Shown here one piece after another: positions 1-54,709 of a DNA stretch of 54,709 nucleotides. Both the position numbers and the translations under genes were made by a program. Position 1 is the first letter of the stretch. Each line of letters opens with the position of its first letter. This DNA is from Rhodospirillales bacterium RIFCSPLOWO2_02_FULL_58_16. Its GTDB lineage: Bacteria; Pseudomonadota; Alphaproteobacteria; Rhodospirillales; 2-02-FULL-58-16. The notes beneath the pieces were generated by a model. That model ran no database searches, was not told the origin of the DNA, and was given only the letters and a program-made list of their open reading frames with translations. The stretch lies in NCBI GenBank assembly GCA_001830425.1, contig MIAA01000036.1, positions 1 to 54,709 of the forward strand, given 5' to 3'.

Positions 1-82
1 TACGATTTCTTGCAAATCCGACTACGTCAAATCGCTAAAACCACTCGGCAAATCAAGGGCGTTCGGAGTTTTTAACAGGGGA

Positions 83-2131
83 CTAAATATCTATATTCCC
101 GGTGAAGCGGGCGTTTTCCTGAATAAAGGCGAGGCGGAGTTCCGGCTTGCGGCCCATCAGGCTTTCCACCAGATCGGCGGTGTTCTTGGCTTCGACTATT
201 TCCTCGGAACTGTGGCCGGTCGGGATGGTGACCCTCAGCAGGGTGCGGTTGGCCGGACTCATCGTAGTTTCCTTCAACTGGTTCGAAGGCATTTCGCCCA
301 GGCCCTTGAAGCGGCTGATTTCTATTTTGCTCCTGCCCGTGAACTGCTTTTTCAGAAGCTCTTCCTTGTGAGCGTCGTCCCGCGCATACATGGTCTTGCC
401 CCCTTGCGAGATGCGGTACAGAGGCGGCATGGCGAGGTAAAGGTGATTGTTTTCGATCAGCTTCGGCATTTCCCTGAAGAAGAAAGTCATCAACAAAGAG
501 GCGATATGAGCGCCGTCAACGTCGGCGTCGGTCATGATGATGATCTTTTCGTAACGCAGGGCCGCGTCATCGTAGGTCTTTCCCGATCCGCAGCCCATGG
601 CCTCGATCAGGTCGCGCAGTTCCTGATTGGCCATCATCTTTTCGGCGGTAGCGCTGGCGACGTTGAGAATTTTGCCGCGCAGGGGCAAGATAGCCTGATT
701 CAACCGCTCGCGGGCCTGCTTGGCGGAGCCGCCGGCGGAATCTCCCTCGACGATGAACAACTCGGCGCCGTCGGCGGTGTTGCAGGTGCAGTCGGTGAGC
801 TTTCCCGGCAAACGCAGGCGTCGGGTCGCCGAGGCGCGCTTGGTTTCCCTGGACTTGCGGCGACGGTTGCGCTCATCGGCGCGCTCGATGACATGATCCA
901 GCAGCGCCTTGGCGCCGGCCGTATCGCCGGAAAGCCAGTGATCAAAGTGATCGCGTATGCCGGCCTCGACCAATCTGGCGGCTTCCGGCGTCGATAGTTT
1001 TTCCTTGGTCTGGCCCTGAAACTGGGGATCAGGAATGAACACGGACAGCATCAGGCGGGCGCCGCTGACCACGTCTTCAGCCGTGATCTTGGCCGCCTGC
1101 TTGTTGTTGGTCAGTTCGCCGTAGGCCTTAAGCCCCTTGGTCAAGGCCGAGCGCAAGCCCATCTCATGGGTGCCGCCCTGGGTGGTGGGAATGGTGTTGC
1201 AGTAGGAGTTGAAGAATTCATCCTCGTCAAGCGTCCACGCCGCCGCCCACTCGACCTTGCCGGAGCCACCGTTCAACTTGGCCTGCCCGGAGAAAATGGT
1301 CGAGGTCAGGGTTCGGCAATCCTTCAGCGTTGAATTGAGGAAGTCGGTAAGCCCGCCCGGAAAGTGCAGGGTGTCCGACGGCGGCGTGTCGTCGCCCCCT
1401 TTGATCAGGGACGGATCGCATAACCAGCGGATTTCCACGCCCCGAAACAGATAGGCCTTGGAGCGGGCCATGCGGTAGAGCAGGGCGGGGCGGAACTTGT
1501 GCATCGCGCCGAATATCTGCGGGTCAGGATGAAAAGTAACGGTGGTGCCTCGGCGGTTTTGCACCGCCCCCTCGTTTTTCAGCGGCCCTTCCGGTCGGCC
1601 CCGGCTGTAGGACTGGCTCCACAAGTTGCGGTCCCGCGCCACCTGCACCAAAAAATAATCGGAAAGGGCGTTAACGACGGAAACCCCGACGCCGTGCAAA
1701 CCGCCCGATGTCTCATAGACCTTGCCGCTGAACTTGCCGCCCGAATGCAGGGTGGTGAGGATCACCTCCAGCGCCGATTTGTTCTTGAACTTGGGGTGGG
1801 GATCAACGGGGATGCCGCGACCGTTATCGCTGATGGTAAGAATATTGCCTTCCTTTAACTCGATGTCGATGCGTCCGGCATGGCCCGCCACTGCCTCGTC
1901 CATCGAATTATCGATAACCTCCGCCGCCAGATGGTGCAACGCTCTCTCATCGGTGCCGCCGATGAACATGCCGGGGCGCAGCCGCACCGGCTCCAGTCCC
2001 TCAAGAACCTCGATATCCTTGGCGGAATAGCTCTGCCCGTCGTCCTTGGCGGCGCCGCCCTTGGCGCGTGCGCTCTTGGCGGAAACGCTTCCGGCGGGCT
2101 TTTTCTCGACATGTTGAAACAGGTCGCTCAT
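83..2131 (-). CDS. parE: DNA topoisomerase IV subunit B (ParE)
   Basis: ATPase subunit of topoisomerase IV, which decatenates daughter chromosomes with ParC. The 682-aa product shows the GHKL ATPase signatures in order: EVIDNSMDEA (Bergerat N box), DNGRGIPVD, and the GGLHGVGVSVVNALS lid. These are followed by the TOPRIM motifs EGDSAGGSAK and DADVDGAHI, and a C-terminal SRFKGLGEM block. The length is shorter than typical GyrB (~800 aa, with an insert) and fits alphaproteobacterial ParE. An Ala/Lys-rich N-terminal ~30 residues precedes the conserved core. It stands alone on the minus strand, with no parC next to it in the window. ParE rather than GyrB is a call from length and motif context and is fairly secure. 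Confidence 0.93.
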   Translation of the reverse strand: MSDLFQHVEKKPAGSVSAKSARAKGGAAKDDGQSYSAKDIEVLEGLEPVRLRPGMFIGGTDERALHHLAAEVIDNSMDEAVAGHAGRIDIELKEGNILTISDNGRGIPVDPHPKFKNKSALEVILTTLHSGGKFSGKVYETSGGLHGVGVSVVNALSDYFLVQVARDRNLWSQSYSRGRPEGPLKNEGAVQNRRGTTVTFHPDPQIFGAMHKFRPALLYRMARSKAYLFRGVEIRWLCDPSLIKGGDDTPPSDTLHFPGGLTDFLNSTLKDCRTLTSTIFSGQAKLNGGSGKVEWAAAWTLDEDEFFNSYCNTIPTTQGGTHEMGLRSALTKGLKAYGELTNNKQAAKITAEDVVSGARLMLSVFIPDPQFQGQTKEKLSTPEAARLVEAGIRDHFDHWLSGDTAGAKALLDHVIERADERNRRRKSRETKRASATRRLRLPGKLTDCTCNTADGAELFIVEGDSAGGSAKQARERLNQAILPLRGKILNVASATAEKMMANQELRDLIEAMGCGSGKTYDDAALRYEKIIIMTDADVDGAHIASLLMTFFFREMPKLIENNHLYLAMPPLYRISQGGKTMYARDDAHKEELLKKQFTGRSKIEISRFKGLGEMPSNQLKETTMSPANRTLLRVTIPTGHSSEEIVEAKNTADLVESLMGRKPELRLAFIQENARFTGNIDI

Positions 2132-2212
2132 GGTCCGTATCCTAGAAATCCTTCAGGCTTATGACAGGCATGATACGGTATATGTTAAAGAAAATATAAC
2201 AATATATTGTGG

Positions 2213-2293
2213 CTACCCGATCAGCAGCCACAAATAACCGGCCAGAACAAGGGAGAACAGCGTCGCAAAATCCTGCATGAATGATGTAGGCAT
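2213..2293 (-). CDS. Small 26-aa membrane protein (unlisted short gene)
   Basis: A 26-codon reading frame begins ATG at 2293 and ends TAG at 2213. A consensus GGAGG Shine-Dalgarno sits nine bases upstream. The product has a short polar N-terminus (MPTSFMQDF), then one hydrophobic stretch (TLFSLVLAGYLWLLIG) long enough for a single membrane span. It lies alone between parE and the metallophosphoesterase. Size and topology recall small accessory subunits of membrane complexes, but I recognise no family. The ribosome site is the main support; without it the frame would not be reported. Confidence 0.5.
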   Translation of the reverse strand: MPTSFMQDFATLFSLVLAGYLWLLIG

Positions 2294-2364
2294 AGTAGGA
2301 AACCTCCATTATTGAAATGTAAGAACATATCAATAACCATGCGCGAACATTTTAGCAACATAAA

Positions 2365-3321
2365 TTATTTCGGGGTCTTTTTCTTCAGGGTAATGAGGGT
2401 CGCTTCTCCTCTGCTGAAGAAGCGCACGGGCACTCCGGAGGCGCCGATGCCGGGGCTGGTGTAGCCGGTCATATCACCGCATTTCCACCAGCCGGAGACA
2501 AACCGGTGATCGCGGATCAGGCGGGTCATGATCGGACGTCCTCCGGGCAGGCAGACCTGGCCGCCGTGAGTGTGTCCGCACAGATACAATGAATATCCCT
2601 TCCGTGACGCTTCGTTGGCCATTTCCGGGGAATGGACCAGGGCGATCTTGAAATCGTCTCCCGGCGGCGTCAGCGCCGCGTGGGCCATCGGGGTAAAAAA
2701 GCGGTTCACGTCATCAAGGCCGGTGATGTGGAGCCGCGCTCCGTTACGCTCCAGGGAAACCGATTCGTTGACAAGAACCCGGATGCCCAGCCTTTCCAGG
2801 CCCTTCGCCATGCGATGATCATCATGGTTGCCGAGGGTGGCGTAGATGCCGTCTTCGGCCCTGACGGCACCGGCTATTTTAGCCATGGGGTCGAGGATCA
2901 GCCGAAGGGGAAAGGGCCTGTCATTTTGATAGTCTCCGGTCATCACGCACAAATCAAATTGATGCCCTCTCACCGTCGAGATGATTGCCGCATCCAGGCC
3001 CGGCGCCATATCCAGATGAAAGTCGGTCAGGTGAAGGATGCGATAGCCGTCAAACTCATCGGGAAGGTCGGCGAAGGCAATCTGAAAGGAGTTAAGATGA
3101 ATATCCAGCGCGTTGCGAAATCCGTAACGGTACAACCCGAAGCGCCTGACGACGGCGCCGAACAAAGTAACGGAATGCTTGATTATTCCCGGCTCATGAT
3201 GGCTCAGCATGCCGAGCGGCGTGCTGCGCCGCGCATTCCCCTCGATCACGACGCGATTTTGTTTCCACAGGCGTCGATGATCTTTTTCGACCGCCGCCCG
3301 TTCTTTGCAGGGATAAACCAT
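2365..3321 (-). CDS. Calcineurin-like metallophosphoesterase (YaeI-like)
   Basis: Predicted metal-dependent phosphoesterase. Visible metal-ligand motifs of the family are TDFHLD (D-x-H), MTGDYQND (GD), LGNHDDH (GNHD), an isolated VHSPE histidine, and GHTHGGQ near residue 245. The arrangement matches the YaeI/YkuE branch of membrane-associated phosphodiesterases, some of which act on lipid-linked substrates; the true substrate cannot be told. The first ~40 residues are basic and not conserved-looking, and no good ribosome site precedes the codon at 3321. A start at the later Met (MLSHHEPG, about residue 38) is possible. The gene is divergent from the proline-rich protein at 3385. Confidence 0.8.
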   Translation of the reverse strand: MVYPCKERAAVEKDHRRLWKQNRVVIEGNARRSTPLGMLSHHEPGIIKHSVTLFGAVVRRFGLYRYGFRNALDIHLNSFQIAFADLPDEFDGYRILHLTDFHLDMAPGLDAAIISTVRGHQFDLCVMTGDYQNDRPFPLRLILDPMAKIAGAVRAEDGIYATLGNHDDHRMAKGLERLGIRVLVNESVSLERNGARLHITGLDDVNRFFTPMAHAALTPPGDDFKIALVHSPEMANEASRKGYSLYLCGHTHGGQVCLPGGRPIMTRLIRDHRFVSGWWKCGDMTGYTSPGIGASGVPVRFFSRGEATLITLKKKTPK

Positions 3322-3384
3322 TTATTAACCATACCCGTTGTTTAATGAATGCGTATTTAATCTGAATCTCAAGAAGGCTACTAC

Positions 3385-3771
3385 ATGGCGGATGACCGCA
3401 TTCTCATTGCCGCCGTCAGCGCTACCGTTATCGGCGTCGCCGTCTCGATGGCGGCTCCTTTTGATCGGGCCGGTTGGTCTCCCGGCGTTAAATACGATAT
3501 CACGCCCCTGGTGTCATTAGACTTGCCGCCGATTCAGACATTACGGGAAATGCCTCCGCCGCCCCCGGAAACATCGACGGCATATGACGCGCCGCTTGTT
3601 GAACTGCCGGCAAAGCCCTCTCCCGCCAAGGCTTCTCCTCCGCCGAAACAGCAGACCATGCTCAAAACCGTTGTCGCTTCCTCAAGGCATCCGTTCGCCC
3701 CGCCGCCGCCGGCGATGCCGATCATCCGCGTTGAAAGCCGGACGTTGGCTCCGTTGACTCTCGATAATTAG
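3385..3771 (+). CDS. Proline-rich exported or membrane-anchored hypothetical protein
   Basis: A 128-aa protein with an N-terminal hydrophobic segment (ILIAAVSATVIGVAVSMAAPF) that could be a signal anchor. The rest is low-complexity and rich in Pro, Ala and Ser (PPPPPETS, PPPPAMPII), like periplasmic spacer regions. No catalytic motif is visible and I do not recognise the family. An AAGAAGG stretch upstream of the ATG may serve as ribosome site. It is convergent with the channel gene at 3776, four bases away. Codon bias matches the neighbours, so it is probably a real gene. Confidence 0.6.
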   Translation: MADDRILIAAVSATVIGVAVSMAAPFDRAGWSPGVKYDITPLVSLDLPPIQTLREMPPPPPETSTAYDAPLVELPAKPSPAKASPPPKQQTMLKTVVASSRHPFAPPPPAMPIIRVESRTLAPLTLDN

Positions 3772-3775
3772 GATT

Positions 3776-4876
3776 TCAGGTAGCTCGCCGCGCCGCCTCT
3801 TCTTCGATCATTTTCATCAACTCGGGCCGGCTGGCGGCGATATGCCGGAAGTCCGCCACGTCGAGTTCAAGAAGCACGCAGGGTTTGGAAGCGACTACGG
3901 TGACGCTTCGCGGCGCCCCGGTTATAAGCGCCATCTCGCCGAAGAACTGGTTGTTACGCAACCGCACGGACCCGGAAGGCGTCCGCACCTTCACCTCGCC
4001 CGAAACGATGAAGTACATCGATTCTCCGGGCGTTCCTTTTTGGATTATCGTCTGGCCTTTCGAAAATTCATTCCGCCTAAGCAGGCGGGCGACCTCGGCG
4101 ATTACGCCGGGACCGATCTTGCTGAAGAAGGGGACCTTGGCCACAAGGTCCCAGTTATGCAGAAATTCACGTCGTTTGAGTTCGTCAGCAAAGCCGGAGG
4201 CGAGAATTCCCGCCAACAGGGCGAACGTGCCGATGCCGCAAACCATAGTTATGCCGGCAAGGACGCGCCCCGGAAAAGAGAGGGGAGTGACATCGCCGTA
4301 CCCCGTCGTAGTGAGAGTGACGATCGCCCACCACATGGCCAGCGGAGTGCTGCCGAACTGCGCCGGCTGGCCCGGTCCTTCGATCAGATGCATCAGTGTT
4401 CCGGAAGTAATCAGAATGATGGCAAAGCTGAGCAGCACGGACAGCAATGAGTCGGCGGCATTGCCGAGCACCCGCCCGAGCAGCGCAAGCCCCATCGAAT
4501 AGCGAACGAGCTTCAGAATGCATAGAAGGGCGAAAATATCCGGGATGTTGGAAGTCGCCCCAAGGAGTTCCATAATCGGAACCGTAACGGCGGCAAGCAC
4601 GTCGATCCAGGCCAATCCCGTCTTCAGATAGGCCGTGACGCCCTTCATTCCTTTTTGATCGTTATTCTTCGCCTCTCTCGCCCGCAACAGCAGATCGATG
4701 AAAAAGAAAACCGTCGCCGCCCGGGTAACGGCCATGGTCAACCAACCCCAATCAGCGGCGGCTAGATAATCCGTGCCGGCCAACGTAACCAGAAGGGTCG
4801 CGCCGACGACCGCGCCGACGGCGAGCGGCGGCAGAATGAACGAAGAATCAGGCGCGTTCTCATTAGTATCGGACAT
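3776..4876 (-). CDS. Cyclic-nucleotide-gated K+ channel (MloK1-type)
   Basis: A 366-aa inner-membrane ion channel. Several hydrophobic segments fill residues ~15-160. A pore loop carries the K+ selectivity filter TTTGYGD at about 189-195, followed by the inner pore helix. A C-terminal cyclic-nucleotide-binding domain (residues ~245-355) shows the phosphate-binding cassette FGEMALITGAPRSVTV. Size and layout match the prokaryotic CNG channel MloK1 (~355 aa) rather than two-domain Kch proteins. cAMP would be the expected ligand by family. No linked cyclase is seen nearby. It stands alone between convergent and tandem neighbours. Confidence 0.88.
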   Translation of the reverse strand: MSDTNENAPDSSFILPPLAVGAVVGATLLVTLAGTDYLAAADWGWLTMAVTRAATVFFFIDLLLRAREAKNNDQKGMKGVTAYLKTGLAWIDVLAAVTVPIMELLGATSNIPDIFALLCILKLVRYSMGLALLGRVLGNAADSLLSVLLSFAIILITSGTLMHLIEGPGQPAQFGSTPLAMWWAIVTLTTTGYGDVTPLSFPGRVLAGITMVCGIGTFALLAGILASGFADELKRREFLHNWDLVAKVPFFSKIGPGVIAEVARLLRRNEFSKGQTIIQKGTPGESMYFIVSGEVKVRTPSGSVRLRNNQFFGEMALITGAPRSVTVVASKPCVLLELDVADFRHIAASRPELMKMIEEEAARRAT

Positions 4877-4918
4877 GGCTTTAATTTTTCTCTTTAATTT
4901 TTTTATTAATGACGTCGC

Positions 4919-5578
4919 TTAACCTTCCCCGATCAGCCCCTTAACGAAGTCGGGCAGTCCGGTCTGTCGGCTCCGTCTCAGGCGCTCGGCGGCGATGATG
5001 GCCTCGACGCCGGAAACGCTGTCTCTGACGTGATGGTTGACGATAATATAATCATAAGCGTCCCAATGACTGATTTCGGATGACGCCTTGGACATGCGTT
5101 CGCGGACCACCGCTTCCGTATCCTGGGCGCGCTTGCGCAGCCGGTGTTCCAGTTCTTGATGGGAGGGCGGCAGAATGAAGATGCTGACCAGATCGTGGCG
5201 GGCGCTATGGGCCAACTGCTGGGTGCCCTGCCAGTCGACATCGAACAGCACGTCCAGGCCTTTCGCCAGCGCCGTTTCCACCGGCGCCCTCGGCGTCCCA
5301 TAGGAATTGGAAAAGACGACGGCATGTTCAAGGAACTCGCCGTTGCTGACCATACGCTTGAACTGCTCCGGCGAAGTGAAGTAGTAGTCCCGGCCATCCT
5401 CCTCGCCGGGGCGCGGCGGACGGGTGGTGGTCGAGATCGACATGCTGAGATTCTCGTCGCGTTCAAGGAGTTCACGCGAAATCGTCGTCTTGCCGGCGCC
5501 CGACGGCGAGGACAGGACCAGCATCATGCCTCGGCGCTTGATTTTATGTTGGTTACTCAATGTTTTGCACCTGCTCAC
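4919..5578 (-). CDS. gmk: Guanylate kinase
   Basis: Phosphorylates GMP to GDP with ATP. The product has the P-loop SSPSGAGKTT near its start, then STTTRPPRPGEEDGRDYYF (GMP-binding), and the VDWQG and IFILPPS strands of the family. It lies immediately downstream of yicC on the minus strand and overlaps its end, the usual alphaproteobacterial yicC-gmk pairing. The start is uncertain: the listed codon at 5578 is GTG inside yicC. A TTG at 5560, with GAGCAGG nine bases upstream and overlapping the yicC stop by eight bases, or the ATG-ATG pair 17-18 codons into the frame, are good alternatives. The core is unaffected. Confidence 0.93.
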   Translation of the reverse strand: MSRCKTLSNQHKIKRRGMMLVLSSPSGAGKTTISRELLERDENLSMSISTTTRPPRPGEEDGRDYYFTSPEQFKRMVSNGEFLEHAVVFSNSYGTPRAPVETALAKGLDVLFDVDWQGTQQLAHSARHDLVSIFILPPSHQELEHRLRKRAQDTEAVVRERMSKASSEISHWDAYDYIIVNHHVRDSVSGVEAIIAAERLRRSRQTGLPDFVKGLIGEG

Positions 5579-6455
5579 GGAGTTGATCGATAATCGACTT
5601 TAAATTCAGGCCCAGACGGGTCATTTCTACGTCCGGCGATTTGGAACATAGCGTATTGGTCTCGCGGCTGAATTCCTGGCATAAAAAATCGAACTTGCGG
5701 CCGATAGCTCCGTCGTCCTCCCCGAGCAATCCCCTGGCTGTCGCCACATGGGCGTCCAGACGGTCAAGTTCCTCGCGTATATCGGACTTTATAAGCAGCA
5801 GCGCCGCCTCCTGGGCAAGCCGTTCTTCGGGCAGGGCAGGGGTCGCCTCCAGCAGTTCCGCCACCTGGGCCTTGAGGCGTTTCTTCATGGCGGCGGGCTG
5901 GAGGGTGGCGAGAACTTTAACCTCGCCGAGCAGCCGCTCCATATGTTCAAGCTGAGATAACAGTACGCCGGCGAGATGCTTTCCCTCTCCGGCGCGCATG
6001 GCGCTCAGAGATATAACGGCTGCGTCCAGATCGGCGAGAAGCGCCTCGTCAAGAGCGCGGCACGTCTCCTCCGGCGGTTCGCCGTCCGCCGTCGTTTCAA
6101 TAACGCCGCGCAGGGCAAGCAGACCGTCTATGCTCGGCGGGGCAAGCTCCGGCATGCTCTTTTTGATTTCCGGCAACAGGGAGAGATAGCCGGCCAGCAT
6201 CCGGCGGTTAATGCGCACATTGTTTTCGGCCCGGCCCCAATCAATGGTCAGGGTTACCGACACATTGCCGCGATGAAGGCGGCTCTTGACGCGCTCGCGC
6301 ACCGGCTGTTCCAGACACTCGAAACCGGACGCCGTCCGGCAGCGGATGTCCAGCCCCTTGCCGTTGACGCTTTTTAACTCCCAGGTCCAGGAACAAGTAT
6401 CTTCCTGTCCTTCGCTATGTCCCCGGATGCGGGCGAAGCCGGTCATGGAATTCAC
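5553..6455 (-). CDS. yicC: YicC/YloC-family endoribonuclease
   Basis: A 300-aa protein with the hallmark N-terminus MNSMTGFAR and a C-terminal block with EFSRETNTLCSKSPD and LGLNLKSIIDQLREQVQNIE. The latter is the DUF1732 region. E. coli YicC has been shown to be an endoribonuclease affecting small-RNA turnover; other members are only inferred to share this. It is co-transcribed with gmk (26-base overlap by the listed starts). Full length for the family, with no missing segments. Confidence 0.9.
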   Translation of the reverse strand: MNSMTGFARIRGHSEGQEDTCSWTWELKSVNGKGLDIRCRTASGFECLEQPVRERVKSRLHRGNVSVTLTIDWGRAENNVRINRRMLAGYLSLLPEIKKSMPELAPPSIDGLLALRGVIETTADGEPPEETCRALDEALLADLDAAVISLSAMRAGEGKHLAGVLLSQLEHMERLLGEVKVLATLQPAAMKKRLKAQVAELLEATPALPEERLAQEAALLLIKSDIREELDRLDAHVATARGLLGEDDGAIGRKFDFLCQEFSRETNTLCSKSPDVEMTRLGLNLKSIIDQLREQVQNIE

Positions 6456-6499
6456 GGACGGTATTCTCCTGTTCGATCATAGAGAACCGGAAGTTTTTA

Positions 6500-6569
6500 C
6501 CTCCCCTAACCCCTCCTTGGTAAGGGGAGAAAAATTCCTCCCCTTACCAAGGGGAGGTCAGGAGGGGTT
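6500..6569. repeat. Palindromic intergenic repeat (REP-like hairpin)
   Basis: A perfect 15-bp inverted repeat (CCTTGGTAAGGGGAG at 6515-6529, complement at 6538-6552) encloses an 8-base A/T loop. A second layer of imperfect C- and G-rich arms (CCTCCCCTAACCCCTCC on the left, GGAGGTCAGGAGGGGTT on the right) extends it to ~70 bp. It sits between the helicase 3' end and the yicC 5' end. This form is typical of REP/BIME-like elements; it lacks a T-tract on the minus strand that would make a clear terminator. Confidence 0.75.
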
Positions 6570-6595
6570 AAATTGCGCGAAACATCTGCTGGATT

Positions 6596-8032
6596 CTACT
6601 CGTTCGGCTTGGCCGGCCTCAGCAGGAAAGCGGGGGTATGAACGCCCGCGCCGAAGGTCGGCTTGTTGCTCGGCTCTCTTTCCCTTTCAGGCTTTTTAGC
6701 GGTTTCTTTTTTGGCCTCAATCGGCTTGGGCGGAGTTTCCTTTATTTCCGGGCGGCGTGTTTCCTGTTTACGCCCTCGGCCCCGTTCGCGTCCCCGTTCG
6801 CGCCCGGCGTGCGGGCGGTCGGAAGCGGCCTCAGGCTCGGCGCTTTGGACGCCGGTAAGTTCGATGCGCGGGATTTCATGGCCGATGATGCCGGCGATGG
6901 CGGCCAGATACTTGCCGTCTTCAGGCGTCGCCAGGGTCAGGGCGCGGCCTTCCTTGCGGGCGCGGCCCGTCCGTCCGATGCGATGCACATAGTCCTCGGC
7001 GTGGGTCGGCACATCAAAGTTAAAGACATGGCTCATGTTGGGGACATCCAGGCCGCGAGCGGCGACATCGCTGCACACCAGGAAGGTGATCTTGTCGTTC
7101 TTGAAGTTGTCCAGCACTTCCATGCGCGACGCTTGAGCCATGTCGCCGTGCAGTTGAGCGGCGTTATAGCCGTGACGGATTAACGACTTGCACAGCACGG
7201 AGACGTCGCGCTTGCGGTTGCAGAAGACCAGGGCGTTCTTGACGGTTTCATTTTTGATGAGTTGACGCAGGGCGGCGCGTTTTTCCTTCTGACCGCCGCC
7301 GGGGCGCTTGCCGTCGCCGTGGGCGACCATCACCAGTCCCTGGGTTACCATAGCGGTGACGGAGGCCGGCGGCGATACCGAGATTTCCTTGGGATTCATC
7401 AGGAAGGCTTCGGCCAGACGACGGATTTCGGGAGCCATGGTGGCCGAGAAGAACAAGGTCTGACGTATCTTGGGAACCAGCGAGACAATACGCTCCACAT
7501 CCGGGATAAAGCCCATGTCAAGCATGCGGTCGGCCTCGTCGATAACCAGAATCTTGACATCGTTGAGAAGCAGCCGGCCGCGATCAAACAGGTCCAGCAG
7601 GCGTCCCGGCGTGGCGATCAGAACGTCCGGCCCACGGTCAATAACGGCGATCTGGTCATTCATCGAGGTGCCGCCGATAATCAGCGCCATGGAGAGCTTT
7701 TGGTGCTTGCCGTAGACTTCGAAGTTGTCGGCGACCTGGGCCGCCAGCTCGCGAGTGGGTTCAAGGATCAGGGTGCGCGGCATCCGCGCCTTGGCCTTGC
7801 CGGCGGCCAGAATGTCGATCATCGGCAGGGTGAACGAGGCCGTCTTGCCGGTGCCTGTTTGGGCGCAACCCATTATGTCGCGGCCCATGAGAATCACCGG
7901 AATGGCTTGCGCCTGGATAGGCGTGGGTTCGGTGTATCCCGCGTCGGCCACCGCCCGCAGAACCTTATCGCCCAGTCCGAGATCAGAAAACTTCATGAGG
8001 TTTGAATTTGACCGGCCAATTGTCAGGGCCAC
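6596..8032 (-). CDS. DEAD-box ATP-dependent RNA helicase (RhlE-like)
   Basis: RNA unwinding or remodelling enzyme. Motifs in order: Q motif (GYTEPTPIQAQAIP), Walker A AQTGTGKTAS, PTRELA, TPGR, DEADRMLDMGF, SAT, VFCNRKRD, DVAARGLDVP and HRIGRTGRA. The C-terminal ~80 residues are Arg/Glu/Lys-rich and low complexity, as in RhlE proteins, and probably help RNA binding. The frame opens at a GTG (8032). An in-frame ATG at 7996 giving MKFSDLGLG is the more family-like start, although no strong ribosome site precedes either. Likely a single-gene unit. Confidence 0.92.
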   Translation of the reverse strand: MALTIGRSNSNLMKFSDLGLGDKVLRAVADAGYTEPTPIQAQAIPVILMGRDIMGCAQTGTGKTASFTLPMIDILAAGKAKARMPRTLILEPTRELAAQVADNFEVYGKHQKLSMALIIGGTSMNDQIAVIDRGPDVLIATPGRLLDLFDRGRLLLNDVKILVIDEADRMLDMGFIPDVERIVSLVPKIRQTLFFSATMAPEIRRLAEAFLMNPKEISVSPPASVTAMVTQGLVMVAHGDGKRPGGGQKEKRAALRQLIKNETVKNALVFCNRKRDVSVLCKSLIRHGYNAAQLHGDMAQASRMEVLDNFKNDKITFLVCSDVAARGLDVPNMSHVFNFDVPTHAEDYVHRIGRTGRARKEGRALTLATPEDGKYLAAIAGIIGHEIPRIELTGVQSAEPEAASDRPHAGRERGRERGRGRKQETRRPEIKETPPKPIEAKKETAKKPEREREPSNKPTFGAGVHTPAFLLRPAKPNE

Positions 8033-8108
8033 TCTTTTTCATTAATTTCGGGGAAATGCCGGGCGAATATCAGGCTTTCTGCCGCTTCTGTCAATGATCG
8101 TCGTGAAT

Positions 8109-8600
8109 CTACAGCGGCGCAGCGATGTTGTAGGAGACAACGCCGCCGCTGAGACGCTTCAGGTCGGCGACCGTCGTCGCAAAAACGCAATGAGGATGTC
8201 CGGCGGGAACGTACAGGGTTTCAAAGCGCTTGAGGCTTCGGTCGATAAGCATGGGCAGCTTGAAAGGAAGTCCCGTCGGAGCGACGCCGCCGACGGAGAA
8301 GCCGGTGGCGCCGCGCACCTCGCCGGCGCCGGCGCCGATGACCTCGCCTTCCATATTAAGCGCTCGCGGCAGGCTTTCCTTCACGCAGGCGCAGTCGCCG
8401 GCGAAGAATACGATCACGAACCGCTTGCCGATCTTGAAAACCTGGGCCTGAACAACGGCGCCCGGTTCAACGCCGAGGGCCGCCGCCGCTTCTTCAGCCG
8501 TGCGGATCGACTTATCAAGCTCGATAATCGTATCTTCGCAGCCGGCCGCCGCCAGGGCGCAGCGAACCTTGGTCACGGATTTTTCATTCAACAAGCTCAT
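8109..8600 (-). CDS. YbaK/EbsC-family aminoacyl-tRNA deacylase
   Basis: A 163-aa stand-alone editing-type domain that hydrolyses misacylated tRNA, by family mostly Cys- or Ala-tRNA(Pro). Visible features are the TAEEAAAALG helix, FKIGKRFVIVFFAGD, and the GATGFSVGGVAPTG loop with the conserved Gly-Gly-Val-x-P, then the H-rich end (PAGHPHCVF). A GGAGG ribosome site lies 6-7 bases before the ATG at 8600. The substrate cannot be assigned from sequence; YbaK, ProX-like or YeaK-type specificities are all possible. Confidence 0.87.
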   Translation of the reverse strand: MSLLNEKSVTKVRCALAAAGCEDTIIELDKSIRTAEEAAAALGVEPGAVVQAQVFKIGKRFVIVFFAGDCACVKESLPRALNMEGEVIGAGAGEVRGATGFSVGGVAPTGLPFKLPMLIDRSLKRFETLYVPAGHPHCVFATTVADLKRLSGGVVSYNIAAPL

Positions 8601-8626
8601 GCCGGAACCTCCATTGGTTTATCCTA

Positions 8627-8901
8627 GGGCCAAGACTCATTAAATTTATGAAATTCTGTGACATCAAAATGACTGAGGGACAAGGAGAATCGGCGAAGAC
8701 GGGCCTGAAGGCCCCCGGCGAGCCGATTTTCCGATGTCCATTCGGTCATTCTGATGTCACCCTTCTCGGGCGCGGCAGAAAAGGCGACCGGACGTCTTCA
8801 AAGGCCTCAACCGTAGCAAATACTACGCTTTTCGGCCTTTTCATAGCCGAATCGCCTTTTCTGCTTCGCGCAGAATTCATGAATTTAATGAGTCTTGACC
8901 C
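8627..8901. mobile_element. MITE-like element with ~31-bp terminal inverted repeats
   Basis: The termini 8627-8658 and 8871-8901 are inverted copies, identical apart from two substitutions and a one-base indel. Inside, GTGACATCAAAATGA (8657-8671) is inverted at 8747-8761, and AGAAAAGGCGA pairs with TCGCCTTTTCT further right, so the ~275-bp unit can fold into a branched cruciform. No protein frame is credible within it. This architecture (long TIRs, no transposase, nested palindromes) fits a miniature inverted-repeat element; the parent transposase is not in the window. It fills the gap between the YbaK gene and the methyltransferase. Confidence 0.72.
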
Positions 8902-8906
8902 CAGGG

Positions 8907-9614
8907 TCAGAATGACGGAAGCGCCCGCACGACGCCGTCGGGGAAGACGATTCCCTTGTGAACGAAACGGCGATTCCGGAAATCATTGATCTCGACGACC
9001 CCGGCGACGTTATAGATGATGCGCGAGGTCAGGGTGTTGGTGATCTCGTCATCCGGGGTGCGCGACAAGACGAAGGTATGGCAGGCGTCGGCGGTCATCG
9101 CCACCATTTCATAATCGGTCGCCTTGATGAAATCATCAACCGCGTCAATGACGCCGAAGTCTTCATGGTCGATATAGTCGTGACCGAGAATCAGGCCGTT
9201 CTCCTTCATCTTGGGTAAGAAGGCCTTCAGGTCGGCGGCGACGGCTTCTTTGGTGTGCATGCCGTCGACATAAATCCAGTCGAAATAACGATCATCAAAC
9301 CGCAGGGCGGCTTCGCATGAAAAATCCCGATGCAGGATAACCTGGCCGGAGGCGATGGCGGCGGCGAAGAGCTGTTGGACATGCAGATAATTATCTTCGT
9401 GCTGTCGGTCGCTGACGTTGCTGGCGTCGGACAGATAGTCGGTCTGGTTCTGGAACACCCATGGATCAATCAGGTGAAGGCGCTCCGGTTGGACCACGTC
9501 GAGAATTTGCCGGGAAAAAATCCCCTTGAAAGTCCCGATCTCGGCGACGATTCCGCCCTTGGGCATTAAATGAAGGAATTTTTCGCGGCTGGTGGGAGTA
9601 AACAGCATGAACAC
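8907..9614 (-). CDS. Class I SAM-dependent methyltransferase
   Basis: A 235-aa Rossmann-fold methyltransferase. The SAM motif I region is VAEIGTFKGIFSRQIL, followed by the acidic LHLIDPW strand. Further on come FDWIYVDGMHTKEAV and GLILGHDY, characteristic of the Methyltransf_24 group, which acts on small-molecule or sugar hydroxyls. The acceptor is unknown. The 3' end abuts the MITE-like element. The N-terminus MFMLFTPTSREKF looks natural. There is no operon partner on the same strand within 400 bases. Confidence 0.78.
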   Translation of the reverse strand: MFMLFTPTSREKFLHLMPKGGIVAEIGTFKGIFSRQILDVVQPERLHLIDPWVFQNQTDYLSDASNVSDRQHEDNYLHVQQLFAAAIASGQVILHRDFSCEAALRFDDRYFDWIYVDGMHTKEAVAADLKAFLPKMKENGLILGHDYIDHEDFGVIDAVDDFIKATDYEMVAMTADACHTFVLSRTPDDEITNTLTSRIIYNVAGVVEINDFRNRRFVHKGIVFPDGVVRALPSF

Positions 9615-9778
9615 TTGCCTTCAGGTGGAAAAAGCGGAGGCCGCCGTAAGTTTAAACGTAGACCATGAATGTTTCTCTATATTTTTTCAGAAAACATTAA
9701 CCTTGTTCCTTAGCTGTTCATTAACAAGCTCAATGGTATTCACGGAAATCTTCGCTGAACAGAAAAAAGAGCCGGCCA

Positions 9779-10057
9779 ATGACAAACCGCCAGTCTTACT
9801 GCAATTCCAAAAAGCCCCTCGGCCCCAGCGGGAAACCCTTGACCCGCGAAGACCTGCCGCCCTCGGACACCAAGCGTTGGGTCACGAGCCGCAAGGCCGC
9901 CGTCGTAGACGGCGTACGTTCGGGACTGATCTCGCTGAACGACGCCTGCCGGCGCTATACGCTGTCGGTCGACGAGTTTCTGTCATGGCAGCGTCTGTTC
10001 GACAGCCACGGCCTTTCCGGTCTGCGCTGCACCCGCAGCAAAGAATACCGCTTATAA
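9779..10057 (+). CDS. sciP: SciP-like CtrA inhibitor (DUF1153)
   Basis: A 92-aa protein matching the alphaproteobacterial SciP/DUF1153 family. It has a variable N-terminus, then GPSGKPLTREDLPPSDTKRW, RKAAVVDGVRSGLISL, a helix-turn-helix with DACRRYTLSVDEFLSW, and a short basic tail. In Caulobacter SciP binds DNA and the master regulator CtrA and blocks CtrA-dependent transcription in the G1/swarmer phase. Here the role is inferred by family. The 160-base upstream gap is AT-rich with several TTAA tetramers, but no clear TTAA-N7-TTAA CtrA box could be confirmed. It is convergent with the methyltransferase at 10062, four bases away. Confidence 0.88.
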   Translation: MTNRQSYCNSKKPLGPSGKPLTREDLPPSDTKRWVTSRKAAVVDGVRSGLISLNDACRRYTLSVDEFLSWQRLFDSHGLSGLRCTRSKEYRL

Positions 10058-10061
10058 AGCG

Positions 10062-10703
10062 TTACTTTCGGATCAGAATCGTCCATTCCCGCAGGGGATG
10101 ACTGTCTATCAGCACGGCGTCGGACGATAAATCGGCGCGGCAAAAGTCGAGAAAGTCCTGTGAATCGGCGTAATACAGCCAGTCCTCAATTTTTTCCCGT
10201 TCATCATTCAGCATGTTGAAGGCCATGCCTTTGGCCGATTTGGCCCACAGTCGGCGCAGGCTTTCCTTAACGTACCTGTTCCACTCCCCTTCGCCGGCGG
10301 TCTGTCTCATGTTATAGGCGCCCGAGGCGAAGGAGTAGTCGGCGACATGGATGGCGGCAGAGCTTTCGTAGAATTGAGCGCGCGGATCGCGCACGCGGCG
10401 GCGAGCGGCCTTTATCATGTCCCTGCTGATGTCATAGCCGAAGAACCGACCGCCATCCATCGGCGGCATGTCCCGGAGAAACTCAAACAAGGCGCCGTAG
10501 CCGCATCCCAGATCGTTGACGCTGATTCCCTTCTTGTGAACATCGTCGCCCATCACTTCGATCAACAACTCAAAGCGCAACTGCTGGCCCTCGGCATTAT
10601 TCCAGAAGACCGCCGAGGGGCCGACCCCATGAAGTTTCAACCGTTGACTGAAAGCGGCGGCCACCGGGGCTAAAAGTTGAGAGGTTGCGTCGTTGGAAAA
10701 CAT
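10062..10703 (-). CDS. Class I SAM-dependent methyltransferase
   Basis: A 213-aa protein with a clear SAM-binding motif I (VNDLGCGYGALFEFL), a motif II-like FFGYDIS, and the usual downstream strand (YSFASGAYNM). The short C-terminal half contains WYADSQDFLDF-like helices without a recognisable acceptor domain. The acceptor is unknown. It lies 12 bases downstream of ygfZ on the same strand, so the two may be co-transcribed. Some alphaproteobacteria keep such methyltransferases with cell-envelope genes, but nothing here fixes the substrate. Confidence 0.75.
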   Translation of the reverse strand: MFSNDATSQLLAPVAAAFSQRLKLHGVGPSAVFWNNAEGQQLRFELLIEVMGDDVHKKGISVNDLGCGYGALFEFLRDMPPMDGGRFFGYDISRDMIKAARRRVRDPRAQFYESSAAIHVADYSFASGAYNMRQTAGEGEWNRYVKESLRRLWAKSAKGMAFNMLNDEREKIEDWLYYADSQDFLDFCRADLSSDAVLIDSHPLREWTILIRK

Positions 10704-10715
10704 GGCGGGGGAAGG

Positions 10716-11561
10716 CTAAAACTTCATCCAATCGGGTTTATGCGGCGTCAGCGTCGCCTCGCCGCAGATAAATACGGCGCCGCTCTTGGTCAGACAATCA
10801 ATGCGCAGCAGCGCCAGGCCGATCTCGCCGACGGCGGAGCGCATTTCGCCGGCATCCTCGCCGTCCATGGTTATCATGTCGCCCGGCTGAGGCGTCCGTC
10901 CGTCAATCGATACCGGCGCCAGCCGCTTCTTGATCAGGCCCCGGTACTTGGTGCGCGCCGTCAGCTCCTGGCCGAGATAGCAGCCCTTGTTCCAATCGAC
11001 GCTGCCCATCTCGTCAAAACCGTTTTCCAGCAGCAGCGCCTTGTCCACAACCATGTCGCGGCTGCCGTCGGCAAGGCCGAGGCTTATCCGCAGTTTATCG
11101 TATTCGGCAAAAGTCGCCGCCGCAAAGCCGGCGTCCTCCAGAATCCGGACGGCATGGTCGCGAGGCAGGACGGCACGGGCGCCGATTAAGGCCAGCCGAG
11201 GGTCGGCATAGGCAAAGTCGCCGACCATCCCCCCGCCCGGCAGGGCGACGGCGACCAGTTCGGTCGAACGGTCGGCGATCTCCACCCTGGAGCGCAGCTT
11301 GTACATGGAGAGGCGTTTCCTGAGGTCTTCGCGACGCGCCGCCTCAACGTCCAGCACAAGAGAGCTGTCCCTGTCCTGGATAATGAAAAAATCATGCAGG
11401 TATTTTCCCTGGGGCGTCAGGAAGGCGGCGTGAACGGCGCGCCCGGCGGCCACCTTCTTGACGTCGTTGGAAACCAGCCCCTGAAGAAAGGAGCGGGCGT
11501 CCTCGCCGGCGAGGCCGATCAGCCCCCGGCTTTCCAGCAGCACATATGATTTTCCCGGCAC
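10716..11561 (-). CDS. ygfZ: YgfZ/GcvT-like folate-binding protein
   Basis: Tetrahydrofolate-dependent protein that helps assemble or repair certain Fe-S enzymes. The diagnostic motif is KGCYLGQELTAR (K-G-C-Y-x-G-Q-E) around the middle of the protein, with the N-terminal FLQGLVSNDV strand of the GcvT fold. The open frame extends to 11678, but the extra ~38 residues are Arg-rich and overlap the upstream cytochrome gene. A GTG at 11561, with AAGG nine bases before it, or TTG at 11567, is a better start. Downstream is a methyltransferase, upstream the diheme cytochrome. Confidence 0.87.
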   Translation of the reverse strand: MPGKSYVLLESRGLIGLAGEDARSFLQGLVSNDVKKVAAGRAVHAAFLTPQGKYLHDFFIIQDRDSSLVLDVEAARREDLRKRLSMYKLRSRVEIADRSTELVAVALPGGGMVGDFAYADPRLALIGARAVLPRDHAVRILEDAGFAAATFAEYDKLRISLGLADGSRDMVVDKALLLENGFDEMGSVDWNKGCYLGQELTARTKYRGLIKKRLAPVSIDGRTPQPGDMITMDGEDAGEMRSAVGEIGLALLRIDCLTKSGAVFICGEATLTPHKPDWMKF

Positions 11562-11572
11562 CGGCAAACGCC

Positions 11573-12079
11573 TTAATCGTCGCCTTCGCCGCACTTGCGT
11601 TGCAGCTCGGCGGGCAGGAATTTCATCTTGGCGTCGGTGGAGCCGTTGACATTCATGGTCGGGTGGCAAGCCAGGCAATTGGCCTTGGAGCGCACCTGCT
11701 TATGCGCCCAAACCTCGGGGCCGCATTGCTTGTGTTTTGAAACAAACCGGGGGGCGTCGGTGATCCGCGCCAATGTTTCCCTGACGCGCCATTTCACAGC
11801 GGCGCGCACGTCGCTGACATCGGAAGAATTGGCGACATGAAAGGCAAGAATATTTGCCGCCGCAGCGGGGTCCATAACGGCGTTCTCGCCGAAATGATCA
11901 GACAGGGTGGCCATGATCTTTTCCCATGACGCTTTGGGCAAGGTCTGGGGCGGGAAGACCATGTGACATTCGCCGCATTCCTTGATGACGGTCTTGTCGG
12001 TTACGACCGGAAAGGTCTCGGCGCGGGCGACGCCGACCGTCAACAAAAGCGCCATGACGGCGAAAGCAAAAATACGCAT
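11573..12079 (-). CDS. Periplasmic diheme cytochrome c (DHC-type)
   Basis: A 168-aa exported cytochrome. A signal peptide (residues 1-20, ending ARA) is followed by CGECH at 35-39 and a second heme site CLACH near residue 136. The spacing and the conserved MVFPPQ and WEKIMATLSDHFG stretches resemble the diheme cytochrome c (DHC) family, which in phototrophs partners with the SHP cytochrome or membrane b-type cytochromes. No such partner lies next to it. Its role as an electron carrier is inferred. It is followed after ~12 bases by ygfZ on the same strand. Confidence 0.83.
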   Translation of the reverse strand: MRIFAFAVMALLLTVGVARAETFPVVTDKTVIKECGECHMVFPPQTLPKASWEKIMATLSDHFGENAVMDPAAAANILAFHVANSSDVSDVRAAVKWRVRETLARITDAPRFVSKHKQCGPEVWAHKQVRSKANCLACHPTMNVNGSTDAKMKFLPAELQRKCGEGDD

Positions 12080-12151
12080 GATCTGTTTCTCCAGGGGTTA
12101 ACGCTGCCTGTACGCTGACACAAGTAACCTGAACAGCATATGAAGGGTAGA

Positions 12152-12189
12152 CAAAAAGACGGGAGGGGACAGGGAAGTGCCCCCTCCCG
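12152..12189 (-). terminator. Rho-independent terminator
   Basis: On the minus strand, a 9-bp GC stem (CGGGAGGGG / CCCCTCCCG, 12160-12168 with 12181-12189) is followed by TCTTTTTG. It lies just after the end of the secreted-protein gene at 12266 and before the diheme cytochrome gene, separating the two units. Confidence 0.78.
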
Positions 12190-12265
12190 CTCATCCCGCG
12201 CGTCTGGTAACCGGCCGGGAATGCCGGCATCGCGGGGGATTGAAAAAAGAAGGGATAACGTGAGT

Positions 12266-12559
12266 TTAGATATGAAAAATCGGCGGGCCGGTGGTAAAGA
12301 CGCCGGAGACGGCTTTGGCCGCCATCAGGCGCTCATCAACAAAGAAAACCACTTTCCGCCCCGAGCCGGCAAAGCCGTCGGGATATGAATTCACGGCGAA
12401 GGCGCCGAGGTCAGCGCCTTCCGAAGGATCGTCAATCAGGCCGCATGAGCCGTCGAATGAGTAATAATCATCGGAGGCAACCGCCTCCGCCGCGTTTATG
12501 ACAAGCTGGGCGCATACAAATATGACCAGCAGAAGCTTTGCTAAAAACGACCGACTCAT
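12266..12559 (-). CDS. Small secreted hypothetical protein
   Basis: A 97-aa product with a clear signal peptide (FLAKLLLVIFVCAQLVINAAEA, cleavage near residue 28) and a short mature region with two cysteines and many Asp, Gly and Ser residues. No family is recognised. The start is supported by GGAG a few bases before ATG (GGAGAAAAAATG), and a strong terminator follows the gene. It looks like a real, independently transcribed small periplasmic protein. Confidence 0.62.
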   Translation of the reverse strand: MSRSFLAKLLLVIFVCAQLVINAAEAVASDDYYSFDGSCGLIDDPSEGADLGAFAVNSYPDGFAGSGRKVVFFVDERLMAAKAVSGVFTTGPPIFHI

Positions 12560-12635
12560 TTTTTCTCCGACAAGAACGGCCTGTAACCGATTTTATTAAT
12601 TATGGTTCAAAAGACAGCGTGGCGCAAACCTAAAG

Positions 12636-12815
12636 TCCTCCCCCTTTAGAAGGGAGTTATCAGTCTGTGTGTTTTGACCACCACAGAGGCACAGAGACGC
12701 AGAGAAGATTAATTAAAGTTTTATTCCTGCTTTTTCTTTTTTCTCTCTATCCTCCTCTGTGTCTCTGAGCCTCTGTGTTTCATAAAACAGTGCTTATTCC
12801 GATCAACGCGCCGGA
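12636..12815 (+). repeat. ~180-bp interspersed repeat, copy A
   Basis: A non-coding unit that begins TCCTCCCCCTTTAGAAGGGAG and continues with GTTATCAGTCTGTGTG. It then carries two opposed CACAGAGGC/CTCTGTGTCTC-type arms around a pyrimidine-rich centre (TTTTTCTTTTTTCTCTC), and ends GCTTATTCCGATCAACGCGCCGG. The same sequence occurs on the opposite strand at 27210-27387. The pair of arms (CACAGAGGCACAGAGACGCAGAG and its partner) can form a long hairpin, as in MITE-like repeats. Confidence 0.85.
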
Positions 12816-12837
12816 CGTTAGGGGGTATCGGCAGCAA

Positions 12838-12862
12838 CCTCCCCTCCTTCGTAAGGAGGGGA
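12838..12862. repeat. Short palindrome after the TPR gene
   Basis: CCCCTCCTT-CGT-AAGGAGGGG (12841-12861) is a perfect 9-bp stem with a 3-base loop, directly beyond the stop of the TPR gene. It may act as a 3' stabiliser or weak terminator, but no T-tract follows on the minus strand. Confidence 0.55.
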
Positions 12863-12873
12863 AAGCGCCGGGG

Positions 12874-13626
12874 CTATTCCGTCTTGACGTCCATCTTTTC
12901 CAGATTGGCCTGGGCGGCTTGGGCGGCGAGGGTGTCGGGATGGGCGCCCAACACCTGTAGCCAATCGGCGCGGGCGCCGTCGTCATCGCCCTTGAGGCGG
13001 CGAATATTGCCGCGCTCCAGCAACCCCTCCGGATGCAGCGGATCCAGCGACAGCGCCAGATTGACATCGGTTTCGGCCTGCTCAAGGTTGTCGAGCAGGC
13101 GTTGAGCGCTGGCGCGAAAAACCAGGGCTTCAACAGAGTCGGGGTTCATTTCGACGGCCAGGTTCAAATCCTCGACGGCTTCTTTATAACGACCGGCGGC
13201 GGCGCGGATCACGGCCCGGTCGACCAGCAGGTTTTGGTTCATCGGATTGATCTTGAGGCCTGCCGTCGCCGCCCCTTCGGCGCGTTCGGCCTTGTTGTCC
13301 ATCAGCCAGGCCTGGGACGCCTGCCCCAGCAATTCCGCCTTGAACGAGGGCTTGTCGATGATCTCCTGGGCCAATTCCTCGAACCGCGCGGCGGCGGTGG
13401 AGTACTGGCCGAGCGCCATCAACGCCGCCGCGACGCAATGCTTGGCCGGCGCTCCGCCCCCCATGTCGCGCCACGACATCGCCTTTTCAAAGGCCTCATT
13501 GGGAGCGCTCTTGGTCTGCTTCATGCAGCTATCATATTCGGCGGCGGGGTTGATCTCGTCGGCCTCCGCCCCGGCGGCGAAGATCGCCGCCGTCGCCGCC
13601 GCCAAAAGCCATATCCGTATGTTCAT
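12874..13626 (-). CDS. Exported TPR-repeat protein
   Basis: A 250-aa periplasmic protein: signal peptide (residues ~1-22, ending AEADE), then at least four degenerate tetratricopeptide repeats. The last ones are clearest (AVEDLNLAVEMNPDSVEALVFRASAQ and AETDVNLALSLDPLHPEGLLERGNIR regions). TPRs act as protein-interaction scaffolds; no enzyme motif is present. It is divergently arranged from the SDR gene with 71 bases between. The function cannot be specified. Confidence 0.8.
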   Translation of the reverse strand: MNIRIWLLAAATAAIFAAGAEADEINPAAEYDSCMKQTKSAPNEAFEKAMSWRDMGGGAPAKHCVAAALMALGQYSTAAARFEELAQEIIDKPSFKAELLGQASQAWLMDNKAERAEGAATAGLKINPMNQNLLVDRAVIRAAAGRYKEAVEDLNLAVEMNPDSVEALVFRASAQRLLDNLEQAETDVNLALSLDPLHPEGLLERGNIRRLKGDDDGARADWLQVLGAHPDTLAAQAAQANLEKMDVKTE

Positions 13627-13697
13627 TATCTTGTTGCTCCACAGTCCGCGACCGGTAAAGTCCTACCTTCCGGCGCCGAAGGCAAGAGACTCCGAAC

Positions 13698-14579
13698 ATG
13701 AATAAAAAACCGCCGCATTTGTTTTGCTTCGGGCTGGGCTACAGCGCCCGGACGCTGGCCGGCATTCTGATGGATAAAGGATGGACCGTCACCGGCACTT
13801 GCCGGGATAAGGAAAGCGTAAACAAATCGGCGGCGACGGGGATCAAGGCCTTCCTTTTCGATGGTCAACGTCCCTTTCGACACGCGGCGACGGCGCTGAA
13901 AGGCGTCACTCATCTCCTGACCTCGGTTCCGCCCGATGCCGAAGGCGACCCGGTCCTGCGCCATCATCAAAAAGACCTTTCCGCCGTCAAAGGACTTGCC
14001 TGGATCGGTTACCTGTCCACCACCGGCGTCTACGGCGATACCGGCGGCCGCATGGTCGATGAATCGGCGCCGTTGCTGCCGACCTCGGAACGCAGCCGGC
14101 TTCGCGTCGAGGCGGAGAAGCAATGGCGGACGGCGACGAATATCCCGGCGCATATCTTCCGCCTGTCCGGAATCTACGGGCCGGCAAACAGCGTACTGGA
14201 CAGGGTGCGCGACGGGACGGCGCGGCGCATCGACAAGCCGGGACACCTGTTCTCGCGCATTCATGTGGACGATATCGCGGGCGCAGCGATGGCCTCGATG
14301 GCCCGCCCCGATCCCGGCGCCGTCTATAACCTGGCCGATGACCTGCCGGCGACGGCGGCCGAGGTGACGGCTTTCGCCTGCGAACTGCTCGGCGTAAAAC
14401 CGCCGCCGCTGATTCCTTTTGACGAGGCGGCCGGGAAAATGTCGCCGATGGCGCTGTCCTTCTGGCGCGACAACCGCCTTGTCGATAATACGCGCATCAA
14501 AAAAGAATTGGCGGTAAGATTGATCCATCCCGACTACCGGTCGGGACTGAGAGCGATTCTGGCGGCGGAAACGAGATAA
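13698..14579 (+). CDS. NAD(P)-dependent epimerase/dehydratase-family (SDR) protein
   Basis: A 293-aa extended SDR-fold protein related to YeeZ-type proteins. The dinucleotide loop is FGLGYSARTLA near residues 12-22, a modified GxGYxA rather than GxxGxxG. STTGVYGD with the catalytic Tyr, a downstream RLRVEAEKQW segment, HIFRLSGIYGP, and FSRIHVDDIA follow as in sugar-nucleotide epimerase relatives. The substrate is unknown. The stop codon overlaps the ATG of the MOSC gene (TAATG), so the two are translationally coupled. Confidence 0.8.
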   Translation: MNKKPPHLFCFGLGYSARTLAGILMDKGWTVTGTCRDKESVNKSAATGIKAFLFDGQRPFRHAATALKGVTHLLTSVPPDAEGDPVLRHHQKDLSAVKGLAWIGYLSTTGVYGDTGGRMVDESAPLLPTSERSRLRVEAEKQWRTATNIPAHIFRLSGIYGPANSVLDRVRDGTARRIDKPGHLFSRIHVDDIAGAAMASMARPDPGAVYNLADDLPATAAEVTAFACELLGVKPPPLIPFDEAAGKMSPMALSFWRDNRLVDNTRIKKELAVRLIHPDYRSGLRAILAAETR

Positions 14580-15337
14580 TGATCAAGGTCGCGCAAATTC
14601 TTCGCTACCCGGTAAAGGGACTGAGCGCGCAAAGCCTGAATCAGGTCCGACTACGGCCGGGCCTGGGAGTCCCCGATGACCGCCGTTTCGCCCTTGCCCA
14701 CGCCGCCACCCGATTTGATGCGTCCGCTCCCAAGTGGCTGCCCAAGACCGGGTTTCTGATGCTGATGCGCGACGAACGTCTGGCGGCTCTCGAAACTACT
14801 TATGATGAATCCGACGGAACCCTGAGCATCTTCAGGAAAGGCCGTCGGGTGGCGCGGGGCAATATCACCACCCCCGTCGGACGCGCCGTGATCGAAGACT
14901 TCTTCGCCGCCTATATGAAACGCGAAGCCGCCGGCAAGCCGCGCCTGCTCGAAGCGCCGGAAGGCCATATGTTTTCCGATCATCAGGCCTGCGTTCTGTC
15001 GCTGATCGGCTCGGCTTCGATCACCGACCTGGGAAGGGTAGTCGGCGGGCCGGTGAACCCGATCCGCTTCCGTCCCAACCTGATCTTTGACGGCGCGGCG
15101 CCGTGGGACGAGTTCAAATGGCTGAACAAGGAAATCGCCATCGGCGGCGTCCGCCTGGAGATCACCAAGCGCATCGACAGATGCGCCGCCGTCAACGTCG
15201 ATCCACAAACGGCGGAGCGCGACATGAACATCCCCAAGACCCTGCAACGGGGCTTCGGCCACATCGACATGGGAGTTTATGCGAAAGTATTAACCGAAGG
15301 GACTATCGCCGTCGGCGATGAGATCGACATTTTATGA
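14579..15337 (+). CDS. MOSC-domain protein
   Basis: A 252-aa protein with an N-terminal MOSC beta-barrel (VAQILRYPVKGLSAQSL) and a MOSC core. The core includes RFRPNLIFDG, the conserved Cys in RIDRCAAVNVDP (expected Mo-cofactor ligand) and the C-terminal VLTEGTIAVGDEI. MOSC proteins carry or transfer molybdenum-bound sulfur; family relatives include mARC and YcbX, which reduce N-hydroxylated compounds. YcbX-like ferredoxin fusion is absent. Coupled to the SDR gene upstream by a one-base stop/start overlap. Confidence 0.85.
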   Translation: MIKVAQILRYPVKGLSAQSLNQVRLRPGLGVPDDRRFALAHAATRFDASAPKWLPKTGFLMLMRDERLAALETTYDESDGTLSIFRKGRRVARGNITTPVGRAVIEDFFAAYMKREAAGKPRLLEAPEGHMFSDHQACVLSLIGSASITDLGRVVGGPVNPIRFRPNLIFDGAAPWDEFKWLNKEIAIGGVRLEITKRIDRCAAVNVDPQTAERDMNIPKTLQRGFGHIDMGVYAKVLTEGTIAVGDEIDIL

Positions 15338-15396
15338 GCGGAACACACCTTAACTTCGCCGCCGAACTGTCCAAACAAGACCGACTCTCGCTACAT

Positions 15397-15906
15397 CTAC
15401 TTGTTGCCAAGTTTTAGAGTTTTTCTATTATTGTACTTCGGTAACTTTTTGAATCTTTTTACATACTCCGCCCACGCCTCATATTCTGCTTTCACTACAC
15501 AGCCGAGCATGCGCAGATTTTTCTCAGTTATTTCACCAGCCTCACATTTAAATGGCCGCACGGAAACATAAAGTAATCTGGCAAGATCTTTACCGTTACG
15601 GTAATCATGCATGAATCGAACGGCACCACTATGGCCCTTTTTACCTCGGAGTGTATTGTTGAACTGGGAAAGGCGCCTTTTTAACGAGTTAGTCGTCCCA
15701 AAGTAGGCGATGCATTTTATAAATTCGAAGTCATTCCCATTAATATTTTTCTTTGAAATTGCCAATGCGTAGATTCCTGGAGACCTAATGTTTTCTAATT
15801 CTTTTATCTTCTCATGTGTCCATCGGCTACGCTTAGGGTTCCATCGGTTATTCTTGGTGTCCCATAGGCGGGTCCATTTCACCCATTTAGAAAAACGCTT
15901 TTCCAT
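15397..15906 (-). CDS. GIY-YIG-like nuclease-fold protein
   Basis: A 169-aa basic protein. The N-terminal half has PGIYALAIS, then IAYFGTTNSLKRRLSQFN, matching the GIY-(x)n-YIG layout with YFG in place of YIG, plus the expected Arg a few residues later. A Glu near the C-terminus (KAEYEAWAEY) could be the metal ligand. Base composition is visibly more AT-rich than the neighbours, and Lys/Asn codons are abundant, suggesting recent acquisition. It is flanked by convergent MOSC and by non-coding DNA. Nuclease activity is inferred only. Confidence 0.6.
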   Translation of the reverse strand: MEKRFSKWVKWTRLWDTKNNRWNPKRSRWTHEKIKELENIRSPGIYALAISKKNINGNDFEFIKCIAYFGTTNSLKRRLSQFNNTLRGKKGHSGAVRFMHDYRNGKDLARLLYVSVRPFKCEAGEITEKNLRMLGCVVKAEYEAWAEYVKRFKKLPKYNNRKTLKLGNK

Positions 15907-16152
15907 TGTTGGCCGCTCCCTTTATCGTCTAGGTTGAAAAAAGTAATGATATGCCATGAAACCGAATACCATCGTTATTTCCTTTTGCAATCAAACTGAT
16001 TTTCAGGATGGTCCGTTAACGGATATTCTGCTTATACAAGAATTTCCAGGAGCATTCGCCGCCATCCGGATTGCTTCGCTCCGCTCGCAATAACGGCAAG
16101 GCCGCAGCAGCTTACCCTCGGTTTTTGCTGAAGTTTTTGAGAAAGATCATGG

Positions 16153-16182
16153 TTGAAATCCGGTTGATAGATGCGATATAAA
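16153..16182 (+). promoter_or_regulatory. Candidate sigma-70 promoter for the NYN gene
   Basis: TTGAAA (16153-16158) and TATAAA (16177-16182), spaced 18 bases, upstream of the gene starting at 16257. Pattern match only. Confidence 0.4.
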
Positions 16183-16197
16183 GGATATCTACTTGCT

Positions 16198-16231
16198 CCC
16201 CGCCCGACACGCCGCAAGGCCTCGGGCGGGG
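16198..16231. promoter_or_regulatory. GC-rich leader hairpin before the NYN gene
   Basis: A perfect 10-bp inverted repeat (CCCCGCCCGA / TCGGGCGGGG) with a 14-base loop ends ~25 bases before the start codon, in the expected 5' leader. It is followed by TTATTTGTTTG, a weak T-run, so it could be an attenuator-like structure or a terminator of something upstream. The identity is uncertain. Confidence 0.45.
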
Positions 16232-16256
16232 TTATTTGTTTGTAGGCAGGGGAACC

Positions 16257-16886
16257 ATGGCAACCGAGTCGGCGACAAAACGAGCCATAGCGTTTATCGA
16301 CGGGCAAAATCTTTTTCATTCGGTAAAAGAATCTTTTGGTTATACCTACCCGAATTATGATCCTCACGCTCTTGCAAAAACCGTTTGCCTCGACCGGGGC
16401 TGGACGCTTGCCGAGGTCCGCTTATACACCGGCATTCCCGATAGTTCGGATAATCCGTTCTGGAACCATTTCTGGACAGCGAAGCTGGCGCAAATGGGGC
16501 GCCAAAAGGTCCACGTCTTTTCGCGCCCATTAAGGTACCGGAATAAATCCTTTTCCCTGCCCGACGGAATCCAGCATACGATTCTGGTAGGCGAAGAAAA
16601 AGGCATTGATGTGCGGATCGCCATCGACATCATCCGTCTCGCTCACCGGAACGCCTATGACGTGGCGCTGGTGTTCAGTCAGGACCAGGATTTGTCGGAG
16701 GTTGCGGACGAAATCCGGGCTATCTCACAAGAGCAGGGCAGATGGGTCAAGGTTGCCTCCGCTTTTCCGAGCAGCATCACCAGCCGGAACCGCAGGGGGA
16801 TCGACAAGACCGACTGGATTATGATCGACAAGACGACCTACGATTGCTGTCTCGACAATCGAGACTACCGGCCAAAGCGTCCCTGA
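16257..16886 (+). CDS. NYN-domain (LabA/DUF88-like) putative ribonuclease
   Basis: A 209-aa PIN-like NYN protein. Acidic residues expected at the metal site are seen in AIAFIDGQNLF, in EKGIDVRIAIDI and in VFSQDQDLSEV. The start is the ATG at 16257 with AGGGG just upstream, rather than a TTG seven codons earlier. NYN proteins are predicted metal-dependent RNases, sometimes tied to defence or stress. The next-door GIY-YIG gene and repeats suggest an accessory pocket, but there is no known toxin-antitoxin pairing here. Confidence 0.8.
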   Translation: MATESATKRAIAFIDGQNLFHSVKESFGYTYPNYDPHALAKTVCLDRGWTLAEVRLYTGIPDSSDNPFWNHFWTAKLAQMGRQKVHVFSRPLRYRNKSFSLPDGIQHTILVGEEKGIDVRIAIDIIRLAHRNAYDVALVFSQDQDLSEVADEIRAISQEQGRWVKVASAFPSSITSRNRRGIDKTDWIMIDKTTYDCCLDNRDYRPKRP

Positions 16887-16963
16887 CCGGCCTCTTTCCG
16901 AATCCCGCCGGATTATACCGAAGATCATTGATATTGATCCTTGGCATAACGTAGGGCGGTTTT

Positions 16964-17299
16964 TTACTCCGCCGTCCGCCACGGGCCGTCCCAGACGACC
17001 ACGCCATCCTTGGCGAACAGGCGGCAGTCGCTTGTGGTTAAGGCGCGGCACTTGAAAAGGGCGTCAAGGACGCCGACGTCGGTGCAATCCTTGGTCGCGC
17101 AATAGGATTCCCCGAAGTGTCCGCCGTCGCTGGAGACAACCAGATATCCGCCCAGATGCTTGTGCCATTCAAAGGCCCTGGTTACCTCCGGCGACAGGGT
17201 TATGGGGCCGGAGCCGCCGAATTGCTGCGCCTCGGTGAGACAGCCCGCCGCCAGAACGGCGACCGGCAACAGGCCGATGATTCTTCCGAGACGGCTAAT
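16964..17299 (-). CDS. Putative lipoprotein at the end of the nir operon
   Basis: A short lipoprotein. The frame reads ISRLGRIIGLLPVAVLAAGC, a textbook lipoprotein signal with the LAAGC lipobox, followed by ~85 residues with four more cysteines (CATKDC and CRALTTSDC) that could form disulfides. No ATG, GTG or TTG gives the whole signal. TTG at 17269 would cut off the basic N-region. An ATT at 17299 that overlaps the nirN stop (ATTAG) would give it in full, so I list that. It sits directly after nirN in the same direction. Function unknown; possibly accessory to heme d1 handling. Confidence 0.55.
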   Translation of the reverse strand: MSRLGRIIGLLPVAVLAAGCLTEAQQFGGSGPITLSPEVTRAFEWHKHLGGYLVVSSDGGHFGESYCATKDCTDVGVLDALFKCRALTTSDCRLFAKDGVVVWDGPWRTAE

Positions 17300-18848
17300 G
17301 GCTTGTTCCCGATGAATAGGTGATCTTGTTAAAGACGTTGTACTTGCCCGACGGTTTCTTCATCGGGATGCGTTTGACCTCTTCCAGAGTCCTGGCGTCG
17401 TAAACGACTATGGCGCCGTCCATTTCCCAGATGCTGACCAGGGCGTGACTGCCGCTGCGGGTGAACTCGACATGGGCGTTGGTCATGCCCGGCGCCGGGT
17501 TGATATTCTTGACGATCTCCAGGGTTTGTTTGTCGATAACGTGCAAAAAGCCCTTGTTGGGGCCGAAAAAGACATCGGTCCAGGCATAATTCGTATTTTC
17601 ATGACTCCTCATGAAAAAACCGGAACCCATGGTCTCGATCTTCTTGATCGTCTTCCATGTCGTCATGTCGATGACGCTGACCGTGCTGCCCTTAAGGTGG
17701 GGAGTCGCCATCACCGGGCCGCCGTTGTAATCCCAGACGATGCCGGACCCCAGGTGCGGCATGCCGCCCAGATCAAGATCGGCCACCTTTTTCCCGGTAT
17801 CCAGATTGTAAACGCTGCCGGTCTTTTCGTCCCGCGAAGCGCCGATAACCTCGGTGTAGGCGAGGTTAAAGAAAAAGTCGTCCAGATAATCATCCAGCTT
17901 GATGCGACGCTTGGCGAAGGGCTGCTTTTCCATGGCTACCCCTTCCTCCTGTCCCTCGCGGTAATTGTGGACGAAGCCGCCGTAGATGGGCTTGGCGTTC
18001 GGATCATAGGACAGTTCCCACACCTCTTTGAAATCCTTCATGGCGACGATAAAGCTTTTTCGCTGCGGGGCCGTGTAAACGGCGCTGACCCGCGACGTAG
18101 CGCCTTGGCCGTCGGCGGTAGAGATTACCCGCGACAACGACAGGTCGGCAGCGTTGAGAACGACCAGGGTGTGCGGCAGATAATTTCCGACCATCACCCA
18201 CTTTCCGTCCGACGAAACGGCAATGTTGCGGGTGTTAAGGCCGGCGCGCACCTCGGCCACCGGCTTGAAGCTGTGCAGATCGTACTTGCTGACCCAGCCG
18301 TCCCGCGAACCGAAATAAACGAAGCGTCCGTCCGGCGAATATTTGGCGCCGCCGTGCAAGGCGTACCGCGACTTGAAGCGCCACAGCGGCTCAAACTTGT
18401 CGCCGTCGAGAATGGTGACATGGTGATCGCCGGTCTCCACTACCGTAAACAGGTTCAAGGGATCGGCGTTGTGTTTAGGCTTGTCGGGCAGGCTATCCAA
18501 CGGCGTATGGATCACATGGGTGGCGTTGATTTCCTTTGTTCCCCATATCGGCATCGGGGTCAGCGGCGTATAGATCAGCGTCACCAGGGCGTCGATCTCT
18601 TCCTTGGACAGCTTGTCCTTATAGCCGGGCATTTGGGTCGCCGGGCGACCATTGGCGATATCGTCAAACGCATTTTTCTTGGACAGGCGGCCCAGGTTCT
18701 CCGGCAGAAGAGCCGGACCCATGGCGCCCAGCCGTCCGGCCTCGTGGCACTCGGCGCAGTGAGCGGCGTACAGCGAGGCGGGGTCCGCCGCGCTCGCCGC
18801 GCTGACTCCGCTCAAAATCATCAGGGTAACGGCTAAAATTTTCATCAT
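17295..18848 (-). CDS. nirN: NirN, c-type cytochrome/d1-binding dehydrogenase
   Basis: Periplasmic protein that carries out the last step of heme d1 formation (dihydro-d1 to d1) and helps load NirS, by family. A signal peptide (1-20) is followed by heme c site CAECH at 31-35 with a later Met in NGRPATQMPGY. An eight-bladed propeller d1 domain follows, with LHGGAKYSPDGRFVYFGSRDGW and the GGMPHLGSGIVW block near the distal site. Its 517 aa is shorter than NirS, and it lacks the NirS N-terminal extension. It is the ninth gene of the nir operon, four bases after nirJ; a second Met directly follows the first. Confidence 0.87.
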   Translation of the reverse strand: MMKILAVTLMILSGVSAASAADPASLYAAHCAECHEAGRLGAMGPALLPENLGRLSKKNAFDDIANGRPATQMPGYKDKLSKEEIDALVTLIYTPLTPMPIWGTKEINATHVIHTPLDSLPDKPKHNADPLNLFTVVETGDHHVTILDGDKFEPLWRFKSRYALHGGAKYSPDGRFVYFGSRDGWVSKYDLHSFKPVAEVRAGLNTRNIAVSSDGKWVMVGNYLPHTLVVLNAADLSLSRVISTADGQGATSRVSAVYTAPQRKSFIVAMKDFKEVWELSYDPNAKPIYGGFVHNYREGQEEGVAMEKQPFAKRRIKLDDYLDDFFFNLAYTEVIGASRDEKTGSVYNLDTGKKVADLDLGGMPHLGSGIVWDYNGGPVMATPHLKGSTVSVIDMTTWKTIKKIETMGSGFFMRSHENTNYAWTDVFFGPNKGFLHVIDKQTLEIVKNINPAPGMTNAHVEFTRSGSHALVSIWEMDGAIVVYDARTLEEVKRIPMKKPSGKYNVFNKITYSSGTSH

Positions 18849-18852
18849 CGAA

Positions 18853-20061
18853 TTACAAGACCTTTCGTTGGTGGTGCGCGGATGCGGAAAACGGCGTGAT
18901 TTTTACCCGCTCCCCGGCGTCGGCAACGCCGATCTCCTCGTCGGTAAGATAGCAGGCCGGGTCTTCGGCCCAGGGGTCGCCGGTGATCTGTTCGGCACGC
19001 ACCCTGGTGTTGCCGCCGCAGATATTAAAATATACGCACGCCCCGCAGCGGCCCTTGATCAGGCGCGGGCGGCGCTTGAGGCCGGCCATCAGCGGATCGG
19101 ATGTGTCGTTCCAGATATCGGCAAACGGACGCTTCAGCACGTTGCCGATGGTATAATTCCACCACATGGTGTCGGGGTGAACGTTGCCGGTGTTGTCGAT
19201 GTTGGAAATATTAACTCCTGAGGCGTTGCCGCCCCATTGCGCCAGCTTGGCGTGAACATGCCCGACGGCTTGCGGGAAGTTGTCTTGCAACCACAACAGC
19301 AGATAAACGGCGTCGGCGTCGTTGTTGCCGGTGACGAATTCCTTTTCGTCGCCGTTTTTCAGGCATTGCCGGCCGCGCTCGAACAACAGGTCCATGGCGT
19401 GGCGGGTGGTCTTGAAGAAAGCGTCATCCTTGCGGTTGCGGTTGCCCCGTCCGGCGTAATTGAGATGCGAAAAATAGAAACGGTCGATGTTCTCGGCATC
19501 CAGCAGGTCGAGGATTTGCGGCAGTTCATGAGCGTTGTCATTGGTCATGGTGAAGCGGAGACCCACCTTCAGTCCCAGGTCGCGGCACAGGCCGACGCCT
19601 CGCATGGCGGCCTTATAAGCGCCGTCCAGGCGACGGAACTTGTCATGCGTCTCGCCGATGCCGTCAATGCTGATGCCGACGTAGTCATAGCCGACGGCGG
19701 CGATGTTCTTGATATTGGACTCGTTGATAAGGGTGCCGTTGGTGGACAGCGCCGCATAGAAGCCCATATCCTTGGCGCGGATTGATATGTCGAAAATGTC
19801 GGGGCGCAGCAACGGCTCGCCGCCCGATAAAATGAGAAACGGAACTCTCGCCGCCTTCAGGTCGCCCAGCACCTTGAAAACGTCCTCGGTCGATAACTCG
19901 CCGGGGAAATCCTTGTCGGCGGAAGTGGTGTAACAGTGCTTGCAGGCGAGGTTGCAGCGGCGCACCAGATTCCACACCACTACCGGTCCCGGAAGGTCGC
20001 GGCGGGGGCCGACCGGCGTCGGCTCGTCAAGCTCGCGCAAATACTGGGTCAGCCTGAACAT
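18853..20061 (-). CDS. nirJ: NirJ, radical SAM enzyme of heme d1 synthesis
   Basis: A 402-aa radical SAM protein that removes propionate side chains from didecarboxysiroheme to install the oxo groups of heme d1. The SAM cluster motif is CNLACKHCY (C-x3-C-x2-C) at about residue 36, with ILSGGEPLLRPDIF following. The C-terminal SPASM/Twitch-like part has CGACVYFNICGGNTRVRAE and a later Cys for an auxiliary Fe-S cluster. Encoded between nirH (18 bases) and nirN (4 bases). Full length for the family. Confidence 0.93.
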   Translation of the reverse strand: MFRLTQYLRELDEPTPVGPRRDLPGPVVVWNLVRRCNLACKHCYTTSADKDFPGELSTEDVFKVLGDLKAARVPFLILSGGEPLLRPDIFDISIRAKDMGFYAALSTNGTLINESNIKNIAAVGYDYVGISIDGIGETHDKFRRLDGAYKAAMRGVGLCRDLGLKVGLRFTMTNDNAHELPQILDLLDAENIDRFYFSHLNYAGRGNRNRKDDAFFKTTRHAMDLLFERGRQCLKNGDEKEFVTGNNDADAVYLLLWLQDNFPQAVGHVHAKLAQWGGNASGVNISNIDNTGNVHPDTMWWNYTIGNVLKRPFADIWNDTSDPLMAGLKRRPRLIKGRCGACVYFNICGGNTRVRAEQITGDPWAEDPACYLTDEEIGVADAGERVKITPFSASAHHQRKVL

Positions 20062-20079
20062 CGTCTCATTATTCTATAT

Positions 20080-20571
20080 TCACGCCGAAAAGCGCAATCC
20101 CGTCTTTTTGAGAATGCGGGTGCTGAACAGCACTTCATGGGCGCGCACGTCATCGCCGAGGATATAATTGATCTTGCCCACCCGCTCCATCACTTCGTCG
20201 CGGTCGTGGCCGTGGACCATGGCGAACAGGTTGTAAGGCCATTCCGGCGGGTGGCGGGGACGCAAATAGCAATGGCTGACATATTCCAGGTCGCCGATCA
20301 GGCGTCCGAAGTCGAGAACGCACTCATCCGGCACATCCCACACCGCCATGCCGTTGCCGCGATAGCCCAGCGTGTAATGATTAGGCACCACGCCGATGCG
20401 GCGGATGAGGCCCTGGTCCAGCATCCGTTTCATTCGCCGGATCACCTCTTGCGGCGGGAGGCTCAATTGCTCGGCCACGGCGTCGTAGGGGCGGGCGCAT
20501 AACGGCAATCCCCGCTGGGTAACCAGAACGATCCGGCGGTCGATGTCGTCAATGGTCGCCCTGTCATCCAT
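20080..20571 (-). CDS. nirH: NirH, siroheme decarboxylase subunit
   Basis: One of four AsnC/Lrp-like proteins (NirD, L, G, H) that together remove two carboxyls from siroheme to give 12,18-didecarboxysiroheme. The 163-aa protein has an N-terminal winged helix (RGLPLCARPYDAVAEQL) and an RRIGVVPNHYTLGYRGNGMAVWDVPDE strand pair. WPYNLFAMVHGHDRDEV, the C-terminal RAM-like domain with the conserved His, follows. It pairs in type with nirL (21040), while nirD and nirG form the other type. Four bases separate it from nirG. Confidence 0.87.
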   Translation of the reverse strand: MDDRATIDDIDRRIVLVTQRGLPLCARPYDAVAEQLSLPPQEVIRRMKRMLDQGLIRRIGVVPNHYTLGYRGNGMAVWDVPDECVLDFGRLIGDLEYVSHCYLRPRHPPEWPYNLFAMVHGHDRDEVMERVGKINYILGDDVRAHEVLFSTRILKKTGLRFSA

Positions 20572-20575
20572 GCCT

Positions 20576-21043
20576 TTAAGCTCCGAAACTCAAGCCGATG
20601 AAGAATTCCCTGATCTTCGGCATGTTGTAAACTTTAAGGCCGGTCTCTTCCTCGATGGCGGCGATGACCTCGGCGATGCTTTGCTGGGTTTCGGTGGCGA
20701 TGACGAACCACATGTTAAGTCGATGGTCGCGGGCGTAATTGTGAGCGACTTCGGGATGGGCGTTGACCTGTTCGGCGACGGCGTCAAAGTCCGCTTCCGG
20801 CACTTTCATCGCTGCCAGGGTAAGGCCGCCGCCCAGTTTTTCGGCGTGATACATGGGGCCGAATCTGGTCAGCACGTTGTTATCCAGCATCCTTCGGATG
20901 CGGGCGATAAGATCGTCCCGGTCCAGCCCCAGCCGTTCGGCAACCTCGGCGAAAGGCTCCTCGCTGAGGGGAAAAGCACCTTGCAGGCCGTTGATAATGG
21001 CCCTGTCGGCGTCGTCCAGTAAAATCGGCTTGGGGGCGCTCAT
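20576..21043 (-). CDS. nirG: NirG, siroheme decarboxylase subunit
   Basis: A 155-aa AsnC-like protein with the DFP/AFPLSEEPFAEVAERLGL winged-helix start and the VAHNYARDHRLNMWFVIA motif. Histidines in that motif are thought to contact the siroheme carboxyls in related decarboxylases. The N-terminal ten residues are extra. ATG overlaps the nirL stop (ATGA), so translation is coupled. The assignment to G rather than D rests on gene order and on similarity to nirD at 21525; the two names could be swapped. Confidence 0.85.
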   Translation of the reverse strand: MSAPKPILLDDADRAIINGLQGAFPLSEEPFAEVAERLGLDRDDLIARIRRMLDNNVLTRFGPMYHAEKLGGGLTLAAMKVPEADFDAVAEQVNAHPEVAHNYARDHRLNMWFVIATETQQSIAEVIAAIEEETGLKVYNMPKIREFFIGLSFGA

Positions 21044-21534
21044 ATGACGCTCGCCGCCGGAGAGTAAACGGCGCCGCGCTGCTTGAAGCGGCGTCCGCTG
21101 AAAAGCACCTCGCGGGGCATGTCTTTAAGCCCGCAACCCTCGGCCAGCTCCTCCACCTGGGCCAGCACCACGTCGCGTTCGCGACCGTGAACCATGCAAA
21201 ACAGATTATAGGGCCAAACCGGGGGCCGCCGTTTGCGCCGGTAACATAAGGTGACGAAAGCGAATGTTTTGAAACGTCTGCCGATTTCTCCGGCCTTTTC
21301 ATCGGGAATATCCCACACCACCATGGCGTTGTTTCTGTAGCCCAATTCGTGATGGCGGACGATCACGCCCATGCGGCTGATGATTCCGCTTTCCGCCATG
21401 CGGCCAAGGGCGGCGATCACTTCGCTCTCGCTGATCCCGGCCTGCTTCCCGATTTCACGGAAGGGGCGGCGGCACAGCGGCAAGCCCCGCTCGACAGCGG
21501 TTATCAAGCGGCGATCCTGCTCGGTCAGTTCCAT
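21040..21534 (-). CDS. nirL: NirL, siroheme decarboxylase subunit
   Basis: A 164-aa AsnC-like subunit, same type as NirH: RGLPLCRRPFREIGKQAGI, GVIVRHHELGYRNNAMVVWDIPDE, and WPYNLFCMVHGRERDVV. It overlaps nirD by ten bases and nirG by four, so the four subunits are made as a coupled set. The conserved HH and the HGRER regions match those around the decarboxylase active site in this family. No departure from family length. Confidence 0.86.
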   Translation of the reverse strand: MELTEQDRRLITAVERGLPLCRRPFREIGKQAGISESEVIAALGRMAESGIISRMGVIVRHHELGYRNNAMVVWDIPDEKAGEIGRRFKTFAFVTLCYRRKRRPPVWPYNLFCMVHGRERDVVLAQVEELAEGCGLKDMPREVLFSGRRFKQRGAVYSPAASVI

Positions 21535-21974
21535 TTCAGGTCAAACCCCAGGTCCAGGTGATAGCCCTCAAGCATGGGAAGGTCCAGAACATCAAGGCCG
21601 CTTCGGCGTGATATCTCGGCGATGACGCGGCTTATTCCTTTGTCGTCGGCGGCGGTGATGACAAACCATAGATTAAGGCGATGCTCGCGTTCATAGTTGT
21701 GGTTGACCTCGTCAAAGCCGCTGACCAGTTCGGCGACTTCCTCAAGGCGTTCGGCGGGCACTTCCATGGCGGCCAACGTGCCGACGCCTACGCCGCCGGG
21801 GCGAAATACGCAGCCGACGCGGCTGACGGCGCCGCTCTCGCTCAGTTCCTTCAGCGCCGCGATGACCTCGTCCTCGCCGACGTCGAGCCGGCGCGCAATG
21901 TCGGCGAAGGGACGTTCAGTCAGGGGGAAATCCCTCTGAAATTCGTCGAGAAGACGTTTTTCCAGATCATTCAT
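21525..21974 (-). CDS. nirD: NirD, siroheme decarboxylase subunit
   Basis: A 149-aa first subunit of the DLGH set: DEFQRDFPLTERPFADIARRL winged helix, GVGVGTLAAMEVPAERL strand, and EVNHNYEREHRLNLWFVITAADD with the conserved HNY and REHR residues. In some organisms D and L are fused; here all four are separate. It follows nirF by six bases. The name is by position (first) and type. Confidence 0.88.
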   Translation of the reverse strand: MNDLEKRLLDEFQRDFPLTERPFADIARRLDVGEDEVIAALKELSESGAVSRVGCVFRPGGVGVGTLAAMEVPAERLEEVAELVSGFDEVNHNYEREHRLNLWFVITAADDKGISRVIAEISRRSGLDVLDLPMLEGYHLDLGFDLKWN

Positions 21975-21980
21975 TGCTCA

Positions 21981-23150
21981 TTACAATCCGATGCGATGCG
22001 CCCGTGAGGTAAAGAAAATACCGCTCGGCTTGTCCGCCGGCAGTTCCTTGACGACATGAAAATCGGCAGTATCGTAGACCAGCACCCGGTCGATGTCGCG
22101 CACCGAAACCCAGACTTCCTCGCCGCGCGGCGTAAACTCCATATGCAGCACCCCCTTGCCCGGCGTCAATTCCTTGACGACGGAGTTGGTAGCCACGTCG
22201 ATAATCTGTATGACATCGTTATTAGGCAAAGCGAAATTGACCCAGATATGACGACCGTCGGGACGGGCCGCCACGAATATCGGCTGGCCGTGCACCGGAA
22301 TGCTTCCCGCCTGCTTCCAGGTTGCCGTGTCGATGATCAGCACCTCGTTGCGCCCTACCGCCGGAACAAAAGCCTTGCCGTCAACGACGGCCCAGCCCTC
22401 CAGATGCGGCATTTTGTAGACGGGCAGCTTTTCCGATCCCTTCCCGTAGTCGCCGAGAATCCGCGTCACTCCGGCTTCCGGCTTCCACAGGTCGAGCAGC
22501 GCCATGCCGTCCTCGCCGAACAGCCCGGCGATATAGTAATGTCCGCCCGGCGTAATCAGGGCGTCGTAGGGCAGCGAACCGATGTCTTTATATTTGGTAA
22601 TAACAGGCTTGGCGGGGTCGTTGAGGTCGGCGAGCCATATCTCGCCGCCGTCATAAAGGGTAAAGACAAAACGCCGCCCCGGCGCGTCCACCAGCCCCAC
22701 CGTCTTTGACGCCTTTCCCTCCGTTCCGTAAACGGCGGGGATGTCGGCGACCATTTTCAGGGTCTCGGCGTCGAAAACGCGCACGCCGCCCGGCGTATAA
22801 TTAGAGACGGCGATCAGCCGCCCGTCCTGGGAGACGGCGCCGCCGATGGCGTTGTCGCCCTGAACCACCCGGTTGACAAGTTTACCGGCCAAAATATCGA
22901 TCTTGGACAGGCCGCCGTCGCGCCCGAAGACATAAACGTAATGCTCGTCGCGGGAGTAGACGGCGGAAGCGTGGCTGAGATCGCCAAGCCCTTCGACGCG
23001 GGCGATTTTAGAACGAGTGGTGGTGTTGACGATAAGGACGGAGCCGACCGCTCTCTCGATGATGACGCCAAGGTCGCCGGAGCCTTTGTATTCGACGGAA
23101 GCGCAGGCGCCGACGGCGGCGCAAAGCGCGATGATGCGCAGAAAGATCAT
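21981..23150 (-). CDS. nirF: NirF, heme d1 biosynthesis lipoprotein
   Basis: A 389-aa periplasmic propeller protein required for heme d1 synthesis. The start is the ATG at 23150, preceded by GGAGGAAAAACC and overlapping the nirC stop (ATGA). A frame extending to 23189 adds 13 residues inside nirC and is less likely. The N-terminus MIFLRIIALCAAVGAC is a lipoprotein signal ending in Cys, as in Pseudomonas NirF. The d1-type blades (VYSRDEHYVYVFGRDGGLSKID, GGHYYIAGLFGEDG and others) follow, without a heme c motif. Confidence 0.9.
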   Translation of the reverse strand: MIFLRIIALCAAVGACASVEYKGSGDLGVIIERAVGSVLIVNTTTRSKIARVEGLGDLSHASAVYSRDEHYVYVFGRDGGLSKIDILAGKLVNRVVQGDNAIGGAVSQDGRLIAVSNYTPGGVRVFDAETLKMVADIPAVYGTEGKASKTVGLVDAPGRRFVFTLYDGGEIWLADLNDPAKPVITKYKDIGSLPYDALITPGGHYYIAGLFGEDGMALLDLWKPEAGVTRILGDYGKGSEKLPVYKMPHLEGWAVVDGKAFVPAVGRNEVLIIDTATWKQAGSIPVHGQPIFVAARPDGRHIWVNFALPNNDVIQIIDVATNSVVKELTPGKGVLHMEFTPRGEEVWVSVRDIDRVLVYDTADFHVVKELPADKPSGIFFTSRAHRIGL

Positions 23151-23476
23151 GGTTTTTCCTCCTTGTTGCGTAGAATCCGGACCAGCCATCTGGTTTCCTC
23201 GACGTTGATAAGGGGTCGCCAGGGCGGCATCGGCGTGCCGGGAATGCCGTCGAGAATGATAGAGGCCAGCGCATCGTCAGACCTCTCGGCGAGGAGCGAA
23301 GGCAGAAGAGGCGATCCCAGGCCGCCCTTGCGGGTCATGCCGTGGCACGATCCGCAATCATGGTCAAGAAGGTACAAGAGTTCCGTCTGCCGTTCGGACC
23401 TGATATCGGCGAATAAAACGGTGGAGAAGGCCGACAGACAGAGGGCAAGAACAACGATCAGGGCGTCGTTACGCAC
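23147..23476 (-). CDS. nirC: NirC-like monoheme cytochrome c
   Basis: A ~109-aa periplasmic cytochrome with a signal peptide (LIVVLALCLSAFSTVLFA), heme site CGSCHG, and distal Met in GTPMPPWRPL. NirC is thought to feed electrons to NirS or NirF/NirJ steps during d1 maturation. The frame runs back to 23518 inside nirE. The start chosen is GTG at 23476 (VRNDALIVV...), which overlaps the nirE stop by eight bases and leaves a normal signal peptide. Coupled to nirF by ATGA. Confidence 0.82.
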   Translation of the reverse strand: MRNDALIVVLALCLSAFSTVLFADIRSERQTELLYLLDHDCGSCHGMTRKGGLGSPLLPSLLAERSDDALASIILDGIPGTPMPPWRPLINVEETRWLVRILRNKEEKP

Positions 23477-24272
23477 TGGCCGAACATTCTTCCTCGTTGT
23501 CGAGAACCGCATCCTCATAGATCAATCCCTGCCAGTTCAGACTCTTGGCCAGACTGACGACCTTACCGATGATGATCATGACCGGCGTTTTATAGCCGAG
23601 CGCGACGACCAGAGCGGGCAATCGTTCAAGAGTGGTGACACATTGCCTTTGACCCGCCGCCGTTACCTTGAGCACCGCCGCCGCCGGCGTATCGGCGGCC
23701 ATCCCTGCGGCGATCAACTCGTCGGCGATCCGGGGAAGGTTGGCCAGTCCCATATAAAAGACGATGGTGGTGTTGGGGTCGGCCATGCCTTTCCAGTTCA
23801 GGTCGAGTTCGTCTTCGGACTGACAATGGCCGGTGACAAACTGCACGCCGGTGGCGAGAGCGCGGTGCGTCAGAGGAATGCCGAGAGCGCTGCCGGCCGC
23901 CGAGGCGGAGGTAACCCCCGGCACGACCTCGAAAGGTACGCCGTGAAGTTTCAGATATAAAGCCTCCTCGCTGCCGCGACCGAAAATAAACGGGTCTCCG
24001 CCCTTGAGGCGAACCACGGAATGGTTACTTTTGGCGAGGCTGACCAGCAGATCGTTGATATCGTCCTGGGGCATATGATGGTTGTTGGGAGCCTTGCCGA
24101 CGAAGATGCGGGCTTTTCCCGGCGGAACGAGGTCGAGAATTTCCGGCGAGACCAGACGGTCATAAACGACCACATCGGCACTCATAAGAAGCCGTCGGGC
24201 CTTGATCGTCATCAGATCAGGGTCCCCCGGCCCGGCCCCCACCAGATAAACACAACTGACGTCGCTCACCAT
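23469..24272 (-). CDS. nirE: NirE, uroporphyrinogen-III C-methyltransferase
   Basis: SAM-dependent enzyme that makes precorrin-2, the entry to siroheme and heme d1. The 267-aa core has VYLVGAGPGDPDLMTIKA, VVYDRLV, VRLKGGDPFIFGRG, VVPGVTSASAAG and PLTHR, all SUMT signatures. The open frame extends upstream to 24389, but the ATG at 24272 with GGGAGG just before it (GTG at 24269 also fits) gives the family-like start MVSDVSCVYLVGAG. First gene of the minus-strand nir operon. It is divergent from nirS, with 302 bases between. Confidence 0.92.
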   Translation of the reverse strand: MVSDVSCVYLVGAGPGDPDLMTIKARRLLMSADVVVYDRLVSPEILDLVPPGKARIFVGKAPNNHHMPQDDINDLLVSLAKSNHSVVRLKGGDPFIFGRGSEEALYLKLHGVPFEVVPGVTSASAAGSALGIPLTHRALATGVQFVTGHCQSEDELDLNWKGMADPNTTIVFYMGLANLPRIADELIAAGMAADTPAAAVLKVTAAGQRQCVTTLERLPALVVALGYKTPVMIIIGKVVSLAKSLNWQGLIYEDAVLDNEEECSASA

Positions 24273-24574
24273 AAACCTCCCGGAATCAGGCATTCGCAAC
24301 CGAATTTGAGGCAAGGGAAGCACAAAAAAGAATTCCGCGCCACCCTTTCCGGCGCAACCCTTTCCGAACTCCCCAAAAAAATTGTGCAAAAAGTCAAAGT
24401 CAAGGGTTGATTAGTTGGCAATAACCATTCACATTGTGCGGCAATGTCGTTTTCTACGCCTTCTCACGGCTAATTAAACGTTAGCTTTTCCTTATCTCGT
24501 TATTGGGGGGAAAGAGAAAAAGGAGAACGCCAGGTCAACTCTAGTGTGACTTTAATCAACAGGGAGGCAATTTT
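24273..24574. promoter_or_regulatory. Divergent nirE/nirS intergenic control region
   Basis: About 300 bases holding the promoters for both nir units. Seen directly: a TTGAT half-site at 24407-24411 (with TGGCA four bases on, so only one half is good), and GTGAC-TTTA-ATCAA at 24546-24559, close to the FNR/NnrR-family consensus TTGAT-N4-ATCAA. The second lies only ~15 bases before the nirS start codon, overlapping the leader, and so is oddly placed for an activator. No confident -35/-10 was fixed. GGGAGG precedes the nirS ATG. Confidence 0.5.
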
Positions 24575-26257
24575 ATGAAAAAACTAATGTTTGTCACATC
24601 AGTGGCAAGCTTGGTCGGCGGCCTGATGATGGGCACTGCGGCTATTGCCGTAGCGGAAGAAGCGGCGGCGCCCACGTTATCCAAAGAAGCGTTTGAGAAA
24701 TCGAACACGATTTTCTTCCAGCGCTGCACAGGCTGTCATGGCGTTCTGCGTAAGGGCGCCACCGGCAAGTCCCTTCTGCCCGGCCCGACGACTGACGCCA
24801 AGGGCGTGGTCACGGCCAAAGGCACGATCGCCATGGGCACCAAGGACCTTACCAAGATCATCACTCTCGGCACCGAAAACGGGATGGTCAACTTCGACGA
24901 GACTCTCTCCAAGCAGGAAATCGCCGATATGGCCGTCTATCTGCAAATGCCGGTCGCGGTTCCGCCAGAAATGAGCCTGGCCGACATGAAGAAGACCCAC
25001 AAAGTCCGCGTCGAACCGAAAGATTATCCGGCGAAGCCCGCTCATGACCGTAATTGGGAAAACTTCTTCATGGTCATCCTGCGTGACGCCGGCAAGGTCG
25101 GCGTTATCGACGGCGACAAAAAGGAAGTGGTCACCAGGGTCGACACCGGTTACGCCATTCACGTCCTGAAAGAGTCCTCTGAAGGTCGTTTCTGGTACAC
25201 CCAGGGCCGTGACGGCAGGATGAACAAGATCGACGTGTGGGCGAATCCCCCGGTATCTACCGCCGAAGCCAGAATCGCCTACGAAGCCCGTGACGTCGCC
25301 GTTTCCCACTATGGAGAATGGAAAGACAAATACGTCATCGGCGGCGGTTACTGGCCCCCGCACTTCGCCATCCTTGACGGCAAAACCATGGAGCCGCTGA
25401 AAGTGGTTTCCACCCGTGGCACCAACATCAACGGCGAATTCGTCAACGAAGCCCGCGTCGCCGCCATCTACGCCCCTGCGATGTCCCCGACATGGATGGT
25501 CGCGGTGAAGGAACTCGGTCAGGTGTGGCAGGTCGATTACAGCGATCTCGACAACCTGCGCGTCGAGAAGCAAAACACCCACTTGATGCTCCACGACGGC
25601 TTCTTCGACCCGTCCGGAAAGTACTTCCAGATTGCGGCCAATGCTTCCAACCGCATGGAATTTGTGGACACCGTTACCCGCAAGGCCGTCGGCTCGCTTG
25701 AAACCGGCGTGAAGCCCCATCCCGGACCCGGCGCCAACTGGAACGACGACAAGTGCGGACCGGTAGGAGCCACCGTCCATCTGGGCGAAGGCAAGATCAC
25801 CGCTTGGGGCAACGACCCCAAGGGCCGTCCGGACCAGGCCTGGAAGAAGTGCTATGATGAAAAGACCGGCGGTCCCGGCCTGTTCATCCGCACCCACCCC
25901 AATTCGCCTTATGTCTTTGCCGACCAGACTCTGATGCCGGATCCTGAAGTCAACCAGAGCGTCTCTGTTCTTGACAAGAAGACCGGCAAGGTCGTCAAGT
26001 CGCTCCGCGTAACCCAGGGCGAAGGCATGGCGGCTGTGCATATCGAGTTCAACAAGGACGGCTCCGAGGTTTGGGTGTCCGCCTGGAACAAGAAGCGTCC
26101 CGCCGCCGCTGCCGGCGACAAGGCTGCTATCGTAAGCAACACAGGCGAAATCGTCGTCTATGACAGCAAGACGCTCGCGGAAAAGGCCCGCATCAAGGGA
26201 CTCGAAACCCCCACGGGTAAGTTCAATATCTACAGCCGGAAAAATCGCGTAGGCTAA
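24575..26257 (+). CDS. nirS: Cytochrome cd1 nitrite reductase (NirS)
   Basis: Periplasmic enzyme that reduces nitrite to NO. A signal peptide (~1-27) precedes heme c site CTGCHG at 51-55, then an eight-bladed d1 propeller. The two active-site histidines of the family are visible: LMLHDGFFDPSG and KPHPGPGANWND (equivalent to His327 and His369 of Pseudomonas NirS). HPNSPYVFADQ and AAVHIEFNKDGSEVWVS are also present. The 560-aa length is normal. A strong AGGGAGG ribosome site and a following terminator suggest a short unit, perhaps read through into the diheme cytochrome. Confidence 0.96.
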   Translation: MKKLMFVTSVASLVGGLMMGTAAIAVAEEAAAPTLSKEAFEKSNTIFFQRCTGCHGVLRKGATGKSLLPGPTTDAKGVVTAKGTIAMGTKDLTKIITLGTENGMVNFDETLSKQEIADMAVYLQMPVAVPPEMSLADMKKTHKVRVEPKDYPAKPAHDRNWENFFMVILRDAGKVGVIDGDKKEVVTRVDTGYAIHVLKESSEGRFWYTQGRDGRMNKIDVWANPPVSTAEARIAYEARDVAVSHYGEWKDKYVIGGGYWPPHFAILDGKTMEPLKVVSTRGTNINGEFVNEARVAAIYAPAMSPTWMVAVKELGQVWQVDYSDLDNLRVEKQNTHLMLHDGFFDPSGKYFQIAANASNRMEFVDTVTRKAVGSLETGVKPHPGPGANWNDDKCGPVGATVHLGEGKITAWGNDPKGRPDQAWKKCYDEKTGGPGLFIRTHPNSPYVFADQTLMPDPEVNQSVSVLDKKTGKVVKSLRVTQGEGMAAVHIEFNKDGSEVWVSAWNKKRPAAAAGDKAAIVSNTGEIVVYDSKTLAEKARIKGLETPTGKFNIYSRKNRVG

Positions 26258-26273
26258 GCCGGTTTATCTCTGG

Positions 26274-26310
26274 AAAAGGCGGACATGTGACCCATGTCCG
26301 CCTTTTTTTT
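26274..26310 (+). terminator. Rho-independent terminator after nirS
   Basis: AAAAGGCGGACATG (26274-26287) pairs with CATGTCCGCCTTTT, followed by eight T's (to 26310). A 13-14 bp stem with a 5-base loop. Strong terminator 16 bases past the nirS stop. Confidence 0.92.
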
Positions 26311-26416
26311 GCATTTTTTTCATCCGTAAGTAAAATTTTTGCTGTTCATGCGGCGCTTTATGATAGAGTCGCGTCAACTATGCGAGGCTCGGCTCAATGA
26401 GGGGGGAGATTTTCAA

Positions 26417-27142
26417 ATGGGAACCAGCAAGTTTGTATTGGCGGCGTTTGCCGCAGCATTTCTTTTAACGCCGGGCGCGGTCTTCGCCGGCTCCGACATA
26501 GAAGGCGGAACCGAGTATAAAATCGCCCAGGGCGGTCAGTTATACGATAACTGGATCGAGATCACCGAAGCCGCCGACCCGCCCATGGGCACGAATGAGG
26601 CTTATCCCCAGGACAAGGGCAAGGCCCGGAAAGCCAAGTCGTGGCTGTGCATCAGTTGTCACGGCTGGGATTACAAGGGCAAGGACGGCGTTTTCGGCAA
26701 GGAAGGCGACAAGGACTTTACAGGCATCAAGGGCGTCATCGGCGCCGCCGGCAAGGATCCCAAGAGCCTGCTTGACGTCATCAAGGGAAAACACGGCCTT
26801 AAAGACGATTCGATCGAAGACGAGGAAGTTGAAGCCCTCGCCGCTTTTGTCAGCGCCGGATTGGGCGATGTCGGCAAATATATCAGCGCGACGGGCCAGG
26901 GCACCGGCGACAAGGCCAAGGGCAAGTTGTACTACAGCACCCTTTGCATCAACTGTCACGGCGCTGACGGCAAGTTGATTGCCGACCTGCCGGCCCTCGG
27001 CGCTCTCACCAACGAAAACCCGTGGCGGGGCCTGCACACCATCCGCAACGGTCGTCCCAAACAGCCGATGCCGGGTCTGCGCGCCCTGCCGGAGAACGTT
27101 TCCGGCGATATCCTGGCCTATGTTCAGACATTGTCTAAATAA
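26417..27142 (+). CDS. Diheme cytochrome c of the nir locus
   Basis: A 241-aa exported cytochrome. The start is the ATG at 26417 (GGGGGGAG upstream); a frame reaching back to 26339 is not supported by a ribosome site. The signal peptide ends near VFAGSD; then GGQLYDNWIEITEAADPP, heme site CISCHG, a linker, and a second heme site CINCHG in a typical class-I fold, with QPMPGL supplying a distal Met. By position it is a likely electron donor to NirS, in place of the cytochrome c551 (NirM) not found in this window. Donor role is inference. Confidence 0.82.
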   Translation: MGTSKFVLAAFAAAFLLTPGAVFAGSDIEGGTEYKIAQGGQLYDNWIEITEAADPPMGTNEAYPQDKGKARKAKSWLCISCHGWDYKGKDGVFGKEGDKDFTGIKGVIGAAGKDPKSLLDVIKGKHGLKDDSIEDEEVEALAAFVSAGLGDVGKYISATGQGTGDKAKGKLYYSTLCINCHGADGKLIADLPALGALTNENPWRGLHTIRNGRPKQPMPGLRALPENVSGDILAYVQTLSK

Positions 27143-27163
27143 GCAGACCGGCATAACCCGCTG

Positions 27164-27201
27164 AAAAATCGCCGGCTCTTAACGGAGTCGGCGATTTTTT
27201 G
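27164..27201 (+). terminator. Rho-independent terminator after the diheme cytochrome
   Basis: AAAAATCGCCG pairs with CGGCGATTTTTT around a GCTC...GAGT-type loop, ending in a T-run, ~22 bases past the stop at 27142. Confidence 0.85.
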
Positions 27202-27209
27202 TTATCATG

Positions 27210-27387
27210 CCCGGCGCGTTGACCGGAATAAGCACTGTTTTTTTAACCACAGAGGCTCAGAGACACAGAGGAGGATAGAAAAAAAGAAAAAGCAGGAAGA
27301 ACCCTTCGCTTAATCTTCTCTGCGCCTCTGCGCCTCTGTGTTCAAAGCACACAGGCTGATAACTCCCCCTTCTAAAAGGGGGAGGAT
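27210..27387 (-). repeat. ~180-bp interspersed repeat, copy B (inverted)
   Basis: Read on the minus strand, this is the same unit as 12636-12815. It carries the same TCCTCCCCCTTTTAGAAGG start, CAGAGGCGCAGAG arms, TTTTTCTTTTTTTCTATCC centre and AACAGTGCTTATTCCGGTCAACGCGCCGG end, with scattered substitutions and small indels. The two copies face each other across ~14.4 kb that holds the complete nir block. Confidence 0.85.
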
Positions 27388-27434
27388 TTTTCAGAGTCAT
27401 TTTTTACGGTCGCTGATATAAGGGAGATGAAAAG

Positions 27435-27854
27435 ATGAGAAAAATATGGATCATGGCGGCGCTCGGTTTCGGCGTGACCGTTTCGACCGTTCAGGTTTCG
27501 GCGGCCGATCCCACCGCTCAGCCCGTTGAAATCTGCGCCGAGGCGGCTGAACGGCTCAAAAGCGTCGAGCCTGACCCTGCCGTCGACCCCAAGGCGGTTG
27601 TCGTACTCACCTACAAATTCAATTTCTGCCCCAAGGAATTGACGATCAAGGCGGGAACCAAGGTGCAATGGGTGAATGTGGAAAAGCGGACCAATCACAG
27701 CGTTTGGCTTAAAGACGCGGGCATTGACGAGTCGGCGCGTTTTTTCCCCGGCGACGGCTGGCGGCACACCTTTGAAAAGGCCGGCAAATATCCGTATCTA
27801 TGCGGCCCCCACGGCGTCGATGAAAAAATGACGGGTCTGATCACGGTCGAGTAA
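27435..27854 (+). CDS. Periplasmic cupredoxin (plastocyanin/pseudoazurin-like)
   Basis: A 139-aa blue-copper protein with a signal peptide (ends QVSAAD). Copper ligands in a type-1 arrangement: NHSVW (His), then YLCGPHGVDEKMTG (Cys-x2-His and Met). An extra pair of cysteines (VEICAEAAE and NFCPKELTI) may form a disulfide. It lies between the nir locus and the oxidase-like module and starts after a GGGAGA ribosome site. Expected to shuttle electrons to NirS or to the CuA-bearing complex; this is by analogy with pseudoazurins of denitrifiers. Confidence 0.83.
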   Translation: MRKIWIMAALGFGVTVSTVQVSAADPTAQPVEICAEAAERLKSVEPDPAVDPKAVVVLTYKFNFCPKELTIKAGTKVQWVNVEKRTNHSVWLKDAGIDESARFFPGDGWRHTFEKAGKYPYLCGPHGVDEKMTGLITVE

Positions 27855-27862
27855 CCACCGCT

Positions 27863-28612
27863 TTATTTGACGTAGACCGCGCCGGTTACGGTGTCGAAGG
27901 AGAAGACCATCACCTGGACAGGCTCCAGGGTTATTTCCTTTTCCAGGAAATAATTGAATTTTTCATCGCCGCCATCATCGATTATGCCCAGCGACATAGT
28001 GTGCCTGCCGGCAGGCGCCTTGAAGTTCTCATAAAAACTGGACTGTCCGTCGCCGGTTATGCCCACGGGCTTAAGCGTCTCGCGATAAAGCAGTTTGCCG
28101 TCCAGTTTCAATTCGACAAGCACCGGCCAGCGCTCCCTGGAACACTTCATCGGAGCGCGCATGTTGGGAGACAGTTCGGCGATTTCCTCCTTGGTGCGTT
28201 TGTGGCATTTCTCCTTGTGTTGTCCGGGAAGCGTCATGCTCATCTTGATCAGCGCCTGATCGGGGGAAACAACGGAATAGGGCGGCGTATTTGAAAAATG
28301 GGCGACCATAAAGGCGAAAGGCACATAAAACACCGCTTGCGCGAACAACCGCGACGGCGTCATCGGATATCTGCCGACGGTTGACCGCTCTTTTCGCAGC
28401 TTTGAATCCAGTTCCCGCACATCTTTACGGCGCCGGCGCTCCAGTTTCTGGAGGCGCTTCATCTCCTTGACCTCAGGCGACGGGTTAAAGATGTCCTTCA
28501 GCGTCAGATGATAAAAAAGAAACCCGACTAACGGGCCGATAATGAACACAGGCCATAAATGTCCGAGGCGCAATCCGCCGATTATTTCGATGTGAAAGAG
28601 ATCACCCATCAT
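27863..28612 (-). CDS. Membrane protein of unknown function in the redox module
   Basis: A 249-aa protein with a TM segment near residues 16-36 (LWPVFIIGPLVGFLFYHL), a highly basic, charged stretch (EMKRLQKLERRRRKDVRELDSK), a second TM near 88-106, then a ~130-aa soluble C-domain. Two cysteines of that domain (HKEKCHKR and PMKCSRERW) stand out. I do not recognise the family. It overlaps the b/FeS/MvhD fusion gene by four bases (ATGA-type), so the two are surely expressed together and may form one complex. The C-domain has a beta-rich look. Confidence 0.72.
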   Translation of the reverse strand: MMGDLFHIEIIGGLRLGHLWPVFIIGPLVGFLFYHLTLKDIFNPSPEVKEMKRLQKLERRRRKDVRELDSKLRKERSTVGRYPMTPSRLFAQAVFYVPFAFMVAHFSNTPPYSVVSPDQALIKMSMTLPGQHKEKCHKRTKEEIAELSPNMRAPMKCSRERWPVLVELKLDGKLLYRETLKPVGITGDGQSSFYENFKAPAGRHTMSLGIIDDGGDEKFNYFLEKEITLEPVQVMVFSFDTVTGAVYVK

Positions 28613-30144
28613 GATCTTCCTTCAAGCGAGGCGCGGAACGTCGCAAGCTCCGTCTCCAGCAGCTTCCTGTCGATGCGCGACGCCCAGGTGGTGCGGAAGC
28701 GGTCACGAGGCACTCTCTTGCGCAATTCCGGGTCGCGGAAGCCGTTGATGCGGTCACGCATCCAGTGATCACCCAAACGGCTGTAGCAGTCGCATTCCCG
28801 GCAACCGACCAGCAATACGCCGTCAGGCCCCTCGCGGCTGAGCGCGTAATCAATGAAAGACGGCGGCAACATGGCGATGCAGGGAAGGCTGAATCCGGTC
28901 ACTCCGGGCTGTTCGATCAACCTGATGTCAATGCTGTGATCGCAGCCGAACACGAGAACCTTGGGCCGTCCGTTATCGCCCCCGCCCTTTAATTTTTCCA
29001 TCGCCTTGTTGGTAAGGTCGCGCAGCTTCGCCAGCGACAGGTCGGGAAGGTCGATGCCGGTGGCCAGTTCTTCGGTATTACGGAAGGGCGTGGAGATGGG
29101 GCAGGCGCCGACGCAAATGCCGCACGCCGTGCACAGGTCGGCGTTTACCACCGCTTCTTCCTTGAAGGGGCGTCCGTCGGTGCGGGGCTGCATGACCACC
29201 GCATTGAACGGACAGTCGGCGTAACAGCGGGTGCAGCCGTTACATTTTGCCAGGTCAACAAAGGCCGGCCTGGGCAGCCGCATCGGCGGCAGCCACGGCA
29301 TGGCCGCCGAAAGCAAGGTCACCGCCAAGGCTATTCCCCACAGGCTTCCCGGACCCCAGTTCTCAAACAAGGGATAGAATATCATGAAGAACCAGTCCAG
29401 GTTCACGGTGGTCGGCGTCGTTCCCAGGTCCGCCGGAAGATGGCTGATCGCCGGCTTGACCAAAGCGATGACAAACAGCATCAGGGTTATGCCTACGGCC
29501 AGGCCGCGTGGAGGTTTAATTTTCGGACGGCTCACCCTCAGCACATGGAACCACATGATGAACAGCAGCATCAGCGGGGCAAAGATGTGCATAAAGATCA
29601 GGAGGGTGAAAAACCTGTCGCCAAGGCTTCCCCTGGTCAGGAAATTATTGGCGACATGCTCGCCGAATATCCCCAGCCAGTCGATCCATTCCATGGAGGC
29701 GATAGCGATATACTGGGCCAGTTGATCCCAAACCAGCCAGTAGCCGCTGATGCCGGAAAAAACGAGCATCCACAGGATTGGCACGCCGAGAACCCAGGTA
29801 AACCAGCGGACATCGCGATAGCGGTCAAAGATGAATTCACGGCTTAAATGCAATATCGCCGACACCACCATGGTGTCCGAGCCGTAGCGGTGGAAGCTGC
29901 GGATTACGCCTCCCAGATACCACTGCTCATGCGTAATATACTGAACGGAATTATAGGCGCCGGCGACGCTGGTATCGAACAGGATGTAAAGGTAAATGCC
30001 GGTCCCGGCGACGATCCAGTAAAGGTAGAACGTTATGCTGCCGAGCTGGCGCAACGGGTTCCACTTCGGCCCGAAGGCGCGGTCGAATACCGCTTCAACG
30101 CAAAGCAGGAAGTCTTGCAGCGGGCGGCGGAAGTTTTTCGGCAA
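28609..30144 (-). CDS. Diheme cytochrome b, 2x[4Fe-4S] ferredoxin and MvhD-like fusion
   Basis: A 511-aa three-part protein. Part 1 (~1-275) is a multi-span cytochrome b6-type domain. Bis-His pairs sit 14 residues apart in SFHRYGSDTMVVSAILHL and in FMHIFAPLMLLFIMWFHV. Part 2 (~290-360) holds two ferredoxin motifs, CNGCTRCYADCP and CTACGICVGACP. Part 3 (~395-450) looks like the MvhD/FrhD hydrogenase delta subunit, with Cys in FGCDHS, LPCIAM and GCRECDCYS. Such a protein could pass electrons between quinones and a soluble donor. The usual first MvhD CxxC is changed to C-x-H-S. Coupled to the 249-aa protein. Confidence 0.8.
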   Translation of the reverse strand: MPKNFRRPLQDFLLCVEAVFDRAFGPKWNPLRQLGSITFYLYWIVAGTGIYLYILFDTSVAGAYNSVQYITHEQWYLGGVIRSFHRYGSDTMVVSAILHLSREFIFDRYRDVRWFTWVLGVPILWMLVFSGISGYWLVWDQLAQYIAIASMEWIDWLGIFGEHVANNFLTRGSLGDRFFTLLIFMHIFAPLMLLFIMWFHVLRVSRPKIKPPRGLAVGITLMLFVIALVKPAISHLPADLGTTPTTVNLDWFFMIFYPLFENWGPGSLWGIALAVTLLSAAMPWLPPMRLPRPAFVDLAKCNGCTRCYADCPFNAVVMQPRTDGRPFKEEAVVNADLCTACGICVGACPISTPFRNTEELATGIDLPDLSLAKLRDLTNKAMEKLKGGGDNGRPKVLVFGCDHSIDIRLIEQPGVTGFSLPCIAMLPPSFIDYALSREGPDGVLLVGCRECDCYSRLGDHWMRDRINGFRDPELRKRVPRDRFRTTWASRIDRKLLETELATFRASLEGRS

Positions 30145-30205
30145 ACGCAGTCTCCCTTACGGTCTCTTTTTTGAAGCCGCAGACGTTAGAGCGCATTGAC
30201 GGGAG

Positions 30206-31105
30206 TCAAGAAGGGGAAAGTTTCGGCCCCATCACCGCCGCTTCCTTCTCGGCGGCGATACGTCTGCGCCTGATCAGTATGCTTTGCCTGATAACGAAAA
30301 AGATCATCGGAATGATGACGGTCAGCCCGGCGGCGATGCGGACAAAAATGGTGATGTCAAACTTATATGTGTTATTCAGCGGATCATAGACCGTGCAGAA
30401 CAGGCGAATTTTTTTGACAAAATCATCAACGCTGGCATACGGGTCTTCGGTTCCGAAAATTAACTGCTTGATAGGGTCGATCAGCAGCGGCAGATCGAAT
30501 GTTTCGCCGTAAACATGGCGATAGACCTTGCCTTCAACGGTAAGCACCGAGGTCTGGGTCAGGTGTTCAAACCCTCCCGACGCCGGGTAGTAGATAAACC
30601 CCAGGTCTTTGGTCAGGCTTTTGATGGTGGCGGCGTCGGCGCTCAGGAACTTCCAGTTCTTGATCCCGTCAACGCCGTTCTGACCGGCGTAAAGGCGCAT
30701 CCTTTCGGGAGTGTCGTTGACCGTATCAAAGCCGATGGAAACGATGGAATACTGATCCTCGCCGAAGGCCTTGTTTGCAACCACGCGGGTGTCGTTGATC
30801 TGATTGGTGATCAACGGACAGACATGGGCGCAGCTTGAATAGATCAGGCTGATGATCAGAACCTTGCCGCGAAAATCGGATAACTTTACCGGCTGTCCCC
30901 GGCTGTCCTTGAAATCGTAATCGCCGACCGACTTGCCGATGACGCCCTGACTATAGGCATAGGCTTCCTTTTCGCTGTATCCCGAGCCTTTTACGACGGC
31001 GTCATCCATGGGTTGGGCCATGGCCGCCGCCATAAACGCAAAAAACCCGGCGACCGTGAAGCCGCCGAGTCGCAACAATATCAGGCAGTGCTTGCCGACG
31101 GCCAT
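30206..31105 (-). CDS. SCO1/SenC-family copper chaperone
   Basis: A 299-aa membrane-anchored thioredoxin-fold protein needed for CuA assembly in cytochrome oxidases. The Cu ligands are SSCAHVCP (C-x3-C) and the later His in FEHLTQTS. N-terminal signal or anchor, plus an additional C-terminal TM (ITIFVRIAAGLTVIIPMIFFVI) absent from many SCO proteins. The start is the ATG at 31105; a frame back to 31174 is less likely. It lies between the b/FeS fusion and the oxidase genes; its presence implies that the CuA in subunit II is genuinely loaded. Confidence 0.88.
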   Translation of the reverse strand: MAVGKHCLILLRLGGFTVAGFFAFMAAAMAQPMDDAVVKGSGYSEKEAYAYSQGVIGKSVGDYDFKDSRGQPVKLSDFRGKVLIISLIYSSCAHVCPLITNQINDTRVVANKAFGEDQYSIVSIGFDTVNDTPERMRLYAGQNGVDGIKNWKFLSADAATIKSLTKDLGFIYYPASGGFEHLTQTSVLTVEGKVYRHVYGETFDLPLLIDPIKQLIFGTEDPYASVDDFVKKIRLFCTVYDPLNNTYKFDITIFVRIAAGLTVIIPMIFFVIRQSILIRRRRIAAEKEAAVMGPKLSPS

Positions 31106-31135
31106 GTTCCCATCCGAAATTTTATAAAAAAGGGC

Positions 31136-31177
31136 AAAAAAAATAACGGGGTGGACGGCGGTTAGGCCATCCACCCC
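31136..31177 (-). terminator. Rho-independent terminator after the oxidase-like genes
   Basis: On the minus strand GGGGTGGA (31177-31170) pairs with TCCACCCC (31155-31148), then a run of eight T's (31143-31136). It ends the heme-copper gene unit, with SCO as a separate or read-through unit. Confidence 0.87.
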
Positions 31178-31188
31178 ATTTTAGAGTC

Positions 31189-32874
31189 TCAGCTAAGACC
31201 CCAGACGTCGGACAGATACTTCCAGTTCACGAAGTAGTAGAGAACAAACGTGACCAGGAAGATCATCGCCAAGGTGAAGGTGCCGGGCACCTCCATGGCG
31301 CCGGCGCTACCGTGTTTGGTAGCGGCGGAAGCCACTGAAGCCGCCGGGGCCGCTTTTGCCGCCGGAGCATGAACCTTGGATTTGCCGACCAAGATGGTCA
31401 GCACCATGTTGAGCACATAAACAAGCCCGCCGACGGCGCCGATAACGCCGCACAAGCTGGCGAGTCCCATCATCATGAAAGCCGAAGCAGGCAAATCATA
31501 ACCGATGGCGGCGTCGGCAAAGGACATATCCCAGTGCCGGCGCGGCGCGCCGACGGTTCCGGCGCCCATTTGCAGGATAGCCAAACCGCCCATCCCAAGA
31601 CCGAACAGATACGGCTGAAACTTGGCCAGACCGGGCAACACCAGTTCCTTCTGCCACAACGTGGGTACGATCCAGTAGGAGATACCCATGAAGGCCAGGG
31701 TCGTTCCTGTGGCGACGGTGCCATGGAAGTGACCGGGAACATACATGGTGTTGTGCATAATCAGGTTAAGCTGCTCGGTGCCCAGCACCACGCCGGTTAT
31801 GCCGCCGAGGAAGCCGAACATGACCAACGACAAGGCAAACGCGGAGAATACCGGATTGCCCCAAGGCGCCTTGGTCAGCCACTCAAACAAGCCGTTGTTA
31901 TAGCCCTTCTTGCGCTGGGCCGCTTCAACGCAACCCGGCACGGTCAAGCCGTGGACCATGCTGGCCAGCACCGCCAGATAGAGGGCGTAGCTGGTGTTGA
32001 AGATCTTCCACTCCGAGGTAATGCCCGGATCAACCAGCAGATGGTGGGCGCTGGCCAATTGCAGGAAGAAGATATACAGCAGGAAGGCAAACCGGCTGAC
32101 TTTTTCAGACAGCGGCTTGGCTCCGAACAGGATCGCCGCGCTGGCATACCACACCGCGATATGAGCCGACACGTTGATCTGCTGCGAGGAATGACCCATC
32201 GCCCACCAGATAACCTTGTAAACAACGGTGTCGATATGTCCCAGCAGACCCGCCGACCACGCCAACGTCGGAATAAGAATGATGGCGCCGGTAAGGATGG
32301 TGAACACGGCAATCAACGCCGCCGTTATGGCGCCGAAAGTCACCAGAGGGACAGTGCCGACAAAGACTTTTTCCACCTTCGCCATGTGAATGGTGAAGAA
32401 GAAAACGAAGCAGGCGATAAGAGCGCCGACGGCAAACAGGATTATGCCGAGGTAGAAGTCCGGCGTCGCCATCATCGGCGGATAGGAAGTAAACATAACG
32501 CTGGAATTGCCGCTGAGTACGGCGACGTTGGTGATCGCCGCTCCGACCAGCATCGTCCAGTAGGCAATCCATGCCCAGCCGGGTCCCGCCAGACGGCAAT
32601 TCAGGAGAATCGCCGAGGTGAAGTAAAGCAACGCCACCTCAAAGAAGATAATCCACACCAGCAGAATGTCCAGGCCGTGCGCGGTAAGCGCCAGGTAGAA
32701 CAAATCGGCCGGAAGAAGATGTACGGCCGGCCAGCGCGTCAACGCCACCAATAGACCCATAAGTCCGCCGACCAGGAAGAAGACCACGGCCGTAACCGCG
32801 TTCCACTTGATCAGCTTTTCGGCGGCGAGGTCGATTTTAAATCCCGTTTCGGGACATGTTCTGAATTGTGCCAT
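31189..32874 (-). CDS. Heme-copper oxidase-family subunit I, probable alternative NO reductase
   Basis: A 561-aa polytopic protein. Conserved His are visible: low-spin heme in LTAHGLDILL and VPGHFHGTV (two His, high and low spin), and metal-site His in WWAMGHSSQQINVS and ASAHHLLVDP. The HPEVY or HxxxY motif of oxygen reductases is replaced by HSSQQ, and no Tyr stands at the cbb3 position near the HH pair by eye. This pattern, with CuA in subunit II, resembles the alternative NO reductase families (eNOR/sNOR-like) rather than O2 reductases. Start ATG 32874 with GGGGGG. Enzymatic assignment is inference, supported by neighbouring nirS. Confidence 0.78.
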   Translation of the reverse strand: MAQFRTCPETGFKIDLAAEKLIKWNAVTAVVFFLVGGLMGLLVALTRWPAVHLLPADLFYLALTAHGLDILLVWIIFFEVALLYFTSAILLNCRLAGPGWAWIAYWTMLVGAAITNVAVLSGNSSVMFTSYPPMMATPDFYLGIILFAVGALIACFVFFFTIHMAKVEKVFVGTVPLVTFGAITAALIAVFTILTGAIILIPTLAWSAGLLGHIDTVVYKVIWWAMGHSSQQINVSAHIAVWYASAAILFGAKPLSEKVSRFAFLLYIFFLQLASAHHLLVDPGITSEWKIFNTSYALYLAVLASMVHGLTVPGCVEAAQRKKGYNNGLFEWLTKAPWGNPVFSAFALSLVMFGFLGGITGVVLGTEQLNLIMHNTMYVPGHFHGTVATGTTLAFMGISYWIVPTLWQKELVLPGLAKFQPYLFGLGMGGLAILQMGAGTVGAPRRHWDMSFADAAIGYDLPASAFMMMGLASLCGVIGAVGGLVYVLNMVLTILVGKSKVHAPAAKAAPAASVASAATKHGSAGAMEVPGTFTLAMIFLVTFVLYYFVNWKYLSDVWGLS

Positions 32875-32885
32875 GATCGCCCCCC

Positions 32886-33431
32886 TCACTTCTCTACAAC
32901 GAACATTTTGGACGACATGGTGTGATGTCCGATGCCGCAAAATTCGTTACAGATCAATCCGAATTCGCCCGATGAAGTCGGGGTCAGCGTAAACACCAAC
33001 TCGTAATCGGGATGGATCTGAATGTTAATGTTCTCAGGCAACAGCGAGAACCCGTGCAGGTAATCCAGCGAGGAAAGGTGGAAGCGATAGTTCTGCCCCT
33101 TTTCCAGTTCGAGGATCGGGTACCATTCCCACAGGCGGGCGAGCAGATAAACATCGCTGCCTGCCGGCGGGTGGACAACGGGAACGTTGTTCGCGCCGAC
33201 CGTTTTAGCGGTCTTGTGCTTATCGACCATGGCGTTAACCTTGGCCTCGAATGCCGCCGGTCCGATCTCATAGGCCTCGTTGGACAGATTCTGTTTACCG
33301 GCGATGTGCCAATAGGGCATCATAAAAAACAATATCAATGCCCAAACCAAAGCGACGCTGATCCACGTAACCTCGGTTTTTTCTATCGGCTCGTTCCACC
33401 AGAGCGGATTTTCTGGAGGTGTAATAGCCAT
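32886..33431 (-). CDS. Cytochrome oxidase-like subunit II with CuA site
   Basis: A 181-aa protein: one N-terminal TM (WISVALVWALILFFMMPYW) and a periplasmic cupredoxin domain with the CuA motif CNEFCGIGHHTM (C-x3-C-x3-H-x2-M) and the earlier His in DYLHGFSLL. Shorter than aa3-type subunit II (one TM, no second hairpin). It receives electrons from a periplasmic carrier such as the cupredoxin or c-cytochromes nearby. 11 bases upstream of subunit I; GGGGGAG ribosome site. Confidence 0.88.
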   Translation of the reverse strand: MAITPPENPLWWNEPIEKTEVTWISVALVWALILFFMMPYWHIAGKQNLSNEAYEIGPAAFEAKVNAMVDKHKTAKTVGANNVPVVHPPAGSDVYLLARLWEWYPILELEKGQNYRFHLSSLDYLHGFSLLPENINIQIHPDYELVFTLTPTSSGEFGLICNEFCGIGHHTMSSKMFVVEK

Positions 33432-33449
33432 TTGTTCTCCCCCTCTAAG

Positions 33450-33617
33450 TTATGGTGCCGGCGGAATCGCGAGAGCGTCGTAAACGCCCCACACGACGTA
33501 AATTAACATCGGCACAACGTTGCCGATCACAACGAGCAACCACATATTGTCAAGAAGCCGTTGCATGAAAGGCACGTCACAACACGCCGGTGCCGCGCCC
33601 GAACCTGGGTTTGCCAT
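33450..33617 (-). CDS. Small (55-aa) single-span subunit of the oxidase-like complex
   Basis: A short gene preceding subunit II: ATG at 33617, stop TAA at 33450, with an uninterrupted GGGGGGGG ribosome site directly before the ATG. Sequence: a Gly/Ala N-terminus with a CC pair, VPFMQRLLDN, then a hydrophobic span (MWLLVVIGNVVPMLIYVVWG), then VYDALAIPPAP. Eighteen bases separate it from subunit II. Likely a small membrane subunit of the complex, like CcoQ/CoxIV-type subunits; family not recognised. Too short for ordinary gene-finding cut-offs. Confidence 0.72.
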   Translation of the reverse strand: MANPGSGAAPACCDVPFMQRLLDNMWLLVVIGNVVPMLIYVVWGVYDALAIPPAP

Positions 33618-33754
33618 TGCCCCCCCCTCTAAAAGTTAACTGCATCAAAAAGTAACCTAGCTGATCGTACAGAATATATATCCTGAAAAATCATAGATAC
33701 ATACATATCTCAACGAAATTCTTACGTCCATACCTAAAAAATCAGGAAACGACC

Positions 33755-35326
33755 TTACCTTGTCTGTTCCTTCGTCTTCAGGAAACGGATTTCCGGCCAA
33801 TCCTTGCCGGCCTGGTCAAGATGCCAGGCGTTCCGCGCCATGAAAACGGGAGCGCCGTCGTGATCATCGGCGATGGCCGCGCTGTTGGCCTTGATAAATT
33901 TTTTCATGGTCAGGCAGTCGTCAGCCTCAACCCAGCGGGCGGTATAGAGCGTCGTCGGCTCAAGGCGCACCGGGATGTCGTATTCGGTGCGGATGCGATC
34001 GGCGATCACCTCGAACTGAAGGGCGCCGATAACGCCGATGATCCAGTCAAAGCCGATTTGCGGCTTGAACACCCTGGCGACGCCTTCTTCGGCCAGATGA
34101 CGCAAGGAACGCCCCAGATGCTTGGCGCGCATGGGGTCTTCGGGATGCACGCTTTTCATCATTTCGGGAGCAAAGCTCGGAATTCCGGTGAACTTCAGCG
34201 TCTCGCCCTCGGTCAGCGTATCGCCGATGCGAAGGTTGCCGTGGTTGGGAATGCCGATGATGTCCCCGGCCCAGGCGTCATCGACGGTTTCCCGATTCTG
34301 GGCGAGGAACAGCAACGGATTATGAAGGATGAATTGCTTGCCGCTCCGCACATGTTGCAGTTTCATCCCCCGCTTCAGGCGCCCGGATGACAAACGGAAG
34401 AAGGCGATCCGGTCCCGATGCTTGGGGTCCATGTTGGCCTGAATCTTGAACACGAACCCGCTGACCTTTTCCTCGTCGGGAGCGACGATGCGTTCCTCGG
34501 CCTGCCGCGATTGAGGCGGGGGGGCCATGGCGATCAGGCCTTTGAGAAGTTCGTGAACGCCGAAATTGTTTATGGCGCTGCCGAAATAGACCGGACTCAA
34601 ATGGCCCTCGCGGTAAGACTGAAGATCAAACGCATGGCACAGCCCCTCGGCCATAAGAATATCCTCGCGCAATTTGCGGACGGCTTGTTCGGGCAAAAGG
34701 ACGTCAAGCTTCGGATCGTCCAAGCCGACGCACTGCTCCAGGCCGGAGGTCTGACCCTTGCCGATAAGCAACAGTCCGTCGTTAAGAATATCGTAACAGC
34801 CGAGAAAATCCCGCCCCATGCCGATTGGCCAACTGACCGGCGTAACGTTGAGGGCCAGGGTCTGCTCGATATCATCCAGCAAATCAAACGGATCGCGCCC
34901 TTCGCGGTCCAGTTTATTGATAAAGGTTATGATCGGAATGTCCCGCAGGCGGCAGACTTCGAAAAGTTTTCGCGTCCGGGACTCGATGCCTTTGGCCGCG
35001 TCGATGACCATGACCGCCGAATCGACGGCGGTGAGCGTGCGATAGGTGTCCTCGCTGAAATCCTCGTGGCCGGGCGTGTCCAACAGATTAAAGGTGCAGC
35101 CGCCGAACTCATAGGTCATCACCGAGGAGGCCACGGAAATGCCGCGCTCCGCTTCCACCTTCATCCAGTCGGAACGGGTGTTGCGCGCTTTCCCGCGAGC
35201 CTTCACGGCGCCGGCCATTTTTATGGCTCCGCCGAACAGCAGAAGCTTTTCCGTAAGCGTCGTTTTACCGGCGTCGGGATGCGAGATAATGGCGAAGGTC
35301 CGCCGGGCGGCGATTTGCTTTTTCAT
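33755..35326 (-). CDS. prfC: Peptide chain release factor 3
   Basis: A 523-aa translational GTPase that recycles RF1/RF2. G1 ISHPDAGKTTLTEK, G2 region RGISVASSVMT, G3 LDTPGHEDFSEDTYR, G4 INKLDRE, with the RF3-specific C-terminal domains (PQIGFDWIIGVIGALQFEV and others). It overlaps nothing and stands alone on the minus strand, just downstream of the CheY-like gene (25-base gap). Length and motifs are normal. Confidence 0.96.
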   Translation of the reverse strand: MKKQIAARRTFAIISHPDAGKTTLTEKLLLFGGAIKMAGAVKARGKARNTRSDWMKVEAERGISVASSVMTYEFGGCTFNLLDTPGHEDFSEDTYRTLTAVDSAVMVIDAAKGIESRTRKLFEVCRLRDIPIITFINKLDREGRDPFDLLDDIEQTLALNVTPVSWPIGMGRDFLGCYDILNDGLLLIGKGQTSGLEQCVGLDDPKLDVLLPEQAVRKLREDILMAEGLCHAFDLQSYREGHLSPVYFGSAINNFGVHELLKGLIAMAPPPQSRQAEERIVAPDEEKVSGFVFKIQANMDPKHRDRIAFFRLSSGRLKRGMKLQHVRSGKQFILHNPLLFLAQNRETVDDAWAGDIIGIPNHGNLRIGDTLTEGETLKFTGIPSFAPEMMKSVHPEDPMRAKHLGRSLRHLAEEGVARVFKPQIGFDWIIGVIGALQFEVIADRIRTEYDIPVRLEPTTLYTARWVEADDCLTMKKFIKANSAAIADDHDGAPVFMARNAWHLDQAGKDWPEIRFLKTKEQTR

Positions 35327-35351
35327 GGGAGAGAAATTGTCAGGAAGGAAG

Positions 35352-35717
35352 CTACAGGAGGCCGACCTGGGAGAACTTGGCCTGAATGATCTCGCTGTCG
35401 AAGGGCTTCATGATGTATTCGTTGGCTCCCGCCTCGATAGCTTTCTGAATATGTTCGATATCGTTCTCGGTCGTGCAGAAAATAACCACCGGCTTGTCGC
35501 CGCCGGGAAGCAGGCGAAGCTCCTTCAGGAATTCGACGCCGTTCATAACCGGCATGTTCCAGTCGAGCAAAACCGCTTCCGGCATAGCCGCCTTGCAGGC
35601 GTCAAAGGCGAGTTGACCGTCAGCCGCTTCCCGCGCTTCAAAGCCGAGTTCGGTCAGTATCTTGCGGGCCACCATGCGGATGACCTTTGAATCATCTACG
35701 ATCAGACAGGTTTTCAT
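35352..35717 (-). CDS. CheY-like single-domain response regulator
   Basis: A 121-aa receiver domain. Acidic pocket VDDSK (residues 8-9), phospho-acceptor Asp in LLDWNMP (~52), the switch Thr in CTTEND, and the conserved Lys in MKPFD (~104). No output domain, so it acts by protein contact, as CheY or DivK-like proteins do. No cognate kinase or chemotaxis genes lie within the window. It is divergent from the phosphonate gene. Confidence 0.9.
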   Translation of the reverse strand: MKTCLIVDDSKVIRMVARKILTELGFEAREAADGQLAFDACKAAMPEAVLLDWNMPVMNGVEFLKELRLLPGGDKPVVIFCTTENDIEHIQKAIEAGANEYIMKPFDSEIIQAKFSQVGLL

Positions 35718-35814
35718 GTGCTTGCCGACATCCCGGTTAAAAATATTATCTATCCTTAGATTCAGAAGAGGAATTTATCAAGCCCGGCTATTTCAGACGC
35801 CCGCGCTTTGAACA

Positions 35815-35842
35815 TTGAGTTTGTGCGTAATTATGCTATATG
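35815..35842 (+). promoter_or_regulatory. Candidate promoter of the phosphonate genes
   Basis: TTGAGT (35815-35820) and TATATG (35837-35842) spaced 16 bases, 35 bases before the GTG start at 35877. A second overlapping pair, TTGAAC and TATGCT, is also possible. Pattern match only. Confidence 0.4.
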
Positions 35843-35876
35843 CGCCCTTGCAATCCTTGATGAGGAACCCGTGTAA

Positions 35877-37538
35877 GTGTCAGTTAAAATAAAACCGATA
35901 TCCGTCAAAGCGGAAGAATCGCCGACCAAAGCGGCGCAGTTGAGGGCGATGATAATGTCGCCCGAGATTGAGTTTCTTATGGAGGCTCACGACGGCCTGT
36001 CCGCCAAGATCGTCGAAGAGTCGGGCTTCAAGGGCATTTGGGCCTCCGGCCTGTCGGTATCGGCGGCAATGGGGCTGCGCGACAATAACGAGGCGTCGTG
36101 GACCCAGGTTCTTGACGTAATGGAGTTCATGTCGGACGCCACCTCGATTCCCATCCTGATGGACGGCGATACCGGCTACGGCAATTTCAACAACCTCCGC
36201 CGGGTAGTGCGCAAAATGTGCGAGCGCGACATCGCCGGCATCTGCATCGAGGACAAGGTGTTCCCCAAGACCAACTCGTTCATCGGCGAGCGCCAGCAAT
36301 TGGCCGAAATCGATGAGTTTTGCGGTAAAATCCAGGCTGGCAAGGACAGCCAGACCAATGCGGATTTCTGTTTGGTGGCGCGAATAGAAGCCCTGATCGC
36401 CGGTTGGGGGCTGGACGAAGCCCTGCGCCGCGCCGAGGCCTACCATAAGGCCGGCGCCGACGCCCTGCTGATCCATTCCAAACGCTCAACCGCCGACGAA
36501 GTGTTGGCTTTCAAGGCTGAATGGGGCAACCGCTGCCCGGTGGTGATCGTCCCCACCAAGTATTTCAACACCCCCACCGACGAGTTCCGCAAGGCCGGAA
36601 TTTCGGTGGTTATCTGGGCCAACCACAACATGCGCGCCGCCATTACCGCCATGCGCGACATCAGTTGCCGCATTCAGCGCGAGGAAAGTCTGGCCGGCGT
36701 CGAGGACAGCATCGTCAGCGTTCAGGAAGTTTTTGCAATCACCGGCGATGACGAACTGGCGGAGGCCGAGAAACGTTATCTGCCTTCCAAGCGCGACGAG
36801 CCGAGGGCCGTTATTCTCGCCGCCTCACGCGGACGCCAGTTGGGCAAACTCACCGAAGACCGTCCCAAGTGCATGGTTGATGTTCGCGGTCAACCCCTGC
36901 TGCGCCGTCTGGTGGATACCTTCAACGAAGGCGGGGTGCGCGACATCACCGTGGTTCGCGGCTACCACAAGGAGATGATCAATCTGCCCTCGATCAAGAC
37001 CGTTGACAACGATGTTTACGCCACCACCGGCGAGGTCGCCAGCCTTGCCTGCGCCGTAGACAGCATTCAGGGGGAATGTCTGGTCGCTTACGGCGACATC
37101 CTGTTCCGTCATTATATACTTGATAGAATCAGGGCGGCTTCCGGCGATATCGTATTGGCGGTGGACGCCATGTGGGAGAGTCGCCGCTCCGACTCCGCCG
37201 AATGGGTGCGCGACCTGTGCGCCTGCACCACCGGCTTTTCCACCGATTACCTGAAGGACGATCATGTGCATCTCAGCCGCATCGGTCCCGACCTGAAAAC
37301 AGATACGGTGAACGGCGAGTGGATCGGTCTGGCCAAGCTTACCGCCGAAGGAGGCCGACTGGTGCGCGCCAAAATGGCGACGATGCGCGAAGACGGCAGC
37401 CTTCATAAGGCAGGTCTGGTCGGCCTGTTCGCCGGATTGCTGGAAGACGGTCACAAAATTTCCGTGCTTTATGTCACCGGCCACTGGCTGGATGTTGACG
37501 ACACCTCCGACCTTGCAAAAGCGCGTGAGTTCCTGTGA
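35877..37538 (+). CDS. PEP phosphomutase fused to a PntC-like nucleotidyltransferase
   Basis: A 553-aa bifunctional protein. Residues ~20-300 are phosphoenolpyruvate mutase (PEP to phosphonopyruvate, the C-P bond-forming step): [21 protein letters not shown] with the catalytic Asp, MDGDTGYGN, and the diagnostic [11 protein letters not shown]. Residues ~310-553 are a MobA/GT-A-fold nucleotidyltransferase: [24 protein letters not shown] and VAYGDILF. Phosphonate cytidylyltransferases (PntC) make CMP-phosphonates for head-group transfer. GTG start with GAGGA upstream. It overlaps ppd (GTGA). Confidence 0.88.
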
Positions 37539-38674
37539 TCGGAGCCGACGATTTTCTGGCTCCCGCCCGTGAGGCGGGATTTGATTTCTTTACCGGCGTT
37601 CCCTGCTCGCTGCTGACGCCGCTGATCAATCGGGTGATCGGCGATAAAAGGCTGACCTATATCGCCGCCGCCAGCGAAGGCGAGGCGGTGGGCATCGCCG
37701 CCGGCGCCTGGCTGGCCGGACACAAGACGGCGGTCATGTGCCAGAACTCGGGGTTGGGCAACACGGTGAACCCGTTGACCTCGCTGAACTTCCCGTTTCG
37801 CATTCCGACGCTGCTGATCGTAACCTGGCGCGGGGAGCCGGGGCTTGCCGATGAACCCCAGCACGAATTGATGGGCGAGATCACACCGGCGCTGCTGGAC
37901 GTTATCAGGATTCCTCACCGACCATTCCCCTCCTGCCGGGAAGATGTGGCGAAAGCGCTGGCCGAGGCCGATTCGGTTATGGAGCGCAGCGGTCTTCCCT
38001 TCGCCTTCATCATGCAAAAAGGCAATGTCGCTTCCGAGCCTCTGAAGGCAGCGCCGGCGGCGGCGCCTCCCCATGGGCGTTCGGTGGACCTGCGGAACGG
38101 GAAAAATGCCCCGCCGTCGCGGATGCAGACCCTTGAATGCCTGTCGGCGGAGATTCCCGATGCGGCGGCGGTCATCGCCACCACCGGAAAATGCGGACGC
38201 GAGCTGTTCACTATCGCCGACCGGCCTCAGCACTTTTATCAGGTGGGATCGATGGGATGCGCCGCCGCCTCCGGCCTCGGCGTCGCCCTCAATGTGCGCC
38301 GACCGGTGGTGGTGCTTGACGGGGACGGCGCGGCGTTGATGAAGATGGGGGCGCTGGCCACTATCGGCGCGTACGCTCCCGGCAATCTGATCCATATCGT
38401 TCTCGACAACGGCGTCTACGATTCCACCGGCGGCCAGCCGACGGCGGCGGCCAATGTCGATTTTGCCGCTATCGCCATGGCCTGCGGCTATGCCGGAGCA
38501 TCTTCATGTGATTCTCTTGAAGGATTCGCCGAGGCCTTGGCGCAGGCTCTATCAACGCCAGGACCTCACTTAATTCATATGCGAATCTCCATCGGCTCCA
38601 CGACCGACCTCGGACGACCCTCCGTCAAGCCGTTCGAGGTTGCCCGTCGCTTCAAGGCTTTTCTTGCCGGCTAG
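37535..38674 (+). CDS. ppd: Phosphonopyruvate decarboxylase
   Basis: ThDP-dependent enzyme that makes phosphonoacetaldehyde and drives the mutase reaction forward. The 379-aa product has the N-terminal PYR domain ([30 protein letters not shown] with the catalytic Glu, QNSGLGN) and the C-terminal PP domain with [31 protein letters not shown]. Translation starts at GTG overlapping the end of the fused mutase gene. The 3' end is directly joined to a MITE-like repeat. The next enzyme expected (AEP transaminase or a reductase) is not in the window. Confidence 0.93.
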
Positions 38675-38861
38675 AGCGTTATCCGACCAAATGGAATTGC
38701 CTGCGTTGCGCATTGGCGAGGCGATCCGCGAGACGCGACGTGAAGAGCGATGCAAAAGCATCGGTCGAACGGCGCAACGAAGCGGGCGTCCGCCAAGGCG
38801 CAACCCGAAGGGCCGGGGTCTTTTTCGGCGCAGGCGGTTCCATTTGGTCGAATAATGCTCT
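38673..38861. mobile_element. MITE-like element with 33-bp terminal inverted repeats
   Basis: The left end AGAGCGTTATCCGACCAAAT... (38673-38705) and right end (38829-38861) are inverted repeats matching at 29 of 33 positions. The interior is GC-rich, about 120 bases, with no credible gene. The left end overlaps the last two bases of the ppd stop codon (TAGAGC), so insertion has provided or altered the 3' end. This type of GACCAAATGG-bearing repeat is common in alphaproteobacterial intergenic DNA. Confidence 0.78.
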
Positions 38862-38897
38862 AAGACGCGCTAACGTAATTCGGAAAGGGAGAGGGCC

Positions 38898-39512
38898 ATC
38901 AGTCATAACACCTGGATACACCGCGCCGCGCGCGCCACCCTGGTGCGCTCCCTGGCGGCAACGGCGGTGACTCCCAATCACCTGACAACCGTGCGTCTGA
39001 TTGTCGGCCTTACCGCAGCGGCGTGCATGATGGTCGGCGAGCAGCCTTGGCGCGTCATCGGCGGCGGCGTGTTTGTCCTGTCGGTGTTTCTGGACCGGGC
39101 CGACGGCGATCTGGCCAGAGTGACCGGAAAATCCAGCCCGTGGGGGCATACCTATGACCTGATCGCCGACGGGATTTGCAATACTTTGATCTTCATCGGC
39201 CTGGGGGTCGGCCTGACGACAAGCAGCCTCGGAATATGGGCCGCGCCGCTGGGGGTAGTCGCCGGCATTGCCGTGGCGTCAATCCTTTGGCTGGTGATGC
39301 GCATGGAGGAGATAGACGGACAACGGGCGGCGGAGTTGAAGAGCTTTTACGGATTCGACGCCGATGACGGCATCCTGCTGGTCCCGATCTTTATCTGGAT
39401 GGGCTTTGCACAGGAGTTGTTGGTCGTCGCCGCCGCAGTTATTCCCGTCGTCACCCTGTTCTTCATGGTGATGTACCGAAAGAAACAGAAAACAACGGGC
39501 CGCAAAAAATAA
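38898..39512 (+). CDS. CDP-alcohol phosphatidyltransferase-family protein, copy 1
   Basis: A membrane enzyme of the CDP-alcohol phosphatidyltransferase superfamily, with the complete catalytic pattern D-x2-DG-x2-AR-x8-G-x3-D-x3-D (DRADGDLARVTGKSSPWGHT-YDLIAD). Several TM helices follow. No ATG/GTG/TTG lies before the GTG at 38943, which would drop the first helix. The in-frame ATC at 38898, preceded by GGGAGAGGG, gives SHNTWIHRAARATLV..., which aligns with the N-termini of the two paralogues here. I list that start. Likely transfers a (phospho)alcohol or CMP-phosphonate-derived group to a lipid. Confidence 0.8.
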   Translation: MSHNTWIHRAARATLVRSLAATAVTPNHLTTVRLIVGLTAAACMMVGEQPWRVIGGGVFVLSVFLDRADGDLARVTGKSSPWGHTYDLIADGICNTLIFIGLGVGLTTSSLGIWAAPLGVVAGIAVASILWLVMRMEEIDGQRAAELKSFYGFDADDGILLVPIFIWMGFAQELLVVAAAVIPVVTLFFMVMYRKKQKTTGRKK

Positions 39513-39557
39513 GAGACGTTAAGGTTTGATAAATATAATCCGTGAGAAAATCAGACC

Positions 39558-40079
39558 ATGTTCAGATTCAGTCTCAAACTTCCCGTAATTCTATTAAGCA
39601 TCGGCATCGCCGTGTCCAGCTGTTCCAATACGGACGCCACAACCGGCGAAAAGTCCGGGAAACCGGATATCGGGAAAGCCTCCTCCCGCTTTGCCGACAT
39701 CCCGATGCCGGCCAAGTCCGATATCGATATGGACAGCACCATGGTATTCGGCGGCGATGAGGCATGGTTGGGCAGACTGGCCATCAAATCATCACATAAC
39801 ACCAACGATATATTTGATTTCTTCAAACAGGAATTGCCGGGGTACGGCTGGCGGGAAATCACCTTGATTCGCTCGACGGTGAGCGTACTCACCTATTCCC
39901 GCGAAAACCGAGTCGCCACCATCCAGATTCAGAGCACCACGCTGGGCGGCAGCAGTGTTATGCTGACCGTTTCCCCCCGTGACAGCAAGACTCCGCAAGA
40001 TTCGCCGGGATCATATGGCGGCGGCACATCCCTTCCGGGCCGGGGCGGACTGCCGGCGCCGGTGCAAATCATTCCGTAA
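39558..40079 (+). CDS. Putative outer-membrane or periplasmic lipoprotein
   Basis: A 173-aa protein with a lipoprotein signal ending IAVSSC at residue ~22. The mature part has DIPMPAKSDIDMDSTMVFGG, a domain with NDIFDFFKQELPGYGWREI, and a Gly/Pro-rich tail. The middle motif recalls small alphaproteobacterial lipoproteins of unknown function. No enzyme motif. It lies between the first CDP-alcohol enzyme (same strand) and the SPOR protein (convergent, 3 bases). Role in the envelope cluster is inferred from location only. Confidence 0.65.
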   Translation: MFRFSLKLPVILLSIGIAVSSCSNTDATTGEKSGKPDIGKASSRFADIPMPAKSDIDMDSTMVFGGDEAWLGRLAIKSSHNTNDIFDFFKQELPGYGWREITLIRSTVSVLTYSRENRVATIQIQSTTLGGSSVMLTVSPRDSKTPQDSPGSYGGGTSLPGRGGLPAPVQIIP

Positions 40080-40082
40080 ACA

Positions 40083-41474
40083 TCAGCCTGATCCCATAAA
40101 ACTCGGCTCGCAATATTGGCGGCGAAGTTTCAGTTTGGCGCAGATATCGGCGGCGGCGGCGTCGCTGTTGAGAGGTCCGGCCTTAAGCCGGTAAAAGATT
40201 CCTTTGCCCTGTCCCATATCGACCTTGGAAACCTCAGGCGTAAGATCGCCGAGGAGAGTCGGGTGGGCGCGCTTCACTTGCGCCCATCCGCGATCAGCGG
40301 CGTTTTGCGAACGGTAAGAGGCGAGATGGACGGCGGGTTGCGTCCCGGAGCGCTTGGCGCCGGACTTGGCGGACACCGCCGCGCCGTTGCCTGCTGACGG
40401 ACTGTTGGTCGGCGTGCCGGCGGGCTGCATGGAGCGTTCGATGGCGGTTCGCTCCTTGGCGTACTCATCGGTGTCGATCAGCTTTTCATCCCGCAACGTC
40501 TCCAGTTTGCGCACGGCGTCGGCGGCTTCCATCAAACCTTTGGGCGGCGCTCCGGGATTGGCTACCGATACCGGCGCCGAGGGCATCAGGGCGTCAAGGA
40601 TCATGGTGCGCTCGGCGGAATGTTGACTGACGGAAAGGGCGCGCATTTCAAGCGCCCGCCCGATAGCCCTGAGGCGTCCGGATATCTGTTCCGACGACGG
40701 CACCGGACGATCCATGCCGGACGCCGCAGGCGGAGAAGTAAGAGGCAACAGAGCGCCTATATTGGCCTGACGGCGGGTATTGAATTCTTCCGGGGTAATC
40801 AGGCTTTGATCGCGCAACGCGGTCATGGCCTTGAAACGGGCGACGACATTGGCTTCATTGCCGCTGAACGTGGGGGCCAATCCCGCCGCCCGTGCGCTGG
40901 ATTCGGGGCTGGGCGGCGGCAGCGCCGTCCTGCCCAGCAGGGCCGGACCGGCAGGAGCGCCGCTGATTATCGGGTTGCCGGCGTCCGCCGGAAAACCGGG
41001 CGGGGACGGCAAACTTTCTCCGTAACCGCTGTTCTCCATGCCTCCCACAATGTTTCCGCTTTCCAGCAGGGCGAGATTGACGCTGGCGATCTCGGAAACC
41101 GGGCGCGTCGATAACTCTTTCCACACGACAAGCTGTTTGCTGTTGTCAGGCCTGATGGCGAGGATTGATTCATACATTTCACGGGCCTTCACCGCCCGCC
41201 CGGTGCTTTGATAAATAAACCCAAGAGCCAGCAAGGCGTGGACATCCTTGGGATCGGTTCGCAACGCCTTGTTGAAGTGGACTTCGGCTCCCGCGTAATT
41301 GCCCTTGGCCATTTCGGCAAGGCCGAGTTCCGCCCGGTCATTGGAGCCGAACAGCATTCCGGTGTCCCAGAAAGACGAATCGACTATTCCCCGACCTTCG
41401 GAATAGCCGGCGCAAGCGCCAAGCCCATAAACCATAAGCGCGACGACCGCCGTACGCCTGATCATTCCTTTCAC
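40083..41474 (-). CDS. Lipoprotein with TPR, SHOCT-like motifs and C-terminal SPOR domain
   Basis: A 463-aa lipoprotein (GLGAC lipobox near residue 21). Residues ~50-110 hold TPR-like repeats (AEVHFNKALRTDPKDVHALLALGF). Two short similar modules follow, FKAMTALRDQSLITPEEFNTRR and LETLRDEKLIDTDEYAKER, which look like SHOCT-type oligomerisation motifs. The last ~80 residues form a SPOR domain (VHLASYRSQNAADRGWAQVKR ... IFYRLKAGPL), which binds denuded septal peptidoglycan. A cell-division or envelope scaffold is likely; nothing pins the partner. Confidence 0.78.
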   Translation of the reverse strand: MKGMIRRTAVVALMVYGLGACAGYSEGRGIVDSSFWDTGMLFGSNDRAELGLAEMAKGNYAGAEVHFNKALRTDPKDVHALLALGFIYQSTGRAVKAREMYESILAIRPDNSKQLVVWKELSTRPVSEIASVNLALLESGNIVGGMENSGYGESLPSPPGFPADAGNPIISGAPAGPALLGRTALPPPSPESSARAAGLAPTFSGNEANVVARFKAMTALRDQSLITPEEFNTRRQANIGALLPLTSPPAASGMDRPVPSSEQISGRLRAIGRALEMRALSVSQHSAERTMILDALMPSAPVSVANPGAPPKGLMEAADAVRKLETLRDEKLIDTDEYAKERTAIERSMQPAGTPTNSPSAGNGAAVSAKSGAKRSGTQPAVHLASYRSQNAADRGWAQVKRAHPTLLGDLTPEVSKVDMGQGKGIFYRLKAGPLNSDAAAADICAKLKLRRQYCEPSFMGSG

Positions 41475-41660
41475 GATTCTCTATCCCTTTCCCGAGATCG
41501 CGAAGAATTTTGGAAGCCCCCGCCGAATTCTTCAATAGGCAAAAATCAAATCACTAACTATAGTGCCTCATAATGGGACGACATACTATCATTTGATGAG
41601 CCATAAGCAACAGGGAATGTTAAAATATTTTCCTACGACTTACAGTGAAAAATAATGCGG
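41475..41660. other. Intergenic stretch without a gene
   Basis: AT-rich compared with neighbours, with no start signals or hairpins worth naming. It separates the SPOR-protein start from the second CDP-alcohol gene's end. Confidence 0.4.
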
Positions 41661-42263
41661 TTATTCCGCCTTGTTTTTCAGCCTCAGCAGGGTCCATAGG
41701 GTCCACAGGCAATAGACGGAGGCGCCGATACCGCAAGCAATGAAAAAAGGCTCCAGGTAGCCGAGCCAGGTGATGGGGGCCAGCAGGTAAATGCCGTCTT
41801 CCAGCTCGAAACCGGCGAATCCGGGATAGCCGACGGTCTCGCCGCCCAACGCCTTGTCGATGTTGAGGTTAAGGAACATGGACAGGATGGCGGAAGTCGT
41901 CCCCGCTACGCCGAGGACGACCGCCCAGCTTCCCAACGGCCCGTTATACAAGCCGGCGCCGATGCAAAAGAACAGCGTTCCGTAACTCAGCGCCCCGGCA
42001 ATGTAATCAAGGAAGTAGCCGAGCCTGGAAGAGGAGGCCTGCTGGCGCGCCAATTCACCGTCAAAATGATCCATGAAGCGGGCCAGCACGAATAAACCGG
42101 CTCCCCAGTTAGCCATTTGCGAATCGCCGACGGCGAACAGGCCGGCGCCGGCAAGCGCCGTCAACAACGATAAAATCGTAAGGTGATTGGGGGTAACCGG
42201 CGTATTAACCAGCGGTTTAACGAGTATGCGGGCGATTCGCTGATCCCAGGGAGGACCTTGCAT
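41661..42263 (-). CDS. CDP-alcohol phosphatidyltransferase-family protein, copy 2 (active-site Asp missing)
   Basis: A 200-aa paralogue of copy 1 (TPVTPNHLTILSLL versus TAVTPNHLTTVRL). The motif reads DHFDGELARQQASSSRLGYFLD-YIAG: the first three aspartates are present, but the fourth, which is the proposed catalytic base, is Gly. Several TM helices follow. The start is ATG at 42263 with AAGGAG six bases before; a frame to 42299 is an overextension. It is divergent from the RND gene, and the region between (42264-42369) includes a direct repeat AAGCGCCTGTT. It may be inactive or have changed its chemistry. Confidence 0.82.
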   Translation of the reverse strand: MQGPPWDQRIARILVKPLVNTPVTPNHLTILSLLTALAGAGLFAVGDSQMANWGAGLFVLARFMDHFDGELARQQASSSRLGYFLDYIAGALSYGTLFFCIGAGLYNGPLGSWAVVLGVAGTTSAILSMFLNLNIDKALGGETVGYPGFAGFELEDGIYLLAPITWLGYLEPFFIACGIGASVYCLWTLWTLLRLKNKAE

Positions 42264-42369
42264 CGGAAACTCCTTAAAAGACGGCCTGAATGATGACACG
42301 CTTGGCAGGCCGACGCTTTCGGCACTATAAGCGCCTGTTAAGCGCCTGTTAAATGTATGGATTTGAATT

Positions 42370-45006
42370 ATGCTCGACGCCGCCGCAAAAGCCTATCGCC
42401 GATTTCTCGTGCGTTGGGTTGACTACGTTCGCCGATTTGCTCTGTTGGTTATCTTCGCCTCAACGGCTGCCTCTGTCGGTTCGGTCTATTATCTGTCCAA
42501 TAACATTTCGATTAACACCAAAACTACCGATATGTTGTCGTCGGAGCTTCAATTCCGCAAGGATTCGGCGGAGCTTAATGCCGCCTTTCCCCAGTTTTCG
42601 GACAACATTCTGGTCGTAATCGAGGGTGAAACCCCGGATTTGGCCGATGACGCCACCTTGATGCTGGCGGCGCGATTGCGCCAATACCCCGAGCTGTTCG
42701 GCGGTGTCTACGACATTGCCGGAGACCATTTTTTCCGCCGCAACGGGTTGCTTTTTCTTAATGAGAATGACTTAAATGAACTAAGCGACCGCTTGGCCGA
42801 GGCTCAACCGTTTCTCGGCAAGTTATGGCAGGACATGAGTCTGCGCGGCCTGTTCAAAATGCTGGAGCTGGTTATCGACGAAACCGGCAAGAAGGACGGC
42901 AAGGCGCCGATAGAGATAAGCGCCTTGCTGAATTCCATCGCCGATGTTGCGGAAAAACAGGCCGCCGGAAAGTTCTCGAGCCTGTCCTGGCATGATCTTA
43001 TGCGCGGCAAGACCGGCGCAAAAAAGGACAAACGACGCTTTCTTATGATTCAACCGGCGTTGGATTTCAGCACCCTGCAACCGGCAATCAAGGCCATGAA
43101 AGCGTTGAGAGGCCATGCCCGCGAGTTATCTCTGGATAAACAACGCGGAGTGAGCGTCCGTCTCACCGGCTCGGCGGCGTTGGGGCATGAGGAGATGATG
43201 AGCGTACAGGAGGGCATGGGCATGGCCGCCCTGTTGTCGCTGTTCCTGGTCGGCGGCTTGTTGATTATCGGGCTGCGCTCGGTTCGCCTCCTCATCGCCA
43301 TTTTCGCCACCCTGATTATGGGGCTGATCTGGAACGCCGCCTTTGCCATCGCCGCCTTCGGGCAGCTTAATCTTTTATCGGTGGCCTTTGCGGTGCTGTT
43401 CATCGGTCTCAGCGACGAGTTCGGGGTTCATCTGGCCCTTCGTTACAAGGAGGGAATAGATAACAATGAGTCGCATGCGGCGGCGCTTCGCCACGCCGCC
43501 GACGGCGGCGGCGACGCCTTGACGCTGTGCGCCGTATCCGCCGCTATCGCCTTCTATTCCTTTCTGCCGACGGATTATATCGGACTGGCTGAACTCGGCC
43601 TTATCGCCGGCACCGGGATGTTCATCGCCCTGTTCGCCAATATGACCATATTGCCGGCCGTTCTTACGCTGTCGCCTTTGTCTGCGGAGCCGAAAACAGA
43701 TGAGCGCGAACTGTCCGCCTCGGCGGAGTGGTTCGGCTACAGCCACGCCAAATCAATCGCCTGGGCGGCGCTGGTCCTCGGGCTTGCCGCAGCGGTATTT
43801 TTGCCGAAAGCCGGGTTCGATTCCGATCCCCTGAATCTGAAAGACCCGAAGTCGGAGTCGGTGTCCACCCTGTTTGACCTGATGGATGATTCCCGCACCA
43901 GTCCTTATTCCATCACCGTTCTCGCCAATAATCTTGATCAGGCTGAAGAACTTGCCGGCAGGCTTGATGTCCTTGGCGAGGTGGATTCTACGGAAACCCT
44001 TGCCGACTATGTTCCCGTGGACCAGGACAAGAAACTGGAAATTATCGGCGCCATGGCATTGTTCCTTGCCCCGTCGCTATCGGCTGAAGGCAAGACGCCG
44101 CCGCCGGCGAAAGGACGCGCCGAAGCGCTTGCTTCGCTCAGGGCAAAACTCAGGCTGCCGGCCACGGGGGATCATGCGGCAAGCGCCCGTCGTCTTGAGG
44201 CCGCCTTCTCGGGGCTGATCAAAGAATCTTCCGTTGACGGAGACGTATTGAATGAGCTTGAGGCAAGACTGCTTTCAGGCCTTCCCGGCCGGCTTCGCGT
44301 CCTGCGGGAGTCCCTGACGGCCGAACCGGTCACCATAAAAGATATCCCCGCCACCTTGCGCGATCACCATATCGCCGCCGACGGCCGGGCGCGGCTTAAG
44401 GTTTATCCCAAGGAAAACCTGCAAAACAAGGAGGCGCTTTACCGCTTCGTCAATGCCGTGCGCAGCATCGCGCCCCACTCTACCGGAATGCCGGTGGTCA
44501 TACTGGAGGCCGGCAATACGGTAGTCGCCGCCTTTTGGCAGGCGGCATTGCTGGCCGTCAGCGGCATCTCGCTGATGCTTTTGGTGGTGTTGCGGTCCTT
44601 CCGCGACAGCCTGCTGGTGTTCGCGCCGCTGTTGCTGGCGTCGCTGCTGACCGTCGCCATATCGGTTTTGTTCAACATTCCGTTCAACCTCGCCAACATT
44701 ATAGCGTTGCCTCTTTTGTTCGGGCTTGGCGTGGCGAGCGGCATTCATCTGGTAATCCGTGAACGCGAGGAGGCCGGATCGGCCGCCGCCTTGATGACCA
44801 GCACCCCCCGCGCCGTGCTGTTCAGCGCGCTTACCACCATCGGATCGTTCGGCTCCATGGCCTTGTCCGGCCATCCCGGAACGTCAAGCATGGGCGTGTT
44901 GCTGACCATCACCATCACGCTGAGTCTGTTAAGCACCCTGTTTGTGTTGCCGGCGCTGATGGTCATCTGGCCGCCGGTAATTAAAAATAATAAGGGGAAT
45001 ACATGA
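42370..45006 (+). CDS. RND/MMPL-family lipid exporter (HpnN-like)
   Basis: An 878-aa inner-membrane transporter with two homologous halves: TM1 (~25-45), a large periplasmic loop, a five-TM bundle (~225-410), second loop, second TM bundle (~700-870). The motifs FIGLSDEFGVHLALRYKEG and LFGLGVASGIHLVIREREE mark the transmembrane relay. This matches the HpnN family, known for moving hopanoids to the outer membrane in Rhodopseudomonas. No squalene-hopene cyclase is in the window. Encoded with a CDP-alcohol enzyme (ATGA overlap), so a polar lipid cargo is likely. Confidence 0.85.
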   Translation: MLDAAAKAYRRFLVRWVDYVRRFALLVIFASTAASVGSVYYLSNNISINTKTTDMLSSELQFRKDSAELNAAFPQFSDNILVVIEGETPDLADDATLMLAARLRQYPELFGGVYDIAGDHFFRRNGLLFLNENDLNELSDRLAEAQPFLGKLWQDMSLRGLFKMLELVIDETGKKDGKAPIEISALLNSIADVAEKQAAGKFSSLSWHDLMRGKTGAKKDKRRFLMIQPALDFSTLQPAIKAMKALRGHARELSLDKQRGVSVRLTGSAALGHEEMMSVQEGMGMAALLSLFLVGGLLIIGLRSVRLLIAIFATLIMGLIWNAAFAIAAFGQLNLLSVAFAVLFIGLSDEFGVHLALRYKEGIDNNESHAAALRHAADGGGDALTLCAVSAAIAFYSFLPTDYIGLAELGLIAGTGMFIALFANMTILPAVLTLSPLSAEPKTDERELSASAEWFGYSHAKSIAWAALVLGLAAAVFLPKAGFDSDPLNLKDPKSESVSTLFDLMDDSRTSPYSITVLANNLDQAEELAGRLDVLGEVDSTETLADYVPVDQDKKLEIIGAMALFLAPSLSAEGKTPPPAKGRAEALASLRAKLRLPATGDHAASARRLEAAFSGLIKESSVDGDVLNELEARLLSGLPGRLRVLRESLTAEPVTIKDIPATLRDHHIAADGRARLKVYPKENLQNKEALYRFVNAVRSIAPHSTGMPVVILEAGNTVVAAFWQAALLAVSGISLMLLVVLRSFRDSLLVFAPLLLASLLTVAISVLFNIPFNLANIIALPLLFGLGVASGIHLVIREREEAGSAAALMTSTPRAVLFSALTTIGSFGSMALSGHPGTSSMGVLLTITITLSLLSTLFVLPALMVIWPPVIKNNKGNT

Positions 45007-45716
45007 CGACCGGCCCGAAGCAACCCTATGTGCCGCCGCCGCCAAAGACCCTGTTTCCCCTGGTCCGACATCTATCGTTTTTCATGACTCCGCTGCTCGC
45101 AAAAACGCCGATCAGCGCCAATCAGACAACCACGATCTCGATGCTTTCAGGGCTTGGTTGCGCATGGGCGATGACGCGAGGGAGCTGGGCCATGGAAACG
45201 GCCGGCGGCGTCATGCTGGTTTTGTGTTACATCCTTGATAATTGTGACGGCGAGATCGCCCGCATCAAGGATCAATGCTCAACGTTCGGCATGCACTATG
45301 ACAGCTTCGTTGATTTTATCGTTCATGTCGGGTTCTTCGCCGGCCTCGGCGTCGGGGTCGCCGGATCGACCGGGCAAGAGGCATGGCTGTGGATGGGGAT
45401 GGCGGCGGCGGCGGGGGGAACCGTCAACTATGTCATCAGCCTCTTTTTCGCCGCCAAAACCCGCCGAAAGCATGAAGATGCGGGCGATTACGATCCCACC
45501 GGGCGTCTGGCCGCCGAAAAACCCGTGACGCCTGAAAAATGGCAGGAATGGGCTGTCTTCATATTACGCGAACTCAGCCGCGCCGATTTTTGTTTTATCG
45601 TTCTCGGGCTTGCCCTTTTCGATTTGACCTGGGTGCTTTTGCCGGCCGGGGCCGTCGGCGCCCAGGTCTACTGGGCGGCGCTTTTCATCCGTAACGTCAA
45701 CGAGTTTCATGTTTAG
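45003..45716 (+). CDS. CDP-alcohol phosphatidyltransferase-family protein, copy 3
   Basis: A 237-aa membrane enzyme with the complete motif DNCDGEIARIKDQCSTFGMH-YDSFVD (all four Asp). The N-terminus has a Pro-rich start (YVPPPPKTLFPLVR) and the conserved-looking PISANQTTTISML. A ~60-residue soluble insert with AAKTRRKHEDAGDYDPTGR distinguishes it from copies 1 and 2. ATG overlaps the stop of the RND gene (ATGA) and the gene runs 11 bases before the flippase-like gene, so all three are one unit. Probable lipid head-group transferase. Confidence 0.87.
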   Translation: MTTGPKQPYVPPPPKTLFPLVRHLSFFMTPLLAKTPISANQTTTISMLSGLGCAWAMTRGSWAMETAGGVMLVLCYILDNCDGEIARIKDQCSTFGMHYDSFVDFIVHVGFFAGLGVGVAGSTGQEAWLWMGMAAAAGGTVNYVISLFFAAKTRRKHEDAGDYDPTGRLAAEKPVTPEKWQEWAVFILRELSRADFCFIVLGLALFDLTWVLLPAGAVGAQVYWAALFIRNVNEFHV

Positions 45717-45727
45717 GGAATGTCGGC

Positions 45728-46717
45728 TTGCGCTATCTGAAATTCCTCTATCTTGCAATCGGCCTCGGTCTCCTGGTTCTGGTGCTTGGTGAGACTGATA
45801 TTGCCGATGTGAGTGAACGGGTAATTCAGGTCGGATGGGGGCTGGCCGTGATTTTCGGCCTTTATCTCATCGCCTTCACCATTGACTCCTTCACCTGGCA
45901 GATGGCGCTGGTTGAGGTTCCGCTGAACGGCGTCTGGATGTATCGAACCTGGAAGGCGCGGATGGTAGGCGAGGTTTTCAACACGGTAATGCCGGCCGCC
46001 GGCATGGGTGGCGAGCCGGTCAAGGCCATACTGCTGAAGAAATACTACGGCATCGGATACCGCGAGGGAACGGCGTCGCTGATCCTCGGCAAAACCATCA
46101 ACATGGCCTCCCTGATGATTTTCCTCATCGGCGGCTTTGTCCTTATGTGGAGCGCGCCGGCGCTGCCCTTATCCTACAAGTTCGTCTCCGGCCTGGGACT
46201 TTTGACCCTGGGAATGGGCATCGGCCTGTTTTTCATCATTCAACGGCTGAAAATTACATCAATTACCGGCGCCTGGATCGGTCGTCGGCGAATCGGCGCC
46301 TGGGTCAACGGCGTGGTCCACCACATCCATGACATGGACGAGCGGCTGGTCCGTTTTTACACTCAACACAAGCGGCGGTTCGCCGGCGCGGTGATGCTGG
46401 CCCTGGTCAACTGGCTGCTCGGCGCCGCCGAAGTCTATTATTCGATGCTGTTTCTCGGGCATCCGATATCCCTGGCCGATGCCTGGATTATCGAGGCGGC
46501 GGCGCAACTGGTGCGCGCCGGAGCATTCTTTATTCCGGCCGGGATCGGCATTCAGGAGGGCGTGTTCTTTGTCGTCTGCTCGGCGATGACCGGAGTTCCG
46601 GCGCTGGGGGTGGCGGTGGCGGTGGTGCGACGAATCCGCGAAGCGTTGTGGCTGGCGTGGGGAACGCTCCTCGGCTTCATGTTCACCTTGATGCCGGAGC
46701 ATGAAGCCGCGAAATGA
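45728..46717 (+). CDS. Flippase-like lysylphosphatidylglycerol synthase TM family (HpnL-like)
   Basis: A 329-aa polytopic protein of the PF03706 family: TM segments at ~2-20, 35-52, an elongated block including NTVMPAAGMGGEPVKAILLKKYYGIGYREGTASLILGKTIN (family signature), and more TM helices up to ~320. Relatives flip lipids, as in MprF; HpnL is a hopanoid-linked member. TTG start at 45728. Lacks any catalytic aminoacyl-transferase domain. Coupled by position to the CDP-alcohol enzyme, suggesting that it flips the product. Confidence 0.82.
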   Translation: MRYLKFLYLAIGLGLLVLVLGETDIADVSERVIQVGWGLAVIFGLYLIAFTIDSFTWQMALVEVPLNGVWMYRTWKARMVGEVFNTVMPAAGMGGEPVKAILLKKYYGIGYREGTASLILGKTINMASLMIFLIGGFVLMWSAPALPLSYKFVSGLGLLTLGMGIGLFFIIQRLKITSITGAWIGRRRIGAWVNGVVHHIHDMDERLVRFYTQHKRRFAGAVMLALVNWLLGAAEVYYSMLFLGHPISLADAWIIEAAAQLVRAGAFFIPAGIGIQEGVFFVVCSAMTGVPALGVAVAVVRRIREALWLAWGTLLGFMFTLMPEHEAAK

Positions 46718-46722
46718 ACCGG

Positions 46723-47361
46723 CTATTTCGCGGTCATGGCTTCGGCTTTTTCATTGAGAACCTTAACGAGTCCGTCAACGCCTGAATTTTTCAGCACCAT
46801 GCGATATTCAGAGCGGCGCACGGCAAGTTCGCTGATCGAATTATCGAGCAACACATCAACGATTTGCCACTGCTCATTATTCATTCTCAGCACATAGGTG
46901 ATGCCCACGGGCGACTTCTGAGGGCGTAAAATCCTGGTTTCAACCAGCAGCGTCTGCTGCGGTCCCGGCCTTTCGCCGACGGTCTCGAAAGCCTCGCCGG
47001 AAAAGCCGTCAAATTGGGACGCATAGGTGCTGATGCTTAATTTCGTGAAGGCATCAGAGAGATTTTTCTGCTGCTCGACGCTTGCCGCATTCCAAAAATC
47101 ACCGGATGCTATCTTTATCATCTTGGGAAAATCGAAGGTCTGCTCAATTTCCGGCGCCAGACGACTATAGCGTCCCTTTATGCCGAGGGCATCGGCTTCT
47201 TTCATTACCGCCAGCAGGTTTCCATGAAATTTCTCGACAATGGCTCGCGGAGTGATGCTTGTAGAGGCGCTTGCGGAGGCGGCGCCGGCGCTGCCGGAAA
47301 GAACCGTCAACGACATAACGAGAAAAACAAGGGCCTTGAGAGTTGTAACGTGGTAATTCAT
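46723..47361 (-). CDS. MlaC/Ttg2D-like (HpnM-like) periplasmic lipid carrier
   Basis: A 212-aa exported protein with a signal peptide (~1-26) and the MlaC/Tol_tol_Ttg2 fold: SRLAPEIEQTFDFPKMIKIASGDFWN, then SISTYASQFDGFSGEAFETVGE and GITYVLRMNNEQWQIVDVLLDN. MlaC ferries phospholipid between the inner-membrane MlaFEDB and the outer-membrane MlaA complex. HpnM is a specialised member. No MlaFEDB genes are in the window. Convergent with the flippase gene, and divergent from mlaA after 223 bases. Confidence 0.85.
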   Translation of the reverse strand: MNYHVTTLKALVFLVMSLTVLSGSAGAASASASTSITPRAIVEKFHGNLLAVMKEADALGIKGRYSRLAPEIEQTFDFPKMIKIASGDFWNAASVEQQKNLSDAFTKLSISTYASQFDGFSGEAFETVGERPGPQQTLLVETRILRPQKSPVGITYVLRMNNEQWQIVDVLLDNSISELAVRRSEYRMVLKNSGVDGLVKVLNEKAEAMTAK

Positions 47362-47584
47362 GCTTTAGATTCCCGGTGGACTATTTTGAAACTATGATGT
47401 TAACCATAGCAGTTTCTAGAACCTTGATGCTTTCCTGACAATAGGGTGTGACAAAAAAACACACATTAACCATAATTTAGATTTTTACGGATATCACGGT
47501 TGCAGAAACGCGGAAGTTAACTTAGATAAGATAACCGAGTCGCGTTCTTCGGGTCGAGGGACATGTTTTTATGGGGAGGCTCTT

Positions 47585-48487
47585 TTGATAAGTTCCAATA
47601 AAGTACTTTACTTCTTTAACGCCCTTTTGCTGACGGGCGCCCTTGTCGCCGGAAGCGCTACGCTTTCAAAGGCCGGTGATTTTGAAAAAACCGCCCCTGT
47701 CGGCATCGATGGTCCCGGAGCGGCGACCGCTGATCAATTGGCGGAAGGCGCCGCCGCCGCAGGCGGTGATGATTTCAACGATCCCATCGAGCCTTTTAAC
47801 CGTTTTATGTTCGATGTTAACGAAGGCATTCAGGACTTCCTGCTCAGGCCCATCAGCACGGTCTATAATTATTTGCCGGCGGGTTTCCGCAACGGCGTAG
47901 GCAACCTCATTCATAACCTCAACACCCCGGTTATCCTGGCCAACGATCTGCTTCAGTTAGAGGGGCAGCGGGCCATGAGGACCTTCGGGCGCTTCGTGAT
48001 CAATACCATTGCGGGCGCCGGCGGCATCGGAGACGTCGCCGGAGACCTGGGCATTCCCTCGCATAAAGAAGACTTCGGACAAACCCTCGGCTCCTACGGC
48101 GTAGGCGAAGGGTTCTATCTTGTCCTGCCGCTGTTCGGACCGTCCAATCCCCGCGACGCCGTCGGCAAGATCTTTGTCGACAGCTATTTCGATCCCCTGT
48201 CCATGTATCTGAAGAATACGGATGAGGATGCGGCCTACTGGTCCATGATGGCCGGCAAGGGCATCAGCGAATATGCTGGCGTGATGGAAGAGCTTAATCA
48301 GATCAAGAGCACGTCCATTGACTACTACGCGGCGATCCGCAGTATGTATCGCCAGAAGCGCAAGGCTGAAATCGGCAACGGCCAGGATACCAACCTTCCG
48401 CCCATTCCTGACCTGGACCTCAGCCTGAATATCGATGATAACAAAAAAGAGAGCGAAACAGCGGCGGCAAGCGTCGTTACCAAGTAG
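47585..48487 (+). CDS. mlaA: MlaA (VacJ-family) outer-membrane lipid-asymmetry lipoprotein
   Basis: A 300-aa protein of the VacJ/MlaA family that removes mislocalised phospholipids from the outer leaflet. Diagnostic: NDPIEPFNRFMFDVNEGIQDFLLRP, TFGRFVINTIAGAGGIGDVA, HKEDFGQTLGSYGVGEGFYLVLPLFGPSNPRDAVG and DPLSMYL. The signal region (~1-31) has no lipobox Cys at the expected place (ATLSKAGD), so it may be a soluble or differently anchored form. TTG start with GGGGAGG upstream. A strong terminator follows. Confidence 0.9.
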   Translation: MISSNKVLYFFNALLLTGALVAGSATLSKAGDFEKTAPVGIDGPGAATADQLAEGAAAAGGDDFNDPIEPFNRFMFDVNEGIQDFLLRPISTVYNYLPAGFRNGVGNLIHNLNTPVILANDLLQLEGQRAMRTFGRFVINTIAGAGGIGDVAGDLGIPSHKEDFGQTLGSYGVGEGFYLVLPLFGPSNPRDAVGKIFVDSYFDPLSMYLKNTDEDAAYWSMMAGKGISEYAGVMEELNQIKSTSIDYYAAIRSMYRQKRKAEIGNGQDTNLPPIPDLDLSLNIDDNKKESETAAASVVTK

Positions 48488-48519
48488 CTCCCGCCTTATC
48501 TGCAAGGCTGAAGAATTTT

Positions 48520-48558
48520 ACCCCCTCCGGGCAGACCGTTCGGAGGGGGTATTCTTTT
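48520..48558 (+). terminator. Rho-independent terminator after mlaA
   Basis: ACCCCCTCCG (48520-48529) pairs with CGGAGGGGGT (48541-48550), 11-base loop, followed by ATTCTTTT. A perfect 10-bp GC stem. Confidence 0.88.
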
Positions 48559-48623
48559 GTCGCGTCCCGTCGCCATCTAAGCCAGGCAACCCCTTGATAT
48601 TAAACGACTTTATCCGCCGGGGC

Positions 48624-48651
48624 TTGACTTTAGGAATGAAACGTGTATGAT
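48624..48651 (+). promoter_or_regulatory. Sigma-70-type promoter for rpoH
   Basis: TTGACT (48624-48629) and TATGAT (48646-48651), spacer 16 bases, ~80 bases before the rpoH start. Close to consensus at both elements. A good match by eye; not verified. Confidence 0.6.
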
Positions 48652-48733
48652 CATCGGCATCGGGCGCCCGTCCGGGGCCTGATATGAGAGCCGGTTGAAT
48701 TCGCATATTGCTTCGAAAAGGAGGATATGGCGC

Positions 48734-49606
48734 ATGTCTTATTCGATGAGCATGAAATTGCCGACCGTTCCGATGGATGGCGGACTGTCGGGTTATTTCC
48801 GTGATATCTGGAAATTTCCCATTCTGGAGCCTCAAGAGGAATACATGCTGGCTCGGCGCTGGCGTGAGCATAACGATATGGAAGCCGCGCATAAGCTGGT
48901 AACCAGCCACTTGCGTCTTGTCGCCAGGATCGCCGTGGGATTTCGCGGCTACGGCCTGCCGGTATCCGATCTTGTTTCCGAGGGGACAATCGGCCTTATG
49001 AAGGCCGTCAAAAAATTTGAGCCGGAGCGCGGGTTCCGCCTTTCCACATACGCCATGTGGTGGATAAAAGCGGCCATTACCGAATACGTTCTTCGTTCGT
49101 GGTCGATGGTCAAGCTGGGAACCATGGCGGCGCAAAAGAAGCTGTTCTTCTCTCTGCGCAAGATCAAATCCGGACTGAACATCCTTGACGGCGAGGAACT
49201 GACTTCGGAACAGGCCGCCGAACTTTCCAGGAAGATGAAGGTGTCGGAGCGCGAGATCATCGACATGAACCGTCGCCTGACGGTGCGCGACCTTTCCCTG
49301 AATGCGCCGCTGTCCCGGGAAGAGACTATGGAATTCCAGGACACCCTCGTCGATGAATCCTCCTCGCCCGAGACCCTGTGCCGGAACAAGGAAGAAATGG
49401 AACAGCGCATGGTTTTCCTGAAAAAAGCCGTCGCCGGACTTTCGCAACGCGAACGCCGCATTTTTACCGAGCGGCGACTGAAGGATGATCCGATGACTCT
49501 TGAGGACCTGGGGACGCGCTATGGAATCAGCCGGGAAAGGGTGCGCCAGATCGAAGTCCGCGCCTTTGAAAAGGTGAAGGCGGCGATTAACGTCAATGGC
49601 CGTTGA
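48734..49606 (+). CDS. rpoH: RNA polymerase sigma-32 factor (RpoH)
   Basis: Heat-shock sigma factor. The start is ATG at 48734, with GGAGG nine bases before it; a longer frame from 48695 is not supported. Product of 290 aa: RpoH-specific region 2.1-2.4 (SDLVSEGTIGLMKAVKKFEPERGFRLSTYAMWWIKAAITEYVLRSWSMVKLGT) includes the sigma-32 box (AAQKKLFFSLRKIKSG), and region 4.2 has DLGTRYGISRERVRQIEVRAFEKVK. Orphan gene with its own promoter. Some alphaproteobacteria have two rpoH paralogues; only one is seen here. Confidence 0.94.
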   Translation: MSYSMSMKLPTVPMDGGLSGYFRDIWKFPILEPQEEYMLARRWREHNDMEAAHKLVTSHLRLVARIAVGFRGYGLPVSDLVSEGTIGLMKAVKKFEPERGFRLSTYAMWWIKAAITEYVLRSWSMVKLGTMAAQKKLFFSLRKIKSGLNILDGEELTSEQAAELSRKMKVSEREIIDMNRRLTVRDLSLNAPLSREETMEFQDTLVDESSSPETLCRNKEEMEQRMVFLKKAVAGLSQRERRIFTERRLKDDPMTLEDLGTRYGISRERVRQIEVRAFEKVKAAINVNGR

Positions 49607-49644
49607 TATTGACCGTTAGTATCACACATACGCAAAACCGTCTT

Positions 49645-49737
49645 GGCCGGACTTGATCCGGCCATCCACGTCTTTTCCTCACACCATTTTCGTACCCGGA
49701 AGACGTGGATGCCCGTGACAAGCACGGGCATGACGGA
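49645..49737. repeat. Triple-hairpin intergenic repeat
   Basis: Three consecutive inverted repeats: GGCCGG-ACTTGAT-CCGGCC (49645-49663), ATCCACGTCTT...AAGACGTGGAT (49664-49674 with 49700-49710), and GCCCGTG-ACAAG-CACGGGC (49711-49729). The last arms resemble the common alphaproteobacterial CACGGGCATGACGG-type repeat. It is flanked by near-identical 18-bp direct copies, CGTCAATGGCCG(T/C)TGATA, at 49591 and 49757. Confidence 0.75.
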
Positions 49738-49796
49738 GGGGTTCGTTTCGAGTCATCGTCAATGGCCGCTGATACAATATCAACGCTGTCGGAGGG

Positions 49797-50330
49797 TCAC
49801 CGGGGATTCTTTAAGATAACGGCAACCGCTTCGCCGAGGGATGAGACGATGAAATCCGCCGCCTCGGCAGGTGGTTCGTCGTAGCCGAAGTCGATCCATA
49901 TAGAGGCGCATCCGGCGGCTTTTCCGGCGGCGGCGTCTTTCCATCGATCACCGATCAGGAAGCTGGCGGATAGGTCTATGCCGAAGCGCTCGGCGGCGTC
50001 ATTAAGCATCCCCGGCTGCGGCTTGCGGCATTTACAGCCGTCGCCGTCATCGTGACAGCAGACAAAAATATCATTCAGCGCCAGAAGCCCCCGCAGTTTT
50101 TTATGCATGGCCTCCACCGCCTCGCGTTTCATCTTTCCCCTGGCGACATCGGGCTGGTTAGTGACGACGATGGTCAAAAAGCCCGCCTTGCGCAGACTTT
50201 CCACGGCTTCAACGGCGCCGGGGAGAATCTCCATTTCTTCCAAACTGACCGGCGCGAAGGGGATTCCTTGGCGAATTACCGCCCGCGTCAAAACCCCGTC
50301 ACGGTCGAGAAACACGGCCTTCGCCGCCAT
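49797..50330 (-). CDS. HAD-family heptose bisphosphate phosphatase (GmhB-like)
   Basis: A 177-aa HAD phosphatase: nucleophile motif FLDRDGVL, TNQPDVARG, a zinc-loop with CHDDGDGCKCRKPQPGM, and IGDRWKDAAAG. All are signatures of D,D-heptose-1,7-bisphosphate phosphatase, used in LPS and capsule heptose routes. Start ATG at 50330, two bases after the SIS gene stop; the frame extends to 50366, which is unlikely. In an operon with the GmhA-like gene, but no heptose kinase or epimerase is nearby, so the sugar is uncertain. Confidence 0.87.
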   Translation of the reverse strand: MAAKAVFLDRDGVLTRAVIRQGIPFAPVSLEEMEILPGAVEAVESLRKAGFLTIVVTNQPDVARGKMKREAVEAMHKKLRGLLALNDIFVCCHDDGDGCKCRKPQPGMLNDAAERFGIDLSASFLIGDRWKDAAAGKAAGCASIWIDFGYDEPPAEAADFIVSSLGEAVAVILKNPR

Positions 50331-50332
50331 GA

Positions 50333-50944
50333 TCAGACGGCTTTCCCTGAGTCCAGGCCTTCCCATTTGGCGCTTTTAACCGCCAGATCAGGATGAGAAA
50401 CAAGGCAGTGCCAGACGACCGCCTGGAAGGCTTCGGCATGGGGCGTAATGTGATTGGGGGCGACGGTGGGAATCACCACCACTTCATCGCCCGCGCTTTT
50501 GGTATAGCCGCCGTCGCGGCCGACCACGCCGAGCACCGTCATGGCCCGCGCCTTGGCGAATTTTACCGCCTGCACGATATTGGCGCTGACGTTGCGCTCC
50601 AGATCGCCGCCGCCGACCGAGAATACCATCAAGGCGTCGTTCCTGTCGGCGCGGCTGGTTTCCAGCCAGGCGGAATAGACCGTCTCCCAGCCTTCATCGT
50701 TGGTGCGCGCCGTCAATTCCGAGACATTATCCACCGGCGTGTAGGCTTCGATGGCGCACAGCTTACGAAAATCGTTGACGGCGTGGCTGCAATTGGCCGC
50801 GCCGCCGCCTACTCCGACAAGGAACAGCCGCCCTCTCCGCTCACGCAGACCCTTCAGGGCGACGGCCATGCGTTCCACTGATTGAGGATCGATGGCGGCG
50901 GCGATTTCCGCCGTCTGTTTAAGAAAATCTTTTACATGGCCCAT
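50333..50944 (-). CDS. SIS-domain phosphosugar isomerase (GmhA-like)
   Basis: A 203-aa SIS protein related to sedoheptulose-7-phosphate isomerase: LFLVGVGGGAANCSHAVNDFRKL, the sugar-binding MVFSVGGGDLERNVSANIVQAVKFAK, and the C-terminal HITPHAEAFQAVVWHCL with His/Glu candidates for catalysis. The GmhA motif GNGGSAADAQH is altered to GVGGGAANCSH, so substrate or activity may differ. Encoded upstream of the GmhB-like phosphatase, together a partial heptose set, and 2 bases after the ABC permease. Confidence 0.8.
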   Translation of the reverse strand: MGHVKDFLKQTAEIAAAIDPQSVERMAVALKGLRERRGRLFLVGVGGGAANCSHAVNDFRKLCAIEAYTPVDNVSELTARTNDEGWETVYSAWLETSRADRNDALMVFSVGGGDLERNVSANIVQAVKFAKARAMTVLGVVGRDGGYTKSAGDEVVVIPTVAPNHITPHAEAFQAVVWHCLVSHPDLAVKSAKWEGLDSGKAV

Positions 50945-50946
50945 AA

Positions 50947-52140
50947 TTATCCTCCGAAAATAAGTTCCTCACGCGCATAAAGACCGGCGGCGCAAGCAAT
51001 AAGAACAAGCGCCAGGGCGGTTGACGACGACATGGAAATCACGACGTTAAGCAACTCAACCGATTCGCCGCGCACAAACTGACCAAGCAACAAGGTCTGG
51101 CTGAAAGTAGGAATTGCCATCATCCACTTCTCGGCTTCAACAGGCGACAATACCATAACCAGACCGGGCAGAGCCGGCGCCAGCGGCAGCAATCCCAGAT
51201 AAGTCTGGGCCTCCTTGAAGCTGCGGGTAACGGTGGCGATGATGAACTGCGCCCCCACCGCCAGCATCATCAGCGGCGCTAACGTCATTATGATCCCAAG
51301 CAACGTGGGGATGGATAGTATTTGCGCGAACGGCGAATCCGGTCCTCCCATCGTATTGAACACCATCTTGAAGGCGGCCAGTTGAACCAACACCGCCACT
51401 GCCGTGAACAGCAGCGCCGCGAGAAACTTGCCGAGCATCAGTCCCCACCGTTCTATGGGGTTGATAAGCAACGGCTCCAGCGACCCCCGTTCCCGCTCCC
51501 CCGATGTGGTGTCGATAGCCAGATAGACGCCGCCCATAAACACGTTGAAGATGATCAACGGCGGCACCATGAATAATAAAATATCGGTAATATGGGTGAT
51601 TGCCCCGACATTGACGCTGTCAATGGAAAGCGGCCGCAAAACCTTCATGTCGATATCTTCGTCGGCGAGACGCCGCCCCCAGATTAAAATGTTAAAGCCG
51701 CCGAGAAGGGAGGCGACGCGATTGAGAGCCGTCAGGCCGGGCAACCGCGACGGATTGGAAATCACCTGCACCGAAGCCGTGCGCCCGGCGTCAAACATCT
51801 CGGAGAAATTTCCGCTGATCGCCAGCACAATGTTCACCCTGCCGAGGCGTACGGATTCTCGCGGGTCTTTGGGCGCCGGGGCAATCACAACCCCTTTGTC
51901 TTCAAGATAGGCGATGAGAGCGGGGCCATATTCGGCGCCCTGAACATGGAGGGTGAATTTCGACTCGCCCTCGCCGCCGCCGGAAACCACGGAGGCCGCC
52001 ATCGTCATCATCAGGCCGAGAAGAATCGGCCCCATCAGCGGATAAATCAACGCCACCAGCAGGGAGCGCCGGTCGCGGATGTTGTCTTTTACCTCCTTGG
52101 CGAAAACGATGATGATGCGGCGCCACATGTCGGTCACCAC
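50947..52140 (-). CDS. ABC-2-type transporter permease (NatB-like)
   Basis: A 397-aa membrane protein with an N-terminal TM (SLLVALIYPLMGPILLGLMMTMAA), an extended periplasmic domain (~60-175), then five or so TM helices (ILLFMVPPLIIFNVFMGGVYLAI and following), as in ABC-2/NatB exporters. It overlaps the ATPase gene by seven bases. The cargo is unknown; gene context (heptose-like and methyltransferase genes) would fit export of a polar envelope component, but Na+ or drug export is also possible. Confidence 0.84.
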   Translation of the reverse strand: MVTDMWRRIIIVFAKEVKDNIRDRRSLLVALIYPLMGPILLGLMMTMAASVVSGGGEGESKFTLHVQGAEYGPALIAYLEDKGVVIAPAPKDPRESVRLGRVNIVLAISGNFSEMFDAGRTASVQVISNPSRLPGLTALNRVASLLGGFNILIWGRRLADEDIDMKVLRPLSIDSVNVGAITHITDILLFMVPPLIIFNVFMGGVYLAIDTTSGERERGSLEPLLINPIERWGLMLGKFLAALLFTAVAVLVQLAAFKMVFNTMGGPDSPFAQILSIPTLLGIIMTLAPLMMLAVGAQFIIATVTRSFKEAQTYLGLLPLAPALPGLVMVLSPVEAEKWMMAIPTFSQTLLLGQFVRGESVELLNVVISMSSSTALALVLIACAAGLYAREELIFGG

Positions 52141-52862
52141 CCCGCTTCGCCGCCGGTGACGTCCAGAAACATTTCCTCCAGGTCCGGTTTGCCGGTTTGT
52201 TCAAGCAACTCCGCCGGGGTTCCACAAGCGGCAATTTTGCCGTGGGCGATAATAACGATACGGTCGCAGATGGCCGCCACCTCCCGCATGATGTGACTGC
52301 AAAACAGCACGCATCGACCCTGGTCGCGGATATTGCGGATCAGACGGTGGACGGCGCGGGAGCTTGCGATATCAAGGCCGTTTGTCGGCTCATCCAGCAA
52401 CAGGTTGGGCGGCTCGTGAACCAGGGCGCGGGCCAAGGCGACCTTGCGGGCCTGACCCTTGGAAAATCCTTTGGCGCGGCGGTCGGCGAACTCACCCAGT
52501 CCCAGGGTCTCGACCAGCTTGTCGATGCGGTTTTCCAGTTCAGCGCCGTCCAGGCCGTGCAGGCGGCCATAATAGCGGACATGCTCGCGGGCGGTGAGCC
52601 GGGGATAGAGACCCCGGCTGTCGGGCAGTACGCCGATGCGCTGCTGAACCGAGCGTCGGTCGGCAACGACATCAAACCCGTCCACCCTGGCGTTCCCCGA
52701 ATCGGGACGCATCACCGTATAGATAATACGCAGCGCCGTAGTCTTGCCGGCGCCGTTAGGGCCGATCAGTCCGGTCACCTCGCCGTTGCGGGCGGTGAAA
52801 TCGACGCCGTCAAGCGCGGCTACCGATTTGAAGGACTTGCGAAGAGCGGTTACCTCAATCAT
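52134..52862 (-). CDS. ABC transporter ATP-binding protein (NatA-like)
   Basis: A 242-aa ATPase: Walker A GPNGAGKTT, Q-loop region GVLPDSRGLYPRLTARE, signature FSKGQARKVALARAL, Walker B LLLDEPTNGLD, and switch His (CSHIMREV). The signature is FSKGQ rather than LSGGQ, a variant seen in NatA-type exporters. Partner of the permease at 50947 by overlap. Coupled to the methyltransferase gene upstream by a 4-base overlap. Confidence 0.9.
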   Translation of the reverse strand: MIEVTALRKSFKSVAALDGVDFTARNGEVTGLIGPNGAGKTTALRIIYTVMRPDSGNARVDGFDVVADRRSVQQRIGVLPDSRGLYPRLTAREHVRYYGRLHGLDGAELENRIDKLVETLGLGEFADRRAKGFSKGQARKVALARALVHEPPNLLLDEPTNGLDIASSRAVHRLIRNIRDQGRCVLFCSHIMREVAAICDRIVIIAHGKIAACGTPAELLEQTGKPDLEEMFLDVTGGEAGW

Positions 52863-54250
52863 GACGACGCCTCGCGCGCATCAAACCAAATCAGCTTGCG
52901 CCCGCTCGGTTCCAGCGTCCCTGATTTAATAATGCGGGCGCGCCGACTTAAAGCTTCGCTGAAATTTTCCATAGCGTAGTCGTTAAAGATATCGTCGCGT
53001 AACTGCAACATGCGCTGAATTTGAGGATCGCTTTTGGGCGCGAACTCGATGACGCCGGTCGGCGCGATTGATATCAAAAGGCCGATAATGCCGTTCAGCG
53101 GCGCGTTATGGGTAATCGCCAAATGATGGACGAAGGCCAGCGCCAGCACCGCCTCGGCCGGCCCCCGCTCGAACCAGCCCATGCGCTCCGCCTGATTCCA
53201 TCCCTGGGCCGGCGAGGGATTGGCGGCATTGCCGAACAACGGCGTAAAGGCGATCCCTGACTGATCGGCGGCGGTGAAGGCGATATCGAGGGCGTTCTGG
53301 TCCATGTCCCAACCGACGGCGCGCCCGGCGCCGCTATCCAGCGCCGCTTTTGAAAATTCTCCCGTGTTGCATCCCATGTCCCACAGCATGGCGGGGCGCA
53401 CGGCCTCGCAAAATTCGGCGACGAAGGCTTTCTTGGCGCCGGTCTCGGCGTCAGAGTACGACTTGAAAGTTTCATATTCCCGCCACTGAGTCCCGCTCCT
53501 GTCGCCCGGCTTCAGACCGGATATCCAAGTCCGCAATTTTCTCAACATTCTACGCAAGGCGGACAGGGGAAACGTCCGGTTCCCGATGTCCTGCCTGCTG
53601 ATTTCGAGGCCGCCGCCGTCAGACGGCCCCAAAGCCGCCTGAAGAACGACATGGGTGAGGATATTCCCGGAAAAGAAATGGCGCGGCGAAAGCATCCGCC
53701 GCAATTCCTCCGTCGGGATTCCTTCCAGACTGCCGCGAAACCAGTCGTTATGAGGGATGGCGAACAGCGAGCGCAGCAACAGCGGATTTAGAAACTGCCG
53801 GCAGAATTGCCGATAGCCCAGCCAGAATTCTCCCTGCCGGTAACGCCGGAAGGAAAGGGCATCAATGAAAATCGGTCGGCTGCCGATGAACTGCACGTTG
53901 TAGGCGGAAGCGTCCGACAGGGTCATCCCCTTGTCCAGGGCCGACAGGTGAACATCCAGATGCAGCAGCGCCGCCGATTTCAACGCCGTAAAACACCATT
54001 CGTAGGGGTAGGAAATAAAGGGCAGGCGCGGATGCTCCAGGACATAATGCGCGTCTTGCCGGATATCCGCATCGACCTTCCACGCATCGACCATGCGACC
54101 GGCGGCGACAAGCTCATCCAGCAATCCGCAATCATGGAGAAAGTCAAAGTCTTCCGCCGCCGCTTTGCCGACCGTTCGCAATATCCGCCCGTCAACGTGA
54201 AAGACCGTGCCGGCAACATCGCGAAACGACCCCGGATCGGCTTCAATCAT
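52859..54250 (-). CDS. NoeA-like SAM-dependent methyltransferase
   Basis: A 463-aa two-part protein. The N-terminal ~260 residues carry DASAYNVQFIGSRPIFIDALSFRR and WLGYRQFCRQFLNPLLL, blocks of the nodulation NoeA-like family. The C-terminal part is a class I methyltransferase: MLWDMGCNTGEFSKAAL (motif I) and AVGWDMDQNALDIAF. It appears to methylate a sugar or lipid in such pathways; the acceptor here is unknown. First large gene of the unit followed by the ABC pair. Start overlaps the small membrane gene by eight bases. Confidence 0.8.
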   Translation of the reverse strand: MIEADPGSFRDVAGTVFHVDGRILRTVGKAAAEDFDFLHDCGLLDELVAAGRMVDAWKVDADIRQDAHYVLEHPRLPFISYPYEWCFTALKSAALLHLDVHLSALDKGMTLSDASAYNVQFIGSRPIFIDALSFRRYRQGEFWLGYRQFCRQFLNPLLLRSLFAIPHNDWFRGSLEGIPTEELRRMLSPRHFFSGNILTHVVLQAALGPSDGGGLEISRQDIGNRTFPLSALRRMLRKLRTWISGLKPGDRSGTQWREYETFKSYSDAETGAKKAFVAEFCEAVRPAMLWDMGCNTGEFSKAALDSGAGRAVGWDMDQNALDIAFTAADQSGIAFTPLFGNAANPSPAQGWNQAERMGWFERGPAEAVLALAFVHHLAITHNAPLNGIIGLLISIAPTGVIEFAPKSDPQIQRMLQLRDDIFNDYAMENFSEALSRRARIIKSGTLEPSGRKLIWFDAREASS

Positions 54251-54455
54251 CGGGTTTTTGCCGCTTGCCGGGAGCGGACTTGAAAAAGGAAATAATCCGG
54301 CGCCAGTAGAGCTTAAGCACTACCGCCGCGCCGGCCGCGCCGCCAAGAATCATTTGCAGCAGGATGCTGCCGGTGCCGGGATCAAGATAGGCATGGGCCG
54401 GATCGCCCGGCGCCGGCGCCATCACAAAAATGGCGGCGAAAAGAATGATCCGCAT
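54243..54455 (-). CDS. Small membrane protein with AYLDPGTGS motif
   Basis: A 70-aa protein: signal or TM segment (IILFAAIFVMAPAP), the conserved-looking AYLDPGTGSILLQ, a second TM (MILGGAAGAAVVLKLYWRRI) and a basic tail. The YLDPGTG motif occurs in small proteins found beside envelope-polysaccharide and NoeA-like genes. Start ATG at 54455 (GAGAG upstream); the frame extending to 54614 is not supported. The stop overlaps the start of the methyltransferase gene, so they are coupled. Confidence 0.7.
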   Translation of the reverse strand: MRIILFAAIFVMAPAPGDPAHAYLDPGTGSILLQMILGGAAGAAVVLKLYWRRIISFFKSAPGKRQKPDD

Positions 54456-54508
54456 CGTTTTGCTCTCACTTGGACAAGACGGCAAAGGTATCATATGTTC
54501 GGCTGACC

Positions 54509-54673
54509 ATGAAACGTATTCTCCACAGCCTTGTTCTGCTCGCCGCGTTGCCGGCGGCGGGGATCGCCCAAGCGGATGACGAGAAGATTCTCGAATTTGA
54601 AAGCCGCATTTCAATCAACGCCGACGCGACGGTAATAATCAGTCGACCGTTAATAAGCCGGGTTGAGTGCTGA
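54509..54673 (+). pseudogene. Short exported frame at the window edge, possibly a broken DUF2207-like gene
   Basis: 54 codons: a good signal peptide (KRILHSLVLLAALPAAGIAQA), then DDEKILEFESRISINADATVIIS, which resembles the start of DUF2207-type membrane proteins (a strand like ILxFxSxIxVNxDGxxxV). The frame stops at 54671-54673. The remaining bases give no continuation in this frame, so a truncated or frameshifted gene is suspected; a genuine short peptide is the alternative. Only 36 bases of window follow. Confidence 0.4.
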
Positions 54674-54709
54674 TTGAGGCATTATTACGACCCATATGGC
54701 GGCGATGAT

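Follow-up and report, generated by a model that had tools for sequence, protein, structure and literature searches.

The stretch of DNA analysed here (the window) is a contig of 54,709 nucleotides from Rhodospirillales bacterium RIFCSPLOWO2_02_FULL_58_16 (MIAA01000036.1). The region of interest contains the following features:

17295-18848 and 21981-23189, minus strand: two cytochrome d1-domain proteins
18853-20061, minus strand: radical SAM protein
20080-21974, minus strand: NirDL-type siroheme decarboxylase genes
23469-24389, minus strand: uroporphyrinogen methyltransferase
24575..26257, plus strand: nirS, cytochrome cd1 nitrite reductase (PF02239, E 2.9e-105)
26339-27142, plus strand: c-type cytochrome (Pfam), a possible periplasmic electron carrier
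27435-27854, plus strand: plastocyanin-like cupredoxin (Pfam), another possible periplasmic electron carrier
27863..28612, minus strand: membrane-anchored, probably periplasmic beta-sandwich protein, always adjoining the fusion
28609..30144, minus strand: fusion protein of 511 aa with a TTG start (diheme cytochrome b, 2x[4Fe-4S], FlpD/MvhD)
28624..28968, minus strand: FlpD/MvhD domain of the fusion, residues 393-507 (PF02662, hhalign, PDB MvhD chains)
29092..29259, minus strand: 2x[4Fe-4S] ferredoxin domain, residues 296-351, with eight invariant Cys
29269..30102, minus strand: cytochrome b domain, residues 15-292, with six transmembrane helices (PF00033, hhalign, Foldseek, invariant His)
29392..29397, minus strand: D250-W251, at the place of the PEWY quinol-site motif in an alignment with cytochrome b
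30206..31174, minus strand: SCO1/SenC copper chaperone-like protein (PF02630, E 9e-12)
31145-31180, minus strand: strong terminator-like hairpin with 15 pairs and a T run, located between subunit I and SCO1
31189..32940, minus strand: eNOR subunit I (PF00115), in which Gln replaces the active-site Tyr (GHSSQQ)
32886..33431, minus strand: eNOR subunit II, with the CuA ligand motif CNEFCGIGHHTM
33450..33617, minus strand: unannotated small protein of 55 aa with a single transmembrane helix, directly upstream of subunit II

The minus-strand genes between 17295 and 24389 form a heme d1 gene set.

The plus strand at 28609-30144 is interrupted by stop codons and the 511-codon reading frame is that of the minus strand, where AAGGGAG precedes the TTG start as a plausible ribosome site. 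A sequence-only reading of the window had described the product as a three-domain redox fusion. This description is borne out by Pfam matches above the curated cut-offs to cytochrome b (PF00033, residues 33-204, E 1.4e-17), a Fer4 dicluster (residues 300-349, E 4.8e-9) and FlpD (PF02662, residues 412-507, E 2.1e-8; 34.7 bits for a curated cut-off of 22.3). hhalign further aligned the fusion with the cytochrome b (98.7%, residues 20-292) and the MvhD (97.7%) of its own genome, and a PDB search returned cytochrome b6, polyferredoxins and MvhD chains, one kind for each part of the protein. No NCBIfam family scored above its cut-off, the best being the b-type cytochrome ExtP (NF040969; 98/290 bits).

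Among 150 close genomes, 46 contain a full-length relative of the fusion (mostly at 47-68% identity), and so do 34 of 398 genomes sampled across the phylum, its own genome counted (mostly at 43-50% identity); one scan of genome contigs yielded a single relative. The domain order, which the initial reading had proposed to check, is unchanged in the relatives from both sets, and by sequence none of them lacks the third domain. The same reading had pointed out two bis-His pairs with a spacing of 14 (H85/H99 and H186/H200) and two ferredoxin motifs in one polypeptide (C301/304/307/311 and C338/341/344/348). All four His and all eight Cys are invariant in about 70 orthologues; as these share 43-68% identity, chance motifs are therefore excluded. 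Cysteine spacing is identical in 74 distinct fusion sequences, and D250-W251 is found in 70 of 70 sequences. The proposed five-Cys MvhD-like segment holds for the protein of the window, but invariance extends only to C401, C422, C448 and C453, and the fifth residue (C451) is present in 27% of orthologues. Replacement of the first CxxC by C-x-H is a genuine feature of this copy and a trait of the family, the second Cys of the canonical motif being Gly, Ser or Ala in 69 of the 70 orthologues and His occupying position +2 of the first FlpD Cys in 73% of them. MvhD carries a [2Fe-2S] cluster, for which four invariant Cys suffice. The FlpD domain of the fusion could hold one such cluster through its own four, and at the level of sequence the Cys positions appear compatible with it. 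One relative, carried by a Defluviimonas plasmid, is annotated solely as "cytochrome b N-terminal domain-containing protein".

An AF2 model of the fusion (mean pLDDT 86, pTM 0.82) shows six long membrane helices followed by two soluble domains, and Foldseek matched it to cytochrome b6 and to bc1 cytochrome b over up to ~290 columns. The heme ligands H85 and H186 lie on the p side and H99 and H200 on the n side. In a profile comparison with the cytochrome b of the same genome, D250-W251 falls on the E-W of PEWY; the motif reads LDWF in the fusion, Pro being lost and Glu replaced by Asp. The loops on the side bearing the Fe-S domains carry positive charge; these domains should therefore be cytoplasmic, and the Asp-Trp motif should face the periplasm, judging from cytochrome b topology. 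This likely arrangement fits the membrane electron bridge that had been suggested for the protein. As in bc1/b6f cytochrome b (PF00033), the two bis-His hemes are bound with a spacing of 14 on helices B and D, and helices E/F are shared, D250-W251 resembling PEWY; unlike bc1 cytochrome b, the fusion has two helices fewer, Asp for Glu, no Rieske gene in its operon and a cytosolic Fe-S extension.

The adjoining complex had been called NO-reductase-like. The association with an NO reductase stands, but the complex is more precisely eNOR. The closest PDB relatives of subunit I are ba3-type (B family) oxidases, and its GHSSQQ aligns with the GHPxxY of ba3 oxidase, Gln replacing the active-site Tyr in all 41 aligned subunit I sequences, Thermus and Thermomicrobium plasmid copies included. 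The metal-ligand residues H88, H250, H299, H300, H404 and H406 are all conserved (at least 97%). Subunit II is a cupredoxin with the CuA motif CNEFCGIGHHTM, its match to the CoxB family being below cut-off. The Gln signature is that of Table A4 of PMC8756737, and a B-family-like subunit I and a subunit II with a CuA motif are likewise shared with published eNOR (Hemp and Gennis 2008; PMC8756737); by this signature the complex is eNOR, and NO reduction and proton pumping are predicted for it. The little-studied eNOR, with which bacteria detoxify or respire NO, is annotated as cytochrome oxidase and can readily be overlooked when denitrification is surveyed. The genome encodes three other heme-copper proteins, one cbb3-type subunit and two divergent ones, and inspection by eye revealed no cNOR- or qNOR-like motif in these three. 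A protein similar to the 55-aa product, with the pattern MQ.LLDNPFLLLFIGV..PTVLYTIWGIMEI..IP, is encoded at 45 of 46 eNOR loci, Thermus and Thermomicrobium ones among them. The 55-aa product is likely, from this sequence pattern, an overlooked third (small) subunit of eNOR.

The genes form a conserved operon in the order [small TM protein]-SUII-SUI-(CyoE)-SCO1-fusion-membrane beta-sandwich protein. eNOR subunit genes lie upstream of the fusion in 38 of 40 neighbourhoods (the remaining two being contig ends), and the beta-sandwich gene lies downstream in all 40. SCO1 belongs to the operon in nearly all relatives and heme O synthase (CyoE) often does; neither Rieske nor cytochrome c1 genes occur in it. 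The beta-sandwich protein, in which C136, C157 and H204 are more than 90% conserved, matched no Pfam family, and its model gave no Foldseek match at E<=0.001. The hairpin at 31145-31180 could uncouple expression of eNOR from that of SCO1, the fusion and the beta-sandwich protein. No match to an FNR-type box was found upstream of the operon, at 33432-33754. Judged from representative sequences only, hemerythrin-like proteins are encoded in 28 and Crp/Fnr-type regulators in 20 of the 40 neighbourhoods (L036-L075), near the beta-sandwich gene.

The linkage to nir genes seen in the window is not a general one, as nirS is within reach of the fusion in only 14 of the 40 neighbourhoods. In a phylum sample of 397 genomes, the fusion occurs in 28 of 29 eNOR genomes (Fisher p 9e-37), and in the only exception (G218) the contig stops just past SCO1. 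Broken down by gene content, it is present in 23 of 24 genomes with eNOR and nirS, in 5 of 5 with eNOR only, in 2 of 25 with nirS only and in 3 of 343 with neither. Distance matrices of the fusion and of subunit I are correlated (r 0.82, 41 loci), SCO1 showing the closest co-divergence with the fusion (r 0.85); at the 17 loci with nirS, r is 0.89 for subunit I and 0.56 for NirS. As related genomes share ancestry, these co-occurrence and co-divergence values overstate the number of independent events. The fusion thus tracks eNOR and not nirS, which had been considered as its partner and which we reject as the main one given the rarity of the fusion in nirS genomes without eNOR and the weaker co-divergence. 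We consider it highly probable that the fusion is a partner of eNOR in Pseudomonadota, where it is a strong genomic marker for this enzyme. In a search that covered the plasmids only, the eNOR plasmids of Thermus and Thermomicrobium were found to carry no fusion. eNOR chemistry therefore does not seem to need the fusion, which is apparently an accessory of eNOR in its proteobacterial branch.

The initial reading had mentioned as background that MvhD normally links hydrogenase to heterodisulfide reductase. FlpD homology and the HdrA-MvhD cluster that this genome carries separately, on a different contig, are compatible with docking of the FlpD part on a hydrogenase or Hdr-type complex. No hydrogenase or Hdr gene recurs across the 40 neighbourhoods, however. 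Most of the fusion-bearing relatives lack canonical MvhD, which also occurs in relatives devoid of the fusion, so that the two do not co-occur. Such a partner was thus rejected, and docking of this kind seems very improbable. The fusion shares with MvhD/FlpD (PF02662; PDB 5odc_D, 9sw2_D) the family and four of the five Cys positions, but differs in nearly always lacking the second Cys of CxxC, in being fused to a membrane cytochrome and in having no hydrogenase/Hdr linkage.

Another clue comes from variants of the fusion. In one family (f66) it is duplicated in tandem, all ligands being retained in both copies. In genome G509, the eNOR operon reads SUII-SUI-CyoE-SCO1-[cytochrome b-Fer2-FAD-NAD(P)]-beta-sandwich-fusion-divergent heme-copper protein. 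The bracketed paralogue (locus L156, ~8640-10620, minus strand, a 664-aa ORF) has kept the Asp-Trp motif and all four heme-binding His of its cytochrome b part, and its C-terminus consists of a [2Fe-2S] ferredoxin and an FAD/NAD(P) reductase instead of the Fe-S part of the fusion. This arrangement was found in G509 only, among 55 genomes. The swap points to a cytosolic electron port, and suggests, from this single genome, that the cytoplasmic part of the fusion is exchangeable in that role. The soluble low-potential donor put forward in the initial reading may exist; this NAD(P)H-reductase-fused paralogue supports it indirectly.

We propose that the fusion is a dedicated transmembrane electron-transfer subunit for eNOR, the proton-channel type NO reductase. 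Of the two b hemes that its six helices would hold, one would lie close to the periplasmic face by D250-W251 and the other close to the cytoplasm. The wire would extend into the cytoplasm through two [4Fe-4S] clusters and the single [2Fe-2S] cluster of the FlpD domain. A cytosolic carrier would dock on the FlpD domain and give electrons, which the hemes may then relay to the quinone pool or to a periplasmic carrier, so that NO would be reduced, or eNOR primed, without sole reliance on the bc1 route. We assign a probability of roughly 0.5 to this proposal as a whole, eNOR partnership and electron supply taken together, the partner being better fixed by the evidence than the mechanism. A bolder version is put forward tentatively: a cytosolic reductant would feed the FlpD port and electrons would flow through the three Fe-S clusters and both b hemes directly to eNOR (within a supercomplex or by a dedicated carrier), thereby bypassing bc1, an electron route into NO reduction that has gone unrecognised. 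The port would be exchangeable, one lineage having put an NAD(P)H-FAD reductase in its place.

The complete wire, the quinone motif and the domain swap speak for electron supply. Its main rival is a role in maturation, to which the SCO1, heme-synthase and beta-sandwich context points. The fusion may then be a transmembrane reductase that keeps periplasmic Cu(II) or thiols reduced during CuA/CuB insertion, together with SCO1 and the beta-sandwich protein. Analogues are CcoG/FixG and CcoH for cbb3 oxidase and NosR for N2O reductase. The fusion gene lies between those of SCO1, its closest companion in co-divergence, and of a membrane-anchored protein in which two Cys and a His are conserved at more than 90%, heme O synthase is often encoded in the same operon, and the genes following SUI mostly encode assembly factors. 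However, such a reductase needs less than a complete diheme cytochrome b bearing a quinone-site motif, and in the f75 family the genes of the beta-sandwich protein and the fusion stand on their own as a pair, mostly beside nirS and apart from SCO1, with eNOR usually elsewhere, NirS being devoid of copper. A maturation role is therefore possible, though we would not bet on it. Electron supply has its own difficulties: no cytosolic oxidoreductase is among the recurrent genes of the 40 neighbourhoods, canonical MvhD does not co-occur with the fusion, the domain swap is that of a single genome, and transfer from the cytosol to a quinone site on the periplasmic side would conserve no energy.

Electrons could also flow in the opposite direction, with quinol oxidised at the periplasmic site and electrons passed inward via the Fe-S clusters to a cytosolic acceptor, which would be electrogenic and might conserve energy or reduce cytosolic carriers. 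The periplasmic side of the PEWY-like motif agrees with it, as does the parallel of Qmo-type complexes, which have FlpD-like parts and in which electrons flow from quinol to the cytosol. Yet no cytosolic reductase or acceptor is linked to the fusion, which is tied to an enzyme whose electrons enter from the periplasm (CuA), and we regard this direction as unlikely. QmoABC, NosR/NapH and CcoG are membrane proteins or complexes in which electron transfer links cytosolic Fe-S clusters with quinone or the periplasm; their folds or subunit make-up differ from those of the fusion.

In the literature searched, we found no discussion of the fusion; the main survey of NO reductase diversity was outside its scope and may describe the association. 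Published eNOR descriptions (Hemp and Gennis 2008; PMC8756737) give two subunits and do not name the fusion as a partner. While eNOR is already known, the domain combination of the fusion is in print once, uncommented: Table A3 of PMC8756737 lists RME88945.1, an ORF with cytochrome b6, 4Fe-4S (DMSOR_beta-like) and FlpD domains, entered for an extra cytochrome c (C1) domain with no eNOR linkage given. The "novel cytochrome" of Accumulibacter cited in PMC2289847 could not be matched to the fusion. Proteobacterial eNOR appears to possess an electron supply or maturation module of its own, which bears on how N2O is made, and the fusion shows an MvhD-type electron port at work outside hydrogenase/Hdr chemistry.

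Two divergent heme-copper proteins are encoded elsewhere in the genome. The product of L162:1249-3180(-) (contig C26) is of B type and seemingly devoid of metal-ligand His (YHMFLEPG, GAFHF). That of L163:1378-2853(-) (contig C43) resembles subunit I and is devoid of the CuB His-His pair. Relatives of the latter were found at L052-L055, L152-L154, L156 and L157, and in several lineages their genes directly adjoin those of the fusion and of the beta-sandwich protein.

Follow-up and report, generated by a model that had tools for sequence, protein, structure and literature searches.

Genes for phosphonate synthesis lie inside a hopanoid locus in Rhodospirillales bacterium RIFCSPLOWO2_02_FULL_58_16, an arrangement that points to possible production of phosphonate-headed hopanoids by these bacteria. 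The window, meaning the whole stretch of 54,709 nucleotides that was analyzed (contig MIAA01000036.1 of assembly GCA_001830425.1), would hold one half of the hopanoid locus with an insert for the phosphonate head group; 2-aminoethylphosphonate (AEP) would be put on bacteriohopanepolyol and the product exported. We favor this reading tentatively and give it somewhat less than an even chance. Hopanoids are the bacterial counterparts of cholesterol, serve as key membrane lipids and fossil biomarkers, and have sugars, cyclitols, amines and nucleosides as their known heads.

The genes named in an earlier note on this DNA are all present at their places when tested against family models, and both gene groups do fall within 10 kb, the second ending 9.8 kb past ppd. 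The features are:

35877 to 37538, plus strand: pepM-NTase fusion (PEP mutase and MobA-like NTP transferase domain); its GxGxR motif reads SRGRQ
37535 to 38674, plus strand: ppd, for phosphonopyruvate decarboxylase; it shares 4 bases with pepM
38674 to 38860, no strand: imperfect inverted repeat lying between ppd and AP1, with an RNA fold z-score of -8.9
38898 to 39512, plus strand: CDP-AP1, a CDP-alcohol phosphotransferase with the full D..DG..AR...G...D...D motif and a probable ATC start
39558 to 40079, plus strand: small ORF of 173 aa with a lipoprotein-like N-terminus
40083 to 41474, minus strand: TPR/SPOR protein
41661 to 42299, minus strand: CDP-AP2 (PF01066), with Gly for the fourth Asp of the motif
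42370 to 45006, plus strand: HpnN-type RND transporter, related to the solved HpnN structures 5khn (453 bits) and 6wu0 (451 bits)
45003 to 45716, plus strand: CDP-AP3, with the full motif; AF2299 (4o6m) is its nearest solved relative
45728 to 46717, plus strand: HpnL-like flippase of the LPG-synthase TM type (PF03706)
46723 to 47361, minus strand: HpnM, a periplasmic carrier of the MlaC family
47585 to 48487, plus strand: outer-membrane lipoprotein of the MlaA family

PepM scores 390 bits with TIGR02320 (cut-off 320), has the EDKxxxxxNS motif of PEP mutases and carries a PF12804 domain. Ppd is recognized by the phosphonopyruvate decarboxylase model TIGR03297 (435 against 313) and MlaA by PF04333 (215 against 25). 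The inverted-repeat element is probably a local insertion, since ppd and AP1 abut in relatives. For CDP-AP1 the ATC codon at 38898 is the most likely start, rather than the GTG at 38943. AP1 and AP2 are separated by the small ORF and the TPR/SPOR gene; no relatives cluster with either in the other loci compared, and the small ORF has no Pfam match. The listed genes do not form one operon, as three of them (AP2, TPR/SPOR and HpnM) lie on the minus strand. The arrangement recurs across the order and is therefore not due to chance.

The earlier note held that the Hpn-like proteins were unlikely to serve hopanoids at this locus. This is not supported, and we reject the idea that hopanoids play no part here, as SHC, HpnA-E and HpnH are encoded on contig C11 of the same genome, and in some relatives that half is contiguous with the half found in the window. 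Hopanoid biosynthesis is recognized in the genome by SHC (TIGR01507, 779 against 431) and HpnH (TIGR03470, 547 against 225); HpnA, HpnD and HpnE are also over their cut-offs, with HpnB and HpnC adjoining them. In the window, HpnN passes TIGR03480 (1005 against 752) and falls below the stricter equivalog NF052374 (752 against 1100), HpnM passes TIGR03481 (203 against 160), and the HpnL-like protein stays under TIGR03476 (156 against 196). The Rhodopseudomonas-type hopanoid cluster likewise has SHC, HpnH, HpnA, HpnN and HpnM. It also has the head-group genes HpnI, HpnJ and HpnK, whereas here HpnI is below cut-off in the genome and the CDP-AP set and PepM-Ppd are present.

Gene neighborhoods in relatives were compared by homology-weighted ORF calling and tblastn. 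The claim that the genes form one system is supported in part: PepM-Ppd keeps company with CDP-AP1-3 and the HpnL-like gene, and in several families linkage to HpnN, HpnM and MlaA is seen as well. Several members are not dedicated to phosphonate: HpnN, HpnM, MlaA, AP1-3, NT2 (a cytidylyltransferase described below) and PhyH are found at relatives' hopanoid loci that lack PepM. PepM-Ppd sits between PhyH and AP1, with ppd abutting AP1 in several relatives; it is an optional insert, and the genes on its two sides are conserved. Two genomes (G057 and G012) carry NT2-PhnW-HpnL-AP3-AP2-AP1-Ppd-PepM-PhyH as one block, on a contig apart from those of HpnN and SHC. Strict hopanoid genes (HpnA, HpnH, HpnG, SHC or HpnN) lie near PepM in 11 of the 25 fusion genomes; nine have no such neighbor of PepM in the fetched stretch, and in a further five PepM is on contigs under 10 kb.

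Across 60 genomes of the order, this one included, the co-occurrence is nested. SHC is found in 47; the CDP-AP set in 39, all of them with SHC; and the PepM-NTase fusion in 25, again all with SHC and 24 also with the CDP-AP set. None of the 13 genomes without SHC has the fusion or the CDP-AP set (Fisher 3e-4 and 4e-8, uncorrected for phylogeny), and much of this co-occurrence is explained by shared ancestry. The count of 39 comprises 34 genomes with an AP2-like match of at least 54% identity, two of which are fragments (G005 and G028), and five with a CDP-AP beside HpnI; G003, with AP3 and no AP2 match, stands outside it. The fusion count leaves out G019, whose fusion has 39% identity, and G038, which has the PepM domain only; both have SHC.

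AP1 and AP3 combine PF01066 with the complete motif of CDP-alcohol phosphotransferases. AP2 matches PF01066 and departs from the motif, the fourth Asp being Gly throughout its clade (27 of 27 rows). G016 has an additional, odd AP2-like copy (L199, 51%), whose motif ends in Asn. In a tree of 97 of 134 rows, AP1 groups with the single AP of the phosphonate cassettes of Burkholderia, Cupriavidus, Nitrococcus and Nostoc, at support (97/75) below the tool's threshold.

CDP-AP genes also accompany another hopanoid head-group system. HpnI is over cut-off in only six of the 60 genomes, and in all six CDP-AP and HpnL-like genes flank HpnI/HpnJ; the HpnI-linked HpnL homologue of L193 passes TIGR03476 with 252. 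PepM, Ppd and NT2 gave no match in these flanking stretches. Five of the six genomes carry the fusion on another contig, so the link between HpnI and CDP-AP is not fully independent of PepM.

The position beside HpnI/HpnJ in 6/6 genomes and the confinement of the CDP-AP set to genomes with SHC (39/39) argue against a classical phosphonolipid, whereby AP1 would move AEP from CMP-AEP to diacylglycerol and the hopanoid genes would be neighbors using the same envelope-trafficking proteins. To our knowledge, the known bacterial CDP-AP enzymes act in glycerolipid synthesis, as this unlikely but serious alternative would have it. In its favor, too, a Nostoc/Burkholderia cassette of the same content is placed under phosphonolipid synthesis in PMC5987646, and Burkholderia cassettes have no strict hopanoid gene in the fetched flanks. 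That Nostoc II/Burkholderia cassette, as described there, has a CDP-AP, a 2-oxoglutarate oxygenase (OG-Fe(II) oxidase), HpnL, NTase, PepM, Ppd and AEP transaminase, like the present system, which differs in having three CDP-APs and in lying inside a hopanoid locus; the word hopanoid is absent from the main text of that paper. Elsewhere beyond the order, two Pararobbsia have the cassette close to HpnN and HpnH, and their HpnN pass NF052374 (1266 and 1274); a lichen betaproteobacterium has it close to a fragment of HpnN, and three gammaproteobacterial MAGs close to HpnH. A gene cluster near PepM in Pararobbsia and the gammaproteobacteria (c27), considered as SHC, proved to be DXS, an isoprenoid-precursor enzyme. 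In a comparison covering 50 of 80 loci, SHC is present in 19 of 20 genomes with an NT2 and CDP-AP cassette, the exception being Burkholderia sp. lig30 (L025), which also tells against a phosphonolipid, although SHC also accompanies 15 of the 21 fusion loci that lack the cassette.

The enzyme that would activate the head is more probably NT2 than the PepM-fused domain. PntC-type, a term from the earlier note, is a weak label for the latter, which does not have the Arg of GxG(T/S)R..PK, the PntC motif with catalytic Arg and Lys: the window reads SRGRQ..PK, and in an alignment of 94 fused and 75 NT2 rows (short and duplicate rows excluded) the fused domains have Arg in 1/94 (two gaps) and Lys in 93/94. 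NT2, a canonical cytidylyltransferase adjoining HpnA on contig C11, keeps the motif (GVGSR and PPK), with Arg and Lys in 75/75 rows. Glu104 of the PntC from T. denticola, which marks the position of the AEP amine, corresponds to Asp in 73/75 NT2 rows, as it does in LicC. PntC phosphonyl tailoring (PMC6697681) resembles the present case in the cytidylyl activation of AEP and in the frequent fusion of PepM to PF12804; it differs in that the characterized PntC described there has the full motif, with Glu104 in T. denticola, where our fused domain lacks Arg and NT2 has Asp. Glu104 may not define the PntC family, because that source describes the second PntC tested, from A. rimae, as nearer to LicC.

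As the earlier note says, no AEP transaminase is encoded in the window; PhnW lies on contig C50 of the genome (TIGR02326, 489 against 401). It is present in 22/25 fusion genomes and 18/35 without the fusion and so is not tied to PepM, and we dropped its co-occurrence as specific evidence. A PhyH query without a positive control, and hence of little weight, gave no match in the genome, though a related query does hit in relatives at 59-67%; we therefore do not propose hydroxylated AEP here.

On the best explanation, the head that would be CMP-activated is AEP or a derivative, and transfer of a CMP-phosphonate head to a lipid is plausible. From the presence of the genes, their families, conserved linkage and nested co-occurrence we infer the following route in this organism, including its hopanoid acceptor and export. 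PepM would form phosphonopyruvate, Ppd phosphonoacetaldehyde and PhnW AEP, which a cytidylyltransferase, presumably NT2, would convert to CMP-AEP. CDP-AP1, with AP3 and possibly AP2, would then transfer AEP to a hydroxyl of bacteriohopanepolyol supplied by SHC and HpnH with their partners. Flipping of the product would fall to the HpnL-like protein, and HpnN, HpnM and MlaA would carry it toward the outer membrane.

The CDP-APs are not lost with PepM, and AP1-3, NT2 and PhyH persist at PepM-less hopanoid loci; they may therefore serve another head. This fits a rather improbable alternative of two systems in one place, with the CDP-AP/NT2 set adding a phosphate-linked hopanoid head (of the inositol-, glycerol-, ethanolamine- or choline-phosphate type) and PepM-Ppd feeding a separate product. 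The LicC-like Asp of NT2 and its best NCBIfam match, an inositol-1-phosphate cytidylyltransferase fusion (71 bits, far under 580), are consistent with it; the placement of PepM-Ppd between PhyH and AP1, the retention of the set in 24/25 fusion genomes, and the best NCBIfam match of PhyH, methylphosphonate hydroxylase (166 bits, below 500), point the other way. Least probable, and quite doubtful, is that what PepM makes ends up on polysaccharide or LPS or is secreted, the hopanoid linkage being an inherited accident: for the majority of PepM clusters a role in glycans or lipids is predicted (PMC6697681) and 9/25 genomes have no strict hopanoid neighbor of PepM, but the PepM-hopanoid linkage recurs in beta- and gammaproteobacteria and no polysaccharide glycosyltransferase common to the cassettes was recognized among the neighbor clusters annotated.

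Our searches of open-licence papers gave no report of a phosphonate hopanoid, and among the papers listed in them PMC8776678 alone joins hopanoids with PepM. That 2021 paper notes SHC-PepM linkage in Roseomonas and suggests an "undiscovered terpene-phosphonate". Its hybrid cluster shares the linkage of SHC to PepM with ours; it belongs to the family Acetobacteraceae, and its description gives no CDP-AP, NT2, HpnN or mechanism. The main text of a 2025 survey of 63 alphaproteobacterial hopanoid structures (PMC12583986) does not contain "phosphon".

More broadly, many Rhodospirillales and some beta- and gammaproteobacteria might place CMP/CDP-dependent phospho- or phosphono-heads on bacteriohopanepolyols, a possibility that we put at two chances in five. 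The CDP-AP/HpnL set would be the transfer machine, PepM-Ppd an optional insert supplying AEP, and the HpnI/HpnJ/HpnK heads would rely on a second copy of the set. If a phosphonate-headed, zwitterionic hopanoid is indeed made, it would join phosphonate and hopanoid biology, might go unnoticed in standard hopanoid analyses, and could serve the envelope as a stable store of phosphorus.

The genome of Rhodospirillales bacterium RIFCSPLOWO2_02_FULL_58_16 comprises 2.73 Mb on 53 contigs, and the window is one of these, C36. Gene calling and tests against family models recovered the window genes that the earlier note had named, with the window HpnL and the strict HpnN models below cut-off. The closest homologue of the PepM fusion among the named public contigs listed (78%) is from an uncultured Rhodospirillales MAG. 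The features discussed here are:

35877-37538 (+), fusion of PepM and a MobA-like NTP transferase (NTase) domain (PF12804), the latter at 36789-37535
37535-38674 (+), phosphonopyruvate decarboxylase, Ppd
38674-38860, inverted-repeat element between ppd and AP1
38898-38900, conserved start place of AP1, one of three CDP-alcohol phosphotransferase genes (CDP-APs)
41661-42299, AP2, the second CDP-AP

Elsewhere in the window, a stretch with three cytochrome d1-domain genes and one radical SAM gene (17295-26257) looks like a denitrification or heme d1 cluster.

The Hpn-like proteins of the window had been considered unlikely to serve hopanoids. The reason for leaving hopanoids out does not hold, because the same genome carries a hopanoid cluster on contig C11, reached both by a match of the fusion's NTase domain and by a search for squalene-hopene cyclase (SHC). 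Its gene order is NT2, HpnA, IspH, HpnH, an HpnG-like stretch (38%), SHC, HpnE and HpnD, then HpnC and HpnB.

C11, NT2, 251-aa MobA-like NTP transferase
C11, HpnA, score 495 (cut-off 368)
C11, HpnH, score 547 (cut-off 225)
C11, SHC, score 779 (cut-off 431)
C11, HpnE, score 353 (cut-off 283)
C11, HpnD, score 326 (cut-off 279)
C11, HpnB, score 537 (cut-off 379)
C11, HpnC, score 275 (cut-off 250)

Contig C50 encodes the 2-aminoethylphosphonate (AEP) transaminase PhnW; none of the genes next to it was recognised as a further phosphonate gene.

In relatives the two halves are joined, wholly or largely, at loci L141, L140, L129, L134 and L132, in the order HpnE-SHC-HpnG, HpnH-IspH, HpnA-NT2-(GST)-PhyH-PepM-Ppd-AP1-AP2-HpnN-(AP3)-HpnL-HpnM-MlaA. 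Strict hopanoid genes lie near PepM in 11 of the 25 genomes with the fusion (G000, G008, G010, G011, G017, G022, G027, G034, G035, G040, G053); in five, PepM is on contigs shorter than 10 kb (G004, G020, G031, G048, G056), and in nine the stretch examined holds no strict hopanoid gene near PepM (G012, G014, G018, G026, G042, G043, G051, G057, G059). The cassette NT2-PhnW-HpnL-AP3-AP2-AP1-Ppd-PepM-PhyH forms one block in G012 and G057, whose HpnN and SHC genes lie on contigs other than that of the block.

Co-occurrence across the 60 compared genomes of the order, that of the window among them, is nested. SHC is present in 47, and these include every genome with the fusion (25/60), a strong NT2 match (E < 1e-50; 37/60), an AP2-like gene (34/60) or the set, meaning an AP2-like or HpnI-linked CDP-AP (39/60); none of the 13 SHC-less genomes has the fusion, a strong NT2 match or the set. 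Fusion and set occur together in 24/25 fusion genomes, the exception being G056 (76% complete). Fisher tests, uncorrected for shared ancestry, gave 3e-4 for fusion and SHC, 4e-8 for set and SHC, and 0.018 for fusion and set within SHC-positive genomes.

PepM-Ppd behaves as an insert. It lies between PhyH, a 2-oxoglutarate oxygenase, and AP1 at 11 loci (L128, L129, L130, L131, L132, L134, L136, L140, L141, L142, L145), and PhyH directly adjoins AP1 at six (L154, L155, L156, L164, L167, L182). L182 is from G014, where PepM-Ppd-PhnW sits elsewhere (L144). At L158 (G015) a Ppd without PepM, between AP1 and PhyH, is possibly a remnant of the pair. The CDP-APs, NT2 and PhyH are thus part of the hopanoid locus whether PepM is present or not. 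PhyH itself adjoins PepM or AP1 in many relatives, PepM-less ones included; its best NCBIfam match (e.g. L141, 10914-11681) is methylphosphonate hydroxylase at 166 bits, below cut-off, and it has no match in the genome of the window.

HpnI starts the glucosamine or cyclitol head of bacteriohopanetetrol. It exceeds the cut-off in 6/60 genomes, and not in that of the window. Beside HpnI/HpnJ, all six have a homologue of HpnL together with one or more CDP-APs (AP3-type in five, AP1-type in five, both in four), with no PepM, Ppd or NT2 match in these stretches. In five of the six, no CDP-AP match lies in the HpnN stretch (L139, L178, L179, L185, L186); that of G036 (L164) has AP1, and an additional contig of G051 (L201) carries AP1, AP2 and HpnL. 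Hopanoid head-group genes are thus accompanied by CDP-APs at two kinds of place. The fusion occurs on another contig in five of the six (all but G036), which counts against full independence from PepM.

Outside the order, a cassette of CDP-AP, HpnL-like, NT2, PepM fusion, Ppd and AEP transaminase genes is found in Burkholderia, Cupriavidus, Trinickia and Nitrococcus loci, and in Nostoc without an HpnL match. Two Pararobbsia have it close to HpnN and HpnH, and their HpnN passes even NF052374. In a lichen betaproteobacterium the cassette adjoins a fragment of HpnN, and three gammaproteobacterial MAGs carry it close to HpnH, with HpnB, HpnM and MlaA also present in two of them. In the 50 of 80 loci covered by the SHC test, SHC accompanied 19/20 loci with NT2 and CDP-AP, 8/9 with one of the two and 15/21 with neither, so the SHC background is high.

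The fused NTase domain differs from PntC in having SRGxx at the place of GxG(T/S)R: the motif Arg is kept in 1/94 rows, the Lys of PK in 93/94, and the Glu104 place is Tyr or Phe in 94/94. NT2, a stand-alone protein encoded near many fusions, keeps Arg and Lys in 75/75 rows, with Asp at the Glu104 place in 73/75. In Treponema denticola PntC, Ala at Arg15, Lys25 or Lys153 leaves <10% activity (excerpt of PMC6697681). NT2 is therefore the better candidate for CMP-phosphonate synthesis; the head may be AEP or another one.

The CDP-AP motif is complete in AP1 and AP3. In AP2, Gly replaces the fourth catalytic Asp in 27/27 rows of its clade (support 98/98), and identities between relatives are the highest among the CDP-APs; by its motif AP2 could be a pseudoenzyme, a partner subunit or an enzyme of altered chemistry. 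In the window, two genes stand between AP1 and AP2, a small ORF and one of TPR/SPOR type, neither of which clusters with genes of the other compared loci. Alignment of AP1 to relatives starts at ISHNTWIH, whose first codon, at 38898, is ATC; nine codons further 5' the frame is closed by a stop, and the interval has no ATG, GTG or TTG. The conserved start place is ATC, ATT or ATA at eight loci (window, L126, L128, L182, L154-L156, L167), and the first four have no ATG, GTG or TTG between it and a stop 6-12 codons upstream. These loci may have conserved a rare start codon. The preceding inverted-repeat region folds very stably as RNA (38665-38900, -127.6 kcal/mol, z -8.9), and, with up to 3 mismatches allowed, its arm has no second copy in the window.

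A terpene phosphonate was already suggested for Roseomonas in 2021 (PMC8776678). Neither the excerpt of that paper nor searches of open-licence literature yielded the CDP-AP set, its link to HpnI, the pattern of PepM-Ppd insertion or the split between the NTase motifs. Diacylglycerol is the main rival as acceptor. Our evidence moves the reading from a phosphonolipid that is not a hopanoid to a phosphonate head group in a hopanoid locus, for which the acceptor would be a hopanoid.
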